This document shows, piece by piece, positions 1-64,000 of a stretch of DNA of 64,000 nucleotides. Both the position numbers and the translations under genes were made by a program. Within the stretch, counting starts at the first letter, position 1. Each line of letters starts with the position of its first letter. Origin of the DNA: Desulfitobacterium dehalogenans ATCC 51507 (lineage in GTDB: Bacteria > Bacillota > Desulfitobacteriia > Desulfitobacteriales > Desulfitobacteriaceae); the NCBI RefSeq assembly GCF_000243155.2, contig NC_018017.1:4030001-4094000 (forward strand), in the 5' to 3' direction. The notes under the pieces are model-generated. The model worked only from the letters and a program-made list of their open reading frames with translations, did no database searches and was not told the origin of the DNA.

Positions 1-1244
1 GGATAGAACGTAACATTAAGCCCTAATTTGGCGATACGATCTAGCTGATCTTCAGTGGCCAGTTTACAATGTTCAATACGGTGCCGGTGATTAGCTCGAG
101 GCAGTCTAGTTAAGGCTGATTCAAACGCTTCAATCACTGATTCAATTTCCCGATCCCCAATAGCATGAACAGCAATTTGGAAACCAGCTTTATGGTATTT
201 AAATATTACTTCATTAAGTTTTTCCTGGGGAAAAAGTAAGTTTCCTTTATTCGAAGGATCGCCTAGGTAAGGTTCAAACAGCGCAGCTGTTTGGGTAGGC
301 AGGGAACCTCCTGCAATGATTTTAACCGGTCCAATTTTTAGCCGATCATCGCCACAACCGCTGCATACTCCCAGTTCAGAAAGGTCTGCCCCTTTGCTCA
401 ATAGCATTTCAAATAGTTCGTAGTAGGTCATTGCCGTTACCCTAACTGACAGTTCATTGTCTGATATGACTTGATTATACGCTATTAATTCGTTAGGATC
501 TAAGCCACCAAGACATGCTTCCTGAATAGAGGTAACTCCTGCCTTCAGATAGATCTCGTTACACTTTCGTAAACCATTGACTAAGTCAGCCAGTGTTCTG
601 GGGGGTATTTTCTTCATAACCATGGCTGTGGCCGGAACTTTAGCTAAATTACCCGTAGGTTCTCCATTGGCATCATGTATTATTTCACCCCCTACAGGTG
701 ATGGAGTATCTCTGGTAATACCCGCCATCTCTAAAGCCAAACTATTAGCAGTGCCAAAGTGACCGGCGGAAAAACAGTGAACAAATACCGGATGGTTTGG
801 GGCAACCTTATCTAAATCCCAACGATTGGGATGTCTTTTTTCAGCTAACCTGGCACAATCATAACCCCAGCCAACAATCCATGTTCCTTCCGGAGTGTTT
901 TCAGCACATTGTTTAATTCTGGTTTGTATGTCTTCAATAGAGTGAGTGTTTAAATAAAATAAATCGACTAATGAAAGGGTTGATGCATACATCGACATAT
1001 GGGTATGGGATTCAATAAAACCGGGAAGCAATGTTTTCCCTTTAAGGTCAAGTATCTCTGTTTGCAAACTGCAAAATTGGTTAATTTCAGCATTACTCCC
1101 TACTCCGATGATTTTACCATTTTTAATAGCTATTGCTTCAGCCTGAGGTTGTTTAGGATTCATAGTCATCACATTGGCATTAATAACAACTTGATCTGCG
1201 CTTAATTTATTCAGTTTTCTCAGTAGTAACTCCTTATTTAACAT
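1..1244 (-). CDS. YtcJ-like amidohydrolase (amidohydrolase family 3), 3' part cut off
   Basis: The frame stays open from an ATG at 1244 to the window edge, giving about 414 residues of a family that is usually 530-560 long. An SD-like GAGGGAG lies just upstream. The N-terminus has the composite beta-domain of amidohydrolases (VVINANVMTMN, then IAIKNGKIIGVG). Next comes LPGFIESHTHM with the HxH metal ligands, and later a VHAIGDREIES stretch and RIEHC, as in YtcJ-type enzymes. Members are metal-dependent hydrolases of amide or cyclic C-N bonds, and the substrate cannot be read from the sequence. The MFS gene ends 44 bp upstream on the same strand, so this is probably the last visible gene of the xsc-MFS-amidohydrolase cluster. 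A role in releasing a sulfonate amine from an N-acyl precursor is only an inference from context. Confidence 0.85.
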   Translation of the reverse strand, partial: MLNKELLLRKLNKLSADQVVINANVMTMNPKQPQAEAIAIKNGKIIGVGSNAEINQFCSLQTEILDLKGKTLLPGFIESHTHMSMYASTLSLVDLFYLNTHSIEDIQTRIKQCAENTPEGTWIVGWGYDCARLAEKRHPNRWDLDKVAPNHPVFVHCFSAGHFGTANSLALEMAGITRDTPSPVGGEIIHDANGEPTGNLAKVPATAMVMKKIPPRTLADLVNGLRKCNEIYLKAGVTSIQEACLGGLDPNELIAYNQVISDNELSVRVTAMTYYELFEMLLSKGADLSELGVCSGCGDDRLKIGPVKIIAGGSLPTQTAALFEPYLGDPSNKGNLLFPQEKLNEVIFKYHKAGFQIAVHAIGDREIESVIEAFESALTRLPRANHRHRIEHCKLATEDQLDRIAKLGLNVTFY

Positions 1245-1288
1245 GACCTATTCTCCCTCTCTGTATTTGGAGTATATTAACATTGTAA

Positions 1289-2608
1289 CTATTCCGCACA
1301 AGCGCTGGACACCTCTAGCTCTTCTTCTTCTCTAGCCCGCTCATAGTCTTTTAAATACCTCCTACCTGACAATAGAAAAACTACCGTCCCCACAACAAAT
1401 ACAATTTGGATACTGACCAAAGCATTCACCAAGCCTATGGCCTCTGATAGATATCCGGCCGATACGGGTCCCAGAGAACCTAATAATTGGACACAGAGTA
1501 CCCATACACTATAGGAAATAGCCTTAAAAGATGCCGGCACTAATTCTTGTGTTGCAGCATGGATCGCGGTAGTACACAAGGTATAACAGAGTATACCTAC
1601 TGCGATAAGCAACAAAGTTCGAGAGTAAAAACCTGCCATAAGACATATTGCACTTGTTGCATAACAAACTGCCGGCAACCAAGCTCTGCAACGTTTATCT
1701 TTTTTATACCATTTGTCTGTTATCATGCCACCTAATGGGTAACATACCACAGCTATCAGTGAAACGATACTTATGATTCCGGCGGCCTTGGTTATCTCCA
1801 TATTCATAATACGCACCAAGTATATTGATAAAAACGCCAATACTGCCTGTAATCCTAAAGCTCCAAGACCAGCACCGAGACACAGTCCCAGCAAGGACCT
1901 TTTTTTACCTACTATTGCAAGGGCTTTTTTGATTGTCACATTATTTTTGGATTTAGCAGTAGTTTTCCCTTTACCTAATTCTTTGGTCACATCCGTGAGG
2001 TAAAGGCTCGCAACTGTTAATATCAATGTCACTGCGCCCACTCCATAAAAGGCATACCGCCAGCCGAATGTATTCGCGATATTAGCAAAAACTAAAGCTC
2101 CAGCAGCCGTTCCGAGGCCAATGGCTGTGTTATAAATACCAATCTTTTTTCCCCAGTCACTTTTCTTGTACATGCTGGTAACCATAGAGGTTGATAAGGG
2201 TGCATAGGCTGAATTTCCAATACCCACCATAAACCTGGAGACGAATAAAAGCATAAAGCTGTTAGCAATACCGGAAAAGAATGAGCCTATACCCCATACA
2301 AAAGCTGATATGCTGATTACTTTTTTAGTGGAATACTTTTCTCCTAAAAAAGCAACCGGAAATACAAAGACTGCCATAGCAAGTAGCACAATACTAGCTA
2401 AACTCCCCATTTGACCGTCAGATAATTGCAAATCCCCCTGAATTATAGGAAAAATAGCATTAATCCCAACACGAGCGATAAAATCGATGACAAATAATGC
2501 ATACAAAATAAGGAAGAATATGGTTCGCTTTTTCTTTGGCAGTGAAGCCAAAGGTTCATCGTCGTTTATTTCATTAACCATTTCATTATTGGCCATTTCA
2601 TTACTCAT
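1289..2608 (-). CDS. MFS transporter (12-TM carrier)
   Basis: 439 residues, the normal length for a major facilitator carrier. A short acidic N-tail (MSNEMANNEM) is followed by about 12 hydrophobic segments. The loop 2-3 signature region reads GEKYSTKKV, the TM4-5 segment is RFMVGIGNSAYAP, and a long basic central loop (KGKTTAKSKNN) separates the two halves. The start follows AAAGGAGGT at ideal spacing. It sits in the plasma membrane. It lies between xsc upstream and the amidohydrolase downstream on the same strand, so uptake of the compound metabolised by those enzymes (an organosulfonate or N-acyl derivative) is the simplest guess. Substrate specificity is not readable; resemblance to anion:cation symporter types is only general. 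Confidence 0.9.
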   Translation of the reverse strand: MSNEMANNEMVNEINDDEPLASLPKKKRTIFFLILYALFVIDFIARVGINAIFPIIQGDLQLSDGQMGSLASIVLLAMAVFVFPVAFLGEKYSTKKVISISAFVWGIGSFFSGIANSFMLLFVSRFMVGIGNSAYAPLSTSMVTSMYKKSDWGKKIGIYNTAIGLGTAAGALVFANIANTFGWRYAFYGVGAVTLILTVASLYLTDVTKELGKGKTTAKSKNNVTIKKALAIVGKKRSLLGLCLGAGLGALGLQAVLAFLSIYLVRIMNMEITKAAGIISIVSLIAVVCYPLGGMITDKWYKKDKRCRAWLPAVCYATSAICLMAGFYSRTLLLIAVGILCYTLCTTAIHAATQELVPASFKAISYSVWVLCVQLLGSLGPVSAGYLSEAIGLVNALVSIQIVFVVGTVVFLLSGRRYLKDYERAREEEELEVSSACAE

Positions 2609-2747
2609 ATCTGTACCTCCTTTAAATTGTGCACGTTTGAATTTTTTAGACTTTATGAAATTTCATAGTTTTACAAAATAAATTTTTCACTTATTAGTCA
2701 TTATAGTACTCTTGTGCACTTTTTCCACATTTATTTTGGGAATTTGC

Positions 2748-2887
2748 TTAGTGAAGGTTCCCTCTATCGCAATCAAGCTTAATATTGGCATATGCATCAC
2801 GGGGCCCATACATTAAGTCATTCAACCATTCTGTATCAGCCCCGGTGCTAACGTGATGCTCCACTCTATCTCTTATTATAAGAGTTT
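2748..2887 (-). other. Short coding-like stretch downstream of xsc, possible gene remnant
   Basis: Minus-strand frame that stays open for about 45 codons and ends with TAA at 2748-2750. It contains segments such as VEHHVSTGADTEW and YGPRDAYANIKLD that look like real protein, but no ribosome site or convincing start was found. It starts directly after the xsc stop. It may be the tail of a decayed gene. The family is not recognised and chance is possible. Confidence 0.25.
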
Positions 2888-2891
2888 TTTA

Positions 2892-4637
2892 TTAGTTTTT
2901 ATCCCAATTCCGATAATCCAGTTTTTGATATTTTGGCAATAAACGCACAGGAAGCTTTAGTGCATCTTTTCTGAAAGGGGGCGCTAATTGGGTTCCATCG
3001 CAAACTATCTCTATGACGGTTGGTTTACGTGATGCTAAGGCTCTTTCTAGTGCCGGACCAACTTCTTCAGCTTTATCAACTCTAATGCCTTCTGCTCCCA
3101 TTGCTATGGCAACAGGTACGAAACTTTCCGGATTTGGAATGTCTGCTCCAACAAAACGATTGTTATAGAAGTCAACTTGATTCTTCTTCTCCGCACACCA
3201 ACCACCATTGCGGAAAACAATTGCTACGACCGGTAGATTTTGCTCAACAGCCGTGCTGACTTCGTGGAGACTCATTCCCCATGCTCCATCCCCTATTATG
3301 GCAACTACAGGTGCATAGCGATCAGCTAGTTGTGCACCAAGGGCTGCAGGATAAGCAAAACCAGTATTACCAAAAGTTAATGCCGCTATGTGCATTCCCT
3401 TACCTGTAAATTTCAGATAGCTATTAGCAGTGGACGATACATTACCGATATCAGTTGCAACAATAGCATTTTCAGGAAGTGCCTTTTGAACTTCGTAAAG
3501 GCCGCGACGTGGATTGATAGGATTGCCATCAACCATTGCTAAACTTACAATCTCATCCTCCCAATCCTTTTGCCGTGCCTTGATTGTAGCTAGGCGACTT
3601 TCGTTGACTTTAGGGGTAGGAATTTTTGCTTCCAGACGCTTAAGAATCTCTTTAGCTGCCTCTTTCGCATCAGCAATAATTCCTATTTCCACTGGATGAG
3701 TTCGAGCAATATGGCGAGGATTAATATCTACTTGAATGATATTCGCGTTTTCCGGGAAGTAGTTAATATCATACTGAGGTAGAGTACCAAATACTGAAAG
3801 CCGAGTTCCAAGGGCGAGAATAACATCCGCTTCGGCTAGGCTATACATTGCAGCTTTTGATCCCATGTAACCGATAGGGCCGACCCAAAGGGGATGATCG
3901 GCAGGGAAGGCATCGTTGTGTAAATAGGTACATGCCACCGGTGCTGTTAGGCGTTCAGCTATTTTAGCAACTATATCTCTGGCATTAGTGTCAACAACAC
4001 CACGGCCGGAGATAATGACCGGACGTTCTGCAGAAAGGAGTAATTCCGCAGCTTTGTCCAGAGATGCCAGATCCCCACAGCCACGTTGACTGACTCTGTA
4101 TTGATGGGGCTCAAGGATTTGCTCTTCGATTTCCCCGTAGAAATAGTCTCTCGGAATATCATAGAGAACAGGACCACGCTCTGCGTATGCTATACGGAAT
4201 GCGGTACGTAAGCAGTCTGCAGCTCTGGAAGGATGAGGAACCTGAATTACCGCCTTGGTAATCGCTTTAAAAATCTGAACTGTATCTGCTTCCTGGAAAC
4301 CGTCCCACCCTACTGTGGGTGTGCCTGCTGATGGACAAATTATAACCATTGGGGTGTGCGCAGAATTTGCGGCGGCTACAGAAGTTACCATATTTGTGAT
4401 GCCAGGGCCGTTTTGGCCGATAAGAACGCCGGCTTTTCCTGTCACTCTACAAAAGGCATCTTCCATATGACCTGCAGATTGTTCATGACGTACAGATATG
4501 AATTCGATACCTGCAGTTGGAAATAGGTCTATCAGATCCATAAAAGCGGACCCGACAATACCGGAAACGTGTTGAATGCCTTCTGCTACTAATGTTTCAC
4601 AAATTGCCTCGCTAGGTGTCATTTTTACTTTTGCCAT
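2892..4637 (-). CDS. xsc: Sulfoacetaldehyde acetyltransferase (ThDP enzyme)
   Basis: 581 residues with the three-domain layout of the acetolactate-synthase superfamily. The N-terminal PYR domain has [16 protein letters not shown] with the catalytic Glu. A central domain follows, then a C-terminal ThDP domain with [10 protein letters not shown] and NGGW closing the GDG-N metal motif. The opening ([19 protein letters not shown]), the QNGPGITN segment and the tail ([11 protein letters not shown]) resemble Xsc rather than acetolactate synthase or oxalyl-CoA decarboxylase. Xsc converts sulfoacetaldehyde and phosphate to acetyl phosphate and sulfite in the cytoplasm, the C-S cleaving step of taurine and isethionate breakdown. 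For a sulfite-respiring anaerobe that yields both ATP and an electron acceptor. The ATG follows AAGGAGGAAAG. A dyad operator and promoter lie upstream. No taurine aminotransferase is visible in the window. Confidence 0.85.
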
Positions 4638-4680
4638 TTTTTCTTTCCTCCTTGAAATAATTGAAACACTTAATCACGTC

Positions 4681-4698
4681 GTAACGTAATGACGTAAC
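4681..4698 (-). promoter_or_regulatory. Candidate GntR operator before xsc
   Basis: 18-bp imperfect dyad GTAACGTAATGACGTAAC; 14 of 18 positions match its own reverse complement (GTnACGTnATnACGTnAC). GntR-family sites typically begin GT and end AC. It sits just downstream of the putative -10 of the xsc promoter, a position suited to repression, and the GntR/UTRA gene is adjacent. I did not find a second copy elsewhere in the cluster. Confidence 0.5.
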
Positions 4699-4717
4699 TA
4701 CCAGTTGCTTTAATCAT

Positions 4718-4747
4718 AGTTTACTATTATTCTTTGTTATGTGTCAA
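4718..4747 (-). promoter_or_regulatory. Putative sigma-A promoter of xsc
   Basis: On the minus strand TTGACA (4747-4742), an 18-bp spacer, then TAAACT (4723-4718). The -35 is perfect and the -10 matches 4 of 6. The transcript would start just before the dyad at 4681-4698. Confidence 0.45.
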
Positions 4748-4821
4748 TAGAGTTTTCTGATTTTTATTATTATTAACCCCACGCCTATTTCCTCACCAGA
4801 TTTTCGCCATGCACACTGGGT

Positions 4822-4867
4822 AAAAAAAGCCTGAACACCTTGCAAATATTGGGTGTTCAAGCTTTTT
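4822..4867 (-). terminator. Rho-independent terminator after the gntR gene
   Basis: An inverted repeat AAAAAGCTTGAACACCC / GGTGTTCAGGCTTTTTTT as read on the minus strand, with an 11-base loop and a run of T after the stem. It lies 64 bp past the regulator stop and separates gntR from xsc. The A-rich side would also let it work in the other direction. Confidence 0.75.
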
Positions 4868-4930
4868 ACAATTTAAATTCTTCTAGAAGGAAATCCCTAC
4901 GTATGATAAAGGAGCTATTTGTAGGCTATA

Positions 4931-5683
4931 CTAACCTTCTACAGAAATCGTTTTACTACGACTATTATTACGTTTCATTTTTATTGTAACTGCATATTTA
5001 TCAGCACGAAAAACCGTGTTGACAACTTCAATCAGCTTTTTCTCAGGGCTATAAGTGGAGCGTTCGGTGACAAGCACACTTGAAGATTTACTTATACCCA
5101 GTAACTTTGCATCTTCTAAACTTGGAACTTGACTGGTAATCGTCTCCTCTGCTTCACAAAGAGTAACACCCAAGGAGTTCTCTAAAATTTCATAAATATT
5201 AGCCTGATCAAGATCAAATTCTGCTAGTTTTATACCAATTTCCAGATCGAAAAACTTTCGTTCAATAGCCATGATGTTATCATTCGCATAGCGAAGGCGT
5301 TCGATAAAATAAAAAGACTCACTGTTAAACTTTCTGGCTATTGTTTCCGGTTTACTTCTTATGCCTGAAAAAAGCAATTTTGCACCAGGTTTCATTCCTG
5401 CAGCTTCTATGTTTTCGGTATAAGACTTTAAATTACCATGCCACATTTCATGAACAGGCCGTAAATTGACAAAGGTTCCTCTCCCATGTCTTTTTTCAAG
5501 AAAATCATCGCGAACTAAGGTTGAAATGGATTCACGCACTGTTGTCCGGCTTACATTAAATTCCTCCATAAACTCGCGTTCACTGGGAATTTTCCCTGTA
5601 TAGTTGCCTTTTAATATTTCACTTTTTATATACTCTGTAAGCTGTGCATGTAAGGGAACAGGGCTATAGGGATCCAATTTCAT
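4931..5683 (-). CDS. GntR-family (HutC/UTRA) transcriptional regulator
   Basis: 250 residues. Residues about 5-70 form the GntR winged helix (LHAQLTEYIKSEILKG, then SEREFMEEFNVSRTTVRESI and GRGTFV). Residues about 90-235 fit the UTRA effector domain, including the FYFIERLRYAND strand and IYEILENSLGV. HutC-type GntR proteins are usually repressors released by a pathway metabolite. It is encoded next to xsc on the same strand but has its own terminator, so it is a separate transcript. The dyad at the xsc promoter is a plausible target. The ATG at 5683 has only a weak GGCGGTGA-like ribosome site. The effector is unknown; a sulfonate or its amide would fit the cluster. Confidence 0.85.
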   Translation of the reverse strand: MKLDPYSPVPLHAQLTEYIKSEILKGNYTGKIPSEREFMEEFNVSRTTVRESISTLVRDDFLEKRHGRGTFVNLRPVHEMWHGNLKSYTENIEAAGMKPGAKLLFSGIRSKPETIARKFNSESFYFIERLRYANDNIMAIERKFFDLEIGIKLAEFDLDQANIYEILENSLGVTLCEAEETITSQVPSLEDAKLLGISKSSSVLVTERSTYSPEKKLIEVVNTVFRADKYAVTIKMKRNNSRSKTISVEG

Positions 5684-6077
5684 AATTTCATCACCGCCAA
5701 CTTAAGATGTTGTAATTCATCTTCGATATTTTTTAAATCAATTTGTCAATTACCGGGCAACTCAATTTTTTTGTAATATTCATTTATGTGTAAAATACAT
5801 TACCTTCCATTACTTCTCAAGTGATTCTGTTCGATTATAGCACATATTGGAAATAGAACCTATTTATTTTCGTAAAATTGTGCGCACACTATTGTATTTT
5901 TACCGAAAAACTACAAAATGAAAACCTATGGACTAGATTGGCTGCGGGACGTCCAGCTGTTAGCGATAATAAGGGAAAGTCGCCGAATCACTTGTTTAAA
6001 GTAATTCGCGACTCTCTCCTTTTCGTGCTCCTTGCCTAATTCTTTAAATCCTTTCGCTCGATCTTCCGAGAGCTTTT
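5684..6077. other. 394-bp intergenic region with one hairpin
   Basis: The half near 5683 is AT-rich and should hold the regulator promoter. A TGTGCGCACA perfect 10-bp palindrome lies near 5879-5888. At 5978-6012 an imperfect inverted repeat (AGTCGC-GAAT-ACTT against AAGT-ATTC-GCGACT) forms a long hairpin that may end the chemoreceptor transcript, although its T-run is poor. No open frame looks coding. Confidence 0.4.
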
Positions 6078-7148
6078 TTAGGCCATGACTCTCAGCTTAT
6101 CCCCTATTCCTCTAAGCACTTCTAAATTCTGAGACAAGACTTGAGTCGCTTTTGCTTGTTCCTGGGTGATCGAGCTACTGGCTTCGACATTATTCTGGAC
6201 CTGAACCACCGACTCATGGAATCTTTTCAGCATCTGTTCAATATTCTTAGCCGACCTGCTACTTTCATCCGCCAGCTTACGTACCTCTTCTGCCACGACT
6301 GAGAATCCCCGACCATGTTCACCTGCGCGAGCCGCCTCAATCGCTGCATTAAGTCCCAGCAGATTGGTCTGCTGGGCAACCCGTCGCAGGACATCCAAGA
6401 TTTCCGTAATTCCATTCATCTCCTGAGTGGTTGTTTGAGCAATGGCGGAGGATTCCTGACTTGATGCGGCAAGCTCTTGTGAAGATGCAGCCAGTTCCTC
6501 AACAAACGAGGCGGATTGTTCTAGACCGGAATACAGCTCCGATAACACCTGCTCAAAACGACGTGTTTTTTCATGCTCCTTTTCCCGCTCTCGTTCCTGA
6601 GCTCTGGCTATTTTCAAAGCCTCGTTTACAGACCTTCTCACCGCAAGGGGCCCCGACTCCAGCAACTCTACCATGTACCCTCGCTCTTCGGCAGTAGTGT
6701 AACCACCTTTGTCCCCTGCTATAGCGTGAACGCCGATTTTATTCAGCCGCTCCAGTATCGTTGGTATATCCCCCAGGGTGCTCCATGGTCTGATATGAAT
6801 CGTTAAATCTCCTAAAGTAAAGTCTGAACTTTCCATATCCAAAAATCCTCTATGGGCTACTACACCCACTTTCGTCGCTCCTTCAGCGATGAGCCGCTGA
6901 ACCGCTTCCAGCATCTCGTCGATGGTCATGGTAAGCCCAACGATTGGCTTATCGGTATTTTCGCGCAGCAAATCAACCATCAGCCCCCGGCTAATCATCA
7001 CATCAACTTGAGGATTGGCTTTGATGATCTCTTTGCCTTTTTCGAAGCTTACGACTTCAATGGGAAAAGATAAATTTAAATCTTGCCTTGTTTTCTCTGC
7101 AATCTGGGCCATACCGGGGGTTAGAGCTACGAAAAAAATGGATTCCAT
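6078..7148 (-). CDS. Cytoplasmic chemoreceptor with PrpR_N-type sensor domain
   Basis: 356 residues from the ATG at 7148, chosen because AGGAGG lies 10 bases before it; an upstream in-frame start 16 codons earlier has none. Residues about 5-190 resemble the PrpR N-terminal sensor ([44 protein letters not shown]), which in PrpR-type activators binds a small acid. A short charged coiled linker leads to a methyl-accepting signalling hairpin with the conserved tip ([19 protein letters not shown], then [18 protein letters not shown]). There is no transmembrane segment, so it should be a soluble receptor working with a CheA/CheW array or another kinase. The C-terminal arm is short, ending soon after the tip. 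It is apparently monocistronic. The ligand is unknown. Confidence 0.85.
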
Positions 7149-7308
7149 GAAGCGAATACCTCCTAAATAATTCTTTTCCCTAATCTTTAAGATCACACCC
7201 CGTAAATGGATAATTAGATAAAAAGTATAATAAATTCTAATATTCTCTTTATTCTAGCAAAATCCTCCAGAATTATAGTCACTCCTGAGAATCTTATAAA
7301 AAATAAAA

Positions 7309-7330
7309 AAGTCAGCTTTTTAGCTGACTT
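7309..7330 (-). terminator. Terminator after the MFS gene
   Basis: Perfect stem AAGTCAGCT / AGCTGACTT with a TTTT loop, followed on the minus strand by TTTTTTATTTTTT. It lies 17 bp past the stop of the MFS gene at 7347. Confidence 0.85.
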
Positions 7331-7346
7331 AAGAATGCAGACCTCT

Positions 7347-8546
7347 TCACTGACTTTCGCTTCTCGAACTCCTGGACTTTAATCCCAACGAAAAAGCGAT
7401 AATGATGATAGATACCGCTGCCAAAACCATAAACGAAATTGAGAAATTGCCACCTGTCCTGTCAAGGATTGAGCCAAGGGCAGATGGTCCTATTGTTGTG
7501 CCTAAATTCGAAGCAATCGTGAGCATCCCCATACCCATTCCTACCTCATGAGGTTTAACGGTCTCAGGTAGATGAGCAAATACGAAAACAGGTATAGGAG
7601 CAAAACCTATTCCCAACGCAACTGCCCACAAGGGCAGACCAGGGAAATGGGCGGCCATTAAAACAAAAGAAATTAAGATAATGACGCTCCCTGTGATCAG
7701 GTAGGGCTTTTTGCGGCCGGTTTTATCGAAAGCCACCCCTATGATCGGTGCCAGGAAAATCGAGGCCAGCATAATTAAGCTTGTCAAAAATCCTGCATGT
7801 TGATTCGCGAGACCGAGGGACTGATAAAATTGGGAACCAAAGGTAACATAAGCTAAAAGCTGAAAATTAGCCAAAACCCAAATAGCAGCTAGGAACCATA
7901 GACTCAAACTGCCTCTGAACTTTGGTGCCGACTGTTTGCTTACATCATCGGAATGAGTACTGCCATCATTTTTTTGTAAGGAAAGGGCAAAGATTACTAA
8001 AAGTAGAATGACTCCTAAAAAGCCCGCAACGCCGTACAATATAACTCTCCAGCCAAGGATTCGTCCCAAAGAACCAAAAAGGTTGGCTGCTAAGACAGTA
8101 CCTAATGGCACGGCTGTGTTAAAAATACCCATCGCAATCCCGATATTCTTTTGATCAAAAAACATCGTGATTAAGAGAGGAGCGAGTACTACCAACACCG
8201 TCGCTCCTATCCCCGCCACTAATCTACACACTACTAAGAGTGAAAAAGACCCCGCTAAGGAAAAGGCTACTAATCCTAAGATCATAATAATCAACGCTGC
8301 GATGATCAACTTTTTCATATCAAAACGGTTGGCTAAGTAAGCTACTATAAAAGGAAGAAAAATACCGGGAATTGCATAAGCCCCCATTAGGATCCCTGCC
8401 TGGGAGTTAGAAAAAGATATGTCCTCCATGATTTGCTCAAATAGTGGTGGCAGAACTTGTAAAGATAAAGCAAAACTAATCATCATAAAAAAGGAAAGTG
8501 CTAATACCACCCATTTATATGAGCCCTGAACCTGATGATTACCCAA
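7347..8546 (-). CDS. MFS transporter
   Basis: 399 residues from a TTG at 8546. GGGGAGGGG sits at good spacing before this TTG, while the longer in-frame TTG at 8567 would place that ribosome site inside the gene. It has about 12 hydrophobic segments. AYLANRFDMKKL matches the loop 2-3 region, CRLVAGIGATVLV matches TM4, and VAFDKTGRKKPYL is the equivalent loop in the second half. The central loop is short and polar. It resembles CynX/NimT-like or nitrate/oxalate-like MFS carriers only in a general way. It stands alone with its own terminator, so context gives no substrate; the neighbouring chemoreceptor could sense the same compound, but that is a guess. Confidence 0.9.
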   Translation of the reverse strand: MGNHQVQGSYKWVVLALSFFMMISFALSLQVLPPLFEQIMEDISFSNSQAGILMGAYAIPGIFLPFIVAYLANRFDMKKLIIAALIIMILGLVAFSLAGSFSLLVVCRLVAGIGATVLVVLAPLLITMFFDQKNIGIAMGIFNTAVPLGTVLAANLFGSLGRILGWRVILYGVAGFLGVILLLVIFALSLQKNDGSTHSDDVSKQSAPKFRGSLSLWFLAAIWVLANFQLLAYVTFGSQFYQSLGLANQHAGFLTSLIMLASIFLAPIIGVAFDKTGRKKPYLITGSVIILISFVLMAAHFPGLPLWAVALGIGFAPIPVFVFAHLPETVKPHEVGMGMGMLTIASNLGTTIGPSALGSILDRTGGNFSISFMVLAAVSIIIIAFSLGLKSRSSRSESQ

Positions 8547-8700
8547 TTTTATCCCCTCCCCTAACAAATAATATATTTATAGAATCTTACCATATAAATA
8601 CAAGGAAACCAATCCCATAAGCACCGTGACTTGGGTACTAATAGAATCGTTCAAATCATATTCTTAATAAAGAAAAACAATAAGAAAGGGTTTAACTTAG

Positions 8701-10116
8701 TTGATAAAAGTTAGTTTAAGGCCCGTTATCAGTAAAATAAATTTACCCACTGTTCTAAAGACTGCGGTGCTTCCGGGTGACTCAATCGAAAGATTATTTG
8801 TTGCGACCCAGACAGGAGAAATCTTTTACATCGGCTATGGAGTTATAGGGACCTTTTTAGATATTCGCCAACACATCATAAAGCTAGGTGCTTCTGGTGG
8901 CGGATATGATGAACGGGGATTGATAGGTCTAGCGTTTCATCCCGAATTTTATAATAACGGACTGTTTTATCTTCATTATTCAGTATCTGGAACACAAGGT
9001 CCAGGTGCTTTTCCAGGTGCCCTTCCTGAATCGTTTAAGCCTAACCCATGTGACGCCGGAACCTTAAACCTAAAGTGGGTAAACAGAGAAATACTCTATG
9101 ATCATATTGATACAATTGAAGAATGGGTTTTGCGACCGAATGGTCAACCTCAAAAAAGGCGGACATTGCTCAATTTAAGAAGACCATTTTTTAATCATAA
9201 TGGTGTCAATAGCTTAAACTTTTCACCCGAAACAGGAAAACTTGTTTTAACAACCGGAGATGGTGGTTCAGGCTATGATCCATTTAATTTAAGCCAGGAT
9301 AATATGGAAATCGCCGGTAAAATAATTGAGATTGATGTCATGAAGGATACATTCATTTATAATCCACCCGTTGTCACACGTTTCAATGAACTTCCTGGAC
9401 CCATTCAGGAAACGCTCACAGTAATTGCCAAAGGGGTTCGCAATATTCCAGGCATTTCATATCAATGGCTCTATAACCAGTATATTAAATATGTCGGAAA
9501 TGTCGGACAGGATCTGGTAGAGTCTATTTTTTCATTTGTTCAGTATAGACCCATACCGGTCACTCAGCTCGTTCATGCTTCTTTCATGAAGTCTGAACCT
9601 GATCAAGAGGGATTTATTAACTTTGGTTGGCGTGGGTGGGAAGGTGCTTTTCCTACTTCTTTTATTAAAGGCTGCTCTGCAAATCCTGCTTTGGATGAGA
9701 AAACAATGGCTTATTACAATGACGCAGTAAAAACTTCCGTACAGCGTATTCAACCTCTTACAAGTTATTTTCATAAAGATCCCCGGCCCGATAAGTTTGG
9801 AGGAACTTCACTTACAGGGGTCCAGCCCTATATGGGGAACGAAATCCCCTATTTAACGGGAAGCGTTGTGTTTACCGATTTTGCCCGGAAATCTCAATTT
9901 CCGGTTAGAGGGGTTTTAGCATATACCAAGGTAAGGACGGATTGTAAACTTAATGATTTTAGTGTTATTGAAACCGATTATAATTTTGGGTCTCAATCGG
10001 CTTTTTATGTTAGTTTGGGAACGAATTTGGATCAAACCAGACTCTATTTAGGGGTTTATAGTTCTATGAGAGTGACTGATCCTAAGCAAGGTACTGTCTT
10101 TGAAATCATCCCATGA
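8701..10116 (+). CDS. Glucose/sorbosone dehydrogenase-like beta-propeller protein
   Basis: 471 residues from a TTG at 8701, preceded by AAGAAAGGG. Blades resemble the PQQ sugar-dehydrogenase/HHIP fold: ERLFVATQTGEIFYI near the start, DERGLIGLAFHPEFYNNGLFYLHYS, FNHNGVNSLNFSPETGKLVLTTGDGG, and NFGWRGWEGAFP. The family includes soluble PQQ-dependent aldose dehydrogenases and many proteins with no proven activity. No signal peptide or lipobox is visible, which is odd because characterised relatives are exported. Whether the PQQ and calcium ligands are all present needs an alignment, so enzymatic function is not claimed. A terminator follows and both neighbours point the other way, so it is a single-gene unit. 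Confidence 0.75.
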   Translation: MIKVSLRPVISKINLPTVLKTAVLPGDSIERLFVATQTGEIFYIGYGVIGTFLDIRQHIIKLGASGGGYDERGLIGLAFHPEFYNNGLFYLHYSVSGTQGPGAFPGALPESFKPNPCDAGTLNLKWVNREILYDHIDTIEEWVLRPNGQPQKRRTLLNLRRPFFNHNGVNSLNFSPETGKLVLTTGDGGSGYDPFNLSQDNMEIAGKIIEIDVMKDTFIYNPPVVTRFNELPGPIQETLTVIAKGVRNIPGISYQWLYNQYIKYVGNVGQDLVESIFSFVQYRPIPVTQLVHASFMKSEPDQEGFINFGWRGWEGAFPTSFIKGCSANPALDEKTMAYYNDAVKTSVQRIQPLTSYFHKDPRPDKFGGTSLTGVQPYMGNEIPYLTGSVVFTDFARKSQFPVRGVLAYTKVRTDCKLNDFSVIETDYNFGSQSAFYVSLGTNLDQTRLYLGVYSSMRVTDPKQGTVFEIIP

Positions 10117-10170
10117 TCAAAACCTCATTTCATTGTCCATTAGGCTTGCCATAGTTCCACTGTGTAAAAA

Positions 10171-10215
10171 AATAAATCCAATACCGAATAGTGCGTGATC
10201 GGCATTGGATTTATT
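10171..10215. terminator. Bidirectional terminator between convergent genes
   Basis: A 17-bp stem AATAAATCCAATACCGA / TCGGCATTGGATTTATT with one mismatch and an 11-base loop, flanked by A-rich sequence on the left and T-rich on the right. It serves the propeller gene (plus) and the FAD-Rieske gene (minus). Confidence 0.8.
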
Positions 10216-10249
10216 TATTGTTGAAGATTCTCAATAGCTTCTAAACATC

Positions 10250-11824
10250 TTAATAATCTTCTTTAACAAGTTTCTCAATGGTATTTACTTCATTGTGTCT
10301 ATCCAATGGTTTATGTGCGGGACCTTCTATTACATCGCCTTCATAAGTAAATCTTGAGCCGTGACAAGGGCAATCCCATGATGTCTCAGCGGAATTCCAG
10401 TTTAATTCACATCCCATGTGGGTGCACGTTGTGTTTACAACGTGCAGTGTACCTTGTCCATCTCGATAAGCTCCAGCTCTTTGACCATCGGCTTTAATAA
10501 TTTTTCCCTCATTCAATTGAATATCTACACTCTCCGGAAGAGGAGAAAGTTTACCCTCTATGAGCTTATCCGCTACATTAAAATTTTCAACAACAAAATT
10601 CTTGACGGAGGCCCCTATAGTTCCTCTTGATGGATTATAAACATCCTGCCAAGGACTTTCTCCGTGTACAATCAAGTCTCTTAATATCATTGAAGAGGCC
10701 ATACTGTTCGTCATTCCCCATTTACCATACCCAGTTGCAATATATAATCGGGGAGTATTTGACGTGAAATGCCCCACGTAAGGTAAGCCATCCAATGTCA
10801 TACAGTCCTGTGTAGACCATCTATAGAGAATATCTTCGACGGGAAAGGTTTGCTCTGCGAAATCCACTAGTGCTTCATAATGTTTAATTGTATCCTCTCC
10901 TTGTCCGGTTTTATGATGTTCCCCTGTAACAAATACTAATTCCCCTTGATCTGAAGTTTGGCTGCGGAGTGACCGACCAGGTTCCTCTGCTGTAATATAC
11001 ATACCACCTGGATAGTTCTCCTTCATTTTGATGGCAACGGCATAGGCCCGATCCGTATATAGTCTCGTGAAGTACATTCCATGTTTATTATAGAATGGGT
11101 AATGAGAAGCTATAATAACCCTTTGTGCTGTTACTTTTGTTCCCCTGTCGGTCATTAAAACATAATCACCATGATCTCCGTTGTCTTCAATGTCTACAAC
11201 CCTGGTTTGTTCAACTATCTGAACTCCGTTATGGGTGATTTTATCGGCAAGAGCCAACAAGAATTTGCGAGGATGAAATTGTGCCTGATCATCAAAACGT
11301 ACAGCAGCCTTTATATCAAATGGTAATGGTATTTTATCAAGATATGTAGCTTTAATGCCAAGGGAAGAGGCGACATTCGCTTCATTGACAATATCCTCAC
11401 TATATTTATCTTCAAGAGTGTATACATAGGCGGATTGTGGGACAAGATCGCATTCAATATTATATTCTTTTGCTATCGACTGATACATCTTTATGGCGGT
11501 TTGGTTGGCATCTGCATATTGCCTGGCAAATTCCTCGCTTATTTGTTTTTGTACCTTTTGATAGATCAATTCATGTTGTGAGGTTATTTTTGCAGTGGTA
11601 TGCCCAGTGGTACCTTGTAAAATGTGATCCGCCTCAAGTACTACTGTTTTTACTCCCTCTTTACTCAGCCAATAGGCGCATAATATACCAGTAATACCGC
11701 CTCCGACAATTGCCACGTCAACCTTCATATCCTTATCCAAGGTGGAATAATCAGTATTGGCTGTTGAGGCCATCCAATAGGGTTGAGGTGGTTTTGTAAA
11801 ATACTCTTTTGTCCTTTCGCTCAT
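10250..11824 (-). CDS. FAD-dependent oxidoreductase with C-terminal Rieske domain
   Basis: 524 residues from the ATG at 11824, chosen for GGAGGGATCATC before it; the open frame extends 47 codons further upstream without a ribosome site. Residues about 30-65 form the FAD-binding Rossmann motif (VDVAIVGGGITGILCAYW, then VVLEAD), and GHTTAKIT follows as in DadA/glycine-oxidase-like relatives. Near residue 375 GLPYVGHF and YIATGYGKWGMT close the FAD domain. Residues about 430-524 are a Rieske 2Fe-2S domain with both ligand pairs (CTHMGC and CPCHGS). The same fusion is common in clostridia and bacilli, where the substrate is unproven. It is presumably cytoplasmic and may pass electrons between an amine or other reductant and a redox partner. 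It stands alone. Confidence 0.85.
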   Translation of the reverse strand: MSERTKEYFTKPPQPYWMASTANTDYSTLDKDMKVDVAIVGGGITGILCAYWLSKEGVKTVVLEADHILQGTTGHTTAKITSQHELIYQKVQKQISEEFARQYADANQTAIKMYQSIAKEYNIECDLVPQSAYVYTLEDKYSEDIVNEANVASSLGIKATYLDKIPLPFDIKAAVRFDDQAQFHPRKFLLALADKITHNGVQIVEQTRVVDIEDNGDHGDYVLMTDRGTKVTAQRVIIASHYPFYNKHGMYFTRLYTDRAYAVAIKMKENYPGGMYITAEEPGRSLRSQTSDQGELVFVTGEHHKTGQGEDTIKHYEALVDFAEQTFPVEDILYRWSTQDCMTLDGLPYVGHFTSNTPRLYIATGYGKWGMTNSMASSMILRDLIVHGESPWQDVYNPSRGTIGASVKNFVVENFNVADKLIEGKLSPLPESVDIQLNEGKIIKADGQRAGAYRDGQGTLHVVNTTCTHMGCELNWNSAETSWDCPCHGSRFTYEGDVIEGPAHKPLDRHNEVNTIEKLVKEDY

Positions 11825-11921
11825 GATGATCCCTCCATATAGCCTTGTCATAGTCTTAAAGTTTATTTTGCACTCTCTTACAGTGAAATATCCGTATAAA
11901 CTAAAGAGTAGATAATTATTA

Positions 11922-11948
11922 AGGGGTAAGGCCCTGTGCCTAACCCCT
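11922..11948. terminator. Hairpin between DUF2935 and FAD-Rieske genes
   Basis: Stem AGGGGTAAGGC / GCCTAACCCCT with a 5-base loop and one mismatch. The clear T-run is on the plus strand (ATTTTTTT), whereas the neighbouring genes are both on the minus strand, where only TTAATAATT follows. It may still end the DUF2935 transcript. Confidence 0.45.
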
Positions 11949-11975
11949 ATTTTTTTGCTATACAATTTTTTTATT

Positions 11976-12947
11976 TTAAGTATAAGAAGCCCACCCTTTT
12001 CCGCCCTTAAACTCCGGTACTCCTCTGTTTATTATGCGAAGGTAATAATTTGCTTCCCGCAAAAGATGGTCCGTAAGCAAAGCGGTCATAGCCCCCTTAA
12101 GTTGGCACGCAAGCAGCATCTCTGTACTTGCCGCTTTGAAATCACGGATGGCAACTGTAGCACGCCGACTTTCACTCGTCATTTGTCCCAGGTTGATTGG
12201 TGGTTTTGCATCATCGGGAAATTTGCTAACCAATTGGTGAAAGTACAGGGCGAAATCATTTGCTTTTTTGATCATTGCCTGTTCGGAAAAATCCAGGAGT
12301 TGCCTCATCGCTTCAGCATGTACCATCATATTGTAGTTCCAAAACTTTTCTGCTTCGGCCACACTGGAATAAGGATCGAGCACTTGACGATTCTGTAACC
12401 GTCGTAAAAGTGTAATATAGTTGAGGGTTTCACGGCGTTGATGGGCATAAATGGACGGTAACTTGGTGGTATATAACCGACAATGGATAACATCCTGATA
12501 CACTTTCTCCATAAATTCAGCAACAGAACTGGCACAGGTCAAAATTTGTTCGTTTAAAGCGGAAATATTGGCAACGCGTTCGGGACTTAATACTGGCGTG
12601 GACAAGGGCCCTGGAGTTAAATTCGACTCTTCAACAGTGATCGGTATTCCAATCCTAATCCCGGTTAACTCTACTGTTTTTTGTTCAGCCAACAATGTCT
12701 TACCTGTCAACAATTCCCCGGATAATAACACCTCAGGACTGATAACTCCATTGGACAAACGAATTGTTTGATGTAAAAAGCCTTCAAACAGACATTTAAA
12801 TTCTTCGGCCTGTTGGATATAAGCAACATCTTTGCACATTAAATTGGCTTGCATGAAGATAAAGTGCTCTTTTATAATCCTTGTCCAAAAAAGATTGAGT
12901 TCAAGTGACTCTCGAATATAGTATTCAGCCATCGATACAGTACTCAT
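11976..12947 (-). CDS. DUF2935 family protein, ferritin-like helical fold
   Basis: 323 residues from ATG at 12947, which has AAGGGG 7 bases upstream; a GTG two codons earlier is the alternative. The sequence is almost wholly helical and falls into two similar halves: ESLELNLFWTRIIKEHFIFM near residue 15 and EAEKFWNYNMMVHAEAMRQLLDFSE near residue 200. Both carry the E...H spacing typical of DUF2935, which I recognise from memory. Family structures suggest paired four-helix bundles, sometimes with metal. No function is established. The protein is common in spore formers. It stands alone between remnant sequence and the FAD-Rieske gene. Confidence 0.75.
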   Translation of the reverse strand: MSTVSMAEYYIRESLELNLFWTRIIKEHFIFMQANLMCKDVAYIQQAEEFKCLFEGFLHQTIRLSNGVISPEVLLSGELLTGKTLLAEQKTVELTGIRIGIPITVEESNLTPGPLSTPVLSPERVANISALNEQILTCASSVAEFMEKVYQDVIHCRLYTTKLPSIYAHQRRETLNYITLLRRLQNRQVLDPYSSVAEAEKFWNYNMMVHAEAMRQLLDFSEQAMIKKANDFALYFHQLVSKFPDDAKPPINLGQMTSESRRATVAIRDFKAASTEMLLACQLKGAMTALLTDHLLREANYYLRIINRGVPEFKGGKGWASYT

Positions 12948-13009
12948 AGGCACACCCCTTCTAAAGTGTATACAGCTAATGACACTTATCTGTCAAAGCA
13001 TATTCGCAA

Positions 13010-13216
13010 ATTCAGCAAAAATGCTATCTTTTCCCTTGTATAGCCGTAGGAGGTCTTGCAACCAATATTGTACCGGAGATGGTAGAAATTCATGGGGAAG
13101 CCAGAAGCCACAATCTGTCCGAGCTCCAAGCAATATCAATTGCCCAGGCTGCCATGCGTAAACTTGGCTGGGAACCTGTAGTAACGTCATCAGGCGGTGG
13201 AAGTGATGCAAACTAA
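13010..13216 (+). pseudogene. Remnant of an M20 family peptidase (PepT-like)
   Basis: An open plus-strand frame of about 69 codons, with no usable start, encodes a recognisable C-terminal piece of an M20 metallopeptidase. AVGGLATNIVPEMVEIHGEA matches the dimerisation-domain segment, and GGGSDAN near the end matches the conserved strand before the catalytic domain resumes, where it stops at TAA (13214-13216). Everything on either side of the family is missing. It is therefore a decayed fragment. Confidence 0.65.
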
Positions 13217-13350
13217 AACTGGAGGTCATCGTTTTTGTTTATGTTATATTTTTGAGGGTAATGCCACAGTAAGTTTCTCATGTCTCAACTTCTCCAAAAA
13301 GTTATTTATAAGGTCCTATCACAATATTCGCAAAAAATAGTTTTACCTAC

Positions 13351-13761
13351 TTACTTAATATTTGTAGCCCCACATCCGGGACAATTTACAGTGATTTGCT
13401 CTGGTAATGGTGCCTGTTGCAACACTGAATCATCTTGTACGGGCTGATTTAGCAATTCATCAATAATACGCTTAACTTCCTGTAGCACATCCAACGGTAT
13501 TTTCTCCACTGTTGCAGAATCGTTAGATGCCACGATCTGTAGTGTGCCGCCGTGAAAAAGCGTGAACTTTTTGTTTACTGAACCGATTGCCGATAGAGGG
13601 ATTTCCTTTTTGGTGCTGTTAAAGCCTTTTATCTTTTGGACGATGATTCTTTTATCCGTTACATAAACTTGCTCAGTCGGATCCGGAAAAGAGGCCCCAA
13701 CTGCCAATAGTTTTTCCCCTTTTAAAAGTGATCTTTCTATTAAGTCAATTTGCTCCTGCAT
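13351..13761 (-). CDS. Small PH-domain protein with a CxxC knuckle
   Basis: 136 residues. Residues about 1-100 resemble a bacterial PH domain (GEKLLAVGASFPDPTEQVYVTDKRIIVQK, of which the VYVTDKRIIV strand is most typical). A glutamine- and proline-rich linker follows. The C-terminus is CPGCGATNIK, one half of a zinc ribbon. A complete ribbon would need a second CxxC, so the protein may be truncated or may dimerise around zinc. Bacterial PH-like proteins of this type are cytoplasmic or membrane-associated and their function is unknown. The ATG at 13761 has a GAAAGAAAG-type ribosome site only. No operon partner. Confidence 0.65.
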   Translation of the reverse strand: MQEQIDLIERSLLKGEKLLAVGASFPDPTEQVYVTDKRIIVQKIKGFNSTKKEIPLSAIGSVNKKFTLFHGGTLQIVASNDSATVEKIPLDVLQEVKRIIDELLNQPVQDDSVLQQAPLPEQITVNCPGCGATNIK

Positions 13762-14110
13762 TGCTTTCTTTCTTCCCCAACCAGCATTTTTAATAGTAGC
13801 TTCAATAGTGTCATGTATACCATACCTTCTCCCCTTCTAACCTTAATAAAAACAGAGACTATTAGCCTATAATAAAATTAGAAACTATAAAATATACCGA
13901 TTATAATTTAATAATATTTGACAAAAAGGAAGGTATTCCTTTAATTTCATCAGTGGCCGTTAACGCAATTCTCCTTTGCGTTTGCCTCTTTAGGCTTATA
14001 TAACCTACATCTGCACAACTGCATCACCGCCTTGCGCAAATTCCCATATTGTGGCAAGTCTTATAGACAAAGCATAAACTGTAGTATCTTCGAGTAAAGG
14101 AGGAATTCAA
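13762..14110. other. 349-bp AT-rich intergenic region
   Basis: It separates the PH-domain gene (minus) from two small-peptide genes (plus) and must hold both promoters. I found no strong sigma-A hexamer pair, hairpin or open frame. A sporulation sigma factor is possible for the peptide genes but no consensus was convincing. Confidence 0.3.
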
Positions 14111-14218
14111 ATGGCACTTGGTTTTGACGGAGTTGAACGTCGTGAAGAGAGATTCGAAGGTATTGCAATCGTAGTTGTAATCATTCTTTTGCTTATCGCA
14201 ATGGGAATCGTGTTCTAG
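14111..14218 (+). CDS. 35-residue single-span membrane peptide
   Basis: ATG at 14111 follows TAAAGGAGGAATTCAA, an excellent ribosome site. The peptide has a charged N-half (GVERREERFEG) and a 16-residue hydrophobic C-terminal helix (IAIVVVIILLLIAMGI). It is in the size class of YjcZ-like sporulation peptides, but the family match is not certain. A second such gene begins 35 bp downstream with its own strong ribosome site, so the two are cotranscribed up to the terminator at 14452. Confidence 0.65.
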   Translation: MALGFDGVERREERFEGIAIVVVIILLLIAMGIVF

Positions 14219-14253
14219 TCTAAGTGCAAAATTTTAAGGAAGGAGGAATATTA

Positions 14254-14439
14254 ATGGGCGGGTTTAGTCATTTTCCTCATATTTCACCGGTCGGTGCTCC
14301 ACCACACATTGGACCAATTGTAACCAGCCGTCCCACTGTCTTCCCTGTCCCCCCAGTTACAGGTGTTGGCGTTGGCGTTGGCGTAGGAATTATCTTTATC
14401 GCAATTCTTATCCTGATTGCTCTTGGTGTAATTTTCTAA
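14254..14439 (+). CDS. 61-residue Pro/Gly/Val-rich membrane peptide
   Basis: The ATG at 14254 is chosen because AAGGAAGGAGG ends 8 bases before it; a GTG 10 codons upstream would overlap that site. The N-terminal 35 residues are rich in His, Pro and Ser (GGFSHFPHISPVGAPPHIGP). A GVGVGVGVG run then leads into a hydrophobic C-terminal helix (IIFIAILILIALGVIF). This layout is common in small coat- or membrane-associated proteins of spore formers. The second gene of a two-gene unit; a strong terminator lies 13 bp after the stop. Confidence 0.65.
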   Translation: MGGFSHFPHISPVGAPPHIGPIVTSRPTVFPVPPVTGVGVGVGVGIIFIAILILIALGVIF

Positions 14440-14451
14440 AACAATCAAAGG

Positions 14452-14480
14452 AAGGCCAGGCGAATTACCCTGGCCTTTTT
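14452..14480 (+). terminator. Terminator after the small-peptide pair
   Basis: Stem AAGGCCAGG / CCTGGCCTT with an 8-base loop, then TTTTTG. Confidence 0.9.
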
Positions 14481-14564
14481 GTTGTCATAAGCGGCTAGTT
14501 AATATTTTACCTAGCCACTTTAAATGGAAAAGAAGGAACAGTAATACGTTTAGGATTAAGGTAG

Positions 14565-14723
14565 ACAGCATGGATAAATAAGCAAAAGGACTTCCTCTTT
14601 TCCGCCAATGAAGAGGAAAAGAAAAAAGTCCTTCAAGAGTATGTTGATCGAATTATTAAACCATCTAAGGATATTAACAGTTTTGACGTAGAGATAACCT
14701 ACAGGGTTTATTTGAGAAGATAG
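14565..14723 (+). pseudogene. C-terminal remnant of a large serine recombinase
   Basis: A frame of 52 codons bounded by stops and lacking a start. It reads ANEEEKKKVLQEYVDRIIKP followed by DVEITYRVYLRR, like the extreme C-terminus of resolvase/invertase-family large serine recombinases (a helix with hhIdkI, then a strand with vEI.yrv). Only this tail survives, so an older integrated element was lost from this spot. Confidence 0.55.
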
Positions 14724-14782
14724 ATTTATTTACGAATTACCTTTCAAATTGTAATAATTTATAGTAGAATTGATTAGGTAAT

Positions 14783-14807
14783 ACCACATACCACATACCA
14801 CATACCA
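14783..14807 (+). repeat. Tandem heptamer ACCACAT, about 3.6 copies
   Basis: Three perfect copies of ACCACAT head to tail, then ACCA. It occupies the region where a -35 box would be for the TATACT at 14809-14814, just upstream of the riboswitch. Confidence 0.85.
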
Positions 14808-14833
14808 TTATACTTAGATATACTTCCTTATAT

Positions 14834-14957
14834 TGCGACAAAGGCAAACTTAGCGAAAGCTGAGGACGCAAAGCTATGGGCCTTCCAGATCATGCTGATG
14901 GTTGCCAAGCTGCCGAAGTCTTCTTTTACTGTCGCTAAATGAATGCGGCTTTTTTTA
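14834..14957 (+). promoter_or_regulatory. Cyclic di-GMP-I (GEMM-I) riboswitch with terminator
   Basis: The aptamer core has the invariant blocks of GEMM-I in order: AAGGCAAAC, GAAA tetraloop, GAGGACGCAAAGC, GGGCCT, GGTTGCCAAGCTGCCG (ends about 14915). Outer bases GCGACA (14835-14840) can pair with TGTCGC (14930-14935). The same TGTCGC can instead pair with GCGGC at 14945-14949, followed by TTTTTTT, forming a terminator. If so, ligand binding would stabilise the outer stem and block termination, making it an ON switch. The 13-base gap before the 3' strand of the outer stem is longer than usual, so the switching model is inference; the aptamer assignment is firm. It precedes the chemoreceptor gene at 15072. 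Confidence 0.88.
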
Positions 14958-15071
14958 TTGTTTTTTCAGTCCTAATTTAGAATAAGTCTTCGGTAATATG
15001 GTCAAGACCATAAAGTAAATGGTCAAGCTCTTCTAGTAGGAACAAATTTTATTATGTGAGGAGGAACTATT

Positions 15072-17033
15072 TTGAAACTCAAGGCACGCTTATTCTCAAT
15101 GCTCTTAGCTACTAGCTTAATTCCACTGTTAATCTTTTCTGCCGTATCCATACCCTCTTTTATCTCAAGCTCCCAACAGAGTTCCTATCAGCTAAGCCAG
15201 GACAAAATAGCAATTGCCAAAGCTGAAATAAACGGGATGTTGGATAAAAATTTCAATACCTTACATATGGTTGCCAATCAACCGGCCATTCGCAATTTCG
15301 ATTTACCTAATGCGAAAAATATTCTGCTGGATGCCGTTAAAGTCAATCCCGAACTTATTATTGCTCTCGACGATACCGAAGGACAACAAGTCGTTAAAAG
15401 TAATGATGATGCCTTAACCAAAATCAATGAGCGAGATTTTTTTAAGCAAGCCATGAACGGTACAGAAGAGTATGTATCCGATATTCTCGTCGCAAAGGCT
15501 ACCGGTGAATTGATTGTCGTGATCTCTACACCTGTTCGTGATATGAATAATAACATTGTCGGGGTTCTTCAAGCGAACATTCAACTCGCTCAGCTCAGTG
15601 ACTTTGTCACAGAGCTTTCAGAAGGTGGTTCAAGCATCTATGTGATTTCCAGACAAGGGACCGTATTGGCCCATCCCCTTATCGAATATGTTCAAAACCA
15701 AGAAGATTTTAGCTCTTTAGAATTTGTGCAAACAGGTTTTACCGGACAGGATATGACTATACAAACGACCAATATTCAAGGTGAAGAGGTTATTGCCAGC
15801 CATACTTTGAACGAACTGACGGGCTGGTTAATCGCTGTGGAAACCCCTGTTTCGGTGGCGATGGCTTCCGCTAATAGACTCCTGTATACCTCAATCGGCT
15901 TGCTCTTAGCTGTGAGCATTGTTGTCGGCTTATTGGGCCTTATCTTTTCAAAACGATTTACCGAGCCACTCGTCCAGTTATCCTCCGTTATCGAAACAAT
16001 TGCGAGCGGAGATTTGACAGACTTTGAAATTAAAATTAAGTCAAAAGATGAAATCGGCCAACTTTATGATAGTCTTAAGACAATGACTCAAAACTTAAGG
16101 GGACTTGTAGTCAACATTCAAGAGGTTGCCTCGACGCTAGCATCTCATTCCTTGCAATTATCGTCAACAACTGAGGAAACCACTCAGAGCTTAACCCAAG
16201 TCGTTACAACTATAAACGAAATGGCTCAAGGCAATAGCAATCAGGCTTTAATGATTCAAGGTTCAACAGATGCGATTAATACGGTTAATAATATCGTCAG
16301 CGAAGCTACGCAAAAAACAGATGTTGGTACAGTCAAGGCCAAAGAATCATTAGAGCTTGCTAAAGCCGGTCAAGAGGCTCTTGAACGCCAAAGTCAAAAA
16401 ATAGAAGAAAACAACAAGTATTCGAATGCTGTTGGTCAATCGATCCTTCAACTGGCCACAATGGCCGATGAGATTCGCAACATGATCAGTGCAATCAACA
16501 GTATCGCCGAACAAACCAATCTGCTTGCATTAAATGCTTCGATTGAAGCAGCCCGTGCTGGTGATGCAGGACGAGGATTTGCCGTCGTAGCCGAAGAAAT
16601 TCGCAAACTCGCTGAACAATCCGGCAGTTCCACCAAGAAAATTGAAGATATTGTCAATGGCATTAATGGTAAGGTGACGGAAGCCGTTAATAATATGAAT
16701 CAGGCTAAAGAAAGCGTTGTTGTTATGGAATCTTCGGCAGAAGATACTAAAGAAAGCTTTGCGAAGATTTTTGCTTCAATTACTGAGCTTGCGCAAAACT
16801 CCTATGAAATTTCCATAGCCTTAGAGGAAATCAATAATCAGACGAAAGAAGTTGCTGACCAAGCCACGAATATTTCCGCAGTGGTTGAACAAGCCTCGGC
16901 TGGTATGCAGGAAATCTCAGCTTCTTCAGAAGAACAATTAGCTTCAATCGAAACGATTGCTCATTCCTCCGGGCAATTAGAAAATGTGGCTCACGAACTC
17001 CTCACTCAAGTTGCGAAGCTTAAAATTGAATAA
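15072..17033 (+). CDS. Methyl-accepting chemotaxis protein with Cache sensor domain
   Basis: 653 residues from TTG at 15072, with GAGGAGGAACTATTT before it. TM1 is at about 7-28 ([20 protein letters not shown]). An extracytoplasmic double-Cache domain follows to about 265, including DVLVAK-like and [19 protein letters not shown] strands. TM2 is at about 273-295, then HAMP ([18 protein letters not shown]) and a long signalling coiled coil with the conserved tip ([37 protein letters not shown]). It should be a membrane receptor for a small external ligand, feeding a CheA pathway. Expression is placed under c-di-GMP control by the riboswitch in its leader, linking motility to the sessile-state signal. 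No other che or fla gene is in the window. Confidence 0.93.
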
Positions 17034-17125
17034 TCTTTGCATTGTGGTCGTTATAGAAAACAGAGCCTAATAACAAAAAAGCCTTGAGCGCACAGAATTT
17101 ATGTGCCTCAGAGACTGACTAAACA

Positions 17126-18597
17126 CCTGTGTAAATGGCAATAATCTCCACATACAACAAAAGTGGAGGTTATGAAATGAAACAATCGAAAAACATTCTT
17201 ACTGACAAGGAAATGGAACTGATCAGCCTACTGATGCAAGACTGCCAAAGCACAGGGGATATTCAGTCGAAACTAAAAAGACTGTTCGCCGGAACCATCG
17301 AGCAGATGCTGGAAGCCGAGATGGAAGACCATCTGGGCTATGAAAAAAACAGCATTGAGGGAAACAACTCTGGCAACAGTCGCAACGGCTATAACCGTAA
17401 GACGATCATCAGCGATTACGGCGAAAGTGAAATTGCCGTACCTCGCGACCGAAACGGCGAATTTGAGCCGAGAATTCTGGAAAAACGGCAAACCCGAACC
17501 GATGAAATTGAACAGAAAATCCTGGCTATGTATTCCAAGGGAATGAGTCAGCGCGATATTGAAGATAATCTGCGGGAGATTTACGGAGCAGAGATCCCCC
17601 AGACACTGATTTCCAAAATCACCGATAAAATTCTTCCCGAAGTCAACGAGTGGCAAAACCAGCCACTGGAGTCGCTCTACCCCATTATTTACTTTGATGG
17701 GATCGTATTCAAAAGCCGCAAGGACAGCCAAATCATCAACAAATGCGTCTACTCGGTGCTGGGCATCGATATGAACGGACAGAAAGATATTCTGGGCATC
17801 TGGATCAGCGAAAACGAGAGTGCAAGTTTTTACGCCTCGATTTGCTCCGACCTTAAAAAGCGTGGCGTACAGGATATTTTCATCGCCTGTCATGACAACT
17901 TGAAAGGACTTGGTGAAGCTATCAACGCGGTGTTTCCCAAGACGAAACAACAATTATGCATCGTCCATCAGATACGGAATTCAACAAAATTCGTACAGTA
18001 CAAGGACAGAAAGAGCATCTGCGCTGACCTGAAGAAAATCTACGGTGCGGTCAACCTTGATGATGCGGAGTATGCCAAGGAGGAATTCAGGGAAAAATGG
18101 GATAGAAAATATCCATCGATCCTGAGGTCATGGGATGCCAATTGGGCAGACCTCACCACATTTTTCAGCTATCCCGAACAAATTCGGCATTTGATTTATA
18201 CGACCAACGCCGTGGAGGGGTATCATAGAATGGTGAGGAAATTTACGAAGACCAAATCCATTTTCCCTACGGATGATTCCATCCGGAAAGTGGTCTTTCT
18301 TTCGACGAAGGAAATCACGAAAAAATGGACGCAGCCTTCAAGAGACTGGCCCATGGCGTACAGCCAGATGATGATCTTCTTTGCAGACAGGATTACAGCG
18401 TAAGGTGTTGAGGGCTCTGCCCTCAAACTCCCGAGGTTTATCCGCTTAGAGCTTACCGATGAACAAAAAACGGCGGAAGACACTCCACCGTTCATCGTAT
18501 AAGCCGCGATAGGCGTTGGGTCGCTCCTCAGCGTTGCCCGATTTATACCGCAACCATAGTATTGTCAATCGTCTGGATGATTATTCCATTTACACTG
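17126..18597 (+). mobile_element. IS256-family insertion sequence
   Basis: Short inverted ends GTGTAAATGGCAATAATC (17129-17146) and GATTATTCCATTTACAC (18579-18595), differing by one inserted base, flank one transposase gene. No direct target duplication is evident next to these repeats, so the exact tips are uncertain or one flank was lost. The right end is only 43 bp from the Tn7-like left tip. Confidence 0.75.
17177..18403 (+). CDS. IS256-family (mutator type) transposase
   Basis: 408 residues from ATG at 17177, preceded by GTGGAGGTTATGAA. The N-terminal region has the IS256 hallmarks LLMQDCQSTGDIQSKLKRLF and EAEMEDHLGYEKN. The DDE residues are visible: D in IYFDGIV, D in ACHDNLKGL and E in TTNAVEGYHR, with the CIVHQIRNS segment between the last two. 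Length and motifs are complete, so it could be active. It moves its own element by a copy-out circle mechanism in this family. Confidence 0.93.
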   Translation: MKQSKNILTDKEMELISLLMQDCQSTGDIQSKLKRLFAGTIEQMLEAEMEDHLGYEKNSIEGNNSGNSRNGYNRKTIISDYGESEIAVPRDRNGEFEPRILEKRQTRTDEIEQKILAMYSKGMSQRDIEDNLREIYGAEIPQTLISKITDKILPEVNEWQNQPLESLYPIIYFDGIVFKSRKDSQIINKCVYSVLGIDMNGQKDILGIWISENESASFYASICSDLKKRGVQDIFIACHDNLKGLGEAINAVFPKTKQQLCIVHQIRNSTKFVQYKDRKSICADLKKIYGAVNLDDAEYAKEEFREKWDRKYPSILRSWDANWADLTTFFSYPEQIRHLIYTTNAVEGYHRMVRKFTKTKSIFPTDDSIRKVVFLSTKEITKKWTQPSRDWPMAYSQMMIFFADRITA

Positions 18598-18634
18598 AAA
18601 TAGATTCACACCCGTGCCTCAAGGCTTTTGTTCT

Positions 18635-18639
18635 CATTA
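18635..18639. repeat. Left target-site duplication CATTA
   Basis: CATTA directly before the left tip TGTGGCAA at 18640, identical to 33765-33769 after the right tip. A 5-bp duplication is the Tn7-family signature. Confidence 0.9.
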
Positions 18640-18750
18640 TGTGGCAACACTCATTTACTTTCCATATGAAGAAGCATATGTTTTCCTTAAATGTCGCTTT
18701 ATGTTCATTTCCGTTTGAGCAAAAATGCCATTGCAGAAGCATATATTTTC
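18640..18750. repeat. Left transposon end with putative TnsB sites
   Basis: After the TGTGGCAACACTCAT tip, GAAGCATATGTTTTC (18671-18685) and GAAGCATATATTTTC (18736-18750) share 14 of 15 bases. They lie 31 and 96 bp from the tip. The stretch 18751-18907 holds no gene and only AT-rich sequence. Confidence 0.7.
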
Positions 18751-18907
18751 GTTTAAGCACATAAATGAACCATAAATTTTCCTACATCCTTTCCTAGATA
18801 TACATTGTAAATCATGTAGGAATCGGTTGTACTCTTTCCCCCTTATTTATTCATTACTTGACCAGGAGTTGTTAACAAATCCCTTTATCAACTAAATGAA
18901 TCACAAC

Positions 18908-19633
18908 TTAGGCTACTCTGAGCTCTTGTAAAATTTCTTGACGTTCAGCCGTGGAAAACGCTTCAAGTGTTGCATCGAAGTAAGCCTTTTCAACATTTTG
19001 TATCCAGAATGAGTCCACGCAGAAAAAAATCGAGACAATCAGCTTTACAATCAATTTTATAACGTCTAATACTTGTTTGAAATCTTTCTCTTCATACAAA
19101 AGGACTGAGGAAATGTCAGAAACTAAACTTATTTCTTTTAAAACTCTAAAATCGCAATGCACATACCGACATAAGTATGACCAAAGACCCTCAACGATAG
19201 ACCTTGAGCTAAAACTTATATTGGACAAACCAGGGAAATTGTAGAAAAACTCTCTATAGTCCAAGCTTGAAAGACTATGTTTACCTTCATTGTGTAATCT
19301 GTTTTCTACTGGATGGTATTCATAATATAAAAATTTAAATGAGGATTCAAGAGCTCCACGCAAAGAAGATATACCTGCATTTGTTAAACCTAAAATTAAT
19401 GCAGATTCCGCCTCAACTAAATTTGAAATAATCATATCAAAATATTCCGATTCAAAAATATTACCATTATAATGTTTCATTATATATATAGGGAATAGAA
19501 CTTCATGTAATCTTCTTGCCTTTTGATTTAACTCACCTTCTATTATATTTTCTTTGGTAGGAATACTGGAATATAACTCATTTATAAATGCGTTTTTTTC
19601 TTCTATTAACTTCTGTGAATGTAAAGCTCTCAT
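18908..19633 (-). CDS. Uncharacterised helical protein, third gene of the ParA module
   Basis: 241 residues, family not recognised. The protein is almost entirely helical. Residues about 85-105 (ESALILGLTNAGISSLRGAL) and 155-175 (GLWSYLCRYVHCDFR) are the most conserved-looking. The second resembles the Y.LS.yvH pattern in some HEPN-like/DUF5677 proteins, but the R-x4-6-H nuclease motif is not obvious, so no nuclease claim is made. A hydrophobic helix (VIKLIVKLIVSIFFCV) near residue 195 could be buried or a membrane contact. The ATG overlaps the upstream gene by 4 bp (ATGA), so it is translationally coupled to it. As transposon cargo with a ParA ATPase it may serve element maintenance or defence. 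Confidence 0.7.
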   Translation of the reverse strand: MRALHSQKLIEEKNAFINELYSSIPTKENIIEGELNQKARRLHEVLFPIYIMKHYNGNIFESEYFDMIISNLVEAESALILGLTNAGISSLRGALESSFKFLYYEYHPVENRLHNEGKHSLSSLDYREFFYNFPGLSNISFSSRSIVEGLWSYLCRYVHCDFRVLKEISLVSDISSVLLYEEKDFKQVLDVIKLIVKLIVSIFFCVDSFWIQNVEKAYFDATLEAFSTAERQEILQELRVA

Positions 19634-20193
19634 ATTTTTTTACCTTCCTTCGAGAGAACCTTATGCCATTCCTTATAGTTCGAAGGAATATTAATAAAAA
19701 TGTATTTTGCTATTTTATAGAAGACTTTGTTTTGTTCTTCTATATCCATTTCAGCAATTGCTTTGAAGTACCAATCAACTATTCTATCTCTACCGGTACT
19801 TCTCGTGTTATGCCTCTTCCCAGTCATATTGATTAAAAAATTATCTAATTCTTTTACCGTAGGAAAAAGTTCAGGGGAAACCAGCAAAATTTTTAAGAGC
19901 CAATCAATATCTGAAGCAGAATCTTTTTCACATGATCTATTTAAAACAGTATTTCTTAAGCGATTCATTATGTAGTCAAAACGAAATTCTTCAAATGGCA
20001 TATGTTTTTTCTTGCTTTTTGTTTTTGATTTTTCTACAATTAATAATTTCATTTCTTCTGATTCTAAAATCTCCTTAATTTCTGGTAAATCAATTAAATC
20101 TTTATAATCTTCCAGAGTTAAGTCGTTTAAGTTCTTATACAACTTTTCAAGATTATGAACGAAGTTTATCTTGTCTTGTATATCCATTTTCAT
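19630..20193 (-). CDS. Uncharacterised protein, second gene of the ParA module
   Basis: 187 residues with no recognised domain. It is charged and helical, with a lysine-rich patch (KSKTKSKKKHM) near residue 60 that could contact nucleic acid. Its position directly after parA is that usually held by a ParB-type or other DNA-binding partner, but no helix-turn-helix or ParB motif is visible. The start is 5 bp past the parA stop and the end overlaps the next gene by 4 bp, so the three genes form one tight operon. AT content is higher than in the flanking chromosome, as is usual for cargo. Confidence 0.65.
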   Translation of the reverse strand: MKMDIQDKINFVHNLEKLYKNLNDLTLEDYKDLIDLPEIKEILESEEMKLLIVEKSKTKSKKKHMPFEEFRFDYIMNRLRNTVLNRSCEKDSASDIDWLLKILLVSPELFPTVKELDNFLINMTGKRHNTRSTGRDRIVDWYFKAIAEMDIEEQNKVFYKIAKYIFINIPSNYKEWHKVLSKEGKKI

Positions 20194-20198
20194 TTCTC

Positions 20199-21035
20199 CT
20201 AAAGCTTACTTATGAATTCATTTCCAAAGTTCCTAAAATTATCTTTAAAAGTTGTCTGTGCATTAGTTTCAAAAATCGACTTATTTTCAAATAGACCTCT
20301 AGAATATAATTCATTATGCCTTATCTCTTGACTAAAGATATTCGAGTGTTCCCTAAACAACTCTGCCTTTACGCTTTGTACATAACGAACACTATCATCA
20401 ACCATAGAAAAAATAATTCCTAACACTCTAACCTGATCTTCATTAGTATTCGCACGATTATGAATGTCAATTTTATTCTGTAGCAAGGGGATACCGCGAG
20501 CTGAAAATGGGTCCGGTTTTACCGGAATTAAAATGTAGTCACTAGCCTTAAGGCAATTATTGGTTAAAACTGAATAGGTTGGACTACAATCAATTAAAAT
20601 ATAATTATATCTATTCTTCTTATCTTTTAATATTAGTTTTAGCCTATCTTCAATATTGTTCCCTCCTGTTCTCTCAAGGACTGAGGAGAGCTCAAGTTCG
20701 GAAGGGATTAAGTCAATAAATCCTCCTCCTGAGAAGTTTTTTACTCTAACAACCATATCTTCAAGAGTAATTAGCTTTTGATTCTTCTGAGATACTGGGC
20801 CAACAATATGTTCAATTTGAGTAAAAATATCAGAAATAACTTTTCTATTCCTACGGTGGTTTTGATATGCGTCATATGTTAAAAAACCACTCGATAGATT
20901 CGCTTGTGGATCAAAATCAATAGCAAGTACTTTCGCATTGTGTTCGTTAGCAAGGAAATATGCAAGGTTAAAAGTTATAGTAGTTTTACCAACTCCACCC
21001 TTCATATTTAAAATAGAAACGGTATTGGTTGACAT
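20199..21035 (-). CDS. ParA/Soj-family Walker ATPase
   Basis: 278 residues with the deviant Walker A box of the ParA/MinD family at 12-19 (KGGVGKTT), AIDFDPQANLSSGF as the A' region, and YILIDCSPTYSVLTNN as Walker B. A following IPVKPDPFSARGIPLL matches the ParA interior. Such ATPases dimerise on DNA with ATP and move or position DNA or protein cargo with the help of a partner that triggers hydrolysis. No canonical ParB or centromere-like repeats are seen nearby; two unknown genes follow in the same operon. Partition by itself is not needed for an integrated transposon, which makes the module interesting. ATG at 21035 has only a GGGGGAG ribosome site at 8-13 bases. Confidence 0.88.
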   Translation of the reverse strand: MSTNTVSILNMKGGVGKTTITFNLAYFLANEHNAKVLAIDFDPQANLSSGFLTYDAYQNHRRNRKVISDIFTQIEHIVGPVSQKNQKLITLEDMVVRVKNFSGGGFIDLIPSELELSSVLERTGGNNIEDRLKLILKDKKNRYNYILIDCSPTYSVLTNNCLKASDYILIPVKPDPFSARGIPLLQNKIDIHNRANTNEDQVRVLGIIFSMVDDSVRYVQSVKAELFREHSNIFSQEIRHNELYSRGLFENKSIFETNAQTTFKDNFRNFGNEFISKL

Positions 21036-21347
21036 TTAATCACTCCCCCATTGAATTATAACCCAATATTCGCCAAAATTTTGGTAAATCCTCTAATTAA
21101 TTGGGATACTTATACAATATCAAGGGTGTGCGGTAGCTAACTTAGATACCCTAACTAAGAACTATAAATTAGTAAATCTTTAAGACCATGCTTAGAAAAC
21201 TGCTTATTATGTTACAAGTAGTAAGGAATACAATATTCTGAGCTAGCTTCAGTGCTTCTTACGCAACCAAAGTAAAAAGCCTTGAAATAATGAACACTTG
21301 TTGTTAGGAGAATTTTGAACATTGATTAGTTCCGGCCGGCCTATCTA
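21036..21347. other. 312-bp spacer between parA and the first tniQ
   Basis: It should hold the parA promoter and the end of the tns transcript. I see no clear terminator, no repeat array and no coding frame. Confidence 0.3.
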
Positions 21348-22643
21348 TCAAAATCCTAAAAACTGCATCGTACTCTTATAAGCATCAACATTTTCCTTTC
21401 GTGCAAATAAATATCCTACTCCCAGTGCTTCAATGACACCACGTGTCGTTGGAACTTTACCTTCAGAATGAATTTGTATGACTGTCTCCCTAATCTTCTC
21501 CTGAATTTCTATCTTTTTTATTCTTTTTTTATCTTTGCGTTTCTTTGTAATATCCTTAACCTTTTCAGGAAAATTTCTGCGAAGAGTGTCGGGACTTACA
21601 GATAATTGCTTTGCTATTTGCCTAATCGAAGGCGGAAAATCATCCTTTAACGCAAGGTCTAATTTCTGTACAAATAAATTATGATCAACTATTGTTTTGT
21701 TGAGTGAAAATCTCTTTACGGATTTGCGTAAAGAGATTTCTAAGCATGGATTAAGAAATGGCTTTTCTAAAAGGATTTCACGAAGGGTTGTATTAGTACA
21801 GTAGCTTAAATTTAATAAATGCTTAAGGCTTGGGCGTTTATTAGTTCTTATCCACTCACGAAGTGAAACTTTTGGAATATCCGAAGCCTGAGAGATATCC
21901 TTAATTGTATAGGTTTTTTTCAAAACTTCTAAAAAACCTCTTATTGATTGGGAGAGATCAGTTCGTGACAGTTCAGTTAAATCTGTCAATAATTCAGCAA
22001 TATTGTCATAAGCCCACTCATGCCATGTCGTATTTGTCATATATTTTACTCCTTGGTAATTTTCTGTATTCCCTAGCCAACAACCGCATTTTGAGCAGAA
22101 TCCAGGGATGGACTTTGCAGCAAGTAAATATATCTCATGTCCACAGCTTGGACAATTTCTCTGTAGCGGGAAGTTATGTATTTTGCAGAATTCAATATCC
22201 GAGAAGTTCCATATTAGAGGTTCATAGATAATTCCCGTTTCGGCCTTCCATTTATCTAAACAAAAGGGACACCAAGAACGTTTATTTTTAAAAACGTTTT
22301 GTTTGCCTAATGATTCGCTAATATTAAATATTAGCTGATCTAAATTTTTGTTACCAGTTAGTTCCTCTAAAACTCCGATTAACCTGTTTGAAAGCTGGGA
22401 AGAGGAATTATAACTTTCCTGTCTATCATAAAAATTCCATAAGCCCTTTGGATTTAGTAAATACTTCACTCCTAGCCTGGGAACAATCTCGTATTTAACT
22501 AAATTACCAACTGTAATATGATGAGCCATTGCGAGCCTCATAATATAACTCGGCAAACTTTCGCTTAGTGGACTATTTAACCCAACTGGTTTTAGTGAAT
22601 ATAACCTGAGTTTGTGTCTATTGTCATAATTGTCTTTATGCAT
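21348..22643 (-). CDS. tniQ: TniQ/TnsD-family target selector (first copy)
   Basis: 431 residues. The N-terminal TniQ domain starts LYSLKPVGLNSPLSESLPSYIMRLA, whose ESLPSY is the family core. Zinc ligands follow: C125/C128 (WCPFC), C153/H156 (CKIH), C164/C167 (CPSC) and C183/C186 (CSKC). The C-terminal 240 residues hold helix-turn-helix segments (TIKDISQASDIPKVSLREWI and SIRQIAKQLSVSPDTLRRNF), as expected of a DNA-reading TnsD type rather than a minimal TniQ. It would recognise a target and recruit TnsC. It is the last gene of the tnsAB-tnsC-tniQ run, 101 bp after tnsC. GAGGGAAAAGAT precedes the ATG. Which of the two TniQ proteins reads ssrA is unknown. Confidence 0.88.
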   Translation of the reverse strand: MHKDNYDNRHKLRLYSLKPVGLNSPLSESLPSYIMRLAMAHHITVGNLVKYEIVPRLGVKYLLNPKGLWNFYDRQESYNSSSQLSNRLIGVLEELTGNKNLDQLIFNISESLGKQNVFKNKRSWCPFCLDKWKAETGIIYEPLIWNFSDIEFCKIHNFPLQRNCPSCGHEIYLLAAKSIPGFCSKCGCWLGNTENYQGVKYMTNTTWHEWAYDNIAELLTDLTELSRTDLSQSIRGFLEVLKKTYTIKDISQASDIPKVSLREWIRTNKRPSLKHLLNLSYCTNTTLREILLEKPFLNPCLEISLRKSVKRFSLNKTIVDHNLFVQKLDLALKDDFPPSIRQIAKQLSVSPDTLRRNFPEKVKDITKKRKDKKRIKKIEIQEKIRETVIQIHSEGKVPTTRGVIEALGVGYLFARKENVDAYKSTMQFLGF

Positions 22644-22744
22644 ATCTTTTCCCTCAATATTTCTCTTTCAAAACTATATCTTTTAATCCTCGCGTTCTTA
22701 TACTTTTTCTCTTTAACTCACTTGTTCTTGGTTTAATAGCTAAT

Positions 22745-23914
22745 TTAACCTAAACCAACTTGATCTCTCCCTGGTTTACGAGTCCCAGGCAAAGCTTTTG
22801 ATGACTTTACTGTTTCCTTATGATTCGTCTCCGTTTTTTGGGCTTTTCCTCTATCAAGACAAAGGGCTTTATCAAGATCACCCTCTGATTGAATCTTTTT
22901 CATCTTCACTTCTCCCTTAATAATGCTATTTAGTATTCCTTCAGATCGATGCCCCGAGATTCGTGTTTCATCCAAGTGTTTTCTGGTTAAAGTAGGTGCA
23001 TTCTCTAGTAACGCAAAATCATATGCACTGTTTAGCCATTCCTTTAGGGTACCCACACATCCAAGAGTATATTTATAAAAATACATGAAGTCCTGATCTA
23101 CTAAATTCTCAGGTGATTTTACCAAGGGCATCTGCCGTAATATCCGTTTAATCGTTTTTCCATATGCCTCCACTTGAACCTTACTATCCGGCCTATAACG
23201 TGGAAATTCGATTAAACGTGCTCTTCGATTAATTTGGTCCATCGATGAGTCGATTAGATCTTCTAAGATTGTTAATAACTCGTATGTTCCGACCAGAACA
23301 ATGGGGGTTGCACATTTGTTTACCAGAGATTTTATACTGTCTACTTCCCAAGTAACTTTCTTTCCACTTGCTACTTTCAACATATGATGAGCTTCATTTA
23401 TAATCAATGCGGATGTCTCCCTGTATTTTAGAACATCCCGAAGCACATCTCTATAATCTGCTTTCTTGGTTTTTGATAAAATGATACGTTGTCCAGCCGA
23501 ATTCATAACGACTTCATCGTAATATGAAATTTTATGATCTACCAAGGGTTCATTTAGTTCCTTAATCGCTTCTTTCCACAACCTGGGAAAATCAAAACTT
23601 CCTTGTTCTGGTGCCGAAGCTTCAACATTTGCAACTGGTATACAACCTTTATTAGTTTGTAACTTCGGCATAGCTACCTCATAAATTCTCACGGTAACGA
23701 GCCTAACAAGCTCTTTTTTCCCCACTCCAGTAGGTCCGCATATGAAGACAATCCCTTCAGACCCAATACTTCTGATCCAAAAAAGAGATTGATCAACCGC
23801 TTGCTTAAGAAATATATGAGAAATTTTAAGACTTCTAAAGTACTGTCTCCTCTCCTCTATCGCCTTATTTAGCAAATGTTTCGGAAACCAATCACTACCA
23901 CTTTCATTTGTCAT
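22745..23914 (-). CDS. tnsC: TnsC-like AAA+ transposition regulator
   Basis: 389 residues. Walker A is GPTGVGKKELVRLV near residue 60 and Walker B is ALIINEAHHML near 175, with sensor-type VLVGTYELLTIL after it. This is the layout of TnsC/TniB ATPases, which bridge the TniQ-target complex and the transposase and confer target immunity. A basic C-terminal tail (residues 340-389, rich in Lys) may contact DNA or TnsAB. The gene lies 35 bp after the tnsAB stop, so it is cotranscribed. Confidence 0.88.
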   Translation of the reverse strand: MTNESGSDWFPKHLLNKAIEERRQYFRSLKISHIFLKQAVDQSLFWIRSIGSEGIVFICGPTGVGKKELVRLVTVRIYEVAMPKLQTNKGCIPVANVEASAPEQGSFDFPRLWKEAIKELNEPLVDHKISYYDEVVMNSAGQRIILSKTKKADYRDVLRDVLKYRETSALIINEAHHMLKVASGKKVTWEVDSIKSLVNKCATPIVLVGTYELLTILEDLIDSSMDQINRRARLIEFPRYRPDSKVQVEAYGKTIKRILRQMPLVKSPENLVDQDFMYFYKYTLGCVGTLKEWLNSAYDFALLENAPTLTRKHLDETRISGHRSEGILNSIIKGEVKMKKIQSEGDLDKALCLDRGKAQKTETNHKETVKSSKALPGTRKPGRDQVGLG

Positions 23915-23949
23915 CTACTACAGGCCTCATCTCTTACCAATGGATTCAT

Positions 23950-26613
23950 CTAATAGCCTTCGCTATCAGTATCTAAATCAAAGCTAATTTCATCAAAACT
24001 AAATTCTTGGATATCTGGTACTAATGTCTCATTATCTTTATCATCTCTATTTCCGCCATCAATAACTGTAAACTGGGGCGCCATCTCTAAATCGCGTAGA
24101 CGTTGTTTTAACAAATCTTCAGTGACCTCAGCCTTCATAATAAATTCGCCAAGTTCTTTTGCCGATATTTTGGATCTACCAGCATTTAAACCTTTCTGTT
24201 TAACCAATTCTTCCGTAGCAATTTTAATCTCCACTTCACTTCTACTCTTGAATACTGAGTAATGCTGAGAGTAGCATTTCGTCCATCTTCCCCTTACATA
24301 GGCATAAACAATCCCTGCATCCCACGGATCATAACGCACTGGCACATTAGTCCCTGCCACATCCTTTTTTGCAAATTCATCACAATAATAATAAAGATAT
24401 CTAACTTTAACTCCCCTCTGTGGATCTATTTTTGCCGTTCCACCCTTAGTAGTAGGAAGTGTCATAATTTTGAAATCCTCGTCATATGGAATGAATCTGA
24501 ATGGTCTTTTACCCGCTATTGCTATTCCTCTTTCGAATGCCTCTCTTGGCGATTCTCCAAGAGCTGAGTGCTCGGAGTTATCATAAAACTCATTAAAATA
24601 ATCCGTACATAGGTCGTATAGGACAGGAAGTGTCCAAACAGCATGACTTTTAGGATTAATGGACTTTGTAACCTGACGAACATTTTTCATGATTTTGGTA
24701 TTGCCTTGTAGGTTGTGAAACAATTGAGTGTTAGAAGTGCCAAACAATCTTTCACAAACTGAACCAGAACGCGCTCTATGAGGCGGCCTTATTTTATGGG
24801 TTATATTATAACGAGCCAATAAAGATTGAAAGTATACGCTTTTAAAATCACGTCCATTGTCCGTTACAATTATTTGCGGCAGGCGATTAAACCGTCTAAC
24901 ACATTCTCTTAAGAGCATCATGTCTGATCGGTACGATGGGGAGTCAAAGGTAATATAAAAAGCTAGTATGCGCCTTGTAAAAGCGTCTACCATCAATGAT
25001 AACCAGAACTTGCCCATGCTTTTATTAGTAATGGAATGAATAGTCTCCAAATCTACTTCTGTATGATCTATATGTACTATTTCAAAAGGCCGTTCTCCAT
25101 GCCGAGGAGTGGTCAAATCAAATTCCCAGTAGAAATCCTCATGTTGATAAGCCATTCTACTGCCTTGAGTACCATACATGCGCTCTTCTACTGGCCTTTC
25201 TTTAATAATTTTCCCAAAAGTCTTTTTACTAGGAAGAATATATCCTCTTTGATTGCAATACTCCTGAAGCTTACCATAAATAACTTTTAATTTTTGATTA
25301 ACAGGGTTTTCATTGTTTTTTATGAAACTAGTGATCTCTTCATAAATATCTGCTGAAATCCGAGGAGTTCTGTTGCCGCGTTTTTTTATACGTGGAATGA
25401 GGCCAATAAACCCTGCACCAAATTCCCGTTCAGCATGAAGAAAATCGTTATACCAGTTGCGAATGGTTCTTGTTGTAACTCCTAAACCATTAAGTTCTTG
25501 TATCTTAGCTCTACCTTCTATAAGCGATAAAATTACTTCATACCTTGAAGTAGCTACTTTTAGCTCTTCCTCACGTGATTCTTCGAGTATAGAGTTCACT
25601 AAAGCGCCTCTAACTTCAATCATTTCAACGCCTTTTATTCGTTCTTCACAAACGAGTTTAAAGAATATTTCCCGTGGCACTTCTATGATATTACCGGCCG
25701 ATATTAACGAGATATTCTCTTCTCCCAAGTTAACAATAGACCATAAGCTTCCGTCCCAAGTCACTTGAGCACCTGGGACTACTTCAAATGAGTGATCTTT
25801 TAATATTGACTCGCTTTGATTCGATAACATTATTTTATGAGCTAAGGCAATTTGTTCATCGCAAAATACATGAACACGTTGAGGTTCAGTTATAAGTTCA
25901 TTTTCAATATCAAAATAAAGGCCGCCCCGAGCAATAAGGTAATAAATATCATCTACCTGGAACTCATTATTTTTAAGAAGATCAAGCAAACAAATTACAG
26001 GTTTACATTTTACAGCCTCAAGAATGGACTCGGACGACTTCAATGAGACCTCCGCCTTTGAATCCAATAAAAAGTCCTCTAAAAAGTTCAGGTTGCGTTG
26101 AAGTATCCAGTTTATTTCCGCTGATGATTTAAGCCAATACTTAAGTCCATAGTTCTGAGCAAACTCTTCACCCGGTGGGCAATGCCATTTCCCATCGATT
26201 AGAACATACCTATTAGGTGATTCAACTGTAAGTTTAAGCAATTCCTCTTCAGTTTTCCATTCTTCCCACCCCGCCTCTTCTTTTTTAATCACAAAATAGT
26301 CCGGAGTGTGATAAACACCTACTACCTTATCGTTTCGTGAGTTGTAAGACAACTTAATTGCAGGTGGCTGATCGTAATACTCTTGCACATTACTATCATG
26401 TTCTTTTAGATAAATTCCTGCAAGTTCATTACGGTGACTTTCAAATTGAATCGAAACCCCCATTTTTTTACTTGGGTATGCGCCAACAACATTTTTTCTT
26501 CCACCACCTACTCTCCGTGCAGGTTCACTCTTACGAATCCGGTTAATGAGCTCTGAAGCAGCATCCGTAAGCTCTAATTCTTTACACCAAATTTGAAAAC
26601 TAAGTTCATCCAT
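23950..26613 (-). CDS. tnsAB: TnsA-TnsB fusion transposase
   Basis: 887 residues. Residues about 30-215 are a TnsA-type PD-(D/E)xK endonuclease: E58 or E63 (QFESHRNE), D105 (HTPDYFV) and E118-x-K120 (WEEWK), followed by the LKYWLKSSAEINW and NFLEDFL segments of TnsA. From about 340 a helix-turn-helix (LNGLGVTTRTIRNWYND) starts the TnsB half, and its rve catalytic core has D516 (VHIDHTEVD), D585 (VTDNGRDF) and E621 (GSVCERLFG), a D-D(35)E spacing. Both active sites look intact, predicting cut-and-paste with 5' and 3' cleavage by one polypeptide. In classical Tn7 these are two proteins. AAGGGGG precedes the ATG by about 13 bases. First gene of the tnsAB-tnsC-tniQ unit. Confidence 0.92.
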   Translation of the reverse strand: MDELSFQIWCKELELTDAASELINRIRKSEPARRVGGGRKNVVGAYPSKKMGVSIQFESHRNELAGIYLKEHDSNVQEYYDQPPAIKLSYNSRNDKVVGVYHTPDYFVIKKEEAGWEEWKTEEELLKLTVESPNRYVLIDGKWHCPPGEEFAQNYGLKYWLKSSAEINWILQRNLNFLEDFLLDSKAEVSLKSSESILEAVKCKPVICLLDLLKNNEFQVDDIYYLIARGGLYFDIENELITEPQRVHVFCDEQIALAHKIMLSNQSESILKDHSFEVVPGAQVTWDGSLWSIVNLGEENISLISAGNIIEVPREIFFKLVCEERIKGVEMIEVRGALVNSILEESREEELKVATSRYEVILSLIEGRAKIQELNGLGVTTRTIRNWYNDFLHAEREFGAGFIGLIPRIKKRGNRTPRISADIYEEITSFIKNNENPVNQKLKVIYGKLQEYCNQRGYILPSKKTFGKIIKERPVEERMYGTQGSRMAYQHEDFYWEFDLTTPRHGERPFEIVHIDHTEVDLETIHSITNKSMGKFWLSLMVDAFTRRILAFYITFDSPSYRSDMMLLRECVRRFNRLPQIIVTDNGRDFKSVYFQSLLARYNITHKIRPPHRARSGSVCERLFGTSNTQLFHNLQGNTKIMKNVRQVTKSINPKSHAVWTLPVLYDLCTDYFNEFYDNSEHSALGESPREAFERGIAIAGKRPFRFIPYDEDFKIMTLPTTKGGTAKIDPQRGVKVRYLYYYCDEFAKKDVAGTNVPVRYDPWDAGIVYAYVRGRWTKCYSQHYSVFKSRSEVEIKIATEELVKQKGLNAGRSKISAKELGEFIMKAEVTEDLLKQRLRDLEMAPQFTVIDGGNRDDKDNETLVPDIQEFSFDEISFDLDTDSEGY

Positions 26614-26678
26614 TATCTACTGAACCCCCTTGCCTTAATTCTCTTGCACAAAAACTATAAATAGTGATTATATAATGC

Positions 26679-26715
26679 AAAAAACCAGCTGAGATTTTTA
26701 CTCAACTGGTTTTTT
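26679..26715 (-). terminator. Terminator after the second tniQ
   Basis: Stem AAAACCAGCTGAG / CTCAACTGGTTTT with one mismatch and a 7-base loop; T-runs on both strands. It separates the upstream tniQ from tnsAB, so the two are not simply one operon. Confidence 0.8.
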
Positions 26716-26857
26716 CCAAATATATCTTTTGGCAGAGTCAATGTACATCTTCATATCAGAAGCCCCTTTAAAGGATTTAATTATAACGAGTATATAATAT
26801 ATCTATTCTTCATTAATGTCAAAAAGAAATCAATTATTCCTATTCTTCAGTTCATTT

Positions 26858-28237
26858 TTAATAATGAAATTCAAAAAGGGTTTCTTTCCATGTTTTTTGT
26901 AACATTTTTTCCCTTAGTGATATTGCTGAAGGTAATATACTTTCGACTTTTCGTCTGCTAGGGTATATTCCCTGATCTAAAAGACTAATAGTTGCCTCCC
27001 TGACCAGCTTACAGGAGGCATCAATCCTAATTTTCCGCATTTTTTGTATCCATAGTCTATGTTCGTGAGCTATTGCCTTACAAACATCAGGAAAATGATT
27101 ATAAAGAACCCTTTGATCAAAGCCTAGACGCCTAGCTACTTCTCTCATGGAAAGAGATTTATTATTTAAGTAGCCTAATAGCATATTCAGTATATGTTGA
27201 CTCTCAAAATGTCTCCTTGTCGCTCTTATTTGTCCTTTATCGCTACTTATTATCCTAGAGCTGTATTTAACCCCTTCATATTTTCCACTCACTAGATCAA
27301 CTAAACGAAGATCTGAGCTATAACAAATCTTCAAAAGAGATTCTAGGCTAGGCCTATGTTTACCATCAAGCCAAGCTCTTACCGTAGTTTCAGGGATACC
27401 CATCTCTTTAGAGAATGCTCTCTTGCTCCCAAAACAATTTACCATATCCTTGATTGCAGCAGTTATGTGAGCATTAGATAGTTCTACAATTATTCTTGAC
27501 GATGTCGCGAGTAATTCCTGGACGTTCTGAATTACAAACAACTGCCACTTTAGATGTTCACCGGATGTTATCTCCTTATGTAGCTCTAGTCTTCCTAGCC
27601 ATGCTCCACATCTTGAACAATATCCAATTCGCCGCTTTCGGCTGAGTATTTGAATCGTTTTCAAGCAATTTGGACATTCTGTCTCCAGTTGAGTTTGATG
27701 TATCATGCAATTAGTTACAACTTTGAAGTTCCACAAAAGAGGTTCATAAACTTCTTTATTACCTTCTTTCCATTCTTCCAAACATGCCGGACACCAGGCA
27801 AGATGACTTCTCAACAGTCCTCTATCTGGTAGCCATTCATTGAATCTAATTAAAGTAAGCTCCTCTAATCTTTTACGCCCTGTGAGCACAACCAATGCTT
27901 GTGCCCAATTCTTAGCCAAGCTTCCTAATCCATTTATCTCATATGCCACTTCATAGAATCGGCTGCCTCCTTCTTTTTCACTCTTTATCAGGTATGCTTT
28001 GTTTAAAACAACTGCTACTTTTCTACCGACTAATTTCCCGGCAGTGAGTGAATGGGCTTCAGCTAACCTTAGAGAATAACTACTTAAGCTCTCAACAGAT
28101 CCTTTTCCCAGGTCAATTGGTTCCAAGTTGTAGAGAGTCGTCTGGTTAATGGGTATCACCTCAAAACATAGAACATGATACCCATTATATAGACATTTAT
28201 TTAGGATATTATACTTAAATTGCTTTTTTCTGGTCAT
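26858..28237 (-). CDS. tniQ: TniQ/TnsD-family target selector (second copy)
   Basis: Up to 459 residues. It has the same plan as the other copy: LYNLEPIDLGKGSVESLSSYSLRLA, then WCPAC, CMIH, CPNC and CSRCGAWLG zinc ligands, then helix-turn-helix segments (SMREVARRLGFDQRVLYNHF). The first ATG (28237) has no ribosome site and lies upstream of a putative TATAAT. A better ribosome site (GAGGTGAT) stands 4 bases before an ATT at 28150, which would give 430 residues, nearly the length of the other copy, and would start the homologous region directly. An ATT start is rare and must be tested. The gene ends at its own terminator. Having two diverged TniQ proteins and no TnsE suggests two targeting routes. 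Confidence 0.85.
   Translation of the reverse strand: MTRKKQFKYNILNKCLYNGYHVLCFEVIPINQTTLYNLEPIDLGKGSVESLSSYSLRLAEAHSLTAGKLVGRKVAVVLNKAYLIKSEKEGGSRFYEVAYEINGLGSLAKNWAQALVVLTGRKRLEELTLIRFNEWLPDRGLLRSHLAWCPACLEEWKEGNKEVYEPLLWNFKVVTNCMIHQTQLETECPNCLKTIQILSRKRRIGYCSRCGAWLGRLELHKEITSGEHLKWQLFVIQNVQELLATSSRIIVELSNAHITAAIKDMVNCFGSKRAFSKEMGIPETTVRAWLDGKHRPSLESLLKICYSSDLRLVDLVSGKYEGVKYSSRIISSDKGQIRATRRHFESQHILNMLLGYLNNKSLSMREVARRLGFDQRVLYNHFPDVCKAIAHEHRLWIQKMRKIRIDASCKLVREATISLLDQGIYPSRRKVESILPSAISLREKMLQKTWKETLFEFHY
28149..28185. promoter_or_regulatory. 10-bp perfect inverted repeat over the tniQ start region
   Basis: ATGGGTATCA and TGATACCCAT are exact reverse complements separated by 17 bases. On the minus strand a TATAAT (28189-28184) abuts the upstream arm and the downstream arm covers the GAGGTGAT ribosome site and the ATT candidate start at 28150. 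It could be an operator or an mRNA hairpin that hides the ribosome site. Confidence 0.5.
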
Positions 28238-28347
28238 CCAGCAACCGTAATAATCAGATATTGCTTTTTTGTTAGTATAAATGAATAGCTAAGGTATAAA
28301 CGGTAAAGATTAAAGAAAATATCTCAATTGGGAGGATGATGTTTTGA

Positions 28348-28431
28348 ATGCCCGCAGGCAGTTGGTGGATTATAGCCGGTATCTTGACATATGTCTATTC
28401 ACAATTACCCCTAGAACAGTTCTTTAGGTAA
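28348..28431 (+). CDS. Possible 27-residue hydrophobic peptide
   Basis: ATG at 28348 lies 12 bases after GGGAGG. The peptide (MPAGSWWIIAGILTYVYSQL, then seven more residues) would span a membrane once. An overlapping TTG frame at 28345 has similar length and better spacing, so the reading frame is unsure. It stands alone on the plus strand between the second tniQ and the methyltransferase operon. Could be a toxin-like peptide, a leader or chance. Confidence 0.3.
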   Translation: MPAGSWWIIAGILTYVYSQLPLEQFFR

Positions 28432-28517
28432 AACACTCCAGAGAAGCCAAGAAATACACCATTCAATCACTTGGTACGGATTGTTCATTTCTATGACACA
28501 GATAGCCTGGTCTCGTA

Positions 28518-29597
28518 TCACCCTCCCAACGATTCATACCATGTACTAAAATCATCTATAGTAATATAGCGAGTAGCAACGCCTTTTAACGGAAAAGAGT
28601 ATACCTGTCCTTCTAATTTCTGGGCAACAATTCCATTTGGATCTTTAATGCAATACAGACAATCCGATATTATTATATTACCTCCAGTGTGCTTGCACCA
28701 CTGACCAGCAGATTTTCCTATTCTACTCACAATGATGTCTCCATCTTCCGCGTATACAGGGGTCCGTTTGATTTCAGAAACGTAGCGTATTGAAGGTTTC
28801 CACGGATCCTGTCTCTTTGCTGTGTGTAGTATTGGAGTCCCTGTGGAAGTGAAAGAGTGACTAGATATATTGCCACGTCGAAATTGTAATTTTGATTCCG
28901 AATTCTCAATGACGGTAACCTCATCCCACTTTCCCGCTCTAATTTGAGCTTGGGGTATAATGGCTATCTCTGAAGTAAAATACTTGGCATCTTTAAATGC
29001 AACAGAAAGAAGTTTTGTATACTGTTTATGTAAATTAGTCGATTTAATAATCAATGCATAGCTATTGATTTTTGCAGGTCCAAAAGTATCTTCTGGCAAG
29101 CGGATAATTTCTTCAATATGGTATTTGTTAGCGAGGTATTTACGGATTTTGATGTTACTCTGAGCATTCACAAATGTACTGGGCATAATTATCATCAAAG
29201 TTCCCTCTTGTCTAAGCAAACGAAGATTGGCCAAAAGCATTTCTATTTCTAAGCGAGAAGTCGAGTATTCGCGAGGTAAGTCTATATATAAATCCGGAAA
29301 CTCCCTTTTTTGACTTACAAAATCAAAAGGAGGGTTAGCTAAAACAAGAGAGTATTGCTCACTATGTTCAATAGCATACTTTCGTCCATCTGACTGTATT
29401 GTTGAGACGTTAGAAGAGCTGTGACAAATAACATCAACACCAATCAAATTTGCTTCAGGCCAGCGTTTATCTGCCGCATTTAACAAGTTACAGCTTCCAC
29501 AGCATATATCAATTACTGCGCCTGGCGATGGTATTTCTATTCGGTTAACCAAGAGTTTAGCAATTGCAGGAGGTGTGTAAAATTTACTGTAATTCAA
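28518..29597 (-). CDS. N6-adenine DNA methyltransferase fused to a specificity (TRD) domain
   Basis: 359 residues from TTG at 29597, with AAGAAGGAGGG before it. FYTPPAIAKLLV opens the domain as in N6_Mtase proteins, motif I is VIDICCGSCNLLNAA (28-42) and motif IV is NPPF at 88-91. MIIMPSTFVNA follows. From about 235 a target-recognition domain of the HsdS kind appears (ILHTAKR, then YAEDGDIIVSRIGKSAGQW and IISDCLYCIKDP). The protein should methylate adenine in a sequence chosen by its own TRD. There is no endonuclease domain and no restriction subunit next to it. It is the last gene of the four-gene cargo operon, 21 bp after its neighbour, so methylation probably marks self DNA for the other three proteins. 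Confidence 0.85.
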   Translation of the reverse strand: MNYSKFYTPPAIAKLLVNRIEIPSPGAVIDICCGSCNLLNAADKRWPEANLIGVDVICHSSSNVSTIQSDGRKYAIEHSEQYSLVLANPPFDFVSQKREFPDLYIDLPREYSTSRLEIEMLLANLRLLRQEGTLMIIMPSTFVNAQSNIKIRKYLANKYHIEEIIRLPEDTFGPAKINSYALIIKSTNLHKQYTKLLSVAFKDAKYFTSEIAIIPQAQIRAGKWDEVTVIENSESKLQFRRGNISSHSFTSTGTPILHTAKRQDPWKPSIRYVSEIKRTPVYAEDGDIIVSRIGKSAGQWCKHTGGNIIISDCLYCIKDPNGIVAQKLEGQVYSFPLKGVATRYITIDDFSTWYESLGG

Positions 29598-29618
29598 GAA
29601 ACGCCCTCCTTCTTAAAG

Positions 29619-30533
29619 TTAAGTATTAAGAAATGATGAAAGATGATATACCTTAATATGAGTTATTCCTTCTGTTCGATGTTCTCTTTCGACAACATAA
29701 TCATAAACAATGCGTGCATTAGGATGATTGCAAGCAAAAATGGCACAAGCCATAGAATGCGGCCTAGTTCCTAAAGGAGCAATGACTACTTTTTCATCCG
29801 CTTGAATGCAAGATTTCATTAAATTTACTGCTTCAAAAACACTTTCAGAAAAGCATTTGTGTATTGTAAGGTCAGGTGTTTCACTTTGAAGAATATCCAT
29901 ACTATTCCACATCGTAACATTGTACCACTGAGGTTCACCGGAGGGAAAGGCTACTACTGGAATCAATTTTTTAACATCATGCACAGATTCTAATATGCTT
30001 TTTAATCTAATTCCTTCAAATCCAATAAATGAGCATAATGTTTGGGAGTTGCTCTCGCGCCGTATAAAGCCAGGAATGGATTTCACTCCTAAAATTTGAT
30101 CACATAAAGAATAGCCAACAGTACCACTTTGCTTACTATAATGATGTGGCCGAATATATGTAGCAAATAGCGTTCTAGGAATAGTATGTGTTATCAGTTG
30201 TTTTGTTAGAAACATAATTAACACGTGGTCTAAGCTACATAGATCTAAAATGACATTCTTTTGTTCCACCCTACATAAATTCAAGATTTTAGGGGTCCCA
30301 ATTGTTAAGTCTATTGTTCCACATCGCGGTAAGTCAGTTTGAGTATAATAATTATATTGAATTCTTTCATTGTCCAATAATTCTAGAAGGAGAATATCTT
30401 TTCGTCTTTCCATCCACAAATTGTAGAAAAACGAACTTCTTTCCTCAGCTCTAGGGACTCCCGCAATAAGAAGATCAATATTATCATAAAGATATTCTGC
30501 TATATCGTTGAAATCATATTCTTCTCTAATCAC
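29619..30533 (-). CDS. Uncharacterised protein of the PRTase-ATPase-methyltransferase operon
   Basis: 304 residues, no family recognised. The start (GTG at 30533) overlaps the ATPase stop by 4 bp, so it is coupled to it. The N-terminal half is mixed alpha/beta. The C-terminal third looks like a Rossmann-type layer: IPVVAFPSGEPQWYN, then EAVNLMKSCI, VVIAPLGTRPHSMACAIFAC and ARIVYDYVVE. The PLGTRPHSMA loop after a strand could bind a nucleotide or phosphate. By position it is probably the effector or sensor partner of the ATPase. Direct fold prediction is needed before any function can be named. Confidence 0.7.
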   Translation of the reverse strand: MIREEYDFNDIAEYLYDNIDLLIAGVPRAEERSSFFYNLWMERRKDILLLELLDNERIQYNYYTQTDLPRCGTIDLTIGTPKILNLCRVEQKNVILDLCSLDHVLIMFLTKQLITHTIPRTLFATYIRPHHYSKQSGTVGYSLCDQILGVKSIPGFIRRESNSQTLCSFIGFEGIRLKSILESVHDVKKLIPVVAFPSGEPQWYNVTMWNSMDILQSETPDLTIHKCFSESVFEAVNLMKSCIQADEKVVIAPLGTRPHSMACAIFACNHPNARIVYDYVVEREHRTEGITHIKVYHLSSFLNT

Positions 30534-32464
30534 AATTTACCTCCTTGACTAAAGTCAAAGAGAGACATTTGCGTCGTTTCTAGAACTATTTCTTCTGTTT
30601 GAGACTTTTTAAAGTAACTCCTAAATCCCATTTTTGCCTTATTATCATCACCACTAAATAGCTGCTCTAAAATATTAGCATCTAGCTGAATTTTTCTTTG
30701 ATTACGATACGAAATCATAAAATATGGTACATATATTTTATTTATGTAGTAATCTACAGTCTCAGGAGAGAGTTTTGATTGCTTCCTTTTGGTTGGTTCA
30801 CCTTCTTGTAACACATTCCACATAATAGCAGAAGCTATTAGTTCTTTAATGTGCATTGATAAAGAAAGATCTTTTGTGCTAAAATGATTCGGCTCTGGTT
30901 CTCCTAAAGTATTTAACTCAGCTGTATGCAAATTGTAGAAAATCAGACCCAGGTATTGGATGAAAATACGAAGCTCTTTACCATGGGGTTCATAGCTCGC
31001 AATGTCTAAGACTTTGTATTCACTTACATACTTTGCCGCTTCAGTTTGGATTTCTGGTGAAATTGGATTATTCCAATGATAATCATCTAAATAAGTAATT
31101 CGGAACGCTTGTTCACAAAGTTCTAGGAAATATCTTACGATATTCGAAGAAAGCGCAGCATAAACTTCAAATCCATAGTACATCTTTTCTCTTTTAAGTT
31201 CCTTACATAGCAAAAAAATCAAACCATGTTTTCTATTATGCATCCAGTCATTATATCTTTTTGATTTGCTAGTATATGCTTCGTATAATTCTTTTAAACT
31301 GGGTGTATATGTGGTCTTCCGACATAGCAACGCAAAATGTAGTCGTGAGTCCAAAAGAGGTGCTTGGTCGCATAATATAGCTATGTACATTTCTATCTCT
31401 TCGTTAGTAGTATTTTGTTCTTTACCTAATTTCTTGATTATTTCACGCAATTTTTTTATATGAGGAGCGTTAAAAGTGGACGCAGTGATCCGTTCTAACT
31501 CATCATCCACTTTATATGTACCAAGATAATATTCTATATCTTCAGAAGCATATTCAGGAATTTTTCCTTGTTCCTTTCCCAATAAAATTCTTTTTCGGCA
31601 TATCTCGCAAAGAACAATCAGATATTTTTCAGAATCTATTCCTAAAGTTAACATTTCATAATCGTGCGGAGCTTCAATAGTCTCTGTGCGAGAAATTGTT
31701 TCCTTAGTTTTCATGCCTTGTGGGCGCAAGCCAATATTAAAAATGACTGGCAAAGTACTATGTTTAATAAGGGTATTAATTATTTTCTGTTGATATAACT
31801 GAAGAGTTTCATATTCATCAATAAATATTTTAAATAAAATCTCTCGTCTAAACAGTTTACTACAGGAGCTACAAATATCCGAAATTAGACGATGTGCATT
31901 TACCCACCGTAACCCCGTAATATTATTACTTAACATTATTCCATTTATTTGATCTTCTATCATGTCTAGATACATATCAGTTTCTTGGCGAAAACTTAGT
32001 AACGTTTTAGAGGTACTAGCAGTATTAAACCGTTTAGAAAAATCGCAAACAAAACTTGTTAGTTCTTTTTCGTCAATTGACATGTCTTGACTGATTTCAA
32101 TAATCAAATCTATTAACTCTTGTACAATACAAATACTAAAGTAGGTTTCAAAAACCGAATTCCATTGGTTTTCTTCTCGTCCGCACATCGAAGAAACAAA
32201 AGTTGTGTCAACGCGATAATATATTCCAACAAACTCATTATTGTCAAGAAGTTTGCTTGAATGTAATTTCTCTTTTCTGATTTTAGATAATACTTGACGC
32301 CAAGAGTTACATTGGAAGAACATGGTTTTACCGCTACCTCGCCCCCCTTGCACGATAACCGGTTTCCCAGCTCCGTCAAGCCCTGGGAAAGGAACATAGT
32401 ATTTCCACAAATCCCTCATCTGCTCTGCGCGGTTTTCTTTGAAAGGATTAAATTGATTAAGCAC
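30530..32464 (-). CDS. ORC/Cdc6-like P-loop ATPase of the cargo operon
   Basis: 644 residues. Walker A is GGRGSGKT at 40-47, Walker B is KIFIDEY with D216-E217, and a sensor-1-like strand (PVIFNIGLRPQG) follows. This fits the ORC/Cdc6-like branch of STAND/AAA+ ATPases, identified from memory of the family. The C-terminal 350 residues are helical, with winged-helix-like pieces, and unassigned. GTG start at 32464 overlaps the PRTase stop by 8 bp and the end overlaps the next gene by 4 bp, so stoichiometric assembly is likely. In conflict systems such large ATPases usually sense the invader and gate an effector. No transmembrane or nuclease motif was seen. Confidence 0.8.
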   Translation of the reverse strand: MLNQFNPFKENRAEQMRDLWKYYVPFPGLDGAGKPVIVQGGRGSGKTMFFQCNSWRQVLSKIRKEKLHSSKLLDNNEFVGIYYRVDTTFVSSMCGREENQWNSVFETYFSICIVQELIDLIIEISQDMSIDEKELTSFVCDFSKRFNTASTSKTLLSFRQETDMYLDMIEDQINGIMLSNNITGLRWVNAHRLISDICSSCSKLFRREILFKIFIDEYETLQLYQQKIINTLIKHSTLPVIFNIGLRPQGMKTKETISRTETIEAPHDYEMLTLGIDSEKYLIVLCEICRKRILLGKEQGKIPEYASEDIEYYLGTYKVDDELERITASTFNAPHIKKLREIIKKLGKEQNTTNEEIEMYIAILCDQAPLLDSRLHFALLCRKTTYTPSLKELYEAYTSKSKRYNDWMHNRKHGLIFLLCKELKREKMYYGFEVYAALSSNIVRYFLELCEQAFRITYLDDYHWNNPISPEIQTEAAKYVSEYKVLDIASYEPHGKELRIFIQYLGLIFYNLHTAELNTLGEPEPNHFSTKDLSLSMHIKELIASAIMWNVLQEGEPTKRKQSKLSPETVDYYINKIYVPYFMISYRNQRKIQLDANILEQLFSGDDNKAKMGFRSYFKKSQTEEIVLETTQMSLFDFSQGGKL

Positions 32465-33401
32465 TTGAGTTCTTCCTCCTCATTAACAACTTCCAGTCTG
32501 GACGTTCCTTCCAGAACATTGGCAAAGACCAGTCAGGAATTGTCTTATGCATAATAAACGCAAAGTCTAAGTCCCCATGCCCAAATAAGGGAATACCGTG
32601 TTCTTTTGTCAGCTCAGAAAAAAGCGTCTGGGCTTGATGTCTTTCTTCTTCATTTGTCCAAATATAAGAGTTTTCAAAAAAAACACGTTGGGAATCACTT
32701 AGCATTCGCACACAGCAAATATTTAGCTGTGGTATTTCTCTCTTTAATTGGTCAATACTTTTATCGTAGCCAAAAAGTGTGAGATAGCTAATGTCAACAG
32801 AGTTCAGTTTACAAAATTCATCTAAAGAAATCTCTATACCATCGATAGATAACTTTGCCGTGTCATTCCAGAAACCTCGTAGTTGATCTCCGCTTCCTAT
32901 GCAATCATCTATAATAACCAACCTTGAATAACGTCCAGTCTCTATAGGGCCCACAGCATCATCCAAAAACATAGACTGATGAGCATCAACCAGTTGCTGT
33001 TGAACCAATAAACGAGCCAAATAATTTGCACTTTCGTGCGGAGAGTCACTGTCCAAAAGGGGAATAAAGCATGTCTTTTTCAGTTCGTCTTTTAAAACGC
33101 TTGAAAGAGCGTGAGCACTAAAACCGAATTTTGCAGACTTCTGCTTATCAAGAAGGATATTGTAGAATAGGCAATTGTAAACTCCTTCTCGCAAAGCATC
33201 TATCACGTCATTTTCGGAATAGTAAATCAAGTTTGCCAATAACTTATAAACCAGCAGCAGCTCATTCGGATTAAGTCCTTTGAAATTGTTTACCCATTGA
33301 TCAATTTCTGCTTTTGTTATACCAGACCACTGTTGTTGCGTAAGCATAAAATTAATAAATGCTTTGCACTTGTGAATTTGCTGATTTACAGTCCCTTCCA
33401 T
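32457..33401 (-). CDS. Phosphoribosyltransferase-like protein, first gene of the cargo operon
   Basis: 314 residues from ATG at 33401, selected because GAGGGTGG lies 7-8 bases before it; an ATG 12 codons upstream has none. The N-terminal 130 residues are helical. Near residue 165 RLVIIDDCIGSGDQLRGF is a type I PRTase PRPP loop (hhhhDDxxxSG), and ISYLTLFGYDKS follows as the next strand. It matches my memory of conflict-associated PRTase-like proteins (PRTase-CE) found with ORC/Cdc6-like ATPases. In those settings the domain is thought to use or sense a phosphoribosyl nucleotide, unproven. No purine or pyrimidine salvage context exists. It begins a four-gene transcript at the right end of the transposon. 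Confidence 0.8.
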   Translation of the reverse strand: MEGTVNQQIHKCKAFINFMLTQQQWSGITKAEIDQWVNNFKGLNPNELLLVYKLLANLIYYSENDVIDALREGVYNCLFYNILLDKQKSAKFGFSAHALSSVLKDELKKTCFIPLLDSDSPHESANYLARLLVQQQLVDAHQSMFLDDAVGPIETGRYSRLVIIDDCIGSGDQLRGFWNDTAKLSIDGIEISLDEFCKLNSVDISYLTLFGYDKSIDQLKREIPQLNICCVRMLSDSQRVFFENSYIWTNEEERHQAQTLFSELTKEHGIPLFGHGDLDFAFIMHKTIPDWSLPMFWKERPDWKLLMRRKNSSA

Positions 33402-33620
33402 CGGCAATACCACCCTCTGAAAATATTCTCTGCACATATTCTGGCTACCATGACAATAATTTATATAGATATATACCTTCTAGCATGGCTAGCAGTCACT
33501 AATAACTTATATGATAGATCCCCTAAATTTTTATATTAGTCAATTAATTATGCGAACCACTACCATTCTACAATAATTCCATGTTTTCCTTCAATTCCCT
33601 TTATTAATTTTTATTAAGAC

Positions 33621-33660
33621 AAAAAAGCCAGACGAAAAATCGTTCTGGCTCTGGCTTTTT
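33621..33660. terminator. Terminator between the cargo operon and the right transposon end
   Basis: AAAAAGCCAGA pairs with TCTGGCTTTTT; an alternative inner stem GCCAGACGA / TCGTTCTGGC is also possible because TCTGGC is repeated. T-runs on both strands. It would stop ssrA read-through into the element or transcripts leaving it. Confidence 0.75.
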
Positions 33661-33693
33661 AAATCATCTAAAACCTTAAAATAATTTAATATG

Positions 33694-33764
33694 GAAGCAT
33701 ATACTTTCAAAATCGAAAAGGCAGCATATCCTTTCAATAGTGAAATTTTATGGGTATTGCCACA
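33694..33764. repeat. Right transposon end with putative TnsB sites
   Basis: GAAGCATATACTTTC (33694-33708) and GCAGCATATCCTTTC (33721-33735) precede the tip, which ends TTGCCACA at 33764. They are 56 and 29 bp from the tip. Both are in the same plus-strand orientation as the left-end copies, not inverted; the motif is partly palindromic. Confidence 0.7.
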
Positions 33765-33769
33765 CATTA
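33765..33769. repeat. Right target-site duplication CATTA
   Basis: Exact match to 18635-18639. Only 24 bp separate it from the 3' CCA of ssrA. Confidence 0.9.
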
Positions 33770-33793
33770 TGTTCTATAACTGGTGGGTTTGTT

Positions 33794-34144
33794 TGGTGGA
33801 GGCGAGGGGAATTGCACCCCTGTATCGAAGAGCTGCCACAAAAGCGTCTACGCGTGTATCCTTCTCTTTAAATTTCACCTCATGGGCTCCAGAAGGCAGG
33901 ATCCTTCCGAGGCTATCTCGATAATCTTAGCTAATAACTCCGAGAATTGTCATTAGAGCAGTCCTACTAATTTGACACCCTGACCCTTCATCGTAGGCTA
34001 AGAAGGCAGGATGCTAGCGGCAATTAAGCTGCTAGAGCGTAATTATCGTTGTTAACTATTAAGGTCCACCGTTTAACGAGACCAGGTGGAATCTCGACGC
34101 GCAACTCTTGCCACCGCTTCCCCGAGCGAGTCTAAAACGCCCCC
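33794..34144 (-). ncRNA. ssrA: Transfer-messenger RNA (tmRNA)
   Basis: 351 nt. The 5' GGGGGCG pairs with CGCCTCC before the 3' terminal ACCA, forming the alanine-type acceptor stem, and the T-arm GGTGCAATTCC is clear. The tag frame (34053-34024) encodes NNDNYALAA followed by TAA, in a typical context after TAGTT; a preceding Val codon could belong to the tag. The end ALAA is the protease signal. tmRNA frees ribosomes stalled on broken messages and tags the product for destruction. The chromosomal CCA is encoded. It is intact in spite of the transposon inserted just beyond it, as expected if the element uses the gene as a harmless address. Confidence 0.97.
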
Positions 34145-34165
34145 TTGTGTTGTTTTACAATACAT

Positions 34166-34174
34166 AGTATATCA
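34166..34174 (-). promoter_or_regulatory. Putative extended -10 of ssrA
   Basis: TGATATACT on the minus strand, an extended -10, with a weak -35. It is 21 bp before the mature 5' end, consistent with a precursor trimmed by RNase P. Confidence 0.4.
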
Positions 34175-34253
34175 TTTTTTTGCATAAATGATAGCGGTAC
34201 ATCTTACTTTTCCAGCTTTTCTTTAGATATTTTTGATAATAATTCCAAATGAT

Positions 34254-34589
34254 CTATTCTTTCTTGAACATCCCTTCAATTTTATCCTTATATTTTTCGG
34301 CTTTGCCTTCTAACTTATCCGCAATTTCTTCGGCCTTATCTTCCACTACATCCTTTAATTCTTCAGCACGTTCCATCATATCTCCCAATTTATCTTCGAT
34401 GTAATCTTTAATTTCTTCCGCCCGTCCTGCTATAACCCCGGCTTTGTCTTCGGCTAAATCTTTAATTCCTTCAACCTTTTGCTTTACCTCAGGTTTATCC
34501 AAAAGTTCCTCTGTCTTTTTCACTGCACCGTCGATGCGCTCTTTCGCTGCATCGACTACTTTATTCAGATTATCCTTTAAATGATCCAT
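34254..34589 (-). CDS. Amphipathic helical (LEA/YtxH-like) stress protein
   Basis: 111 residues, very rich in Lys, Glu, Asp and Ala, without Cys or Trp. The sequence is a run of 11-residue-like amphipathic helical repeats (AEEIKDYIEDKLGDMMERAE, then EDKAEEIADKLEGKAEKYKD). Such low-complexity proteins resemble LEA/apolipoprotein-like and YtxH-type stress proteins; similarity is compositional, so no firm family claim. It has no signal peptide or membrane segment. A GGGGGATAAAG ribosome site precedes the ATG. It is divergent from the YeiH gene and cotranscribed with nothing visible. Confidence 0.7.
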   Translation of the reverse strand: MDHLKDNLNKVVDAAKERIDGAVKKTEELLDKPEVKQKVEGIKDLAEDKAGVIAGRAEEIKDYIEDKLGDMMERAEELKDVVEDKAEEIADKLEGKAEKYKDKIEGMFKKE

Positions 34590-34690
34590 CTTTATCCCCC
34601 TTTTCTCGCTTTAACTTTTTACCCTTATTACTATAAATATTCCACTTTTTCGCAATTATAGCATATCCCTTCCCCTTGCAACAACTCTTG

Positions 34691-34719
34691 TTGACGATAT
34701 CGAATGAACATGTGACAAT
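34691..34719 (+). promoter_or_regulatory. Putative sigma-A promoter of the first YeiH gene
   Basis: TTGACG (34691-34696), 17-bp spacer, GACAAT (34714-34719). Unlike the paralogue downstream, no sigma-54 element is visible here. Confidence 0.35.
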
Positions 34720-34756
34720 AGGAATAAATAGCTTGAAAGAGGAGAGGGATCAACCA

Positions 34757-36109
34757 TTGGGCTATGTATCTACAACAAAAAAATCCACGACTCCTTCGGG
34801 CGGCTGGTCCGATCTTTGGAAACAAGAGGATTATTGGGCCATGTGGCTGGGTCTGACGATCGTACTGCTGGCTATCTTATTTTGGAGTACCGGCAATAAT
34901 TTCATGAATTGGATTGTCCTGAAAATACCCGACTACAGTGATTATCATACCGGACTGAATTATATCTTCGATCATAAAAGCTCCCTTTTCGTACTTTATC
35001 TGTTTTTGCTCGTTTTATGTTCAATTGCTATAAAAGCCCTAACCGGAGAAGTCAAGGGCTTCTTAGTAGGTTTTACCTTTCTTTTTTTATTAAGTATTTT
35101 GGTTTCCTTTTTAGGCTCCTGGGATATCATGAAACGCTATAATATTGAGACTCCCCTTCTGGCCCTTTTGGCAGGGCTGTTAATCAGCAACTTTTTACGG
35201 ATTCCCTACTGGCTGAGTGCCGCTCTGCAGACTCAGTTTTATGTCAAGTTAGGCATTGTGCTGATGGGTGCTTCCTTGCCTTTTACCCTGATTATTCAAG
35301 CCGGTTCAACCGCCTTCGCCCAAGCCACCATTATTGCTGTGGCAACCTTCCTCACCATTTACTGGACGGGTACGCGGTTTTTGGGTCTCGATAAACGATT
35401 CGCAGCAACCTTGGCAGCAGGAGGCTCCATCTGCGGTGTCTCTGCCTCCATCGCCATTGGGGGTGCGGTAAAAGCAGAAAAGCAGCATGTGTCCATTGCC
35501 ATCTCCGTAATTATTCTTTTTTCCATTATCATGATTTTCATCCTGCCTTTAGCCATTAAAGCTTTGAATGTTCTTCCTGGGCCGGCGGGAGCTTGGATTG
35601 GTACGGCAGAGTTTGCCGATGCTCCGGGGATGGCTGCAGCCGCTGCCATCAATGAACAAGCTATTAAAACCTTTACCCTGATGAAGGTGGTCGGCCGTGA
35701 CATGTTTATTGGCATCTGGTGCTTTATCATGGCTCTCACATCCGTCACACGCTGGGAAAAACGCTATTCCGGAACCAGCCCCAATGCACTGGATATCTGG
35801 TTTCGCTTTCCGAAATTTGTTTTGGGGTTTATTATCGCCTCGATTATCATTACGATTTTAGCCGCTTCGGCTGATGCCGTTACTTCAAAAGCCATTGACA
35901 GTCATATTATCAACCCGATTATTGAATTGCGAAATTGGGCCTTTATTCTTACCTTTCTTTCCATTGGGCTGTCCAGTCGTATAAAAGAGCTGGCTTCAGT
36001 AGGCTGGAAGCCCTTTGCTGCTTTTTCTGCAGGGGTTTTAGTCAATATCCCCTTGGGTTACCTCTTATCGGTGGTCATTATGGGCAACTATTGGACAACG
36101 ATCAAGTAA
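34757..36109 (+). CDS. YeiH-family (UPF0324) putative sulfate/sulfite exporter, first copy
   Basis: 450 residues from TTG at 34757, preceded by AGAGGAGAGGG. A cytoplasmic N-tail with SGGWSDLWKQEDYW is followed by about 11 transmembrane helices. Family core segments are GIVLMGASLPFTLI, GGSICGVSASIAIGGAV and the AEFADAPGMAAAAAINEQA stretch. YeiH-type proteins are annotated as putative sulfate exporters; direct transport data are scant. In a sulfite-producing or sulfite-respiring cell, export of sulfite or sulfate is plausible. It is 70% or so similar by eye to the copy at 36822, so the pair arose by duplication. A 121-residue protein gene follows 72 bp later. Confidence 0.85.
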   Translation: MGYVSTTKKSTTPSGGWSDLWKQEDYWAMWLGLTIVLLAILFWSTGNNFMNWIVLKIPDYSDYHTGLNYIFDHKSSLFVLYLFLLVLCSIAIKALTGEVKGFLVGFTFLFLLSILVSFLGSWDIMKRYNIETPLLALLAGLLISNFLRIPYWLSAALQTQFYVKLGIVLMGASLPFTLIIQAGSTAFAQATIIAVATFLTIYWTGTRFLGLDKRFAATLAAGGSICGVSASIAIGGAVKAEKQHVSIAISVIILFSIIMIFILPLAIKALNVLPGPAGAWIGTAEFADAPGMAAAAAINEQAIKTFTLMKVVGRDMFIGIWCFIMALTSVTRWEKRYSGTSPNALDIWFRFPKFVLGFIIASIIITILAASADAVTSKAIDSHIINPIIELRNWAFILTFLSIGLSSRIKELASVGWKPFAAFSAGVLVNIPLGYLLSVVIMGNYWTTIK

Positions 36110-36181
36110 CTATCGGCAAAACTGTCACCTTGGCTTGCAACGCCTTGTGGCTAGTTTATATAAAGTAAGGAGAGTAAAAAC

Positions 36182-36547
36182 ATGCACCCAGATAATGAAA
36201 CCTGCGTACAAAGGGCTCGATTCTTTTTCTATTTTTCTGAAAAAACCTGGGAACCTGGAGAAAAGCCTCCCTTAGAAGACATCCTGAAAAGCAAGAAGAT
36301 CAGCCCGCAAGCTGTCCGCAATTTAAAGGACTTTTTGTCTATCCGATTAGAGCGGATTGCTACTATGTTGGAGCTTCTGACGGAAGCTCATGACGATTGG
36401 GCCATGACGGGCAAAAAGGAGTATATCCTTTTGGAAACGGAAACTTATGATTTTAATCATGCTCTCAAACTCCTTAAAGATCATGGCTTTAAGGACACTG
36501 AATTTGTCCTTAAAGTGGAATATACCCGCAAATGGGGCGTCCTGTAA
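36182..36547 (+). CDS. Uncharacterised 121-residue cytoplasmic protein
   Basis: No family recognised. ATG at 36182 follows AAGGAGAG. The protein is soluble, helical and has a C-terminal strand (FVLKVEYTRKWGVL). There is no metal or nucleotide motif; a single Cys lies near the N-terminus. It sits between the two YeiH genes and ends at a strong terminator, so it probably shares the first YeiH transcript. Confidence 0.7.
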   Translation: MHPDNETCVQRARFFFYFSEKTWEPGEKPPLEDILKSKKISPQAVRNLKDFLSIRLERIATMLELLTEAHDDWAMTGKKEYILLETETYDFNHALKLLKDHGFKDTEFVLKVEYTRKWGVL

Positions 36548-36560
36548 CCTGACATTATGT

Positions 36561-36601
36561 CCGGACAATTTGTCACAACCAGACAAATTGTCCGGTTTTT
36601 T
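36561..36601 (+). terminator. Terminator between the first YeiH unit and the second
   Basis: Perfect 14-bp stem CCGGACAATTTGTC / GACAAATTGTCCGG with a 7-base loop and TTTTTTT. As a long inverted repeat about 75-110 bp before the sigma-54 promoter it might also be read as an activator site, but the T-run favours a terminator. Confidence 0.85.
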
Positions 36602-36671
36602 TATTATCTCCCCGGCTTTGTTAAGAACCCCGAATCCCTTTATTTAAGCTAGAATTCACAAGAGCAAACCG

Positions 36672-36688
36672 TTGGCATAAGAATTGCT
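36672..36688 (+). promoter_or_regulatory. Sigma-54 (RpoN) promoter before the second YeiH gene
   Basis: TTGGCATAAGAATTGCT fits TGGCAC-N5-TTGC with one mismatch (TGGCAT), with the invariant -24 GG and -12 GC at exact spacing. A sigma-54 activator is encoded two genes downstream. Confidence 0.75.
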
Positions 36689-36749
36689 TATAAATTAGTT
36701 TACGAAATCAAATAGTACCTAAACAAATACGACAAAAGGAGATGACACT

Positions 36750-36770
36750 ATGTTTTATTCCTCAAGCTGA
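36750..36770 (+). CDS. Possible six-codon leader peptide (MFYSSS)
   Basis: AAAAGGAGATGACACT precedes ATG at 36750, a strong ribosome site, and six codons later there is TGA. It lies in the 5' leader of the second YeiH message, 51 bp before that start. It may regulate translation or be incidental. Confidence 0.3.
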   Translation: MFYSSS

Positions 36771-36821
36771 ACCCAGTCTTTGGGCAACCTGGTCTAAAAA
36801 CTACTTTTGGAGGGTATTAAG

Positions 36822-38171
36822 ATGGCACAAGTTGAAACAAATAAACCAACCTCTCCTTCCGGAGGCTGGTCCGATCTTTGGAAAAAGGAAGACTATTGGG
36901 CAGTCTGGCTTGGTTTAGGGGTAGTCTTAGTTGCGATTTTGCTCTGGTCCACAGGCAGTACCGCTATGAAATGGATGGCCATCAGTGTACCGAGCTATTC
37001 GGAATTCAGCAAAGCAGCAAGTTATGTCAGCACTCATGTCAGCGGAATTATCGGTCTCTACCTACTGTTTATCGTCCTCTTCTCCATCGCCGTGAAAATT
37101 CTGGGCCATAAACTAAGCCAGTTTATTCCGGGATTTACGATCGTCTTTATCATGAGTCTCGCGGTCACCGTGTTGGGGTCCTGGGATGTCATGAAAAAGT
37201 TCAACCTGGAAGCTCCCCTTCTCGCTCTTGCCGTTGGACTGATTATCGGTAACTTTATTAAGCTTCCCAAATTTATGGATGCTTCCTTGCGGACGGAGTT
37301 CTTTGTTAAAACCGGGATTGTACTCATGGGCGCCACCCTTCCTTTCACATTAATTCTCCAATCCGGTCCGGTGGCTTTTCTTCAGGCAACCATTATTGCT
37401 GTCACCACTTATCTGACCATTTACTGGGCTGGAACCCGCCTCTTTGGCTTAGATAACCGTTTTTCCGCTACTTTGGCTGCCGGCGGCTCTATCTGCGGCG
37501 TATCCGCTTCCATTGCCATCGGGGGTTCCGTTAAGGCTGAAAAGCAGCATGTTTCCATTGCCATTTCCTTAGTTGTTGTTTGGGCCATTGTCATGATCTT
37601 TGCTCTTCCCATGTTTATTAAGGCCTTTAACATTCCTCCCGGTCCCGCCGGAGCCTGGATTGGAACTTCTGAATTTGCCGATGCGGCAGGAATGGCTGCG
37701 GCAGCCTCCATTAACGAACAAGCCATCAAAACCTTTACTCTCATGAAGGTCGTGGGACGGGATATGTTCGTTGGCATCTGGTGTTTCATCATGGCTTTCA
37801 TCTCGATCACCAAATGGGAAAAACGCGAGGATGGAACCAAACCGAATGCCGGTGAAATTTGGACTCGCTTCCCCAAATTTGTCTTAGGCTTTTTTGTCGC
37901 TTCCATTATTATCACCGCCTTGGTAGCAGGAGTGGATGCCCCTACTTCAAAGGAAATCTCTGCGCAGGTTATTGGTCCCATCAAGGAGTTAAGAAACTGG
38001 GCCTTCATCTTCACCTTCCTTTCTATCGGTTTAACCACTCGCTTCAAAGACCTCACTTCCGTTGGCTGGAAACCTTTTGCCGCGTTTACCACAGGGGTTT
38101 TAGTGAATGTACCTCTCGGTTACATCCTCTCGGTCATCGTGATGGGCAACTACTGGACAATGGTTCAATAA
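36822..38171 (+). CDS. YeiH-family putative sulfate/sulfite exporter, second copy
   Basis: 449 residues from ATG at 36822 with TTGGAGGGTATTAAG before it; a start five codons upstream would include that site. Same plan as the first copy: SGGWSDLWKKEDYW, GIVLMGATLPFTLI, GGSICGVSASIAIGGSV, SEFADAAGMAAAASINEQA. It differs from the first mainly in the extracytoplasmic loops of the first third. It is preceded by a sigma-54 promoter and followed by a terminator, then by a sensor kinase and sigma-54 activator. So this copy appears inducible, whereas the first is probably constitutive. Substrate unproven. Confidence 0.87.
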   Translation: MAQVETNKPTSPSGGWSDLWKKEDYWAVWLGLGVVLVAILLWSTGSTAMKWMAISVPSYSEFSKAASYVSTHVSGIIGLYLLFIVLFSIAVKILGHKLSQFIPGFTIVFIMSLAVTVLGSWDVMKKFNLEAPLLALAVGLIIGNFIKLPKFMDASLRTEFFVKTGIVLMGATLPFTLILQSGPVAFLQATIIAVTTYLTIYWAGTRLFGLDNRFSATLAAGGSICGVSASIAIGGSVKAEKQHVSIAISLVVVWAIVMIFALPMFIKAFNIPPGPAGAWIGTSEFADAAGMAAAASINEQAIKTFTLMKVVGRDMFVGIWCFIMAFISITKWEKREDGTKPNAGEIWTRFPKFVLGFFVASIIITALVAGVDAPTSKEISAQVIGPIKELRNWAFIFTFLSIGLTTRFKDLTSVGWKPFAAFTTGVLVNVPLGYILSVIVMGNYWTMVQ

Positions 38172-38209
38172 GGTTCATCGCCATGCCCAGCGCGGCGCAC
38201 CCCATCAAG

Positions 38210-38240
38210 AAAAAGCCTTCCACAACCGGGAAGGCTTTTT
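38210..38240 (+). terminator. Terminator after the second YeiH gene
   Basis: AAAAAGCCTTCC / GGGAAGGCTTTTT with a 6-base loop. Confidence 0.9.
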
Positions 38241-38358
38241 CTCATAACTGGACTCAAAAAAATTTCGACATGAACATTAAAGGGTTGTATTATATACTGG
38301 AAGAAGCTTAAGCATGATTTTATGGTGATGATGAAAGCATTGGGATGGAGGCCAAACC

Positions 38359-40500
38359 TTGAAAGAAAATTCAATTCCCTGGTGGATGCGTATAAAAGTA
38401 CATTTTCTCTTGTTTGGGATCGCCATGTCGATTCTTCCTCTGTTTTTTCTGGGCTATTTAGGTTTTACATCCGTACGGCAGAATCTTCAGATGGATATTT
38501 ATGAGCAAAACTTTGACCAAGTCTCCGTACTTGCCCGGGAAATTCAGGATGCCATCGCCACTATCGAAAATAGCTTAACTTTTACGAAGACAACTACTGT
38601 TCAGGCCTTGACGGGAAGCGATGAAGCATCACGTCAGTTGATTTTGGAAACCTTGTTGCAGAAAGAACCTTCTCTTAAAGAGCTTAAGGTTTATGATGCC
38701 AACTTTAGAAGCATAGCTCAAATCAATCGTCAGGCAAGTGCTCCGCCGAATTCATCAACCAACGCCCCTGAACCTATCCTCTCTTCAGAACGTCTCTCTC
38801 CTATAAGTGACCTGTACTTTTCCCAGGAAGGCCAACCTGAAATCCGCCTTACTGTGACCATTCAAGACCCTATGGATGGAAAATTCCTGGGGCATCTGCA
38901 GGGAACCATCGAACTAACAACTATGATCAACCGCTATTTTAATTTTCATTTAGATGAAGGAAAGTATGTCTTCTTAGTTGATCGGTCCGGAACATTGATA
39001 GGCCAAACAGATTCCGATCTTCATTTCCATGAGGAAGACCTTCGTCAGGCTCCTGCCGTCCAAAGTTTCATGGCAGGAGAGCTTTTTTCCACTGGGAGCG
39101 AGTATAAAAATTATGCCGGCGTGAACGTTATTGGCGCCTTTGCTTCTATGGATACCCTCAACTGGGGGGTATTTATCGAACAGCCTGCTCACGAAGCCAA
39201 TAAACCCATCTTTGAGTTGGCCCTTCGCCTCATTATGATTGCCGTCTTAATCATGGTCCTGGTGATGATTATCAGCATTTCCTTTGGCTTAAAAGTCGTT
39301 CATCCCATTGAGAATCTTGAATCTCAAGTCAGGCGAATTATCCAGACCGGCGACTTGGAATCCCATATCCCCATTGAGAGCTGGGATGAAATCGGCAGAC
39401 TGGTAAAATCCTTTAACCAGCTGCTCAATTCCTTAGATCAAAAGAATGAAAATTTAAAGAACGAGAAAGAACTCTTGACCACCGTCGTAGATGGAGTCGG
39501 CGCCGGAATGGTGCTGTTGGATTCGGAAAGAAAAATACTCTGGTGGAATGCGAAGTTTGCCCAGTGGTTTGGTCAGCAGTTCGCCCATCTCCCCTGTGAG
39601 CAGGTCATTGCCGGACAAGGAACAGAGGGTATTCTCCTGGAAAACGGCCGGACCATCTCTGTCTTTCTCCATGAGGAACGCCGGCATTTTCGTCAGATGT
39701 ACTATGAACTGTCCCCGGATAATCCTGAGAATGCGGCTTATCTCCTGCTTCTTGATGACGTGACTCAGGAAGTGGAAATGGAGGCCCGCATGATTGAGAC
39801 GGATAAGATGGCTGCCATCGGACTCTTAGCCTCGGGGGTAGCTCATGAAATTAACAACCCCTTAGCTGTCGTTGCCGCCTATAGTGAGGATTTACTTGAA
39901 CGTTTAGACGAAGAGGATTCCGGCCCCAGCCAAGAAGAGATTAAGCTGGGCTTTGACACGGTCTTGGAGCAAATTGTCCGCTGCAAGCAAATCACCGATG
40001 GTTTGCTGGGTTTTGCCCGCAAACGCGATTCAGGCAGTGACCTCATTGATCTTGGGATAGCCAGCGCTCAGACTCTGGGACTTTTGGAGCATAAAGCCAA
40101 ACAAAAACATCTTCACATTCAATTTCATTCAGAAAACAGTCTCTTCGTCCTGGGCAATGAAAACGAATGGCAGCAAGTCGTGCTCAACCTGGTGACCAAT
40201 GCACTGGATGCTTCTTCCGAAGGAAAAGCCATCGATGTCCGGGGGTACCGGGAGGGCAATACAATACAGTTTATCATCCAAGATTATGGAGAAGGCATTC
40301 CTCAGGACCATCTCAAAAAAGCCCTTGATCCGTTTTTTACCACCAAATCCCCAGGCCAGGGCACAGGCTTAGGTTTATACGTGAGTTATGGAATTATTGT
40401 CAAAATGCATGGTGAAATGGCCCTAGAAAGTACGGAAGGACAGGGCACTAAGGTGAAAATTTCCTTGCCCTTCCATGAAGCAGGAGAACAAAGCTCATGA
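38359..40500 (+). CDS. Membrane sensor histidine kinase (NtrB/AtoS-like)
   Basis: 713 residues from TTG at 38359, with TGGAGGCCAAACC upstream. TM1 is at about 15-37, an extracytoplasmic Cache-type sensor runs to about 285, TM2 follows at about 290-312, then HAMP. A PAS-like segment (VVDGVGAGMVLLDSERKILWWN) covers about 370-480. The phosphoacceptor is H496 in VAHEINNPLAV, the form typical of NtrB/AtoS kinases, and the ATPase has N and G boxes (VLNLVTNALDA, TKSPGQGTGLGLY). Its stop overlaps the regulator start by 4 bp. It should sense an external solute, perhaps sulfite or another oxyanion carried by the upstream YeiH protein, and phosphorylate the partner. Confidence 0.92.
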   Translation: MKENSIPWWMRIKVHFLLFGIAMSILPLFFLGYLGFTSVRQNLQMDIYEQNFDQVSVLAREIQDAIATIENSLTFTKTTTVQALTGSDEASRQLILETLLQKEPSLKELKVYDANFRSIAQINRQASAPPNSSTNAPEPILSSERLSPISDLYFSQEGQPEIRLTVTIQDPMDGKFLGHLQGTIELTTMINRYFNFHLDEGKYVFLVDRSGTLIGQTDSDLHFHEEDLRQAPAVQSFMAGELFSTGSEYKNYAGVNVIGAFASMDTLNWGVFIEQPAHEANKPIFELALRLIMIAVLIMVLVMIISISFGLKVVHPIENLESQVRRIIQTGDLESHIPIESWDEIGRLVKSFNQLLNSLDQKNENLKNEKELLTTVVDGVGAGMVLLDSERKILWWNAKFAQWFGQQFAHLPCEQVIAGQGTEGILLENGRTISVFLHEERRHFRQMYYELSPDNPENAAYLLLLDDVTQEVEMEARMIETDKMAAIGLLASGVAHEINNPLAVVAAYSEDLLERLDEEDSGPSQEEIKLGFDTVLEQIVRCKQITDGLLGFARKRDSGSDLIDLGIASAQTLGLLEHKAKQKHLHIQFHSENSLFVLGNENEWQQVVLNLVTNALDASSEGKAIDVRGYREGNTIQFIIQDYGEGIPQDHLKKALDPFFTTKSPGQGTGLGLYVSYGIIVKMHGEMALESTEGQGTKVKISLPFHEAGEQSS

Positions 40501-41888
40501 AGCACAGTCAAAAAGTTTTAATCCTCGATGATGAAAACACTTTGCGAACCATTATCGCTCAGCGTTTAAAGCGCAAAGGCTATGACGTCTTGGAGGCCGG
40601 CACGGCCAGTGAAGGGATGGCTTTCCTTAAAGATACTTTAGTCGATGCTGTCTTATTGGATATCAAACTGCCGGATGGTGATGGGCTGACCCTGCTGCCC
40701 AAAATTAAGCAGATCCAAACAGATCTGCAGGTCATTATGCTGACCGGGAACGGGACCATTGAGTCCGCCATTGAAGCCATGAAACTCGGCGCCTATGATT
40801 ACCTGACCAAGCCCTGCAATTTATCAAAGCTTGACATCACTTTGCAAAAAGCCCTGGAAAACCGCAAGCTGTTGATGGAGAATACCGGACTGCGCCAAGT
40901 TGTCAACCGCCAAACTCCAGAGTTAACCATCATTGCGGAAAGTGAAGCCATGACTTCACTCCTGGAGATAACCCATAAAGTTGCTCAGACGGATACCTCT
41001 GTCCTTATCCAAGGAGAGAGTGGTGTCGGCAAGGATCTGATTGCCCAAGCCATCCATTTCTGGAGTTCCAGAGTCAATCGTCCCTACATCCCCGTCAATG
41101 CCGGGGCCATCCCTGAGGCTCTCATCGAAAGCGAACTCTTTGGACACGAAAAAGGCGCCTTTACCGGTGCCGGGACTCAAAAAATCGGCTTAGTGGAAAT
41201 GGCTGACAACGGCACCCTCTTTCTCGATGAAATCGGGGAAATGCCTCTATCTATTCAAGTCAAGCTGCTCCGCTTTTTAGAAAGCGGAGAATTCAGGCGG
41301 GTTGGCGACACCCGGCTGCGACGGGTTGATGTGCGCATTGTGACGGCGACCAATCGCGACCTGTGGCAGGAGATCATTCAGGGAAGGTTTCGTGAGGATC
41401 TCTTTTACCGCTTAAATGGGCTAACCCTCCTGGTTCCTCCTCTGCGGGAACGGCGCCGGGATATCATCCCTCTTGTCAATCACTTCCTGAAAACTCAACG
41501 CAAAGATTTGCTCCATGAGCGGTATATCTTATTGCCGGAGACCCAGGAACAATTGCTGAATTATGATTTCCCTGGCAATATTCGTGAACTCTTCCATCTT
41601 ATCGAGCGCGGCCAAATCTTATCCTCCGACGGCACCATCACCCCCAGTGACATTTGGCCGGAAAAATTGACTCAAGTTCTGAAAGCCCCACCAGCTTTCG
41701 ATTCGAAAGAAGAATTCTTCCGTATCTTTCAGAAGTGCTCCTATCCTTCTTTAGAGGATGTGGAAAAGGCTTTTATCCTGTCTACCCTGAAAAAGGCCAA
41801 AGGACATAAAACTCAAACAGCCAATTTATTGGGAATTAGTGTGCGCAATCTCTATCGCAAACTCCAGGCTTATAATATGAATGAGTAA
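40497..41888 (+). CDS. Sigma-54-dependent response regulator (NtrC/AtoC-like)
   Basis: 463 residues in three domains. The receiver has DDE near the start and phosphorylation site D55 (VLLDIKLPDG), with K in TKPCN. The AAA+ domain has Walker A GESGVGKD, the sigma-54 contact loop GAFTGA and Walker B NGTLFLDEIGEM. The C-terminal Fis-type helix-turn-helix is HKTQTANLLGISVRNLYRKL. It would activate the sigma-54 promoter at 36672 before the second YeiH gene. No sigma-54 element was found before the kinase gene. Confidence 0.94.
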   Translation: MKHSQKVLILDDENTLRTIIAQRLKRKGYDVLEAGTASEGMAFLKDTLVDAVLLDIKLPDGDGLTLLPKIKQIQTDLQVIMLTGNGTIESAIEAMKLGAYDYLTKPCNLSKLDITLQKALENRKLLMENTGLRQVVNRQTPELTIIAESEAMTSLLEITHKVAQTDTSVLIQGESGVGKDLIAQAIHFWSSRVNRPYIPVNAGAIPEALIESELFGHEKGAFTGAGTQKIGLVEMADNGTLFLDEIGEMPLSIQVKLLRFLESGEFRRVGDTRLRRVDVRIVTATNRDLWQEIIQGRFREDLFYRLNGLTLLVPPLRERRRDIIPLVNHFLKTQRKDLLHERYILLPETQEQLLNYDFPGNIRELFHLIERGQILSSDGTITPSDIWPEKLTQVLKAPPAFDSKEEFFRIFQKCSYPSLEDVEKAFILSTLKKAKGHKTQTANLLGISVRNLYRKLQAYNMNE

Positions 41889-41903
41889 AGATACAGCCTT
41901 ATC

Positions 41904-41932
41904 TTGACGATATGACACTCCTGTCATACACT
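41904..41932 (+). promoter_or_regulatory. Sigma-A promoter of the TetR-efflux operon
   Basis: TTGACG (41904-41909), 17-bp spacer, TACACT (41927-41932). The spacer is filled by the first palindromic operator. Confidence 0.6.
41911..41928. promoter_or_regulatory. TetR operator 1
   Basis: Perfect dyad TATGACA-CTCC-TGTCATA inside the promoter spacer. Confidence 0.65.
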
Positions 41933-41934
41933 TA

Positions 41935-41954
41935 AGATGACAACTGTGTCATCT
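41935..41954. promoter_or_regulatory. TetR operator 2
   Basis: Perfect dyad AGATGACA-ACTG-TGTCATCT with the same TGACA half-sites; centre 25 bp from operator 1, over the probable transcription start. Confidence 0.65.
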
Positions 41955-42008
41955 TTTAGAAAAGTCCCTCATATGGAATATAAAGTTATAGAAAGGAGAA
42001 GGATTTCC

Positions 42009-42662
42009 TTGCCTACTCAAACCTTTTTCAATCTGCCTGAAGAAAAAAGGAACCGCATCCTTGAGGCTGCCATCCAGGAATTCGCTGCCTATGCATTTGA
42101 CCAGGCGAGTATTGCCCGCATCATTGAGCAAGCAGGGATTCCCCGGGGAAGCTTTTATCAATATTTTAAAAATCTCAAGGATTTGTATAAGTACATTTTT
42201 AACCTTGCTGTAGAAAAGAAGCTCCAGTATTTTGAGGCCAAAGTCCCTGACCTTCATGGCGATGGCTTTGAATTCTTCTCCACATTACAGAGGCTTTTCA
42301 CGGTAGGCCTGGAGTTTGCTCAGGATCATCCTGAGCTTCTGGCCCTTGGTCATCGCTTTATGAAAGAGACCAACGTCCAACTTCGCGAGGAAGTGATGGC
42401 TGAACAAGCCCCTAAATCCACCAATTTTTACGGAAATATGCTCCAGCGAGGCTTTGAATTAGGACAGCTGGACCCTTCCGTGGATTACTCAACCGCAGTT
42501 TTCTTTATGCATGGTATGAATACAGCTTTGACGGACGCTTACCTGCCTTTAGAGCAAAGCAATCTCAATAATGCCCTCGAAGATAAAACCTATCTGGATA
42601 TCATCAATAAGCTTCTCTATCTCCTTGCTCATGGTTTGAAAAATAAGGAGGTGATACCATGA
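42009..42662 (+). CDS. TetR-family repressor of the efflux operon
   Basis: 217 residues from TTG at 42009, chosen for GAAAGGAGAAGG 7-14 bases before it; the frame is open upstream, over the operators. The N-terminal TetR domain is RNRILEAAIQEFAAYAFDQA, then ASIARIIEQAGIPRGSFYQYF. The rest is the helical ligand domain. It should bind the two TGACA-N4-TGTCA dyads just upstream, repress itself and the three following genes, and release on binding a toxic compound. Stop and the ABC start overlap (ATGA). Confidence 0.92.
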   Translation: MPTQTFFNLPEEKRNRILEAAIQEFAAYAFDQASIARIIEQAGIPRGSFYQYFKNLKDLYKYIFNLAVEKKLQYFEAKVPDLHGDGFEFFSTLQRLFTVGLEFAQDHPELLALGHRFMKETNVQLREEVMAEQAPKSTNFYGNMLQRGFELGQLDPSVDYSTAVFFMHGMNTALTDAYLPLEQSNLNNALEDKTYLDIINKLLYLLAHGLKNKEVIP

Positions 42663-43363
42663 CTCTTTTGCTTGAAGGAAAAGGTATCCGCAAGGTTTAT
42701 CAAACCGGAGAGGTTGAATTGGAGGTCCTGAAAGGGCTGGATTTTCAAATCTTCACCGGTGAATTTATCGTAATCCTTGGTCAAAGCGGGTCCGGGAAAA
42801 CCACCCTTCTTAATATCATTGGCGGCATGACTCCTCCCACCTCAGGGGAACTGTATTACCGCGACGAGCCCTTGCATGACGCAGATGATTCGGGACTGAC
42901 CTTTTATCGGCGTCAAGCCGTTGGTTTTGTCTTTCAGCACTACAATTTGATGCCCAATCTTACAGCCTTTGAAAATATTTGGCTGGCCGCCGAAATCGCT
43001 GAAGACCCCCTGTCTGTGGATGAAGTGCTTCAGGATGTGGGACTGGAACCATGGGCAGAACATTTTCCTTCCCAGCTCTCCGGTGGGCAGCAGCAGCGGG
43101 TGGCCATTGCCCGTGCTATTGTTAAAAACCCTGCCTTGCTTCTTTGTGATGAACCTACCGGGGCTTTGGATATTCAAACGGGTATTCAAGTCTTAAAAGC
43201 TTTACAAAAACTCAACCATGATTACCACAAAACCATTATTATCATTACTCATAATGGGGAAATTGCCAAGATGGCTGATCGTGTGTTTTTTATCAAGGAT
43301 GGGATGTTGGAAAAAATCCAAGTTAATGAGCATCCTCTCCAACCGGAGGAACTTTTATGGTAG
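42659..43363 (+). CDS. ABC transporter ATP-binding subunit (MacB/LolD type)
   Basis: 234 residues. Walker [11 protein letters not shown]-loop FQHYNLM, signature [14 protein letters not shown], Walker [13 protein letters not shown] and H in IITHNGE are all present. It belongs to the MacB/LolD/FtsE class, which power mechanotransmission rather than channel transport. It overlaps the permease by 7 bp and the regulator by 4 bp. Confidence 0.94.
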
Positions 43364-45735
43364 TACTGAGAAAGAAGCTGTTCCGGGAGATCCAATCCAA
43401 TAAAGGCGTCTATTTTGCCTGTATTTTGGTGATAATCATCGGGCTTCTCTCTTATACCTCTATGTCCATCGTTTTGGAAAATCTGGAGCGGGCTCAAAGC
43501 AAATTTTATGAGACTACTCATTTTGCCGATGGTTTCATTAAAGTTACCGGCTATCCCGAAAGCCAGGTGAAAAAGCTGGCTCAGTTTGGTGGGATCGATC
43601 ATGGTGAAGGGCGAATCGTCAAGGATGCCCGGCTTTTTGAAGAAAAATCCGATAGCAATCGCTCTCTACGGCTGGTCTCCATGAGCTTCGAGACTCCACC
43701 TGAACTCAATCAGATTCAACTCTTCAGCGGACGCTTTCCCGTGGATAGTTCTTTGGAAATCCTGGTGGATCCAAAGTTTTTCGCTGCCAATGGACTTTCT
43801 CTGGGGGATAACCTAACCCTGATCCTGGAAGGAAAGCGTTCCACCTTTACGGTAGTGGGAACCGCTCAGAGCCCTGAGTTTATCTATGCTTTGCGCTCCG
43901 CTCAGGACCTTTATCCTGACCCGGAGACTTTTGGTATCGCTTATTTGCCCCATAACTCCCTTAAGACTTTAGTCAAGGAATCCGGCCAAGTGAATGACAT
44001 CGTCTTCTCCTTGGAACCCAATGCGAAATTCGAGGATGTTAAAGAACTCCTGGAAACAGAACTTAAACCTTATGGCCTCCAAGGAGTATTCCCTCGTAAG
44101 GATCAGACCAGCCATGCTATCCTCGAAGAGGAGCTGAGTAGTTTACGCAGCATGGCACAAGCTTTGCCCATGGTCTTTCTGGCCGTTTCCAGTATTATTC
44201 TCTATACCATGCTGCGCCGCCTGATTGAACAACAACGGGGAAACATTGGAACCTTAAAGGCTTTCGGTTTTACGAATCAAGAGATCGTCCTTCACTATTT
44301 ATCCTATCCTCTCCTGATTGGAGGGGTAGGAGGATTGCTGGGAGGACTGGCAGGGATCGCTCTTTCTTATCCTTTAACGGCTCTCTATGAAGAGTTCTTC
44401 GCCCTGCCTGGTTTAGAAAGCACCTTTTCTTTAAAGTATCTCTTTTTAGGGATAGCCCTTTCCCTGGGGTTTAGTTTGCTTAGTGGGATGAAAGGGAGTC
44501 TGGACATCCTCCGTTTGGATCCGGCCGAGGCCATGCGTCCTGCGGCCCCGGGCTCGGCAAAGAAAACACCCCTGGAGAAACTGCCCGGACTATGGCGGTC
44601 TTTCACTTCCCAAACCCAAATGGGCATTCGTAATGTTTTTCGTGCCCCTGTACGCAGCGCCTTCACCGTAGTAGGAATGGCTGTCGTCTTTAGCTTAATG
44701 TCCGTTTCCTGGTCCATGGAAAATATGATGGATAAACTCACGACCTTTCAATTCCAGCAGATTCAAACCTATGATGTCAAGATCTCGTTAAATAGCCCTG
44801 TCACCTCACGGTCCCTTCAATACTCATTAGCTCATGAGCCGGGAATCACCAGGCTGGAACCACTTTTAGAAGTCCCGGCTACCCTGCAGAACCAATGGCA
44901 TAAAAAAGAGGTGCCACTCTTAGGTATATCCCAGAATTCTACCCTTTATCATGTTCTCGATCAAAAAGGGAATAAAATCCCCCTACCCGATGATGGAGTT
45001 ATACTCTCAGAACGCTTAGCCCATCTGCTTCAAGTAAAGGTAGGGGACTCCATCCAAGTGAAAAGCCCTTACCGCCGTGAGTTTATTGCCGAGCAAGATC
45101 AAACTCTTATGGTCAGAGGAATCATCCCTCAGTATGTAGGCCTTAATGCTTTTATGGAAATCGATGCGCTCCAGGATTTTCTTCAGCAAGGAGAAATCGC
45201 TACCTCAATGCTCATCGGGATGAATGAGGAGGATGTCTCTGCCTTAAAGAGCAAGTATAGGGATGCCAGTCAAGTGGGTTCCATCGAATCCGCCAAAGAA
45301 AGCTTGGAAAAAATCGAGGAAATGATGGGCTCCTATGGCTTTACCATCTACTTTCTGGCCGTTCTGGCAGGAATCGCCGGTTTTGCATTAATCTATAATT
45401 CCAGTATTATCTCTCTTTCCGAGAGGCAAAGGGAGCTGGCCTCCTTGCGGGTTTTAGGTATGACACCCAAGGAAGTCCTTAAAGTCATTACCTCAGAACA
45501 ATGGCTTTTAACCCTCCTCGGTATTTGCCTAGGGATTCCACTTTCCTTCGCCCTCTCAGAGGCGATGGGACAATCCATGAGCTCGGATCTTTTCACTATT
45601 CCCACAGGAGTTCCTCTTTCAGCTCTTATGGGCGCGGTGGTTGGAACGGCATTGTCCGTATGGTTCGCTCAGACACGAGCTCACCGGAAAATTGTTGCCA
45701 TGCCTTTTGTGGAGGTTCTGGCTACGAAAGAATAA
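43357..45735 (+). CDS. ABC transporter permease with two FtsX domains
   Basis: 792 residues. The N-terminal TM (YFACILVIIIGLLSYTSM) is followed by an extracytoplasmic MacB-like domain, three TM helices forming the first FtsX unit (AQALPMVFLAVSSIILYTML, to about residue 385), then a second TM, a second extracytoplasmic domain and a second FtsX unit (ITRLEPLLEV to the C-terminus, with LRVLGMTPKEV). The double layout suggests that it can act without a second permease. It works with the ATPase and the membrane-fusion protein that follow. Confidence 0.9.
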   Translation: MVVLRKKLFREIQSNKGVYFACILVIIIGLLSYTSMSIVLENLERAQSKFYETTHFADGFIKVTGYPESQVKKLAQFGGIDHGEGRIVKDARLFEEKSDSNRSLRLVSMSFETPPELNQIQLFSGRFPVDSSLEILVDPKFFAANGLSLGDNLTLILEGKRSTFTVVGTAQSPEFIYALRSAQDLYPDPETFGIAYLPHNSLKTLVKESGQVNDIVFSLEPNAKFEDVKELLETELKPYGLQGVFPRKDQTSHAILEEELSSLRSMAQALPMVFLAVSSIILYTMLRRLIEQQRGNIGTLKAFGFTNQEIVLHYLSYPLLIGGVGGLLGGLAGIALSYPLTALYEEFFALPGLESTFSLKYLFLGIALSLGFSLLSGMKGSLDILRLDPAEAMRPAAPGSAKKTPLEKLPGLWRSFTSQTQMGIRNVFRAPVRSAFTVVGMAVVFSLMSVSWSMENMMDKLTTFQFQQIQTYDVKISLNSPVTSRSLQYSLAHEPGITRLEPLLEVPATLQNQWHKKEVPLLGISQNSTLYHVLDQKGNKIPLPDDGVILSERLAHLLQVKVGDSIQVKSPYRREFIAEQDQTLMVRGIIPQYVGLNAFMEIDALQDFLQQGEIATSMLIGMNEEDVSALKSKYRDASQVGSIESAKESLEKIEEMMGSYGFTIYFLAVLAGIAGFALIYNSSIISLSERQRELASLRVLGMTPKEVLKVITSEQWLLTLLGICLGIPLSFALSEAMGQSMSSDLFTIPTGVPLSALMGAVVGTALSVWFAQTRAHRKIVAMPFVEVLATKE

Positions 45736-45792
45736 CACCTGTTTAAGACTCATCAATCCAATGAAATAGACTCTAATTGAGGAGGTATTCTT

Positions 45793-48669
<2,877 letters not shown>

Positions 48670-48767
48670 CTACTCTTCATAATAAGGAAAACTTAGCTTA
48701 CGTCAAGCCATAGTGAGCCATAGTGAGATAGATACTAAGGAACCGCTAAAGGCCTGGAAAGGAAAAC

Positions 48768-48798
48768 ACCAAGGGGGTCTCACTTAACGCCCCTTGGT
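48768..48798 (-). terminator. Terminator after the terpene cyclase-like gene
   Basis: Perfect stem ACCAAGGGG / CCCCTTGGT with a 13-base loop, then GTTTTCC on the minus strand. Confidence 0.6.
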
Positions 48799-48811
48799 TA
48801 TTGTTTATCCA

Positions 48812-50383
48812 TCATTTCATCAATAGACGCTCATACCGGCTTAAGGCACGAATGGCGGTGAGTGCTGTGGCTATAGGTTCCTCGTAGTCCCACCCCTTAG
48901 CATAGATGGCCTTATAGGAGGGTTTAAAAGAACCCTTGAGATCCTGTGAATCCATAAGATTAATGCAGCCCTTATCCAGCACTTCCTGAGGAACAGCTCT
49001 GCCATATCTCAACAGTCCGGACAGGGCCAACCCCGTCTCAACTGTAGATCCCCAGCCCCCGTCCTCTTGTTGAGACTCCACGATAAAGTTGATGGCTTTT
49101 TGCCTTGCCTCTAAGATATCTCGGGTTATATAGAGCTGTTGCAAATTAAATTTCCACTTACTGAAAAGTTCCAGAGCTTGGGCAGTGCTATAGACTGGCC
49201 CTTCGTACCAGGATGAAGAAAAAGCTCCTTGAGCATCCTGCTGAGATAATAACCACCTTAACCCCCGATAGATGAATTCCTCCTGGGATCGCCCTCGTCT
49301 CCATAAAGCCTCCAGAGCATGAATGGTGACATCAACACTAGAAATATACACAGGAAACTCTGAAGTTATCTGGGGTGGTGTTCCTTCAAAGCTGGGAAAC
49401 GTACTCCAACTTCCATCCTTGTTTTGCAGCCTTTTGAGAAGCTGGACTCCCTGAGAATTTTCTACTCCGACCTGATTGAGGCCGATCAAAGCAACCGCCG
49501 TGTCGTCCAAATCAGGATGAGTATAGGGGGGAGTGCTGCCATAGCTGCCGTCGACATTCTGTGCCTGTTCTAACCAAGAGACTCCCGGCTCCAACCAGGA
49601 GTTATCACCCCACCTATTTCTTGTTTCTCCGGCGATGCAGATTGCCCAACCCATAGCCCAGTTCTTAAGTTGATCAAAGGCCGGCCAAGCTCCATTAGCA
49701 TACTGCTTCTGAATAAGCCAATGCCCGGCTCGCTGGCACTGCTCCTGTTGACCTCCCAAACGCATAATCCCTAGAATAGCCAGGCTGGTAGCGATAATAT
49801 CCTCCGACCAAGAACCGTCCTTCATCTGAGTTTCGAGAAGATATTGAATTCCCTTATTCAGTCCATCCTGGGATTCTGTAGCGAGTAGGGAAGCTGCTAC
49901 CACAACCGGCCGACCATAGAGGGGCAATTTAGCAAGTACACTTTCTTCAAGAATTTTGGGAAGGACGATTTCTTCAGGGGTTGGGCCTTCTAACCCAGGA
50001 ACTACTCGCTGACCCAAGGTCAAAATCATTTGTGAAAACTGCCTGGCTTGGGAGAGCACTTGGAGCTTCGCCATCCATCCCCCTTGGCTCCCCTGTAGGG
50101 CCAGTCGCGCAATCTTCGTTATCTCTTCATCGGGCTGCCCCCCGGGGACCTTCCCCCAGCCTCCACGATTATTCCGCCATAACCACTGAATGCCTCGCTG
50201 TTGAGCACTTCTAAACTCCCGGCCCAAAGCCAGCAGGGCAAGGGATGCTAAGGCCGTTGCCCCAGGGCTGGGAGAGACACCATGATCCTGATCAAGCTTG
50301 CCCGCTAAAATCTGCTCGACCCCTTCGGACACATAAATCTTAGCTTTATCTAAAGATTCACCTAAATTCTTACCAAAATCCAA
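48812..50383 (-). CDS. Squalene-hopene-cyclase-like class II terpene cyclase (short form)
   Basis: 523 residues from TTG at 50383, where GGAGGTGATCGA gives ideal spacing; the ATG at 50401 lies before that site. It is built of alpha/alpha repeats with QW-type motifs (QMKDGSWSED, QNVDGSYGST, QNKDGSWSTF, QQDAQGAFSS, QQEDGGWGST). The catalytic aspartate motif is D291-LDD-TA (DxDD), the general acid of class II cyclases. Squalene-hopene cyclases have about 630 residues and the motif near 375, so this protein lacks about 85-100 residues in front of it. A triterpene or sesquarterpene/diterpene substrate is possible. No prenyl synthase or squalene synthase gene is near. There is no clear membrane-insertion helix. 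It is transcribed alone. Confidence 0.75.
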   Translation of the reverse strand: MDFGKNLGESLDKAKIYVSEGVEQILAGKLDQDHGVSPSPGATALASLALLALGREFRSAQQRGIQWLWRNNRGGWGKVPGGQPDEEITKIARLALQGSQGGWMAKLQVLSQARQFSQMILTLGQRVVPGLEGPTPEEIVLPKILEESVLAKLPLYGRPVVVAASLLATESQDGLNKGIQYLLETQMKDGSWSEDIIATSLAILGIMRLGGQQEQCQRAGHWLIQKQYANGAWPAFDQLKNWAMGWAICIAGETRNRWGDNSWLEPGVSWLEQAQNVDGSYGSTPPYTHPDLDDTAVALIGLNQVGVENSQGVQLLKRLQNKDGSWSTFPSFEGTPPQITSEFPVYISSVDVTIHALEALWRRGRSQEEFIYRGLRWLLSQQDAQGAFSSSWYEGPVYSTAQALELFSKWKFNLQQLYITRDILEARQKAINFIVESQQEDGGWGSTVETGLALSGLLRYGRAVPQEVLDKGCINLMDSQDLKGSFKPSYKAIYAKGWDYEEPIATALTAIRALSRYERLLMK

Positions 50384-50445
50384 TCGATCACCTCCATCCA
50401 TCTCTTTATCCTATGCATAAACATTTTTTTTGTTAGAATAAAAAA

Positions 50446-50463
50446 AGGAGGCTGTTGCCTCCT
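50446..50463 (-). terminator. Terminator after the DUF3793 gene
   Basis: AGGAGGC-aaca-GCCTCCT as read on the minus strand, followed by TTTTTTT. Confidence 0.9.
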
Positions 50464-50478
50464 GGGAACTCCATTGCT

Positions 50479-51072
50479 CTATGCACTTTTTCTTTGTAAG
50501 CTAAGGACAGCATGAATCACTTTTTCCCGTTCTTCGTCATAAGCTTCAAAGATCTTTAAGGCGTTTTCTACATCCTGATAAACCTTCCAGTACTTACAGG
50601 CCAAACAAGGCGCCCCGTTACTCTCAATAAAGGCGGTCACATCTTCCACGGGATAACCCAGGAAAATCCCCAGTTCATGAGGACATTCTTCCTCAAACCG
50701 TTTCTTTAAAAAACACAGGCTTTCTTCTACCTTAGACAAATCATCATAGCCTTGCCCTTTGAGGAAGTTTTTATTTTTCCAGACAGATAGACAGTTGGCC
50801 AGAGTCTCATCCCGATAGAATAAAACAATAACCCGATCTTCTTTGCGCCTTAGCTCGTAGTAACATACCTGCAGCTGTTTGCAGATTCCATCTTTATAAC
50901 GATCCCAAAGGGTGTGCATCTCTCGCTTATGGTTAACAAAGGTCATCAAAGAGGATGGCTTAATTTCGGCCAAAGTTGGAGCAATATCATATTGGATTTT
51001 ATAGAGAAGAAAGTCTCTATCTTCAAATCGGTCTAAAGCTCTAAAAAAATCATGGACACATGCCTTGCTCAT
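50479..51072 (-). CDS. DUF3793 family protein
   Basis: 197 residues from ATG at 51072, with AGGAGGTGG before it. The pattern IAPTLAEIKPSSLMTF at the N-terminus and HELGIFLGYPVEDVTAFIE plus CLACKYWKVY in the C-half match DUF3793, recognised from memory. It is cytoplasmic and contains several Cys that could bind iron. Function is unknown. It follows the DUF2325 gene by 35 bp and shares its Fur-type promoter, so a role in iron or redox physiology is probable. Confidence 0.75.
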   Translation of the reverse strand: MSKACVHDFFRALDRFEDRDFLLYKIQYDIAPTLAEIKPSSLMTFVNHKREMHTLWDRYKDGICKQLQVCYYELRRKEDRVIVLFYRDETLANCLSVWKNKNFLKGQGYDDLSKVEESLCFLKKRFEEECPHELGIFLGYPVEDVTAFIESNGAPCLACKYWKVYQDVENALKIFEAYDEEREKVIHAVLSLQRKSA

Positions 51073-51107
51073 TCCTGCCACCTCCTGAAAATACATACCT
51101 TAGTTAA

Positions 51108-51398
51108 TCAACATGCACATTCCTCTAACTTACACAACTCCCGTTCCAAGGCTTTTAAACTACTGCTATGACTGCGGATGATGGGAATGTTCCGGTTTTT
51201 GGCTACCTTTACGGCGACTTTGACCATAGCATGGGATACGGTTCCGGTAAAAAGAACAATCCCATCCGGATCCCCCATCACTTTTTCAAAACGCGTCGGG
51301 AGCTGAGTATAGACTTTTACATTATGCCCACGTTTTGATCCGATATGTATGTAATCCTTTTCCATACGATCAAGTCCACCGATGAGTAATATAGACAT
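51108..51398 (-). CDS. DUF2325 family protein
   Basis: 96 residues from ATG at 51398 (AAAAGGAG 10 bases before it). SILLIGGLDRMEKDYIHIG opens a small Rossmann-like fold and DGIVLFTGTVSHAMVKVA and IPIIRSHSSSLKALE match the DUF2325 pattern. The C-terminus ends CKLEECAC, adding possible metal-binding cysteines. Function unknown. First gene of a two-gene unit under a Fur box. Confidence 0.8.
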   Translation of the reverse strand: MSILLIGGLDRMEKDYIHIGSKRGHNVKVYTQLPTRFEKVMGDPDGIVLFTGTVSHAMVKVAVKVAKNRNIPIIRSHSSSLKALERELCKLEECAC

Positions 51399-51470
51399 CA
51401 AACCACACACTCCTTTTCCCTTTATTCCCTGCAATAGTTTTAAATGAACTTGCTATTACTATACTATAAT

Positions 51471-51485
51471 TGATAATGATTTTCA
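51471..51485. promoter_or_regulatory. Fur box before the DUF2325-DUF3793 pair
   Basis: TGATAATGATTTTCA matches the 7-1-7 Fur core TGATAATnATTATCA in 14 of 15 positions, centred about 80 bp before the DUF2325 start. Confidence 0.75.
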
Positions 51486-51565
51486 ATATCGTATTTGTTT
51501 CTATTTTTTGTTCTTTGCCACTTTTTATTCACCTTCAATTACCCAACTGTTTTTGAGAACACAAA

Positions 51566-51596
51566 AAGGGACCCTCTCCTTTTGAAAGGATCCCTT
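51566..51596 (-). terminator. Terminator after torD
   Basis: AAGGGA-CCT / AGG-TCCCTT with a small internal mismatch, and TTTTTG on the minus side. Confidence 0.65.
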
Positions 51597-51648
51597 CGGT
51601 ATTTTTCTAATTTCTTAACAGTAATTAGCGAATCCGGTAATCATGACT

Positions 51649-52335
51649 TTAAAGTGCCGTTAACTCATCCAAAAGCTCGGCATCCATCTTTACGATATGC
51701 TTGGTCAGATCGGCCATAGGCGGATAGAAGTAATGGGTCTTGCTTTTTTGAATGTCGTGAGCAAAATCACCAATCCATAGGAGCAAATGGTCACGCAAAA
51801 AGGCTTGCTGGTCTTCGAGGATAGCTTTCATCTCCTCCACCCGGCCATTCTCGAAATGGTCCTGAGCCACTTGAGATAGATGAGCCATAAAATCCAGCTC
51901 CAGGCCGAGATGATCATCGGCTTCATGGGGGTAGTTTGAAGGTAAAAAGTTATATTTCAAATAGGCACGGCGAACATTTAACGTACTTTCTTGGAACAGA
52001 ACCCGCTCCTTGGTGAGATAGACGGATTCCCAAGGAGGTGCAGGCAAACTGTTAGGTCCAATGAACAGATAAGTGTATTCACCTTTCAGCTTGTCCAAGG
52101 TCTGCTCAGGTTCAGCCGCCAAGGCCTGAGCCACCTCACTTAAAACCTCAAAATGCTTATCAAAGAGATGCTCATCTTCCTGGAGCAGGATCTGCAGTGC
52201 TTCCCGGGTGTGTGTGTCTGTAACAACCTTCAATACTTCGACTTGGGGTTCTCCGCCAAAGATCCGCTGCAATAATCTATAGAGATAACTTCGGTTGGCC
52301 AGCAAAATTGCGATTGCATCGTTTTGTTGATTCAT
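51649..52335 (-). CDS. TorD/DmsD-family maturation chaperone
   Basis: 228 residues, helical. LKGEYTYLFIGPNSLPAPPWESVYL with LFQEST and then YPHEADDHLGLELDFMAHL are the TorD-family signatures, including the E-x2-D-H-L block. Such chaperones bind the twin-arginine signal of a molybdoenzyme until cofactor insertion is complete. The likely client is DmsA, at 56499-59108 on the same strand. AGGTGG lies 8 bases before the ATG. It ends the run DmsABC - kinase - regulator - TorD. Confidence 0.9.
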   Translation of the reverse strand: MNQQNDAIAILLANRSYLYRLLQRIFGGEPQVEVLKVVTDTHTREALQILLQEDEHLFDKHFEVLSEVAQALAAEPEQTLDKLKGEYTYLFIGPNSLPAPPWESVYLTKERVLFQESTLNVRRAYLKYNFLPSNYPHEADDHLGLELDFMAHLSQVAQDHFENGRVEEMKAILEDQQAFLRDHLLLWIGDFAHDIQKSKTHYFYPPMADLTKHIVKMDAELLDELTAL

Positions 52336-52435
52336 TTCTTATACCACCTGTTCATATTAATAATTTTGCCTTAATCTTTAATTTTATTTTTACTTCCATA
52401 TACTATAATGTTGTACTCAAATTTTCAACCCATTC

Positions 52436-53137
52436 TTACTCCTTCTCACCGAATTTATAGCCAACGCCCCAGACTGTCTGCAGATATTTGGGTTTGGAAG
52501 GATCATCCTCAATCTTCTCCCGAATCTTGCGGATAAAAACAGCAATACTGGTTAATTCACCTACATAGTCTTCCCCCCACACATAAGCTAGAAGCTGCTC
52601 CCGAGTAAATACTTCCCCGGGATGACCAGCCATATAGGCTAAGATCTTAAATTCCTTCGGTGTGAGTTCCACACGCTTGCCTTTCAATCGAGCCTCATAA
52701 CGCTTGAAAAAGATCTCTAAATCTCCGAGTTTAATGCTTTCTTTCTTCTCCGCTGCACTTGATGAACCGACTTGGTGATCCCGCCGACGAAGAAGAGCTT
52801 CAATGCGTAGGGATAATTCCAAAGAGCTAAAAGGCTTGACGAGATAATCATCGGCCCCCGCCTTAAACCCAACGCTTTTGTCTACGATATCTCCCTTAGC
52901 AGACAATATAATGATGGGGACATTGCTGCCCTTTTTGCGAAGTTGGGCACACACATCAAAGCCATTGAGTTTCGGCATCATGACATCCAAAATCACCAGG
53001 TCGGGCTTTTCTGCCTCAAAAACAGCCAAGGCCTCAACACCATCTGATGCGTAGCAAAAATCATAGCCGTCTTCCGTGACTATGTGTTCCACGACGATAA
53101 GAATGCTCTCTTCGTCATCAGCCAGCATAATTTTCAT
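52436..53137 (-). CDS. OmpR/PhoB-family response regulator
   Basis: 233 residues. The receiver has phosphorylation site D51 (LVILDVMMPKLNG), acidic pair D7-D8 and K in VKPFSS. The C-terminal winged helix has LTPKEFKILAYMAGHPGEVFTREQLLAYVWG. It pairs with the kinase 50 bp upstream. A probable regulator of the DmsABC operon. Confidence 0.94.
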   Translation of the reverse strand: MKIMLADDEESILIVVEHIVTEDGYDFCYASDGVEALAVFEAEKPDLVILDVMMPKLNGFDVCAQLRKKGSNVPIIILSAKGDIVDKSVGFKAGADDYLVKPFSSLELSLRIEALLRRRDHQVGSSSAAEKKESIKLGDLEIFFKRYEARLKGKRVELTPKEFKILAYMAGHPGEVFTREQLLAYVWGEDYVGELTSIAVFIRKIREKIEDDPSKPKYLQTVWGVGYKFGEKE

Positions 53138-53187
53138 CCTCTATCGCCCCTTTCTCTGCTGAACCCTGACTAAATGCCCCATAATCT

Positions 53188-54873
53188 TTAAAAATCCATG
53201 TGAAGCCAGTCTTCATTATCCTCCCCGGCCGGAATTCCTACCATGAACAAGCTCCCTTCGTTGGGTTCGCTGACGACTTTAATCCAGCCTCCGTGAAGTT
53301 CTGCCAACTCCTTAGCTAATGCTAAACCTAAACCACTGCCATTATATTGGCGGTGGATGGATGAATCACTTTGAACAAATTTTTCGAAGATATAGGGCTG
53401 ATCCTCTTTCCGTATACCAATACCATTATCTTGAACATTAATCAGCACTTCATTCTGCTCTTGGTCATAAGAAACCCAGACTTTGATCTCTCCACCCTTA
53501 GGCGTGAATTTCAAGGCATTGCTTACTAGATTCTCTACAATCCTTTTTAGCCCTTCGCGATCTCCCTCTATAACAGGAACGTCTTGATCTATAACACTGG
53601 AATAACTGATATTCTTTTTCTCAATTAAAGGTTCAACGACATTTTCAACAGCATTGATCACGTCAACAAGATCAATGGGCTCGATGATCAATTCTTGTTT
53701 CCCAGCTTCAATACGAGCGATTTCTAAGATATTGTTGATCATGCGCAAAAGAACTTGGCTGTTCGCTCTAATTTCCTGAGTCATTTTCTGCTCTTTAGGG
53801 GATTTGTCACCGCTTACTTTTTCCAAAACCTCTGCAAAAGCGATAATCGAAGTCAATGGCGTGCGAAGTTCATGGCTAATGATGGTGAGGAAGTCCGATT
53901 TATACTGATTATCTTCACGCAAACGTCTGTTGACTTCTTCCAGTTGGATTCGCTGAGATTCCAGGGTATCTTTAGCATGAGCTAAATCCTGAGTTCTTAG
54001 TTGAACCTTGGTCTCCAGGTCATTATATAAAGTCTGGAGTTCTTTAGTCATGATCTCAAAGTGGTCTGCCACATCTCGAATTTCTCCCTGAGCATCAATA
54101 TCTTTCAAATCAACCTTCAAGTCCCCTGTTTTAACATGCTCCATTGCATTTTTTAATTGATTTAAGGGCCTGGTTACAAGCTTGGACATAGCGTAGTAAA
54201 TAACCATAATAATACTCAAGGTAAGCAGGGAAATATAACCTACTTGCTTTACCACATTAGATTGAATGTTTTCCGTATACATATCTATAGGCATCACAAT
54301 ACTCACAATGCCAGCCAAGTCGCCTATTTCCCAACCTTCTTTGGGATATCCTAAAATATCTAACTCCCCGGCTGGTTCCCCATGGCATTCTAAACAGTTC
54401 TCTTCGATACGCATGGGAGCGGTATAACGAAAGGCGTCTTTCCCCGCGTATTCCGACACCTTATAGAATTCACTTGTATTCACATCTTCAGCAAATAGGT
54501 TGAGCGCTTCTAATTCAAATTCATCAGGAATATCCGCTTTATTGCGTGGATTAAAATTAGTATAGCGAACAGTATAACCTGTTTTTTTACCAAATAGTTT
54601 TCCGATGCTTTTCCCCACAAGAGAACAATGTAGTTTTTTAAAATTATATTCTCCATTGGCATCATAATTGATGACATCCTGATTGATTACCATAAACTCC
54701 CATGCAGCATCCATCTGTTGAGAGAGGACGTAAGCCTTTTCATGCATTTCCTTTTCAGCCTGCTTTTGTTGAGTCATCCAAATCCAAACTACATTCATAA
54801 GAAGCGAAACCGCCAAAATACCCACTAATAATATAACAAATCGGGTTCTTATACGAACATTGTTTAAACCCAA
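53188..54873 (-). CDS. Sensor histidine kinase with Tll0287-like heme (CxxCH) domain
   Basis: 561 residues from TTG at 54873 (GGGGGTGA 5 bases upstream; starts further up are possible). TM1 is at about 10-30. The extracytoplasmic domain matches the DUF3365/Tll0287-like family and holds a c-type heme site, CLECH, near residue 160. TM2 is near 220, then HAMP. The HisKA phosphoacceptor is in IISHELRTPL, and the ATPase shows NLVSNALKF, DNGIGI and GSGLGLALAK. A heme-bearing external domain suggests sensing of redox state, oxygen or a ligand such as NO or a sulfur or nitrogen oxide. Its gene lies between dmsC and the response regulator, so it should control the molybdoenzyme operon. Confidence 0.9.
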   Translation of the reverse strand: MGLNNVRIRTRFVILLVGILAVSLLMNVVWIWMTQQKQAEKEMHEKAYVLSQQMDAAWEFMVINQDVINYDANGEYNFKKLHCSLVGKSIGKLFGKKTGYTVRYTNFNPRNKADIPDEFELEALNLFAEDVNTSEFYKVSEYAGKDAFRYTAPMRIEENCLECHGEPAGELDILGYPKEGWEIGDLAGIVSIVMPIDMYTENIQSNVVKQVGYISLLTLSIIMVIYYAMSKLVTRPLNQLKNAMEHVKTGDLKVDLKDIDAQGEIRDVADHFEIMTKELQTLYNDLETKVQLRTQDLAHAKDTLESQRIQLEEVNRRLREDNQYKSDFLTIISHELRTPLTSIIAFAEVLEKVSGDKSPKEQKMTQEIRANSQVLLRMINNILEIARIEAGKQELIIEPIDLVDVINAVENVVEPLIEKKNISYSSVIDQDVPVIEGDREGLKRIVENLVSNALKFTPKGGEIKVWVSYDQEQNEVLINVQDNGIGIRKEDQPYIFEKFVQSDSSIHRQYNGSGLGLALAKELAELHGGWIKVVSEPNEGSLFMVGIPAGEDNEDWLHMDF

Positions 54874-55005
54874 CCTATTCACCCCCGGCAGTTTCAAATG
54901 TATTATTATTATATCAGTTAATGTCAATTAAACGTATTCTTTCCCCTATATTAGTATCTCTTGCATTTTCGATAGCCTGAATAATGCCAGGAACCCTCCG
55001 ATTGT

Positions 55006-55037
55006 AAAAAGGAGTATCTTATCCGATACTCCTTTTT
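55006..55037. terminator. Bidirectional terminator after dmsC
   Basis: Perfect stem AAAAAGGAGTATC / GATACTCCTTTTT with a 6-base loop. It separates the DmsABC operon from the kinase transcript. Confidence 0.9.
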
Positions 55038-55069
55038 AGCACTCATAGTTCTCATGTTCAGACAGAGAA

Positions 55070-55903
55070 TTAAGTTAACCCTACCCCAGATATAACCATT
55101 GCAGCGTAGAATACATACCTTCCGATCGCCTGGCCAACCAGAATCAAAGCTGTACCGCCGATGACAGCATTGGATACAGATTTGCTTAGTTCATCTTTAG
55201 CCATCCAAAGAACCAACCCAGCTCCAGCGAGGATAAACAGCCATTTAATGGCTGTGGCTGTCTTCAGACTGCCGAGAATAGCAAGGCTGGCTTGCAAAGC
55301 GGTACTGGTGCTGGCCCCCAGAGAAATAAAGTAAGGGACTACAGCAGCGACTTGAACAGCTACAACAGCTGCGACAGCTAAAGCCACGAATTTCTTCATC
55401 TTCCCAGCTTCTTTCATACTCAGAACAAGGAAAAGCATGGCTCCCATGGATAGTGCAGCGGTATAGAACTCAACAGTGGTCGTAGCACTTTGCCATACAG
55501 GCACACTGGCCGAGCTATAAATCTTCGCCATGGCAAAGACATCGATCAGACCCACCAGTGCAGCCGCTGCGGATAAGCCGGTGATAGCTCCTGCTGCTTG
55601 GGGTTTAACATAGAGAAGCACAGCAGCCACAACGGTTAACCCAACAAACATCGCAGTAAACCAAATCTCGCGGCTGAGCCAGGAGGTACCGAATTGAAAC
55701 AGAGCATTCATGGCACTTAAAGGGCGCCCCAAGTGTAGCAGAGAAGCCAACATGCCGATGACGCCAAGGCCTGTCGCCGTGATCATAGCATTCTTGAATA
55801 CCCCTTCTTTATTCACAAGCCGACCAATAGCCACAAAGAGCATAACTCCCACGGCTGCTTGGATACAGATGGAAAACGTGGTCAAGGCAAAATGTTCACC
55901 CAT
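55070..55903 (-). CDS. dmsC: DmsC-like membrane anchor subunit
   Basis: 277 residues with eight hydrophobic helices. The opening EHFALTTFSICIQAAVGVML and LLHLGRPLSAMNALFQFGTSWLSREIW resemble DmsC, whose family anchors the catalytic dimer and takes electrons from menaquinol. The GGGGTG ribosome site lies 7 bases before the ATG, inside the end of dmsB. Last gene of the operon dmsABC. Confidence 0.88.
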   Translation of the reverse strand: MGEHFALTTFSICIQAAVGVMLFVAIGRLVNKEGVFKNAMITATGLGVIGMLASLLHLGRPLSAMNALFQFGTSWLSREIWFTAMFVGLTVVAAVLLYVKPQAAGAITGLSAAAALVGLIDVFAMAKIYSSASVPVWQSATTTVEFYTAALSMGAMLFLVLSMKEAGKMKKFVALAVAAVVAVQVAAVVPYFISLGASTSTALQASLAILGSLKTATAIKWLFILAGAGLVLWMAKDELSKSVSNAVIGGTALILVGQAIGRYVFYAAMVISGVGLT

Positions 55904-55906
55904 GGA

Positions 55907-56485
55907 TTACACCCCCACTTTCTTATAACCGGGCTTTAGGGCTTCGGCTTTGGGTTTGATTAAGAAGGAGGGATCGGTTTTGGTGGCCGAAGGAAGAATG
56001 GGTAACTCCTTGACCAGATCCTCCCCGTATTCTGCTTTCATTTGGTCTAAATCTCCAAATTTCAAACAACGCATAATACATGCATCCACACAAACGGGGT
56101 TCTGTCCAGCATCTCTTAATTCTTTACAGGAATCACACTTTCCTACGACATTTTTGTCTTCGAAGTAATGAGGTACACTATATGGACAGTTCCAAACACA
56201 ATATTTGCAGCCGATACATAGTTCTTTATCATGTTGAACTGTACCATCTTTATCAAAGTGCATGGCCCCCGTAGGACAGCCTTTAACACATTTAGCTTCT
56301 GCACAATGATTACACCCCATGGAAAGGTAATAGCCCCCTACATTGGGATAGGTACCACCTTCAAATTCATAGACTTTGCGGAATAGTTCCCCTACTTTGA
56401 GATCATTCCTATCTTTACAGGCAATTTGACAGGCTTTGCATCCCATACAAGAAGCCATATCATAATAAAATCCTAATTGTCCCAT
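55907..56485 (-). CDS. dmsB: DmsB-like 4Fe-4S electron-transfer subunit
   Basis: 192 residues with four ferredoxin-like cysteine groups: CMGCKACQIAC, CNHCAEAKCVKGCP, CIGCKYCVWNCP and CDSCKEL...CVDAC. This is the 16-Cys pattern of DmsB/PsrB/NrfC subunits carrying four clusters between anchor and catalytic subunit. No twin-arginine signal, so it is carried with DmsA. AGGAGGTGACACCTG precedes the ATG. Confidence 0.92.
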   Translation of the reverse strand: MGQLGFYYDMASCMGCKACQIACKDRNDLKVGELFRKVYEFEGGTYPNVGGYYLSMGCNHCAEAKCVKGCPTGAMHFDKDGTVQHDKELCIGCKYCVWNCPYSVPHYFEDKNVVGKCDSCKELRDAGQNPVCVDACIMRCLKFGDLDQMKAEYGEDLVKELPILPSATKTDPSFLIKPKAEALKPGYKKVGV

Positions 56486-56498
56486 CAGGTGTCACCTC

Positions 56499-59108
56499 CT
56501 AAAATATAATTCTTTGCGCCCACTGTGCATCCGGTTTTAATGGTTCACCAGCGTATTTCTCAACTCTAACAATAGTAGTATTCCAAGGCTCTTCCCCTTG
56601 TCCGCTTAACCGGGCTCCGCAAAGAACGTTTGTTGCACCTGCTTTATCAATTCCTTTTTCCTCATCCATTTCTACCCAAGCACCTTCTCCTAAGGTTACC
56701 ACACCCGGCATCAATGTCTCTGAGAGGGTCAGGGGACGAATGCATTTGCCATATTCACTCTCAATTAAAACGGTATCCCCATCTTTAAGGCCAAGTGCTT
56801 CCCCATCTCTTGTGTTCATCACAAAGTCCTGAGGATAGGCTTCTCTCAACTGAGGAATGTTATCGAATACTGAGTGGGAACGTCTTCCATAGTGTATGGT
56901 AACGAGCTGGAAGGGGTATTTGCCTTTCTTTTTGCTTTGCCAATCTTCGAAAGTATCTTCATAGCCATCCAGCGGTGGTTCATACATGGCGATTGGCGGG
57001 ACCGTGGTCAAACCATAAGATGCAATCTTATCAGAGAGAGGTTGGCAGTGGATTTCCAGCTTACCGCTTTTGGTTGTGAGCGGATTAGCGGCAGGATCTT
57101 TAACAAAATCTTCCCCTTGAATCACAGTTAAGCTATCACCGGCAGTTCTCTCTACTTGGTAAACACCCTGCGCCATCAAGTCATTCAAGGCGATCTTTCC
57201 TAGTTGCGGTTTACCCTGAACTCCCCATTCTTGAATGTCTTTTTCCGTAATAGTTACCAGACTCTCGTAGGTCTCCCCGTCCCCACCAATCACTTCAGCT
57301 CCTGCGAGACTGTTAAAGAATTGCTGTTTCTCAGTGATCGGATAAATTTCATCCGGATTCAGCCCGAGGCGTTTTGCTAGTTCACGATCCATCCACTCTT
57401 CTGTTTTTGCCTCATAAAGGGGTTCCGTCACTTTTTGGTTAATAAAGATAGCTTCTGGATTTCCTTGATAAATCTTCCCTTCTTTTTCCCACTCTGTGGT
57501 TGCTGGGAGAACAATATCAGCATATTTGGAGATACTTGAGAGAACAGTATCATTGGTCACTACAAAATCCACTTTGCGGAATGCTTCAATTCCCTTATGG
57601 ATTCCAGAGGATTGGTTGAGGAAATTATATCCGCTGCCGTCCCGAACCAACCAAATCAAACGAATATCGCAAGGAACTTTCCCTCTACCTCCCGTTCCGG
57701 TATATTCGCCCTTTAATATAGCATCATAGGTTTCACAATAAGCCATTCCATTGGCATCGGGGTTGGTTGGGTTTGCCCATCGGTAGCCATCATATGCTCC
57801 GTATGTGGCATCCGGGAATAACGGATTGACGGCCGGGGGAAGGCCCCTGCCTCCGCCTTTGACAAGAGTTTTGCCACCGTATCCTTGATTTGCCGCATAG
57901 TTCATAGTCCATACTCCGGAACCTGGCTTTCCTACGTTTCCAGTCATCCAGCCGACTGTTAAAAATGCTTGGCAGAATTGCTGGCCTCTATAGGTGCGGG
58001 CAGGCGCAAAAGATGAGTTGAAAATAACCGGTTTTGTTGTGGCAACTTCAGTCGCGAACTCTCTAATCAGTTGCGGATCCGTTCCGCAGATTTTTGAAGC
58101 CCATTCAGGAGTTTTGGGAACCCCGTCATAAGTGCCTAAAACATAATCTTTGAAATTCTCTTTGGGATCTGCCCCCTCAGGCATATGATCTTTATCAAAT
58201 CCTACAGTACACCGATCAAGGAAATCCTGATCCTGCAGATTGTGTTCAATCATGTGATAGGCCATTCCTAAAAGCAGTGCAGTATCTGTGCCTGGTCGGC
58301 AAGGTATATATTTATCAGCTAAGGTCTTTACTGAGGGTGATACTTGCGGATCAACAAAAATAAACTTTGCTCCGGCCTTTTTTGCCTGCAATAAATTGTA
58401 GGTGGGATTGCCCAGGTTGGATCGGGCAGGATTAGCTCCCCACATAACAATCAGTTTAGCATTTCTCCAGTCAGGTCTGTCGTTGGCTTTCCACGAGAAG
58501 AAGCCTGTCATGCATTCTTGAACCACACCCCACGCACCCGATGAAGAAGAACCCCATCTTACAAGGCCTCCGCCGTAGAAATTCAGCAGTCTGCTTGTTC
58601 CAAGAATGGATTTATTTCCATGCTCTTCCTTAATCCGCTTTAACTCAGCAGCGACAAGATCCAAGGCTTCATCCCAAGAAATACGTACCCATTCGTCTTT
58701 TCCCCGTAGCTCCTTGTTGCCGCCGCCAGGCTCCCAATGCTTACGCTTCATCGGATATTTAATTCGATCCGCCCCAAATACTTGATGTCTTTGGGAACGC
58801 CCCCGGTGACAACCTCTTTGCTGCGGATAATCAGGAGAGTCTGGATGTGTATCATCTGTTTTTTGTCTGACGACAACTCCATCAACTACATAGGCTTTGT
58901 TTAAGCACCGTCCCCCACAGTTATGCCAACAACCTGCGGTAATCCATTCACCCTCGTTGTTAGCTATTGCTGCGTCGGCTCCGGCTTTGGTCAGTGTATT
59001 ACTGCTGCAGCCTGGCAACGTCAAGCTCGCTGCACCAATAGCACTGGCTTTTAGAAAATTCCTGCGGTTAATTTTATGATTGACAATACCCTCAAGAATG
59101 TTTCCCAT
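56499..59108 (-). CDS. dmsA: DmsA-like molybdopterin oxidoreductase, catalytic subunit
   Basis: 869 residues from ATG at 59108 (AAAGGAGGAAGG 6 bases before it; the frame is open 12 codons more). A twin-arginine signal is present (NRRNFLKASAIGAASLTLPG). The 4Fe-4S site reads GCWHNCGGRC with the fourth Cys in RGCHRGR. Segments DEWVRISWDEALDLVA and LIVMWGANPARSN, the MTGNVGKPG and ATTEWEKEG blocks and the C-terminal DGDTVLIES fit the DMSO-reductase family. It reduces an external acceptor with menaquinol electrons; substrate could be DMSO, TMAO or another oxyanion or organic. Desulfitobacteria hold many paralogues, so the substrate cannot be fixed. dmsB follows 13 bp later. Confidence 0.9.
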   Translation of the reverse strand: MGNILEGIVNHKINRRNFLKASAIGAASLTLPGCSSNTLTKAGADAAIANNEGEWITAGCWHNCGGRCLNKAYVVDGVVVRQKTDDTHPDSPDYPQQRGCHRGRSQRHQVFGADRIKYPMKRKHWEPGGGNKELRGKDEWVRISWDEALDLVAAELKRIKEEHGNKSILGTSRLLNFYGGGLVRWGSSSSGAWGVVQECMTGFFSWKANDRPDWRNAKLIVMWGANPARSNLGNPTYNLLQAKKAGAKFIFVDPQVSPSVKTLADKYIPCRPGTDTALLLGMAYHMIEHNLQDQDFLDRCTVGFDKDHMPEGADPKENFKDYVLGTYDGVPKTPEWASKICGTDPQLIREFATEVATTKPVIFNSSFAPARTYRGQQFCQAFLTVGWMTGNVGKPGSGVWTMNYAANQGYGGKTLVKGGGRGLPPAVNPLFPDATYGAYDGYRWANPTNPDANGMAYCETYDAILKGEYTGTGGRGKVPCDIRLIWLVRDGSGYNFLNQSSGIHKGIEAFRKVDFVVTNDTVLSSISKYADIVLPATTEWEKEGKIYQGNPEAIFINQKVTEPLYEAKTEEWMDRELAKRLGLNPDEIYPITEKQQFFNSLAGAEVIGGDGETYESLVTITEKDIQEWGVQGKPQLGKIALNDLMAQGVYQVERTAGDSLTVIQGEDFVKDPAANPLTTKSGKLEIHCQPLSDKIASYGLTTVPPIAMYEPPLDGYEDTFEDWQSKKKGKYPFQLVTIHYGRRSHSVFDNIPQLREAYPQDFVMNTRDGEALGLKDGDTVLIESEYGKCIRPLTLSETLMPGVVTLGEGAWVEMDEEKGIDKAGATNVLCGARLSGQGEEPWNTTIVRVEKYAGEPLKPDAQWAQRIIF

Positions 59109-59202
59109 ACAGCACCTTCCTCCTTTACTTTCATACAAGTTCATTGTGGTAAATCATAGCAACTATAAGAAAATATTATTACTCCTTGTATAAAGTCTAA
59201 CA

Positions 59203-59219
59203 AATTAAATATGTTAATT
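59203..59219. promoter_or_regulatory. AT-rich palindrome before dmsA
   Basis: AATTAA-ATATG-TTAATT, a perfect 6-bp dyad about 100 bp before the dmsA start. A regulator site is possible, but in such AT-rich DNA chance is high. Confidence 0.3.
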
Positions 59220-59243
59220 CTATTTCCAAAAAATTATGAGTTA

Positions 59244-59257
59244 TTAATTTTTGTTAA
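59244..59257. promoter_or_regulatory. CRP/FNR-type (CprK-like) box before dmsA
   Basis: TTAAT-TTTT-GTTAA matches 9 of 10 informative bases of the TTAAT-N4-ATTAA box known for CprK-type regulators. It is about 136-149 bp before dmsA, far for an activator unless the promoter lies upstream. Confidence 0.3.
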
Positions 59258-59334
59258 TATTTTCACTTATAGATTTCTTTTAACATAATATCATAATTGA
59301 TTTGCAACATTCTTTGTTGGGAATACAAAGCAGA

Positions 59335-59370
59335 AATAACCGCCTCCTCGTCAGGGTTTGCGGTTATCTC
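59335..59370 (-). terminator. Hairpin after telA
   Basis: Stem ATAACCGC / GCGGTTAT with a long loop; T-run short (TTATTT). Lies 31 bp past the telA stop. Confidence 0.5.
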
Positions 59371-59400
59371 TAATAACTCCAAATCAAGCAACTATTCCGT

Positions 59401-60510
59401 TTACTGTCTTATAGATATCAATGTCTGTTTAAGTTCAGATTCTATCGAAGCCAGCTCCGACTCAGCGGCCAATCTTTCCTCTTTGCCCTTTCTTTGAATG
59501 TCCAGCACGCCGCTAATGGTTTCTATTAAATCCTGATTGACCTTTTTTATGGTTTCTATGGATACAATTCCTCTTTCGCTTTCCTTAGCCACACCCAGAG
59601 TGCCTGCTTTAAGAATTTCGGAGTTTTTCTTCAAAAGATCGTTGGTCATGTCCGTAACCTTGGTCTGCGCTTCAAGGGCGGCCTTGGCATTGGCCAGACC
59701 GAGAGATAGAACCATCTGGTTTTTCCACAGAGGTATGGAATTGACGATAGATGACTGTATTTTGTCAGCCAGCTGAGCATCGTTGTTTTGAATCAGGCGG
59801 ATCTGCGGTCCCATCTGCAGGGATATCTGACGGCTGAGCTGCAGGTCATAGACCTTCTTTTCAAAGCGGTTTACCGCATTGGCCAAATCATTCAGCTTTT
59901 GCGCCTCTGCCTCATCCCCTGATTGGGCAACCCGCTCTCTGAGTGCAGGCAGCACTTTTTCATTCATTTCCTTAATTTTTTCTTTGCCCGCCACGATATA
60001 CATGGTCAGCTCTTTAAAGTACACCAGATTCGTTTTATACATTTCATCGTACATGACAATGTCCTTAAGCATAGTATGACGGTGAGCCTGCAGCATGTTA
60101 CTTATCTTGTCAATGTTGACTTCCACATCGCTGTAGCGTGCAATCAGCCTGTCAATTTCCGTTTTGGCCTTTCCGAACAGATTGCCTAAAAAGCCCTTGC
60201 TCTCACCGGTGGCATCAAAGTTCTTTATGGTTACGACCAAATCGGTAAGCAGCTTGCCCGCCTCACCCGAATCCTTTGTTTTAACATTTGCCAGGGTGTC
60301 GTCCGCAAATTTTGCCAGCTTTGTCTGGGCACCGGAACCATAGGTAACGATGGAGTTGCTGTCCGTAATATCGATTTTATCCACAAATTCCAAAACCAGC
60401 TTTTGCTCCTCAGTCGTTAAGGAAGCCAGGCTGACGCCGCCAGGCTCATCCTTGATTTTCGCCGGTGATGCTTGTACCTCGTTGCCGAAGTCTAATTTTA
60501 TCTCTTCCAT
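59401..60510 (-). CDS. telA: TelA-family (toxic anion resistance) protein
   Basis: 369 residues from ATG at 60510; an ATG at 60534 lacks a ribosome site, while AAAGGGGC lies 13 bases before this one. TelA/KlaA proteins are helical cytoplasmic proteins. Recognisable segments are IKNFDATGESKGFLGNLFGKAK, HRHTMLKDIVMYDEMYKTN and FEKKVYDLQLSRQISLQMGPQIRLIQ with NAKAALEAQTKVTDMTNDLL. It is genetically linked to tellurite resistance and to envelope stress; mechanism unknown. It is last in the operon with XpaC and two binding-protein-like partners. Confidence 0.92.
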   Translation of the reverse strand: MEEIKLDFGNEVQASPAKIKDEPGGVSLASLTTEEQKLVLEFVDKIDITDSNSIVTYGSGAQTKLAKFADDTLANVKTKDSGEAGKLLTDLVVTIKNFDATGESKGFLGNLFGKAKTEIDRLIARYSDVEVNIDKISNMLQAHRHTMLKDIVMYDEMYKTNLVYFKELTMYIVAGKEKIKEMNEKVLPALRERVAQSGDEAEAQKLNDLANAVNRFEKKVYDLQLSRQISLQMGPQIRLIQNNDAQLADKIQSSIVNSIPLWKNQMVLSLGLANAKAALEAQTKVTDMTNDLLKKNSEILKAGTLGVAKESERGIVSIETIKKVNQDLIETISGVLDIQRKGKEERLAAESELASIESELKQTLISIRQ

Positions 60511-60537
60511 TTTTATCCCAAGCCCCTTTCTCATCGA

Positions 60538-61638
60538 TTAATTTTTGAGAGCCTCAATGATCTTATCGTAAATCTCTTTTTGCAATCCCTTGGTTACCGA
60601 AGTTATTTCCTGGGGGATTCCCTGTACAGGCACTGCTTTAACGTCATATTCCCCTCCGACCACACCGGTTCTGAAGCCGTATTTTTCCCAAGCTATTTTT
60701 TGAATTTCCGGATCAGCCAAGGCGTCCACATAGGCTGTGCCGCCCTCCGTAAAGCTCATGATGCAATGAGAGTTCCATAGGGTTGGACTGGGATACAGTA
60801 CCCTTATTTTATCTTTTACCTTGGCAAAGCCATCAGGATTTTTATTGGCAAAATCAATAATGGATTTTTCATAGTCAACGATCATGGGATAAGCACCCTT
60901 CCCCATTCTGAGATACAGGTCAAACAGGTCGGCGGGAGTATTGTTCATAAAGCCCGAAAGCTTGTAAAAGCTCTTGAGCTTGGGAAGAACCTTGTTGATA
61001 TTGCTTTCATCCACATACCCCTCGTTCATAATCGAGGCCAGCAGACCGTAGTAAGTTGCACCGGGCGAAGAGGTTACCGGGTCTGTGCTGGCAATATTAA
61101 TCTTGCCGTAAATATCCCCTATGCCTATATCCGACCATTTGGTATTCTTTTCGATATAGGACAGTACGGCGGGCATATCGGCAATATAATAAGTATCTCC
61201 GGACTGTTTAACGATGCCTTTGGACACGAGTACATCGCAGATGCTGTCCCAGCTGTAGACCACGATGGGCGTGGATAAGGTGATCTGGGATTTAAAGGTC
61301 TTCAGCCTTGGCGCTTCGCCGTCTGCGGCGGGCTTTTTATAGTATTCGTAAAATCTTTCGTCGCTGAAAAAAACAAAGTCATAGCCTTTATTGTCCTTGG
61401 TTGCGAGTGTGTCCTTAATGAGGGCGTTGTTGCTCCAATTGTCAACCTTCAGGTTGATATTGTATTTGTCATGTAAAATTCCCAGAATTTCCGGGTCCGC
61501 CAGAAAATTCTCTTTACCTCCGCCTACCGCTCCGGTAACAGTTATTGCCGTATCCTTCGGCTCAGCCATGGATGAAGCGGCGATTCCGATGACGATCACT
61601 ACGATAAAAGCAACGACGGCGGTCAATACTTTTTTCAT
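60538..61638 (-). CDS. Membrane-anchored periplasmic-binding-type protein
   Basis: 366 residues. An N-terminal hydrophobic anchor or signal (LTAVVAFIVVIVIGIAASSM) has no lipobox Cys. A type 2 binding-protein fold follows: TVTGAVGGGKENFLADPEI, DFVFFSDERFYEYY, KINIASTDPVTSSPGATYYG, with IVDYEKSIIDFA near 255. The last features resemble the N-terminal half of the vWA protein encoded at the start of this operon. Its ribosome site (GGAGGAGG) is inside the last Gly codons of xpaC. Ligand unknown. No ABC permease or ATPase lies nearby, so transport is unlikely to be its job. Confidence 0.8.
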   Translation of the reverse strand: MKKVLTAVVAFIVVIVIGIAASSMAEPKDTAITVTGAVGGGKENFLADPEILGILHDKYNINLKVDNWSNNALIKDTLATKDNKGYDFVFFSDERFYEYYKKPAADGEAPRLKTFKSQITLSTPIVVYSWDSICDVLVSKGIVKQSGDTYYIADMPAVLSYIEKNTKWSDIGIGDIYGKINIASTDPVTSSPGATYYGLLASIMNEGYVDESNINKVLPKLKSFYKLSGFMNNTPADLFDLYLRMGKGAYPMIVDYEKSIIDFANKNPDGFAKVKDKIRVLYPSPTLWNSHCIMSFTEGGTAYVDALADPEIQKIAWEKYGFRTGVVGGEYDVKAVPVQGIPQEITSVTKGLQKEIYDKIIEALKN

Positions 61639-62274
61639 TTATGAACCTCCTCCCATAAAATCCTTATTGTCCATAAGTCCTTCTGATTTAAATACAGCCG
61701 CCATGGCAGCCATTTCGGCCTTGCTGTCCAGCACATCCTTGGAAAACAGGCTGTAATACTTTTTGTCGAAAGCATCCGTTATTTGCGGCAAAAAAAGGGA
61801 AAACTGCCCGGCAAATTTCTGTGCTTCCTCTGTTTTAAATGAGCCCTCGGCCAAATTCTCATAAGTATTTAAAATATTCATCAGCCCCGGCAGATAATAT
61901 AAGGAAAAGTCATTCAGCTTCGTGTATAGAGAATGGTCCTCCTCCAGGGCCTCAGCTATTTTCAAACAGGTTTTATGGATTGAGGACAACATGACCAGGA
62001 TGTCCTTCTCCACGTTCAGCCTCTTCAATTGATCCATATACCGGGCCATGGCAGAGCTGTGATCCATAATCCCTTGATGAACCTTACCATAGGCATCATC
62101 ATCACCCTTTAAATCAATCCTTACTTTCTTTTCCTTTTCCAGAGCCTTTATTGTCAGCACAACGATTCCCAGGCAGGCTGCACTGCTTAAGGCGGATATC
62201 AATAGATTGCCGCCGATCAGCCAGACTACAAGGAATGCTGCTGCCGCTGCAACACCAAGGAATATTTCTTTCAT
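61639..62274 (-). CDS. XpaC-like membrane protein
   Basis: 211 residues with two N-terminal TM helices (IFLGVAAAAAFLVVWLIGG, LLISALSSAACLGIVVLTI) and a helical cytoplasmic domain (AYGKVHQGIMDHSSAMARYM to the end). This matches the XpaC family, named for 5-bromo-4-chloroindolyl phosphate hydrolysis, which is usually found next to telA. Enzymatic activity of the family is doubtful. It ends GGGS, whose codons provide the ribosome site for the next gene. A soluble-binding-protein gene is inserted between xpaC and telA. Confidence 0.8.
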   Translation of the reverse strand: MKEIFLGVAAAAAFLVVWLIGGNLLISALSSAACLGIVVLTIKALEKEKKVRIDLKGDDDAYGKVHQGIMDHSSAMARYMDQLKRLNVEKDILVMLSSIHKTCLKIAEALEEDHSLYTKLNDFSLYYLPGLMNILNTYENLAEGSFKTEEAQKFAGQFSLFLPQITDAFDKKYYSLFSKDVLDSKAEMAAMAAVFKSEGLMDNKDFMGGGS

Positions 62275-62285
62275 AGCAATCTCCT

Positions 62286-63827
62286 CTAATTATATGCTCT
62301 TATCTCCTTAAAGGCGTTAATAAGGTCTGTTCTGCCATCAAAAGTCTTGCCCCTTGTCAGCCTGCTGATTTCATCCAGCTGTTTCGGATTGGCCTTTCCG
62401 AACATAATTGAAAATACGGGGGTATCGTAGGCTGTACCAGGACTGAACCTGCCCCCTGATTCACCGTCGGTCATCAGGACGATAGATTTGGTATAGGTTT
62501 CGGAATCAAAATCATTTAATATCTTAATGGCACGTTCCACCGGTCTGTATATATCTGTTCCGCCCCCTGTTCCGGTATCCTTTATCCTGGAAATCAAGGT
62601 TCTAGTATCCGTGCCGGAGTGAGTTGAATCAACCCATTTGAGATCAGCGGCAAAGGGAATGACAACTATTTCATCATTTTCGGAAAACTGGATCATATCC
62701 TCTGCTGCCAGCTCATGATTCAGTATCCGCTCCATGGCCGCTACAAGCTGCTTATTGCCCTCGCCGTACATACTGCCTGAATAGTCAAGGCAGAATACTA
62801 CCGCAGAGGGCTTTCTGAATAAATCCTGGTAAAGGGTCAAGGCCATTTTAAGCACAGGACTCGCTGGATATTTAATAGGGGACAAATAAGCGTTCTTATC
62901 AATCCCGTAGGATTCCTTAAACACCTCAACGTTGGATACCAGGCCTCCGTAGGTGGTTCTTCTCCCCAACCCTTCAAGCTTTTGCTGGGTATCCGCAGAT
63001 AATAAGAAGTCCTGCAGCTTATTAAAAGTCTCCAGTTTCTCACTGTCATTATTGTCTATATAGGCAAATGGGCTGTCCGAAACAGAGACTCCGTCAGAGG
63101 GATAGATAAACAGCAAAGGTTCTTTATTGCTTTCGATAAGCTGTTTGTTCAGCTCGATAAGGGACGATTCGTAGTTTACCAGGGCATCGTAGTCCCCTTC
63201 CCTGAATATGTCTATTAAGTACTCATCACTGCCGGAATTCCTCGCCACTCCTTTAAACAGCTTCTTTAAGCTTTCCTGAAGAGCCGGTGATGTTAAGTCT
63301 TCTTCTGTCAACACCGGAGGATTACCCGCCAGGCTGTTTAAGAAACCTATGTAAGCCGATGCTCCGCTGTTTGTTTGCGTGACTGAGGGCATCAGAAACT
63401 TTAACTTTCCTACTTCAACCGCCTTCACCAAGTCATTGACAACGGTATCCCTGCTAAATCCCAAGGCTTTATATCTGCTTTCCTTTACCGCAAAGATTAC
63501 GGGGTTAACGGATATGGATTTTGAGTTTTTTAATACTGAGCTTGGGATAGACGCGTTCCATATGCTGTTTGAGGACCATACAGCATCATAATCCTGAGGC
63601 GATGATTTGATCATGGCAGGAATATTTAGAGAGCCCGTATACTCAAATCTCAATTCTATTTTATTTCTTTGGGCAAATTCAGTAAGCATTGGCTCTAAAT
63701 CCTTATTTTCACTACTTGACAAAATAGTGAATCCACCTGTTTCCCCCTTCCCGGAAGAACAGGCGCACAGAGAAAACAATAAAGCTGCCAACAAAAAGAC
63801 AACCGCTATTTTTCTGTACAAAACCAT
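62286..63827 (-). CDS. Lipoprotein with binding-protein and vWA domains
   Basis: 513 residues from ATG at 63827; starts up to 18 codons earlier are possible. A signal peptide ends in a lipobox-like SLCAC. Residues about 25-310 are a type 2 binding-protein fold (GFTILSSSENKDLEPMLTEF, DAVWSSNSIW, MPSVTQTNSGASAYIGFLNS, DALVNYESSLIEL). Residues about 340-513 are a von Willebrand A domain with a full MIDAS: DYSGS, a Thr in the GGGTDIYRP turn and MTDGES. Anchored outside the membrane it may bind a ligand or a partner protein in a metal-dependent way. First gene of the vWA-xpaC-SBP-telA operon. Confidence 0.85.
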   Translation of the reverse strand: MVLYRKIAVVFLLAALLFSLCACSSGKGETGGFTILSSSENKDLEPMLTEFAQRNKIELRFEYTGSLNIPAMIKSSPQDYDAVWSSNSIWNASIPSSVLKNSKSISVNPVIFAVKESRYKALGFSRDTVVNDLVKAVEVGKLKFLMPSVTQTNSGASAYIGFLNSLAGNPPVLTEEDLTSPALQESLKKLFKGVARNSGSDEYLIDIFREGDYDALVNYESSLIELNKQLIESNKEPLLFIYPSDGVSVSDSPFAYIDNNDSEKLETFNKLQDFLLSADTQQKLEGLGRRTTYGGLVSNVEVFKESYGIDKNAYLSPIKYPASPVLKMALTLYQDLFRKPSAVVFCLDYSGSMYGEGNKQLVAAMERILNHELAAEDMIQFSENDEIVVIPFAADLKWVDSTHSGTDTRTLISRIKDTGTGGGTDIYRPVERAIKILNDFDSETYTKSIVLMTDGESGGRFSPGTAYDTPVFSIMFGKANPKQLDEISRLTRGKTFDGRTDLINAFKEIRAYN

Positions 63828-63861
63828 CTCACTTCCCATCTTTTCGCATTTATTTCTATAT

Positions 63862-63870
63862 ATTATAGCA
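63862..63870 (-). promoter_or_regulatory. Extended -10 promoter of the vWA-TelA operon
   Basis: TGCTATAAT on the minus strand, a perfect extended -10 element, 35 bp before the chosen start. Confidence 0.55.
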
Positions 63871-63958
63871 TATGTCAACAAGGATTTATTGAAGCCGCCA
63901 GGAAAAAATCATGGCCTGTGGCAAGGAAACCGCAGACTGCACAGCATGAAATAGAAAG

Positions 63959-63981
63959 ACCGCCTTCAGCAAGAAGGCGGT
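63959..63981. terminator. Hairpin near the window edge
   Basis: ACCGCCTTC / GAAGGCGGT perfect 9-bp stem with a 5-base loop; CTTTCTATTT follows on the minus strand. Probably ends a minus-strand gene beyond the window. Confidence 0.5.
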
Positions 63982-64000
63982 GTCTGCAATCGAAACTAAT

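Follow-up and report, generated by a model that had tools for sequence, protein, structure and literature searches.

A transposon-borne cassette of an ORC-like ATPase, a CARF protein, a PRTase and an exchangeable DNA methyltransferase as a candidate defence system

The window analysed here (the whole stretch of 64,000 nucleotides from Desulfitobacterium dehalogenans ATCC 51507) contains four minus-strand genes that lie inside a Tn7-like element in the order PRTase, ATPase, CARF, methyltransferase (Table 1). The open reading frame coordinates bear out the arrangement described in an earlier note on this DNA: PRTase and ATPase genes overlap by 8 bp, ATPase and CARF genes by 4 bp, and 21 bp separate the CARF and methyltransferase genes. 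The motifs DDCIGSG, GGRGSGKT, IFIDEY and NPPF listed there were all found, and its designation of the first two proteins as PRTase-like and ORC/Cdc6-like agrees with the Pfam families PRTase-CE and ORC-CDC6-like. The PRTase open reading frame opens at 33437 (326 aa; source of the residue numbering), but 33401 is the better start, because it follows a GAGGGTGG-like ribosome site, and no such site was seen before 33437.

Table 1. Positions of the cassette genes, the transposon features and the neighbouring tmRNA gene in the window.
Feature	Position	Strand	Evidence
Tn7-like element, 15,125 bp, ends 5'-TGTGGCAA...	18640..33764	.	15/20 first terminal bases match
Left target-site duplication CATTA	18635..18639	+	end-pair test
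Left end sites AGCATATNNTTTC, at 18673 and 18738	18673..18750	+	exact matches
Second TniQ protein	21348..22643	-	TniQ E 1e-12
TnsC-like ATPase	22745..23914	-	AAA_22, TniB
TnsB-like transposase, probable TnsA-TnsB fusion	23950..26613	-	rve E 2e-12, Mu-transpos_C
TniQ/TnsD-like target selector with HTH	26858..28237	-	Pfam TniQ E 2e-16
Putative TaqI-like N6-adenine DNA methyltransferase with C-terminal TRD	28518..29597, TTG start	-	N6_Mtase E 6e-16
CARF6 protein	29619..30533, GTG start	-	PADLOC CARF6 best E 5e-38; AF2 pTM 0.85
ORC-CDC6-like AAA+ ATPase, putative switch/sensor	30530..32464, GTG start	-	Pfam PF24389 E 1e-107
QMSLF clamp-binding-like motif, ATPase residues 632-636	30557..30571	-	tail pLDDT, enrichment tests
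PRTase-CE protein, probable effector	32457..33401	-	Pfam PF24390 E 2e-47; D177/D178/G183 kept
Right end sites AGCATATNNTTTC, at 33696 and 33723	33696..33735	+	exact matches
Right target-site duplication CATTA	33765..33769	+	end-pair test
tmRNA gene, insertion landmark	33794..34144	-	Rfam RF00023 153 bits

That the four genes are cargo of a single transposon, as the note had stated, is confirmed by the TGTGGCAA ends, by four exact AGCATATNNTTTC sites within them and by the 5-bp duplication CATTA, which was present in one of the 12 TGT/ACA pairs tested. In the 64 kb, exact AGCATATNNTTTC occurs at these end sites only, and six copies with one mismatch are found elsewhere. Besides the duplication and the TGT ends, the Tn7-like character is evident from TnsB, TnsC and TniQ; the TnsA part is weakly matched at the N-terminus of the TnsB-like protein (E 0.0014, below the cut-off). 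The element ends 24 bp from the tmRNA gene.

The PRPP loop DDxxxxG is present in all redundancy-reduced PRTase homologues (D177, D178 and G183 in 46/46), and the protein is the probable effector of the cassette. The Walker motifs of the ATPase are conserved, residues G40, R42, G43, G45, K46, T47, D216 and E217 being invariant among 41 aligned sequences, and the model resembles Cdc6/Orc1/MuB (VIA Z about 11). The methyltransferase, whose NPP is kept in 43/43 homologues, also matches Pfam Eco57I (E 1e-8) and the TaqI structure 2ibs (E 5e-5) and has the TaqI-like architecture of a putative N6-methyltransferase (N-terminal SAM fold, NPP[FYW], C-terminal TRD). Methyltransferase, TRD and NPPF are thus present as the note had described, but need not represent a special fusion, because in an enzyme resembling TaqI a C-terminal TRD is the normal architecture.

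The remaining protein, labelled in the note as unknown and considered there as a possible enzyme acting on a metabolite, is assigned to CARF6 by PADLOC; its model is CARF-like, and we regard it as a CARF-type sensor instead. The CARF domain comprises approximately residues 158-284 and follows another half that is CARF-like too. An effector domain was not recognised in the protein. Comparison of the model with Csm6 (5fsh_B; VIA Z 11.6, rmsd 3.4, 117 aligned) revealed the CARF Rossmann-like fold, and the whole-protein model resembles Can1/SAVED, although with Foldseek on its own no match reached an E below 0.001. The conserved residues G171, E173, R176, G255, K257 and P258 (R at 257 in the window protein) are consistent with, and only consistent with, binding of a cyclic (oligo)nucleotide.

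Such a ligand could be an oligoadenylate made by a resident cyclase, the cassette being an accessory of type III CRISPR or CBASS. Related proteins are listed in PADLOC under PRTase_III-A and CARF6, and among 50 cassette genomes SMODS was above the cut-off in 6 and the Cas10-palm profile matched in 34 (20 above the cut-off). However, the best E of the Cas10-palm matches is just 3e-9, and they probably represent GGDEF cross-hits, since the same profile matches the E. coli control. Furthermore, the host genome has no Cas10-palm match, the mark of type III CRISPR used here, and no SMODS match, the mark used for CBASS, which is likewise missing from the unit. We consider this explanation scarcely probable. 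Alternatively, the PRTase (or the ATPase) might itself make a messenger that CARF reads to switch the ATPase, so that the PRTase would be a synthase and not a toxin. The receptor-like fold of CARF, the conserved PRPP loop, the host without either cyclase profile and the small share of cassette genomes with SMODS all speak for this possibility, but no effector domain that CARF could activate was recognised in it, and the place of the PRTase can be taken by HD, metallophosphoesterase or kinase proteins, which are effector- or signal-breaker-like. Moreover, we know of no PRTase that makes cyclic oligonucleotides, and signalling of this kind seems unlikely to us.

The cassette was found to be widely conserved. 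Among 61 loci retrieved via the ATPase, 54 are uncut by the stretch ends; all 54 have the order PRTase, ATPase, CARF, and 53 possess the window-type methyltransferase family (at most 150 bp from the trio in 47 of them), the last one having a C5 enzyme nearby. The four families therefore do co-occur, as the gene-neighbourhood check proposed in the note required. Homologues are present in other bacteria and archaea, and the recurrence of the identical gene order in other phyla places the cassette beyond chance. In wider relatives, ATPase and CARF are constant (adjoining or fused, as predicted beforehand, in 9/9 new loci; no CARF was seen at L188), whereas effector and methyltransferase vary: the effector slot contains PRTase, HD-CE, metallophosphoesterase or a fused kinase, and the methyltransferase slot four Pfam classes. 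Further PRTase-type loci have a C5 methyltransferase (L118, L119, near L095/L127) or PF01555 (L099, L177, L187). No methyltransferase was present in the examined part of the ATPase+CARF loci L122, L123, L126, L174, L176, L179 and L186 (L126 and L174 are cut upstream), all of which have another or no recognised effector.

Indeed, by pairwise comparison we could show that the putative methyltransferase is exchanged beneath a constant trio. In 148 locus pairs with ATPase identity of 50-95%, its identity was below 25% in 32, and that of PRTase or CARF in none; removal of duplicates and of loci with doubtful methyltransferase left 24 of 112 pairs versus 0 for PRTase and 0 for CARF, these pairs being mutually non-independent. 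The methylation partner suggested in the note is accordingly kept across loci or swapped for another class. This bears on an ordinary restriction-modification system, in which the trio would be the cleavage machine with a nuclease missed by profiles. Almost constant pairing of the trio with a TRD-containing methyltransferase points in that direction, and McrB and type I systems use ATPases as well. Nevertheless, in line with the lack of a visible nuclease in the note, no nuclease profile matched the four proteins save type IIG enzymes via the methyltransferase part (best 25 of 50 PADLOC matches of the methyltransferase), and the models of CARF and of the ATPase have their matches among receptors and initiators. 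Furthermore, as unrelated methyltransferase classes occur under an unchanged trio, a sequence-specific nuclease would be unlikely to tolerate the swap unless it read through the methyltransferase, which makes restriction-modification very unlikely in our opinion.

Residues 624-644 of the ATPase have pLDDT under 50 and form a disordered C-terminus, in which QMSLF matches the clamp consensus tested for exposed tails (Q-phi-x-[LM]-[FL]) if M is accepted at phi, but not otherwise. The motif is present in 13/44 ATPase tails (500 shuffles: mean 0.8, maximum 4), compared to 1/42, 0/43 and 1/43 tails of the sister proteins, and in 8/38 after removal of the six sequences of first sighting; the strict printed consensus occurs in 8/44 tails of this first set, four of these among the same six sequences. 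In new bacterial ATPase tails the test failed: the exact consensus, fixed beforehand, was found in 0/9. A looser [LM][FW] occurs in 4/9 (22/2000 shuffles equal or better) but is non-specific, being above shuffles in PRTase (26/42) and CARF (12/43) tails as well. Further unseen ATPase tails have the motif in 4/7 cases (0/2000 shuffles as good; 3/6 without a duplicate), and 4/13 archaeal homologues have a PCNA-type (PIP) box instead (shuffle mean 0.12, 0/2000 as good). The ATPase tail thus seems to carry a sliding-clamp-like motif and may dock to the clamp; because of this tail, the ATPase probably works at replication forks and not on naked DNA that lacks modification.

A clamp-type tail on an initiator-like ATPase would also suit a replication-control or plasmid/transposon addiction module, in which the PRTase would turn on the host once the methyltransferase is lost. 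The cassette is carried on plasmids and on a transposon, with plasmid and phage records among the matches; 130 plasmid records of Klebsiella contain a match to the ATPase, and in two of them (L041 and L201) the whole cassette was confirmed. It is, however, also located on long, chromosomal-looking contigs, and effector diversity is typical of defence. Addiction and defence are compatible, and we regard addiction as the main role as improbable. The neighbourhood furthermore includes genes of nucleotide metabolism in a minority of loci: dUTPase_2 in 9/60 (8 of them at most 54 bp away on the same strand) and at a further locus, L182, and ThyX at L099, L095/L127 and L187 (a ThyX piece at L186); neither adjoins the window cassette.

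With moderate confidence, we read the locus as a mobile, methylation-guarded and fork-docked defence cassette with a core of ORC-like ATPase and CARF and a nucleotide-directed effector, which supports the earlier interpretation in part; here we infer the clamp docking, the CARF ligand and the effector chemistry. The methyltransferase would mark host DNA as self, leaving it at most hemimethylated behind the fork, and the tail would tether the ATPase to the sliding clamp for patrol of newly replicated DNA. Unmethylated, fast-replicating invader DNA would then trigger, or fail to restrain, the ATPase, with CARF setting the threshold through its binding of a nucleotide that the cell contains during infection. 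The complex would set off the PRTase, and this enzyme would use or free PRPP or nucleotides and so drain the pool for phage DNA synthesis; where present, dUTPase or ThyX could tune the dUMP/dTMP branch. DNA cleavage would not be required. A bolder version, possible though doubtful, is an immune checkpoint at the fork: a clamp-riding ATPase would read the nascent methyl mark of any plugged-in methyltransferase class and, with a cyclase-free orphan CARF, fire interchangeable nucleotide-directed effectors. The clamp would be DnaN in bacteria and PCNA in archaea, the docking peptide having re-evolved for each.

Core and effectors of the cassette belong to catalogued families (Pfam ORC-CDC6-like, PRTase-CE, HD-CE and wHTH-Calcineurin_assc, PADLOC CARF6; PADLOC also has a CARF6 CARF-STK-AAA model), and, as the Pfam numbers follow one another, the families probably go back to a single earlier description. 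The grouping was therefore probably noticed before, which makes our reading less new and the cassette a variant rather than a new category. BREX resembles it in using methylation without a classical nuclease, and BrxC (BREX ATPase; PglX is its methyltransferase) is among the fold matches of our ATPase (Z 9.3-9.4). However, the unit has no PglZ, BrxA or BrxB match and only a weak PglX-type methyltransferase match, possessing CARF and PRTase instead. BREX ATPases are described as of STAND/ORC-Cdc6 type (PMC12839542). The DprA+PRTase pair and type III retrons share the PRTase as probable effector, whose chemistry is described as unknown (PMC9122126, PMC12548924). Their trigger is DprA or the retron, whereas here it would be ORC plus CARF with a methyltransferase. 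CARF/SAVED receptors (Csm6, Can1, Cap4, Cap5) have the same receptor fold, but our CARF protein has no recognised fused effector, and the unit lacks a cyclase gene. The clamp motif of Hda, QLSLPL, resembles QLTLPL of the relative L186; Hda regulates initiation, though, and has no methyltransferase, CARF or effector. In RIDA, Hda is a DnaA-like regulator acting with the sliding clamp (PMC9690074). No paper describing the four-gene unit was found in our literature search, and the clamp tail, the methyltransferase class exchange and the dUTPase/ThyX link were not found in the portions of the literature searched.

If clamp docking is true, the defence would inspect DNA at the replication fork, where hemimethylated host and unmethylated invader DNA could be told apart directly with any methyltransferase. 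As a CARF system for which no cyclase is known, it would also make it testable what else CARF domains sense, and the chemistry of the PRTase effector could become approachable via its dUTPase and ThyX partners. Finally, given the 130 Klebsiella plasmid records with an ATPase match, the cassette may matter for how clinical strains resist phages.

The four genes lie at the positions given in the earlier note, whose two overlaps (8 bp and 4 bp) and gap of 21 bp are also correct; all four are on the minus strand. The first clearly encodes a PRTase-CE protein (Pfam, E 2e-47) and the second clearly an ORC-CDC6-like ATPase (Pfam, E 1e-107); the fourth encodes an N6 DNA methyltransferase (Pfam), with TaqI as the nearest solved structure (E 5e-5). 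The third protein, which had been listed as unknown, can now be named, since each of the eight PADLOC profiles matching it belongs to CARF6 (E from 5e-38 to 0.023). The absence of a visible nuclease was upheld by searches of Pfam and NCBIfam to E 0.1 and of PADLOC to E 1 (for the methyltransferase, among the best 25 of 50 matches): no nuclease profile matched the four proteins, save those of type IIG enzymes, matched via the methyltransferase part. On these matches, a hidden nuclease seems unlikely. In PHROGs the methyltransferase alone of the four was matched, and when the alignments of CARF and of the PRTase were searched against PDB sequences, no match was better than E 0.76.

The four genes had been treated as one system, and their families indeed co-occur elsewhere. 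A scan with the ATPase alignment, run on the contigs of one genome per species and blind to other genes, gave 54 loci (L-numbers denote cassette loci in other genomes, plasmids or phage records); the addition of L009, the window cassette and five loci on plasmids brought the set to 61. The PRTase gene is upstream of the ATPase gene in 61/61 loci; CARF is present in 54, and in the remaining seven (L009, L047, L065, L078, L087, L096, L097) the locus runs into the end of the stretch or contig. The order PRTase, ATPase, CARF (the trio) holds in all 54 loci with CARF, and 53 of them possess a methyltransferase of the window family, located downstream on the same strand (20 loci), upstream (14) or downstream on the opposite strand (19). 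Its distance to the trio is at most 150 bp in 47 of the 53 loci and 1.1-2.8 kb in six. The sole exception is the archaeal Methanoregula locus (L095), with a C5-methyltransferase further down on the opposite strand. According to record titles, the taxa include Proteobacteria, Bacteroidota, Planctomycetota and one archaeon. PRTase-CE is rare, being over cut-off in 2/398 genomes of the window's phylum, its own genome among the two; ORC-CDC6-like matches (E up to 1e-15) occur in 6/350 genomes around genome G400 and 6/365 around G399, the centres counted.

Scans of viral contigs gave three loci with alignment A5 and none with A6 and A4. One phage record (L182, CAKLQF020000018.1) carries an uninterrupted dUTPase-PRTase-ATPase-CARF-methyltransferase row; the genes on either side (efp, cstA, tRNA-Val) seem to be chromosomal ones, and part of the record may therefore be host DNA. 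The ATPase matched 130 Klebsiella plasmid records. The cassette is present in pKPHS2 of Klebsiella HS11286 (L201), and on a 51-kb plasmid (L041) a predicted AAC(6')-Ib-cr gene lies ~7 kb from it. Some loci have ORFs split by either true decay or sequencing error (see table), and one is preceded by an RlmH-family gene, a known insertion site of SCC elements.

The ATPase and CARF genes were kept in 10/10 widened loci, in 9/9 new bacterial loci (one fusion included) and in 6/7 further loci, L188 being without visible CARF; weaker ATPase matches without CARF also occurred and are excluded from these counts. A search of 294 genomes of the phylum of the Methanoregula locus gave 14 over cut-off. Judged by gene content, the constant part of the system is thus the ATPase plus CARF. 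The effector position, held by PRTase-CE in the window, is taken by HD-CE in L120 and L174 and by a calcineurin-like metallophosphoesterase in L121, L178, L179, L186 and the CARF-less L188, two of these metallophosphoesterase loci also having wHTH-Calcineurin_assc; in L124, L125 and L175 it is taken by a protein kinase that forms one protein with the ATPase. The methyltransferase position is taken by the TaqI-like N6 class of the window, by the PF01555 type (L099, L124, L125, L175, L177, L180, L181, L187), by the C5 class (L118, L119, L120) or by the D12/Dam class (L121, L178); no methyltransferase was seen in the examined stretch of L122, L123, L126, L174, L176, L179 and L186.

Among 148 locus pairs with an ATPase identity of 50-95%, the methyltransferases fall below 25% identity in 32, the PRTase or CARF proteins in none. 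ATPase identity correlates by rank with the identity of the PRTase at 0.75, of CARF at 0.82 and of the methyltransferase at 0.41. In a recount without seven duplicate or doubtful loci, including L057, L060 and L079, in which the methyltransferase stands beside a second ATPase and possibly does not belong to the trio, exchange was found in 24/112 pairs (46 loci), again with none for PRTase and CARF. As read from these identities, even close relatives swap the methyltransferase. A hypervariable target recognition domain (TRD) was ruled out by the TRD positions R241, H258, R292 and G339, conserved in 43/43 proteins; between close relatives, the TRD and the methyltransferase domain are about equally alike. 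In the alignments, the variation is exchange of the whole gene. Since the methyltransferase is exchanged under a constant trio, the trio is unlikely to rely on any single DNA sequence specific to itself, and we infer that the trio would read methylation generically or via the methyltransferase protein.

The predicted structure of the third protein (AF2; pLDDT 82.7, pTM 0.85) matches CARF proteins. Its residues 158-284 align with Csm6 (Z 11.6, rmsd 3.4, 117 aligned) and longer parts, about 17-282, with Can1 and SAVED receptors (Z about 8-10); Foldseek alone gave nothing below E 0.001 (best 1.3e-3, a ring nuclease). Among the 50 fold matches listed are the CARF nucleases Csm6, Can2 and Card1, aligned over CARF ranges. 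An effector domain was sought in the CARF protein and none was recognised; because the Can1 alignment spans a longer range (3-406), the N-terminal half of the CARF protein may contain a nuclease-like part. As to the ligand, the cassette has no cyclase gene, and the organism's own genome has neither a Cas10-palm nor a SMODS match. Of 50 cassette genomes, the Cas10-palm profile matched 34, exceeding the cut-off in 20, with 3e-9 as its best E; as it matched the E. coli control too, these are probably GGDEF cross-hits. SMODS was over cut-off in 6/50. A resident cyclase as ligand source is unsupported by these searches. The chief alternative to the reading we favour, that the PRTase of the same cassette makes the CARF ligand, seems to us rather improbable. 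PRTase effectors whose chemistry is not known occur in retrons and in a DprA pair, and the cassette would share this type of effector with them (PMC12548924, PMC9122126).

The ATPase, too, has a Cdc6/Orc1-like model (pLDDT 81), in line with the earlier note's reading of the protein. It resembles Cdc6/Orc1, MuB and archaeal AAA+ ATPases with Z about 11, below 13, the level that helical models can reach in this tool through common arrangement, and BrxC, Avs3 and RdrA with Z 9-10; the 50 fold matches listed are mostly ATPases. The last 21 residues of the window protein are of low confidence and contain QMSLF. The clamp-binding consensus is given as QL[S/D]LF or Q-phi-x-[L/M]-[F/L] plus a six-residue form, with a Q that is not strictly required (PMC13254535, PMC9690074); QMSLF matches it solely with M permitted at phi. 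The motif was first spotted by eye in six sequences and then in listed tails; the first regular expressions postdate this. With truncated L009, L047, L078, L087, L096 and L097 and then near-identical tails left out (55 to 44, one archaeal), the first expression matched 13/44 tails (500 shuffles averaged 0.8 and reached 4 at most), 8/38 without the six discovery sequences, as against 1/42, 0/43 and 1/43 sister proteins and 27/808 other ORFs. The consensus as printed matched 8/44 tails, four of them discovery sequences, with 0/2000 shuffles as good. The looser [LM][FW] (30/44) says little, because PRTase (26/42) and CARF (12/43) tails also exceed their own shuffles. On nine new bacterial tails, the exact form, fixed beforehand, matched 0/9, and [LM][FW] 4/9 (22/2000 shuffles as good); the L180 fusion, without a free tail, is counted among the nine and left out of the eight. 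After this failure the expression was relaxed to Qxx[LM][FL] or Qxx[LM]x[FL], which matched 4/7 unseen tails (0/2000 shuffles as good), or 3/6 (QLDLF in one phage record, QLTLPL, QIGLF) without L184, a duplicate of L084; its controls were PRTase 1/41, CARF 0/42, methyltransferase 1/43 and other ORFs 43/808. In L148 and L187 the ATPase is split, and its second piece supplied the tail. Archaeal homologues have the bacterial type in 0/13 and a PIP-like box, Qxx[LIM]xx[FWY], in 4/13 (0/2000 shuffles as good), this expression accepting one aromatic residue where the printed form is Qxx[I/L]xxFF; the tail of the archaeal L120 reads QESLNTF. The box occurs in 2/44 bacterial tails (by Fisher's test, P 0.02 for the box and 0.10 for the bacterial motif). 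From these tails, docking of the ATPase to the clamp appears likely.

When flanking ORFs of 60 loci were clustered and ranked by the number of ATPase clades, dUTPase_2 came first (9 loci, 6 clades; in 8 the gene has the same orientation and a distance of at most 54 bp; confirmed by Pfam in 9/9), the phage record adding a further dUTPase locus. An HTH family ranks next (13 loci, 5 clades), mostly just beyond a convergent methyltransferase, followed by two families with 4 clades each, one of them a second ATPase. ThyX follows CARF in L099 and in the Methanoregula locus (L095/L127) and lies upstream in L187; in L186 a ThyX piece after CARF is interrupted by an IS66 gene. dUTPase and ThyX meet at dUMP; neither stands beside the window cassette. 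HhH-GPD glycosylases accompany the C5 methyltransferase in L118 and L119. Vsr mismatch endonuclease genes near an archaeal and a bacterial variant are fitting for C5 methylation, and both kinds of neighbour fit repair of methyl-cytosine damage.

The cassette does lie in transposon cargo: the Tn7-like element has a TnsB-like transposase (N-terminus with a weak TnsA-like match), a TnsC-like ATPase and two TniQ proteins. Its terminal 20 bases share 15 between the ends, and it is flanked by the 5-bp duplication CATTA; of 12 TGT/ACA pairs close to the ends, no other has such a duplication. The window contains four exact copies of AGCATATNNTTTC, two per element end. A tmRNA gene, detected by Rfam and missed by ARAGORN, lies 24 bp past the right CATTA, with the element beyond its 3' end; homology with relatives ends beside it, at 33785-33794. 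No clean empty site was found in relatives; a relative's match to 18345-18613 has the other orientation and was therefore left out of this evidence. A tmRNA-linked attachment site is conceivable for one of the two TniQ proteins. At the other end of the element, the 187-aa protein has no match in Pfam, NCBIfam, PADLOC and PHROGs, and the 241-aa protein none in PADLOC and PHROGs.

Features of the window and of cassette loci, with positions in the respective stretch
Feature	Stretch	Positions	Remark
c-di-GMP-I-GGC riboswitch	window	14834-14918	outside the element; Rfam RF03167
Tn7-like element, ends	window	18640 and 33764	
ParA-like ATPase, 187-aa and 241-aa proteins	window	18908-21035	
ATPase-CARF fusion	L180	4560-8270	single 1236-aa ORF; PF01555-type methyltransferase adjoins
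Small HTH protein	L053	7712-8089	an example; possible candidate regulator
Second ATPase, weakly ORC-like	L057	5173-7945	~570 aa where complete; adjoins cassette also in L060, L066, L079; in three of the four with ~290-330-aa partner protein, near methyltransferase
Vsr gene	L127	5407-5889	archaeal variant
Vsr gene	L174	4006-4419	bacterial variant
SIR2/AbiH-like gene	L050 (Pseudomonas)	6125-7165	between CARF and convergent methyltransferase; Pfam assignment covers L050 only; like ORFs in L048, L049
Split PRTase	L073	8056-8979	
Split PRTase	L185	6081-6968	
Split ATPase	L187	4857-6865	
SPOUT methyltransferase (RlmH family)	L099 (genome G080)	6557-7188	ends ~150 bp before the cassette's first gene

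The literature search found no description of the four-gene cassette and no clamp motif reported for a defence system. An earlier computational description of the families is likely, because they are already catalogued in Pfam and PADLOC; in the DefensePredictor paper, the legend of the validated-systems figure spells out PRTase, which may or may not be the present cassette (PMC13092281). The clamp/PIP tail, the exchange of methyltransferase classes and the dUTPase/ThyX link, all predicted from sequence, are apparently new within the literature searched. On balance, we lean towards regarding the cassette as a putative defence system that would be guarded by methylation and docked at the replication fork, with a PRTase effector directed at nucleotides.

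Follow-up and report, generated by a model that had tools for sequence, protein, structure and literature searches.

Genes for an XpaC-like hairpin protein and for TelA are found together in one operon in Bacillota, as in the pairs xpaC-yaaN of B. subtilis, llmg_1115-telA1 of L. lactis and lmo1966-lmo1967 of Listeria. Disruption of lmo1967, which encodes TelA, causes sensitivity to nisin and tellurite (PMC12791056). The xpaC-telA1 genes are induced along with CesSR genes (PMC3139573), and xpaC is upregulated in a liaR mutant (PMC10269926). TelA also occurs together with a vWA protein, TerF, in the Ter systems (PMC7824862). In the HptASR system of Staphylococcus, the substrate-binding protein (SBP) HptA serves as the sensor for the kinase HptS (PMC8774646).

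The locus described here shares features with each of these systems. Like the Bacillota pairs, it encodes an XpaC-like hairpin protein and TelA, but those pairs lack SBP and SBP-vWA genes, while here the gene for a binding protein, SBP2, lies between XpaC and TelA. Like the Ter systems, it combines TelA with a vWA domain, but this domain is fused to an SBP on an extracellular lipoprotein (SBPvWA), and the operon contains no TerB, TerD or TerC. With HptASR it has in common the SBP fold (SBPvWA matches 6lkg with Z 22.1) and, as proposed below, sensing without an ABC importer; however, none of the four operon genes encodes a histidine kinase, and the candidate partners are XpaC and TelA instead. 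The annotation name “Substrate-binding and VWA domain-containing protein” denotes an architecture identical to that of SBPvWA, but it is merely a name. No description of the four-gene module was found in the searchable papers, a scope that excludes most subscription journals. The parts belong to known families or folds, and their four-part combination seems to be undescribed in the literature searched.

The window, meaning the whole 64,000-nucleotide stretch that was analysed, corresponds to positions 4030001-4094000 of the complete 4,321,753-base genome of Desulfitobacterium dehalogenans ATCC 51507. The module occupies window positions 59401-63827 and is transcribed from the minus strand, with SBPvWA first, followed by XpaC, SBP2 and TelA:

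62286..63827, minus strand: SBPvWA, a lipoprotein with a type-II SBP domain and a C-terminal vWA domain (Pfam, invariant residues, AF2, PDB fold matches)
61639..62274, minus strand: XpaC-like membrane protein (PF10112 match, hydropathy)
60538..61638, minus strand: SBP2, membrane-anchored, with an SBP fold (AF2 model, PDB fold match)
59401..60534, minus strand: TelA family protein (PF05816 match)
59336..59367, minus strand: inverted repeat ATAACCGC / GCGGTTAT with a 16-nt loop, directly past telA, spotted by eye

The listed open reading frames are separated by 11, 0 and 3 nt, which makes the operon nearly gapless. SBPvWA probably starts at the ATG at 63827 rather than at the TTG at 63881, and translation of TelA probably starts at the ATG at 60510. 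The inverted repeat is a weak terminator candidate and does not appear in the hairpin scan listing, for which the loop limit was 8. Directly downstream (55070-59144), the sequence reads as an operon for a DMSO-reductase-like molybdoenzyme, with a membrane anchor, a ferredoxin-type subunit and a catalytic subunit with a Tat-like leader. Further away (48812-50401), a gene encodes a protein of 529 aa in which Pfam recognises squalene-hopene-cyclase-like repeats. No ABC importer lies beside the module in the window or in locus L002; the nearest ABC genes in the window (42659-47121) form an exporter-type set of ATPase, FtsX-like permease (our own assignment) and HlyD.

SBPvWA matches the Pfam families SBP_bac_11 (67.8 bits) and VWA_2 (41.7 bits). 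Counting residues from the ATG at 63827, it has an LCAC lipobox whose Cys23 is invariant among the homologues aligned, a type-II SBP domain at about residues 32-292, and a vWA domain with a complete MIDAS (D348-S350-S352, T424, D454) that is invariant in 24 homologue rows. Its AF2 model has a pLDDT of 81.4. In comparisons with PDB folds, the SBP part reaches Z 23.7 (rmsd 3.2, 280 aligned), and the vWA part reaches Z 21.5 to ITIH4.

SBP2 carries an N-terminal transmembrane anchor (residues 2-24, a helix in the AF2 model) and no lipobox. It gave no sequence match in Pfam, NCBIfam or the PDB, and none of 27 homologues matches Pfam; it represents a family without a Pfam model. PDB sequence searches with the SBP2 and TelA profiles likewise returned nothing credible. 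The AF2 model (pLDDT 81.8) nevertheless has a type-II SBP fold, with Z 22.0 to ferric-binding proteins in the PDB (rmsd 3.1, 276 aligned). In profile alignment by hhalign, SBP2 matches the SBP part of SBPvWA with a probability of 99.1% (E 4e-19), which shows the two to be paralogues. The SBP2 of one genome (G151) gives good scores with the profiles of both families, as expected if a duplication gave rise to both binding proteins. For both models the nearest folds are ferric-, sulfate- and sugar-phosphate-binding proteins, and these matches establish the fold, not the ligand. The fold singles out no ligand, as its neighbours include binders of iron, of sulfate, of thiamin and of sugar phosphates. 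Invariant residues of both proteins cluster at the strand-to-helix loops that form the cleft (P 0.004 and 2e-6, rough values because the loops were picked by the analyst from predicted secondary structure).

The XpaC-like protein matches PF10112 with 43.8 bits (curated cut-off 29.8) and has two N-terminal transmembrane segments by hydropathy (4-22 and 24-42), followed by a helical domain that is presumably cytoplasmic. At this position of the module, a PF10112 match is found in 2 of 27 rows. Outside Bacillota, profile-profile comparison with disjoint rows gives a weak match (probability 51%, E 1.6e-4), and a profile built from Desulfitobacterium alone gives a probability of just 8%. Outside Bacillota the identity of this fourth gene as XpaC is recognisable only weakly. 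TelA matches the PF05816 profile over its full length (397 bits, 2-331/332), and 16 of 16 TelA rows of the module also match this family. It has no transmembrane segment and is the sole TelA in the genome. Half of the Bacillota loci with a PF10112 match (9 of 18) also have TelA within about 1.5 kb. A sequence-only reading of this DNA had proposed an operon of an SBP-vWA lipoprotein, XpaC, a second and related binding protein and TelA, with a complete MIDAS and no ABC transporter, and it is borne out on each of these points.

The four-gene module is widespread and conserved, and is not peculiar to this genome, although it is rare in Bacillota. Loci were collected by a protein search of plasmid records and a scan of named genomes (best 80 of 325 SBP2 relatives). 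In 86 distinct loci, every module gene found is co-directional, and 76 have all four genes on a single strand in either of two orders; most of the 86 are from Actinomycetota, so the loci are not independent. The four-gene loci are distributed over Actinomycetota, Chloroflexota, Dormibacterota, Pseudomonadota and Bacillota-like genomes. The order SBP2-TelA-SBPvWA-XpaC is found in 75 loci, two of which have one additional copy at an end, while one locus (L006) has the order of the window. One order becomes the other when the gene pairs SBPvWA-XpaC and SBP2-TelA change places, and these look like two functional pairs. Plasmid records with the module come from Sphaerotilus, Variovorax and Nonomuraea, and also from Deinococcus, but there without an adjacent TelA.

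The two binding proteins also occur together across genomes. Among 398 Bacillota genomes, SBP2 and SBPvWA (full-length or contig-cut, E below 1e-80) were found in the same 3. Of 296 Actinomycetota genomes, 10 have SBP2, and the 8 genomes that have full-length SBPvWA (E below 1e-100) all belong to those 10 (hypergeometric P 3e-14, or 1e-12 without the centre genome; the figures take no account of kinship, and the genomes are not independent). A few genomes (L083; G493, G678) have SBP2 but no SBPvWA, and more distant SBP-vWA proteins occur without SBP2 in 13 actinobacterial genomes. TelA is missing at six loci, and two of the five such genomes searched have no TelA gene at all. TelA is therefore not obligatory, since SBP2-SBPvWA-XpaC can be present while TelA is absent genome-wide. 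Desulfitobacterium genomes without the module (G004, G005) also lack TelA. Within Actinomycetota, the gene trees track host families, which suggests largely vertical descent.

Additional copies and local differences were observed in individual genomes. In a close relative (G003), a second SBPvWA-XpaC pair lies upstream of the module (L129, 9985-12238), and its SBPvWA is split into two open reading frames of 391 and 140 aa, with the break inside the vWA domain. In the same locus, a gene for an ABC1/UbiB-type atypical kinase lies downstream of telA (3292-4803), which is not so in the window genome. In one actinobacterial genome (G571; L162/L163), another SBP2-SBPvWA cluster, which has diverged, is present in addition to the main one.

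The 110 genes flanking 30 dissimilar loci, of which those in GC-rich loci were called heuristically, match 137 Pfam families, none of them in more than 3. No conserved fifth gene was found among these immediate neighbours, and no ABC importer family in at least 2 of them. The absence of a recurring neighbour family indicates that the module consists of just four genes. The sequence-only reading had named a link to a distant ABC transporter and an unconserved gene order as evidence against its proposal. Gene order proved to be conserved across phyla and no importer recurs among the 110 neighbours, so this check did not refute the proposal.

Taken together, the module probably forms a complex at the cell surface that senses or protects, and probably does not serve in taking up nutrients. 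The specific reading that we prefer, at a probability of roughly 0.45, is a transporter-less, membrane-spanning complex for sensing or protection, driven by a ligand and giving tolerance through a TelA/XpaC scaffold. Both SBP domains would bind small ligands in their clefts, and the nearest folds would be compatible with anions or metal-anion ligands. Ligand occupancy would alter a metal-dependent contact of the MIDAS, most simply between SBPvWA and SBP2, or with an envelope partner. The state of the MIDAS could then be relayed by the SBP2 transmembrane helix and the XpaC hairpin to the scaffold beneath the membrane, which would make the cell more tolerant of toxic anions or of antimicrobials that act on the envelope. 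The data above show anatomy, conservation and folds; complex formation, ligand and direction of the signal are what we infer in this scheme.

This sensing complex is favoured by the co-conservation of four genes, the co-occurrence of SBPvWA with SBP2, and the lack of an importer or fifth gene. It is also favoured by the invariant residues at the cleft loops, the invariant MIDAS, and gene pairs that swap as units, with SBPvWA-XpaC duplicated as a pair in the close relative. The step from anatomy to function leans on the phenotypes of XpaC and TelA in other bacteria, where their genes take part in envelope-stress responses (PMC12791056, PMC3139573, PMC10269926), and on HptA, which resembles both SBPs in structure and shows that an SBP can act as a sensor (PMC8774646). 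Counted against it are that TelA is not obligatory, that a few genomes have SBP2 but no SBPvWA, that XpaC homology is weak outside Bacillota, and that the transmembrane parts, as simple anchors, would hardly accommodate an intricate relay. The sequence-only interpretation is supported in part. Its surface sensing or assembly complex stands as the best reading, while the putative link through XpaC to cytoplasmic TelA is drawn from topology and gene pairing.

An assembly platform, or one for metal or anion delivery, is a less probable explanation. Here the SBP domains would serve for docking or delivery and so assist in folding, loading or placing envelope proteins, the vWA MIDAS would contact the client, and XpaC and TelA would form a membrane scaffold. 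Bacterial proteins with a vWA domain frequently act in the assembly of complexes, ferric- and sulfate-binding proteins are among the nearest folds of both SBPs, and 11-13 related actinobacterial loci have genes within 10 kb that we read as an EfeUOB-like iron system. However, no client gene is conserved beside the module among the 110 neighbours.

More doubtful still is a Ter-type exclusion or defence module, in which a sub-membrane structure would block entry of phage, bacteriocin or plasmid. TelA and the vWA protein TerF have been proposed to form sub-membrane structures in phage-resisting Ter systems (PMC7824862), and on the Variovorax plasmid (L010, 5293-20609) flotillin/OB-fold genes flank the module on one side and Wadjet genes, JetA and those after it, on the other. 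In contrast, PADLOC gave no match for the four module proteins, the window genome has no TerD and its TerC genes are more than 1.2 Mb from the module, and descent within Actinomycetota is largely vertical. A defence island was likewise rejected, as PADLOC hits occur only sporadically among the neighbours (1-2 of the 110 for each) and no defence family recurs. Mobile or phage cargo was rejected too: the sole IMG/VR contig (L006/L091) carries the module outside the integrase, most simply as host flank, and the remaining viral scans did not add another contig. In L091, genes for an integrase, an ImmA-like protein, a repressor and ORF6N/ORF6C antirepressors (11846-16961) adjoin the module, which seems to belong to the host and to lie beyond the prophage.

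Ordinary uptake, in which the SBPs would serve an importer or transporter encoded elsewhere and be merely co-operonic with xpaC-telA, is the least probable: SBP_bac_11 proteins are usually partners of ABC importers and the genome encodes others, but SBPvWA includes a MIDAS domain, a transmembrane anchor holds SBP2 in place, importer families do not recur beside the 30 dissimilar loci, and the SBPs accompany TelA and an XpaC-like gene across phyla.

It is conceivable, though unlikely, that the module represents a new class of bacterial transmembrane sensing, in which paired SBPs, one with a MIDAS, directly gate a TelA/XpaC scaffold without a kinase or transporter. TelA and XpaC are old and widespread families that have been tied to tellurite and antimicrobial tolerance without a known mechanism. 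The module provides them with dedicated extracellular ligand-binding partners, and therefore the ligand of SBP2 and SBPvWA would reveal the stimulus of TelA.
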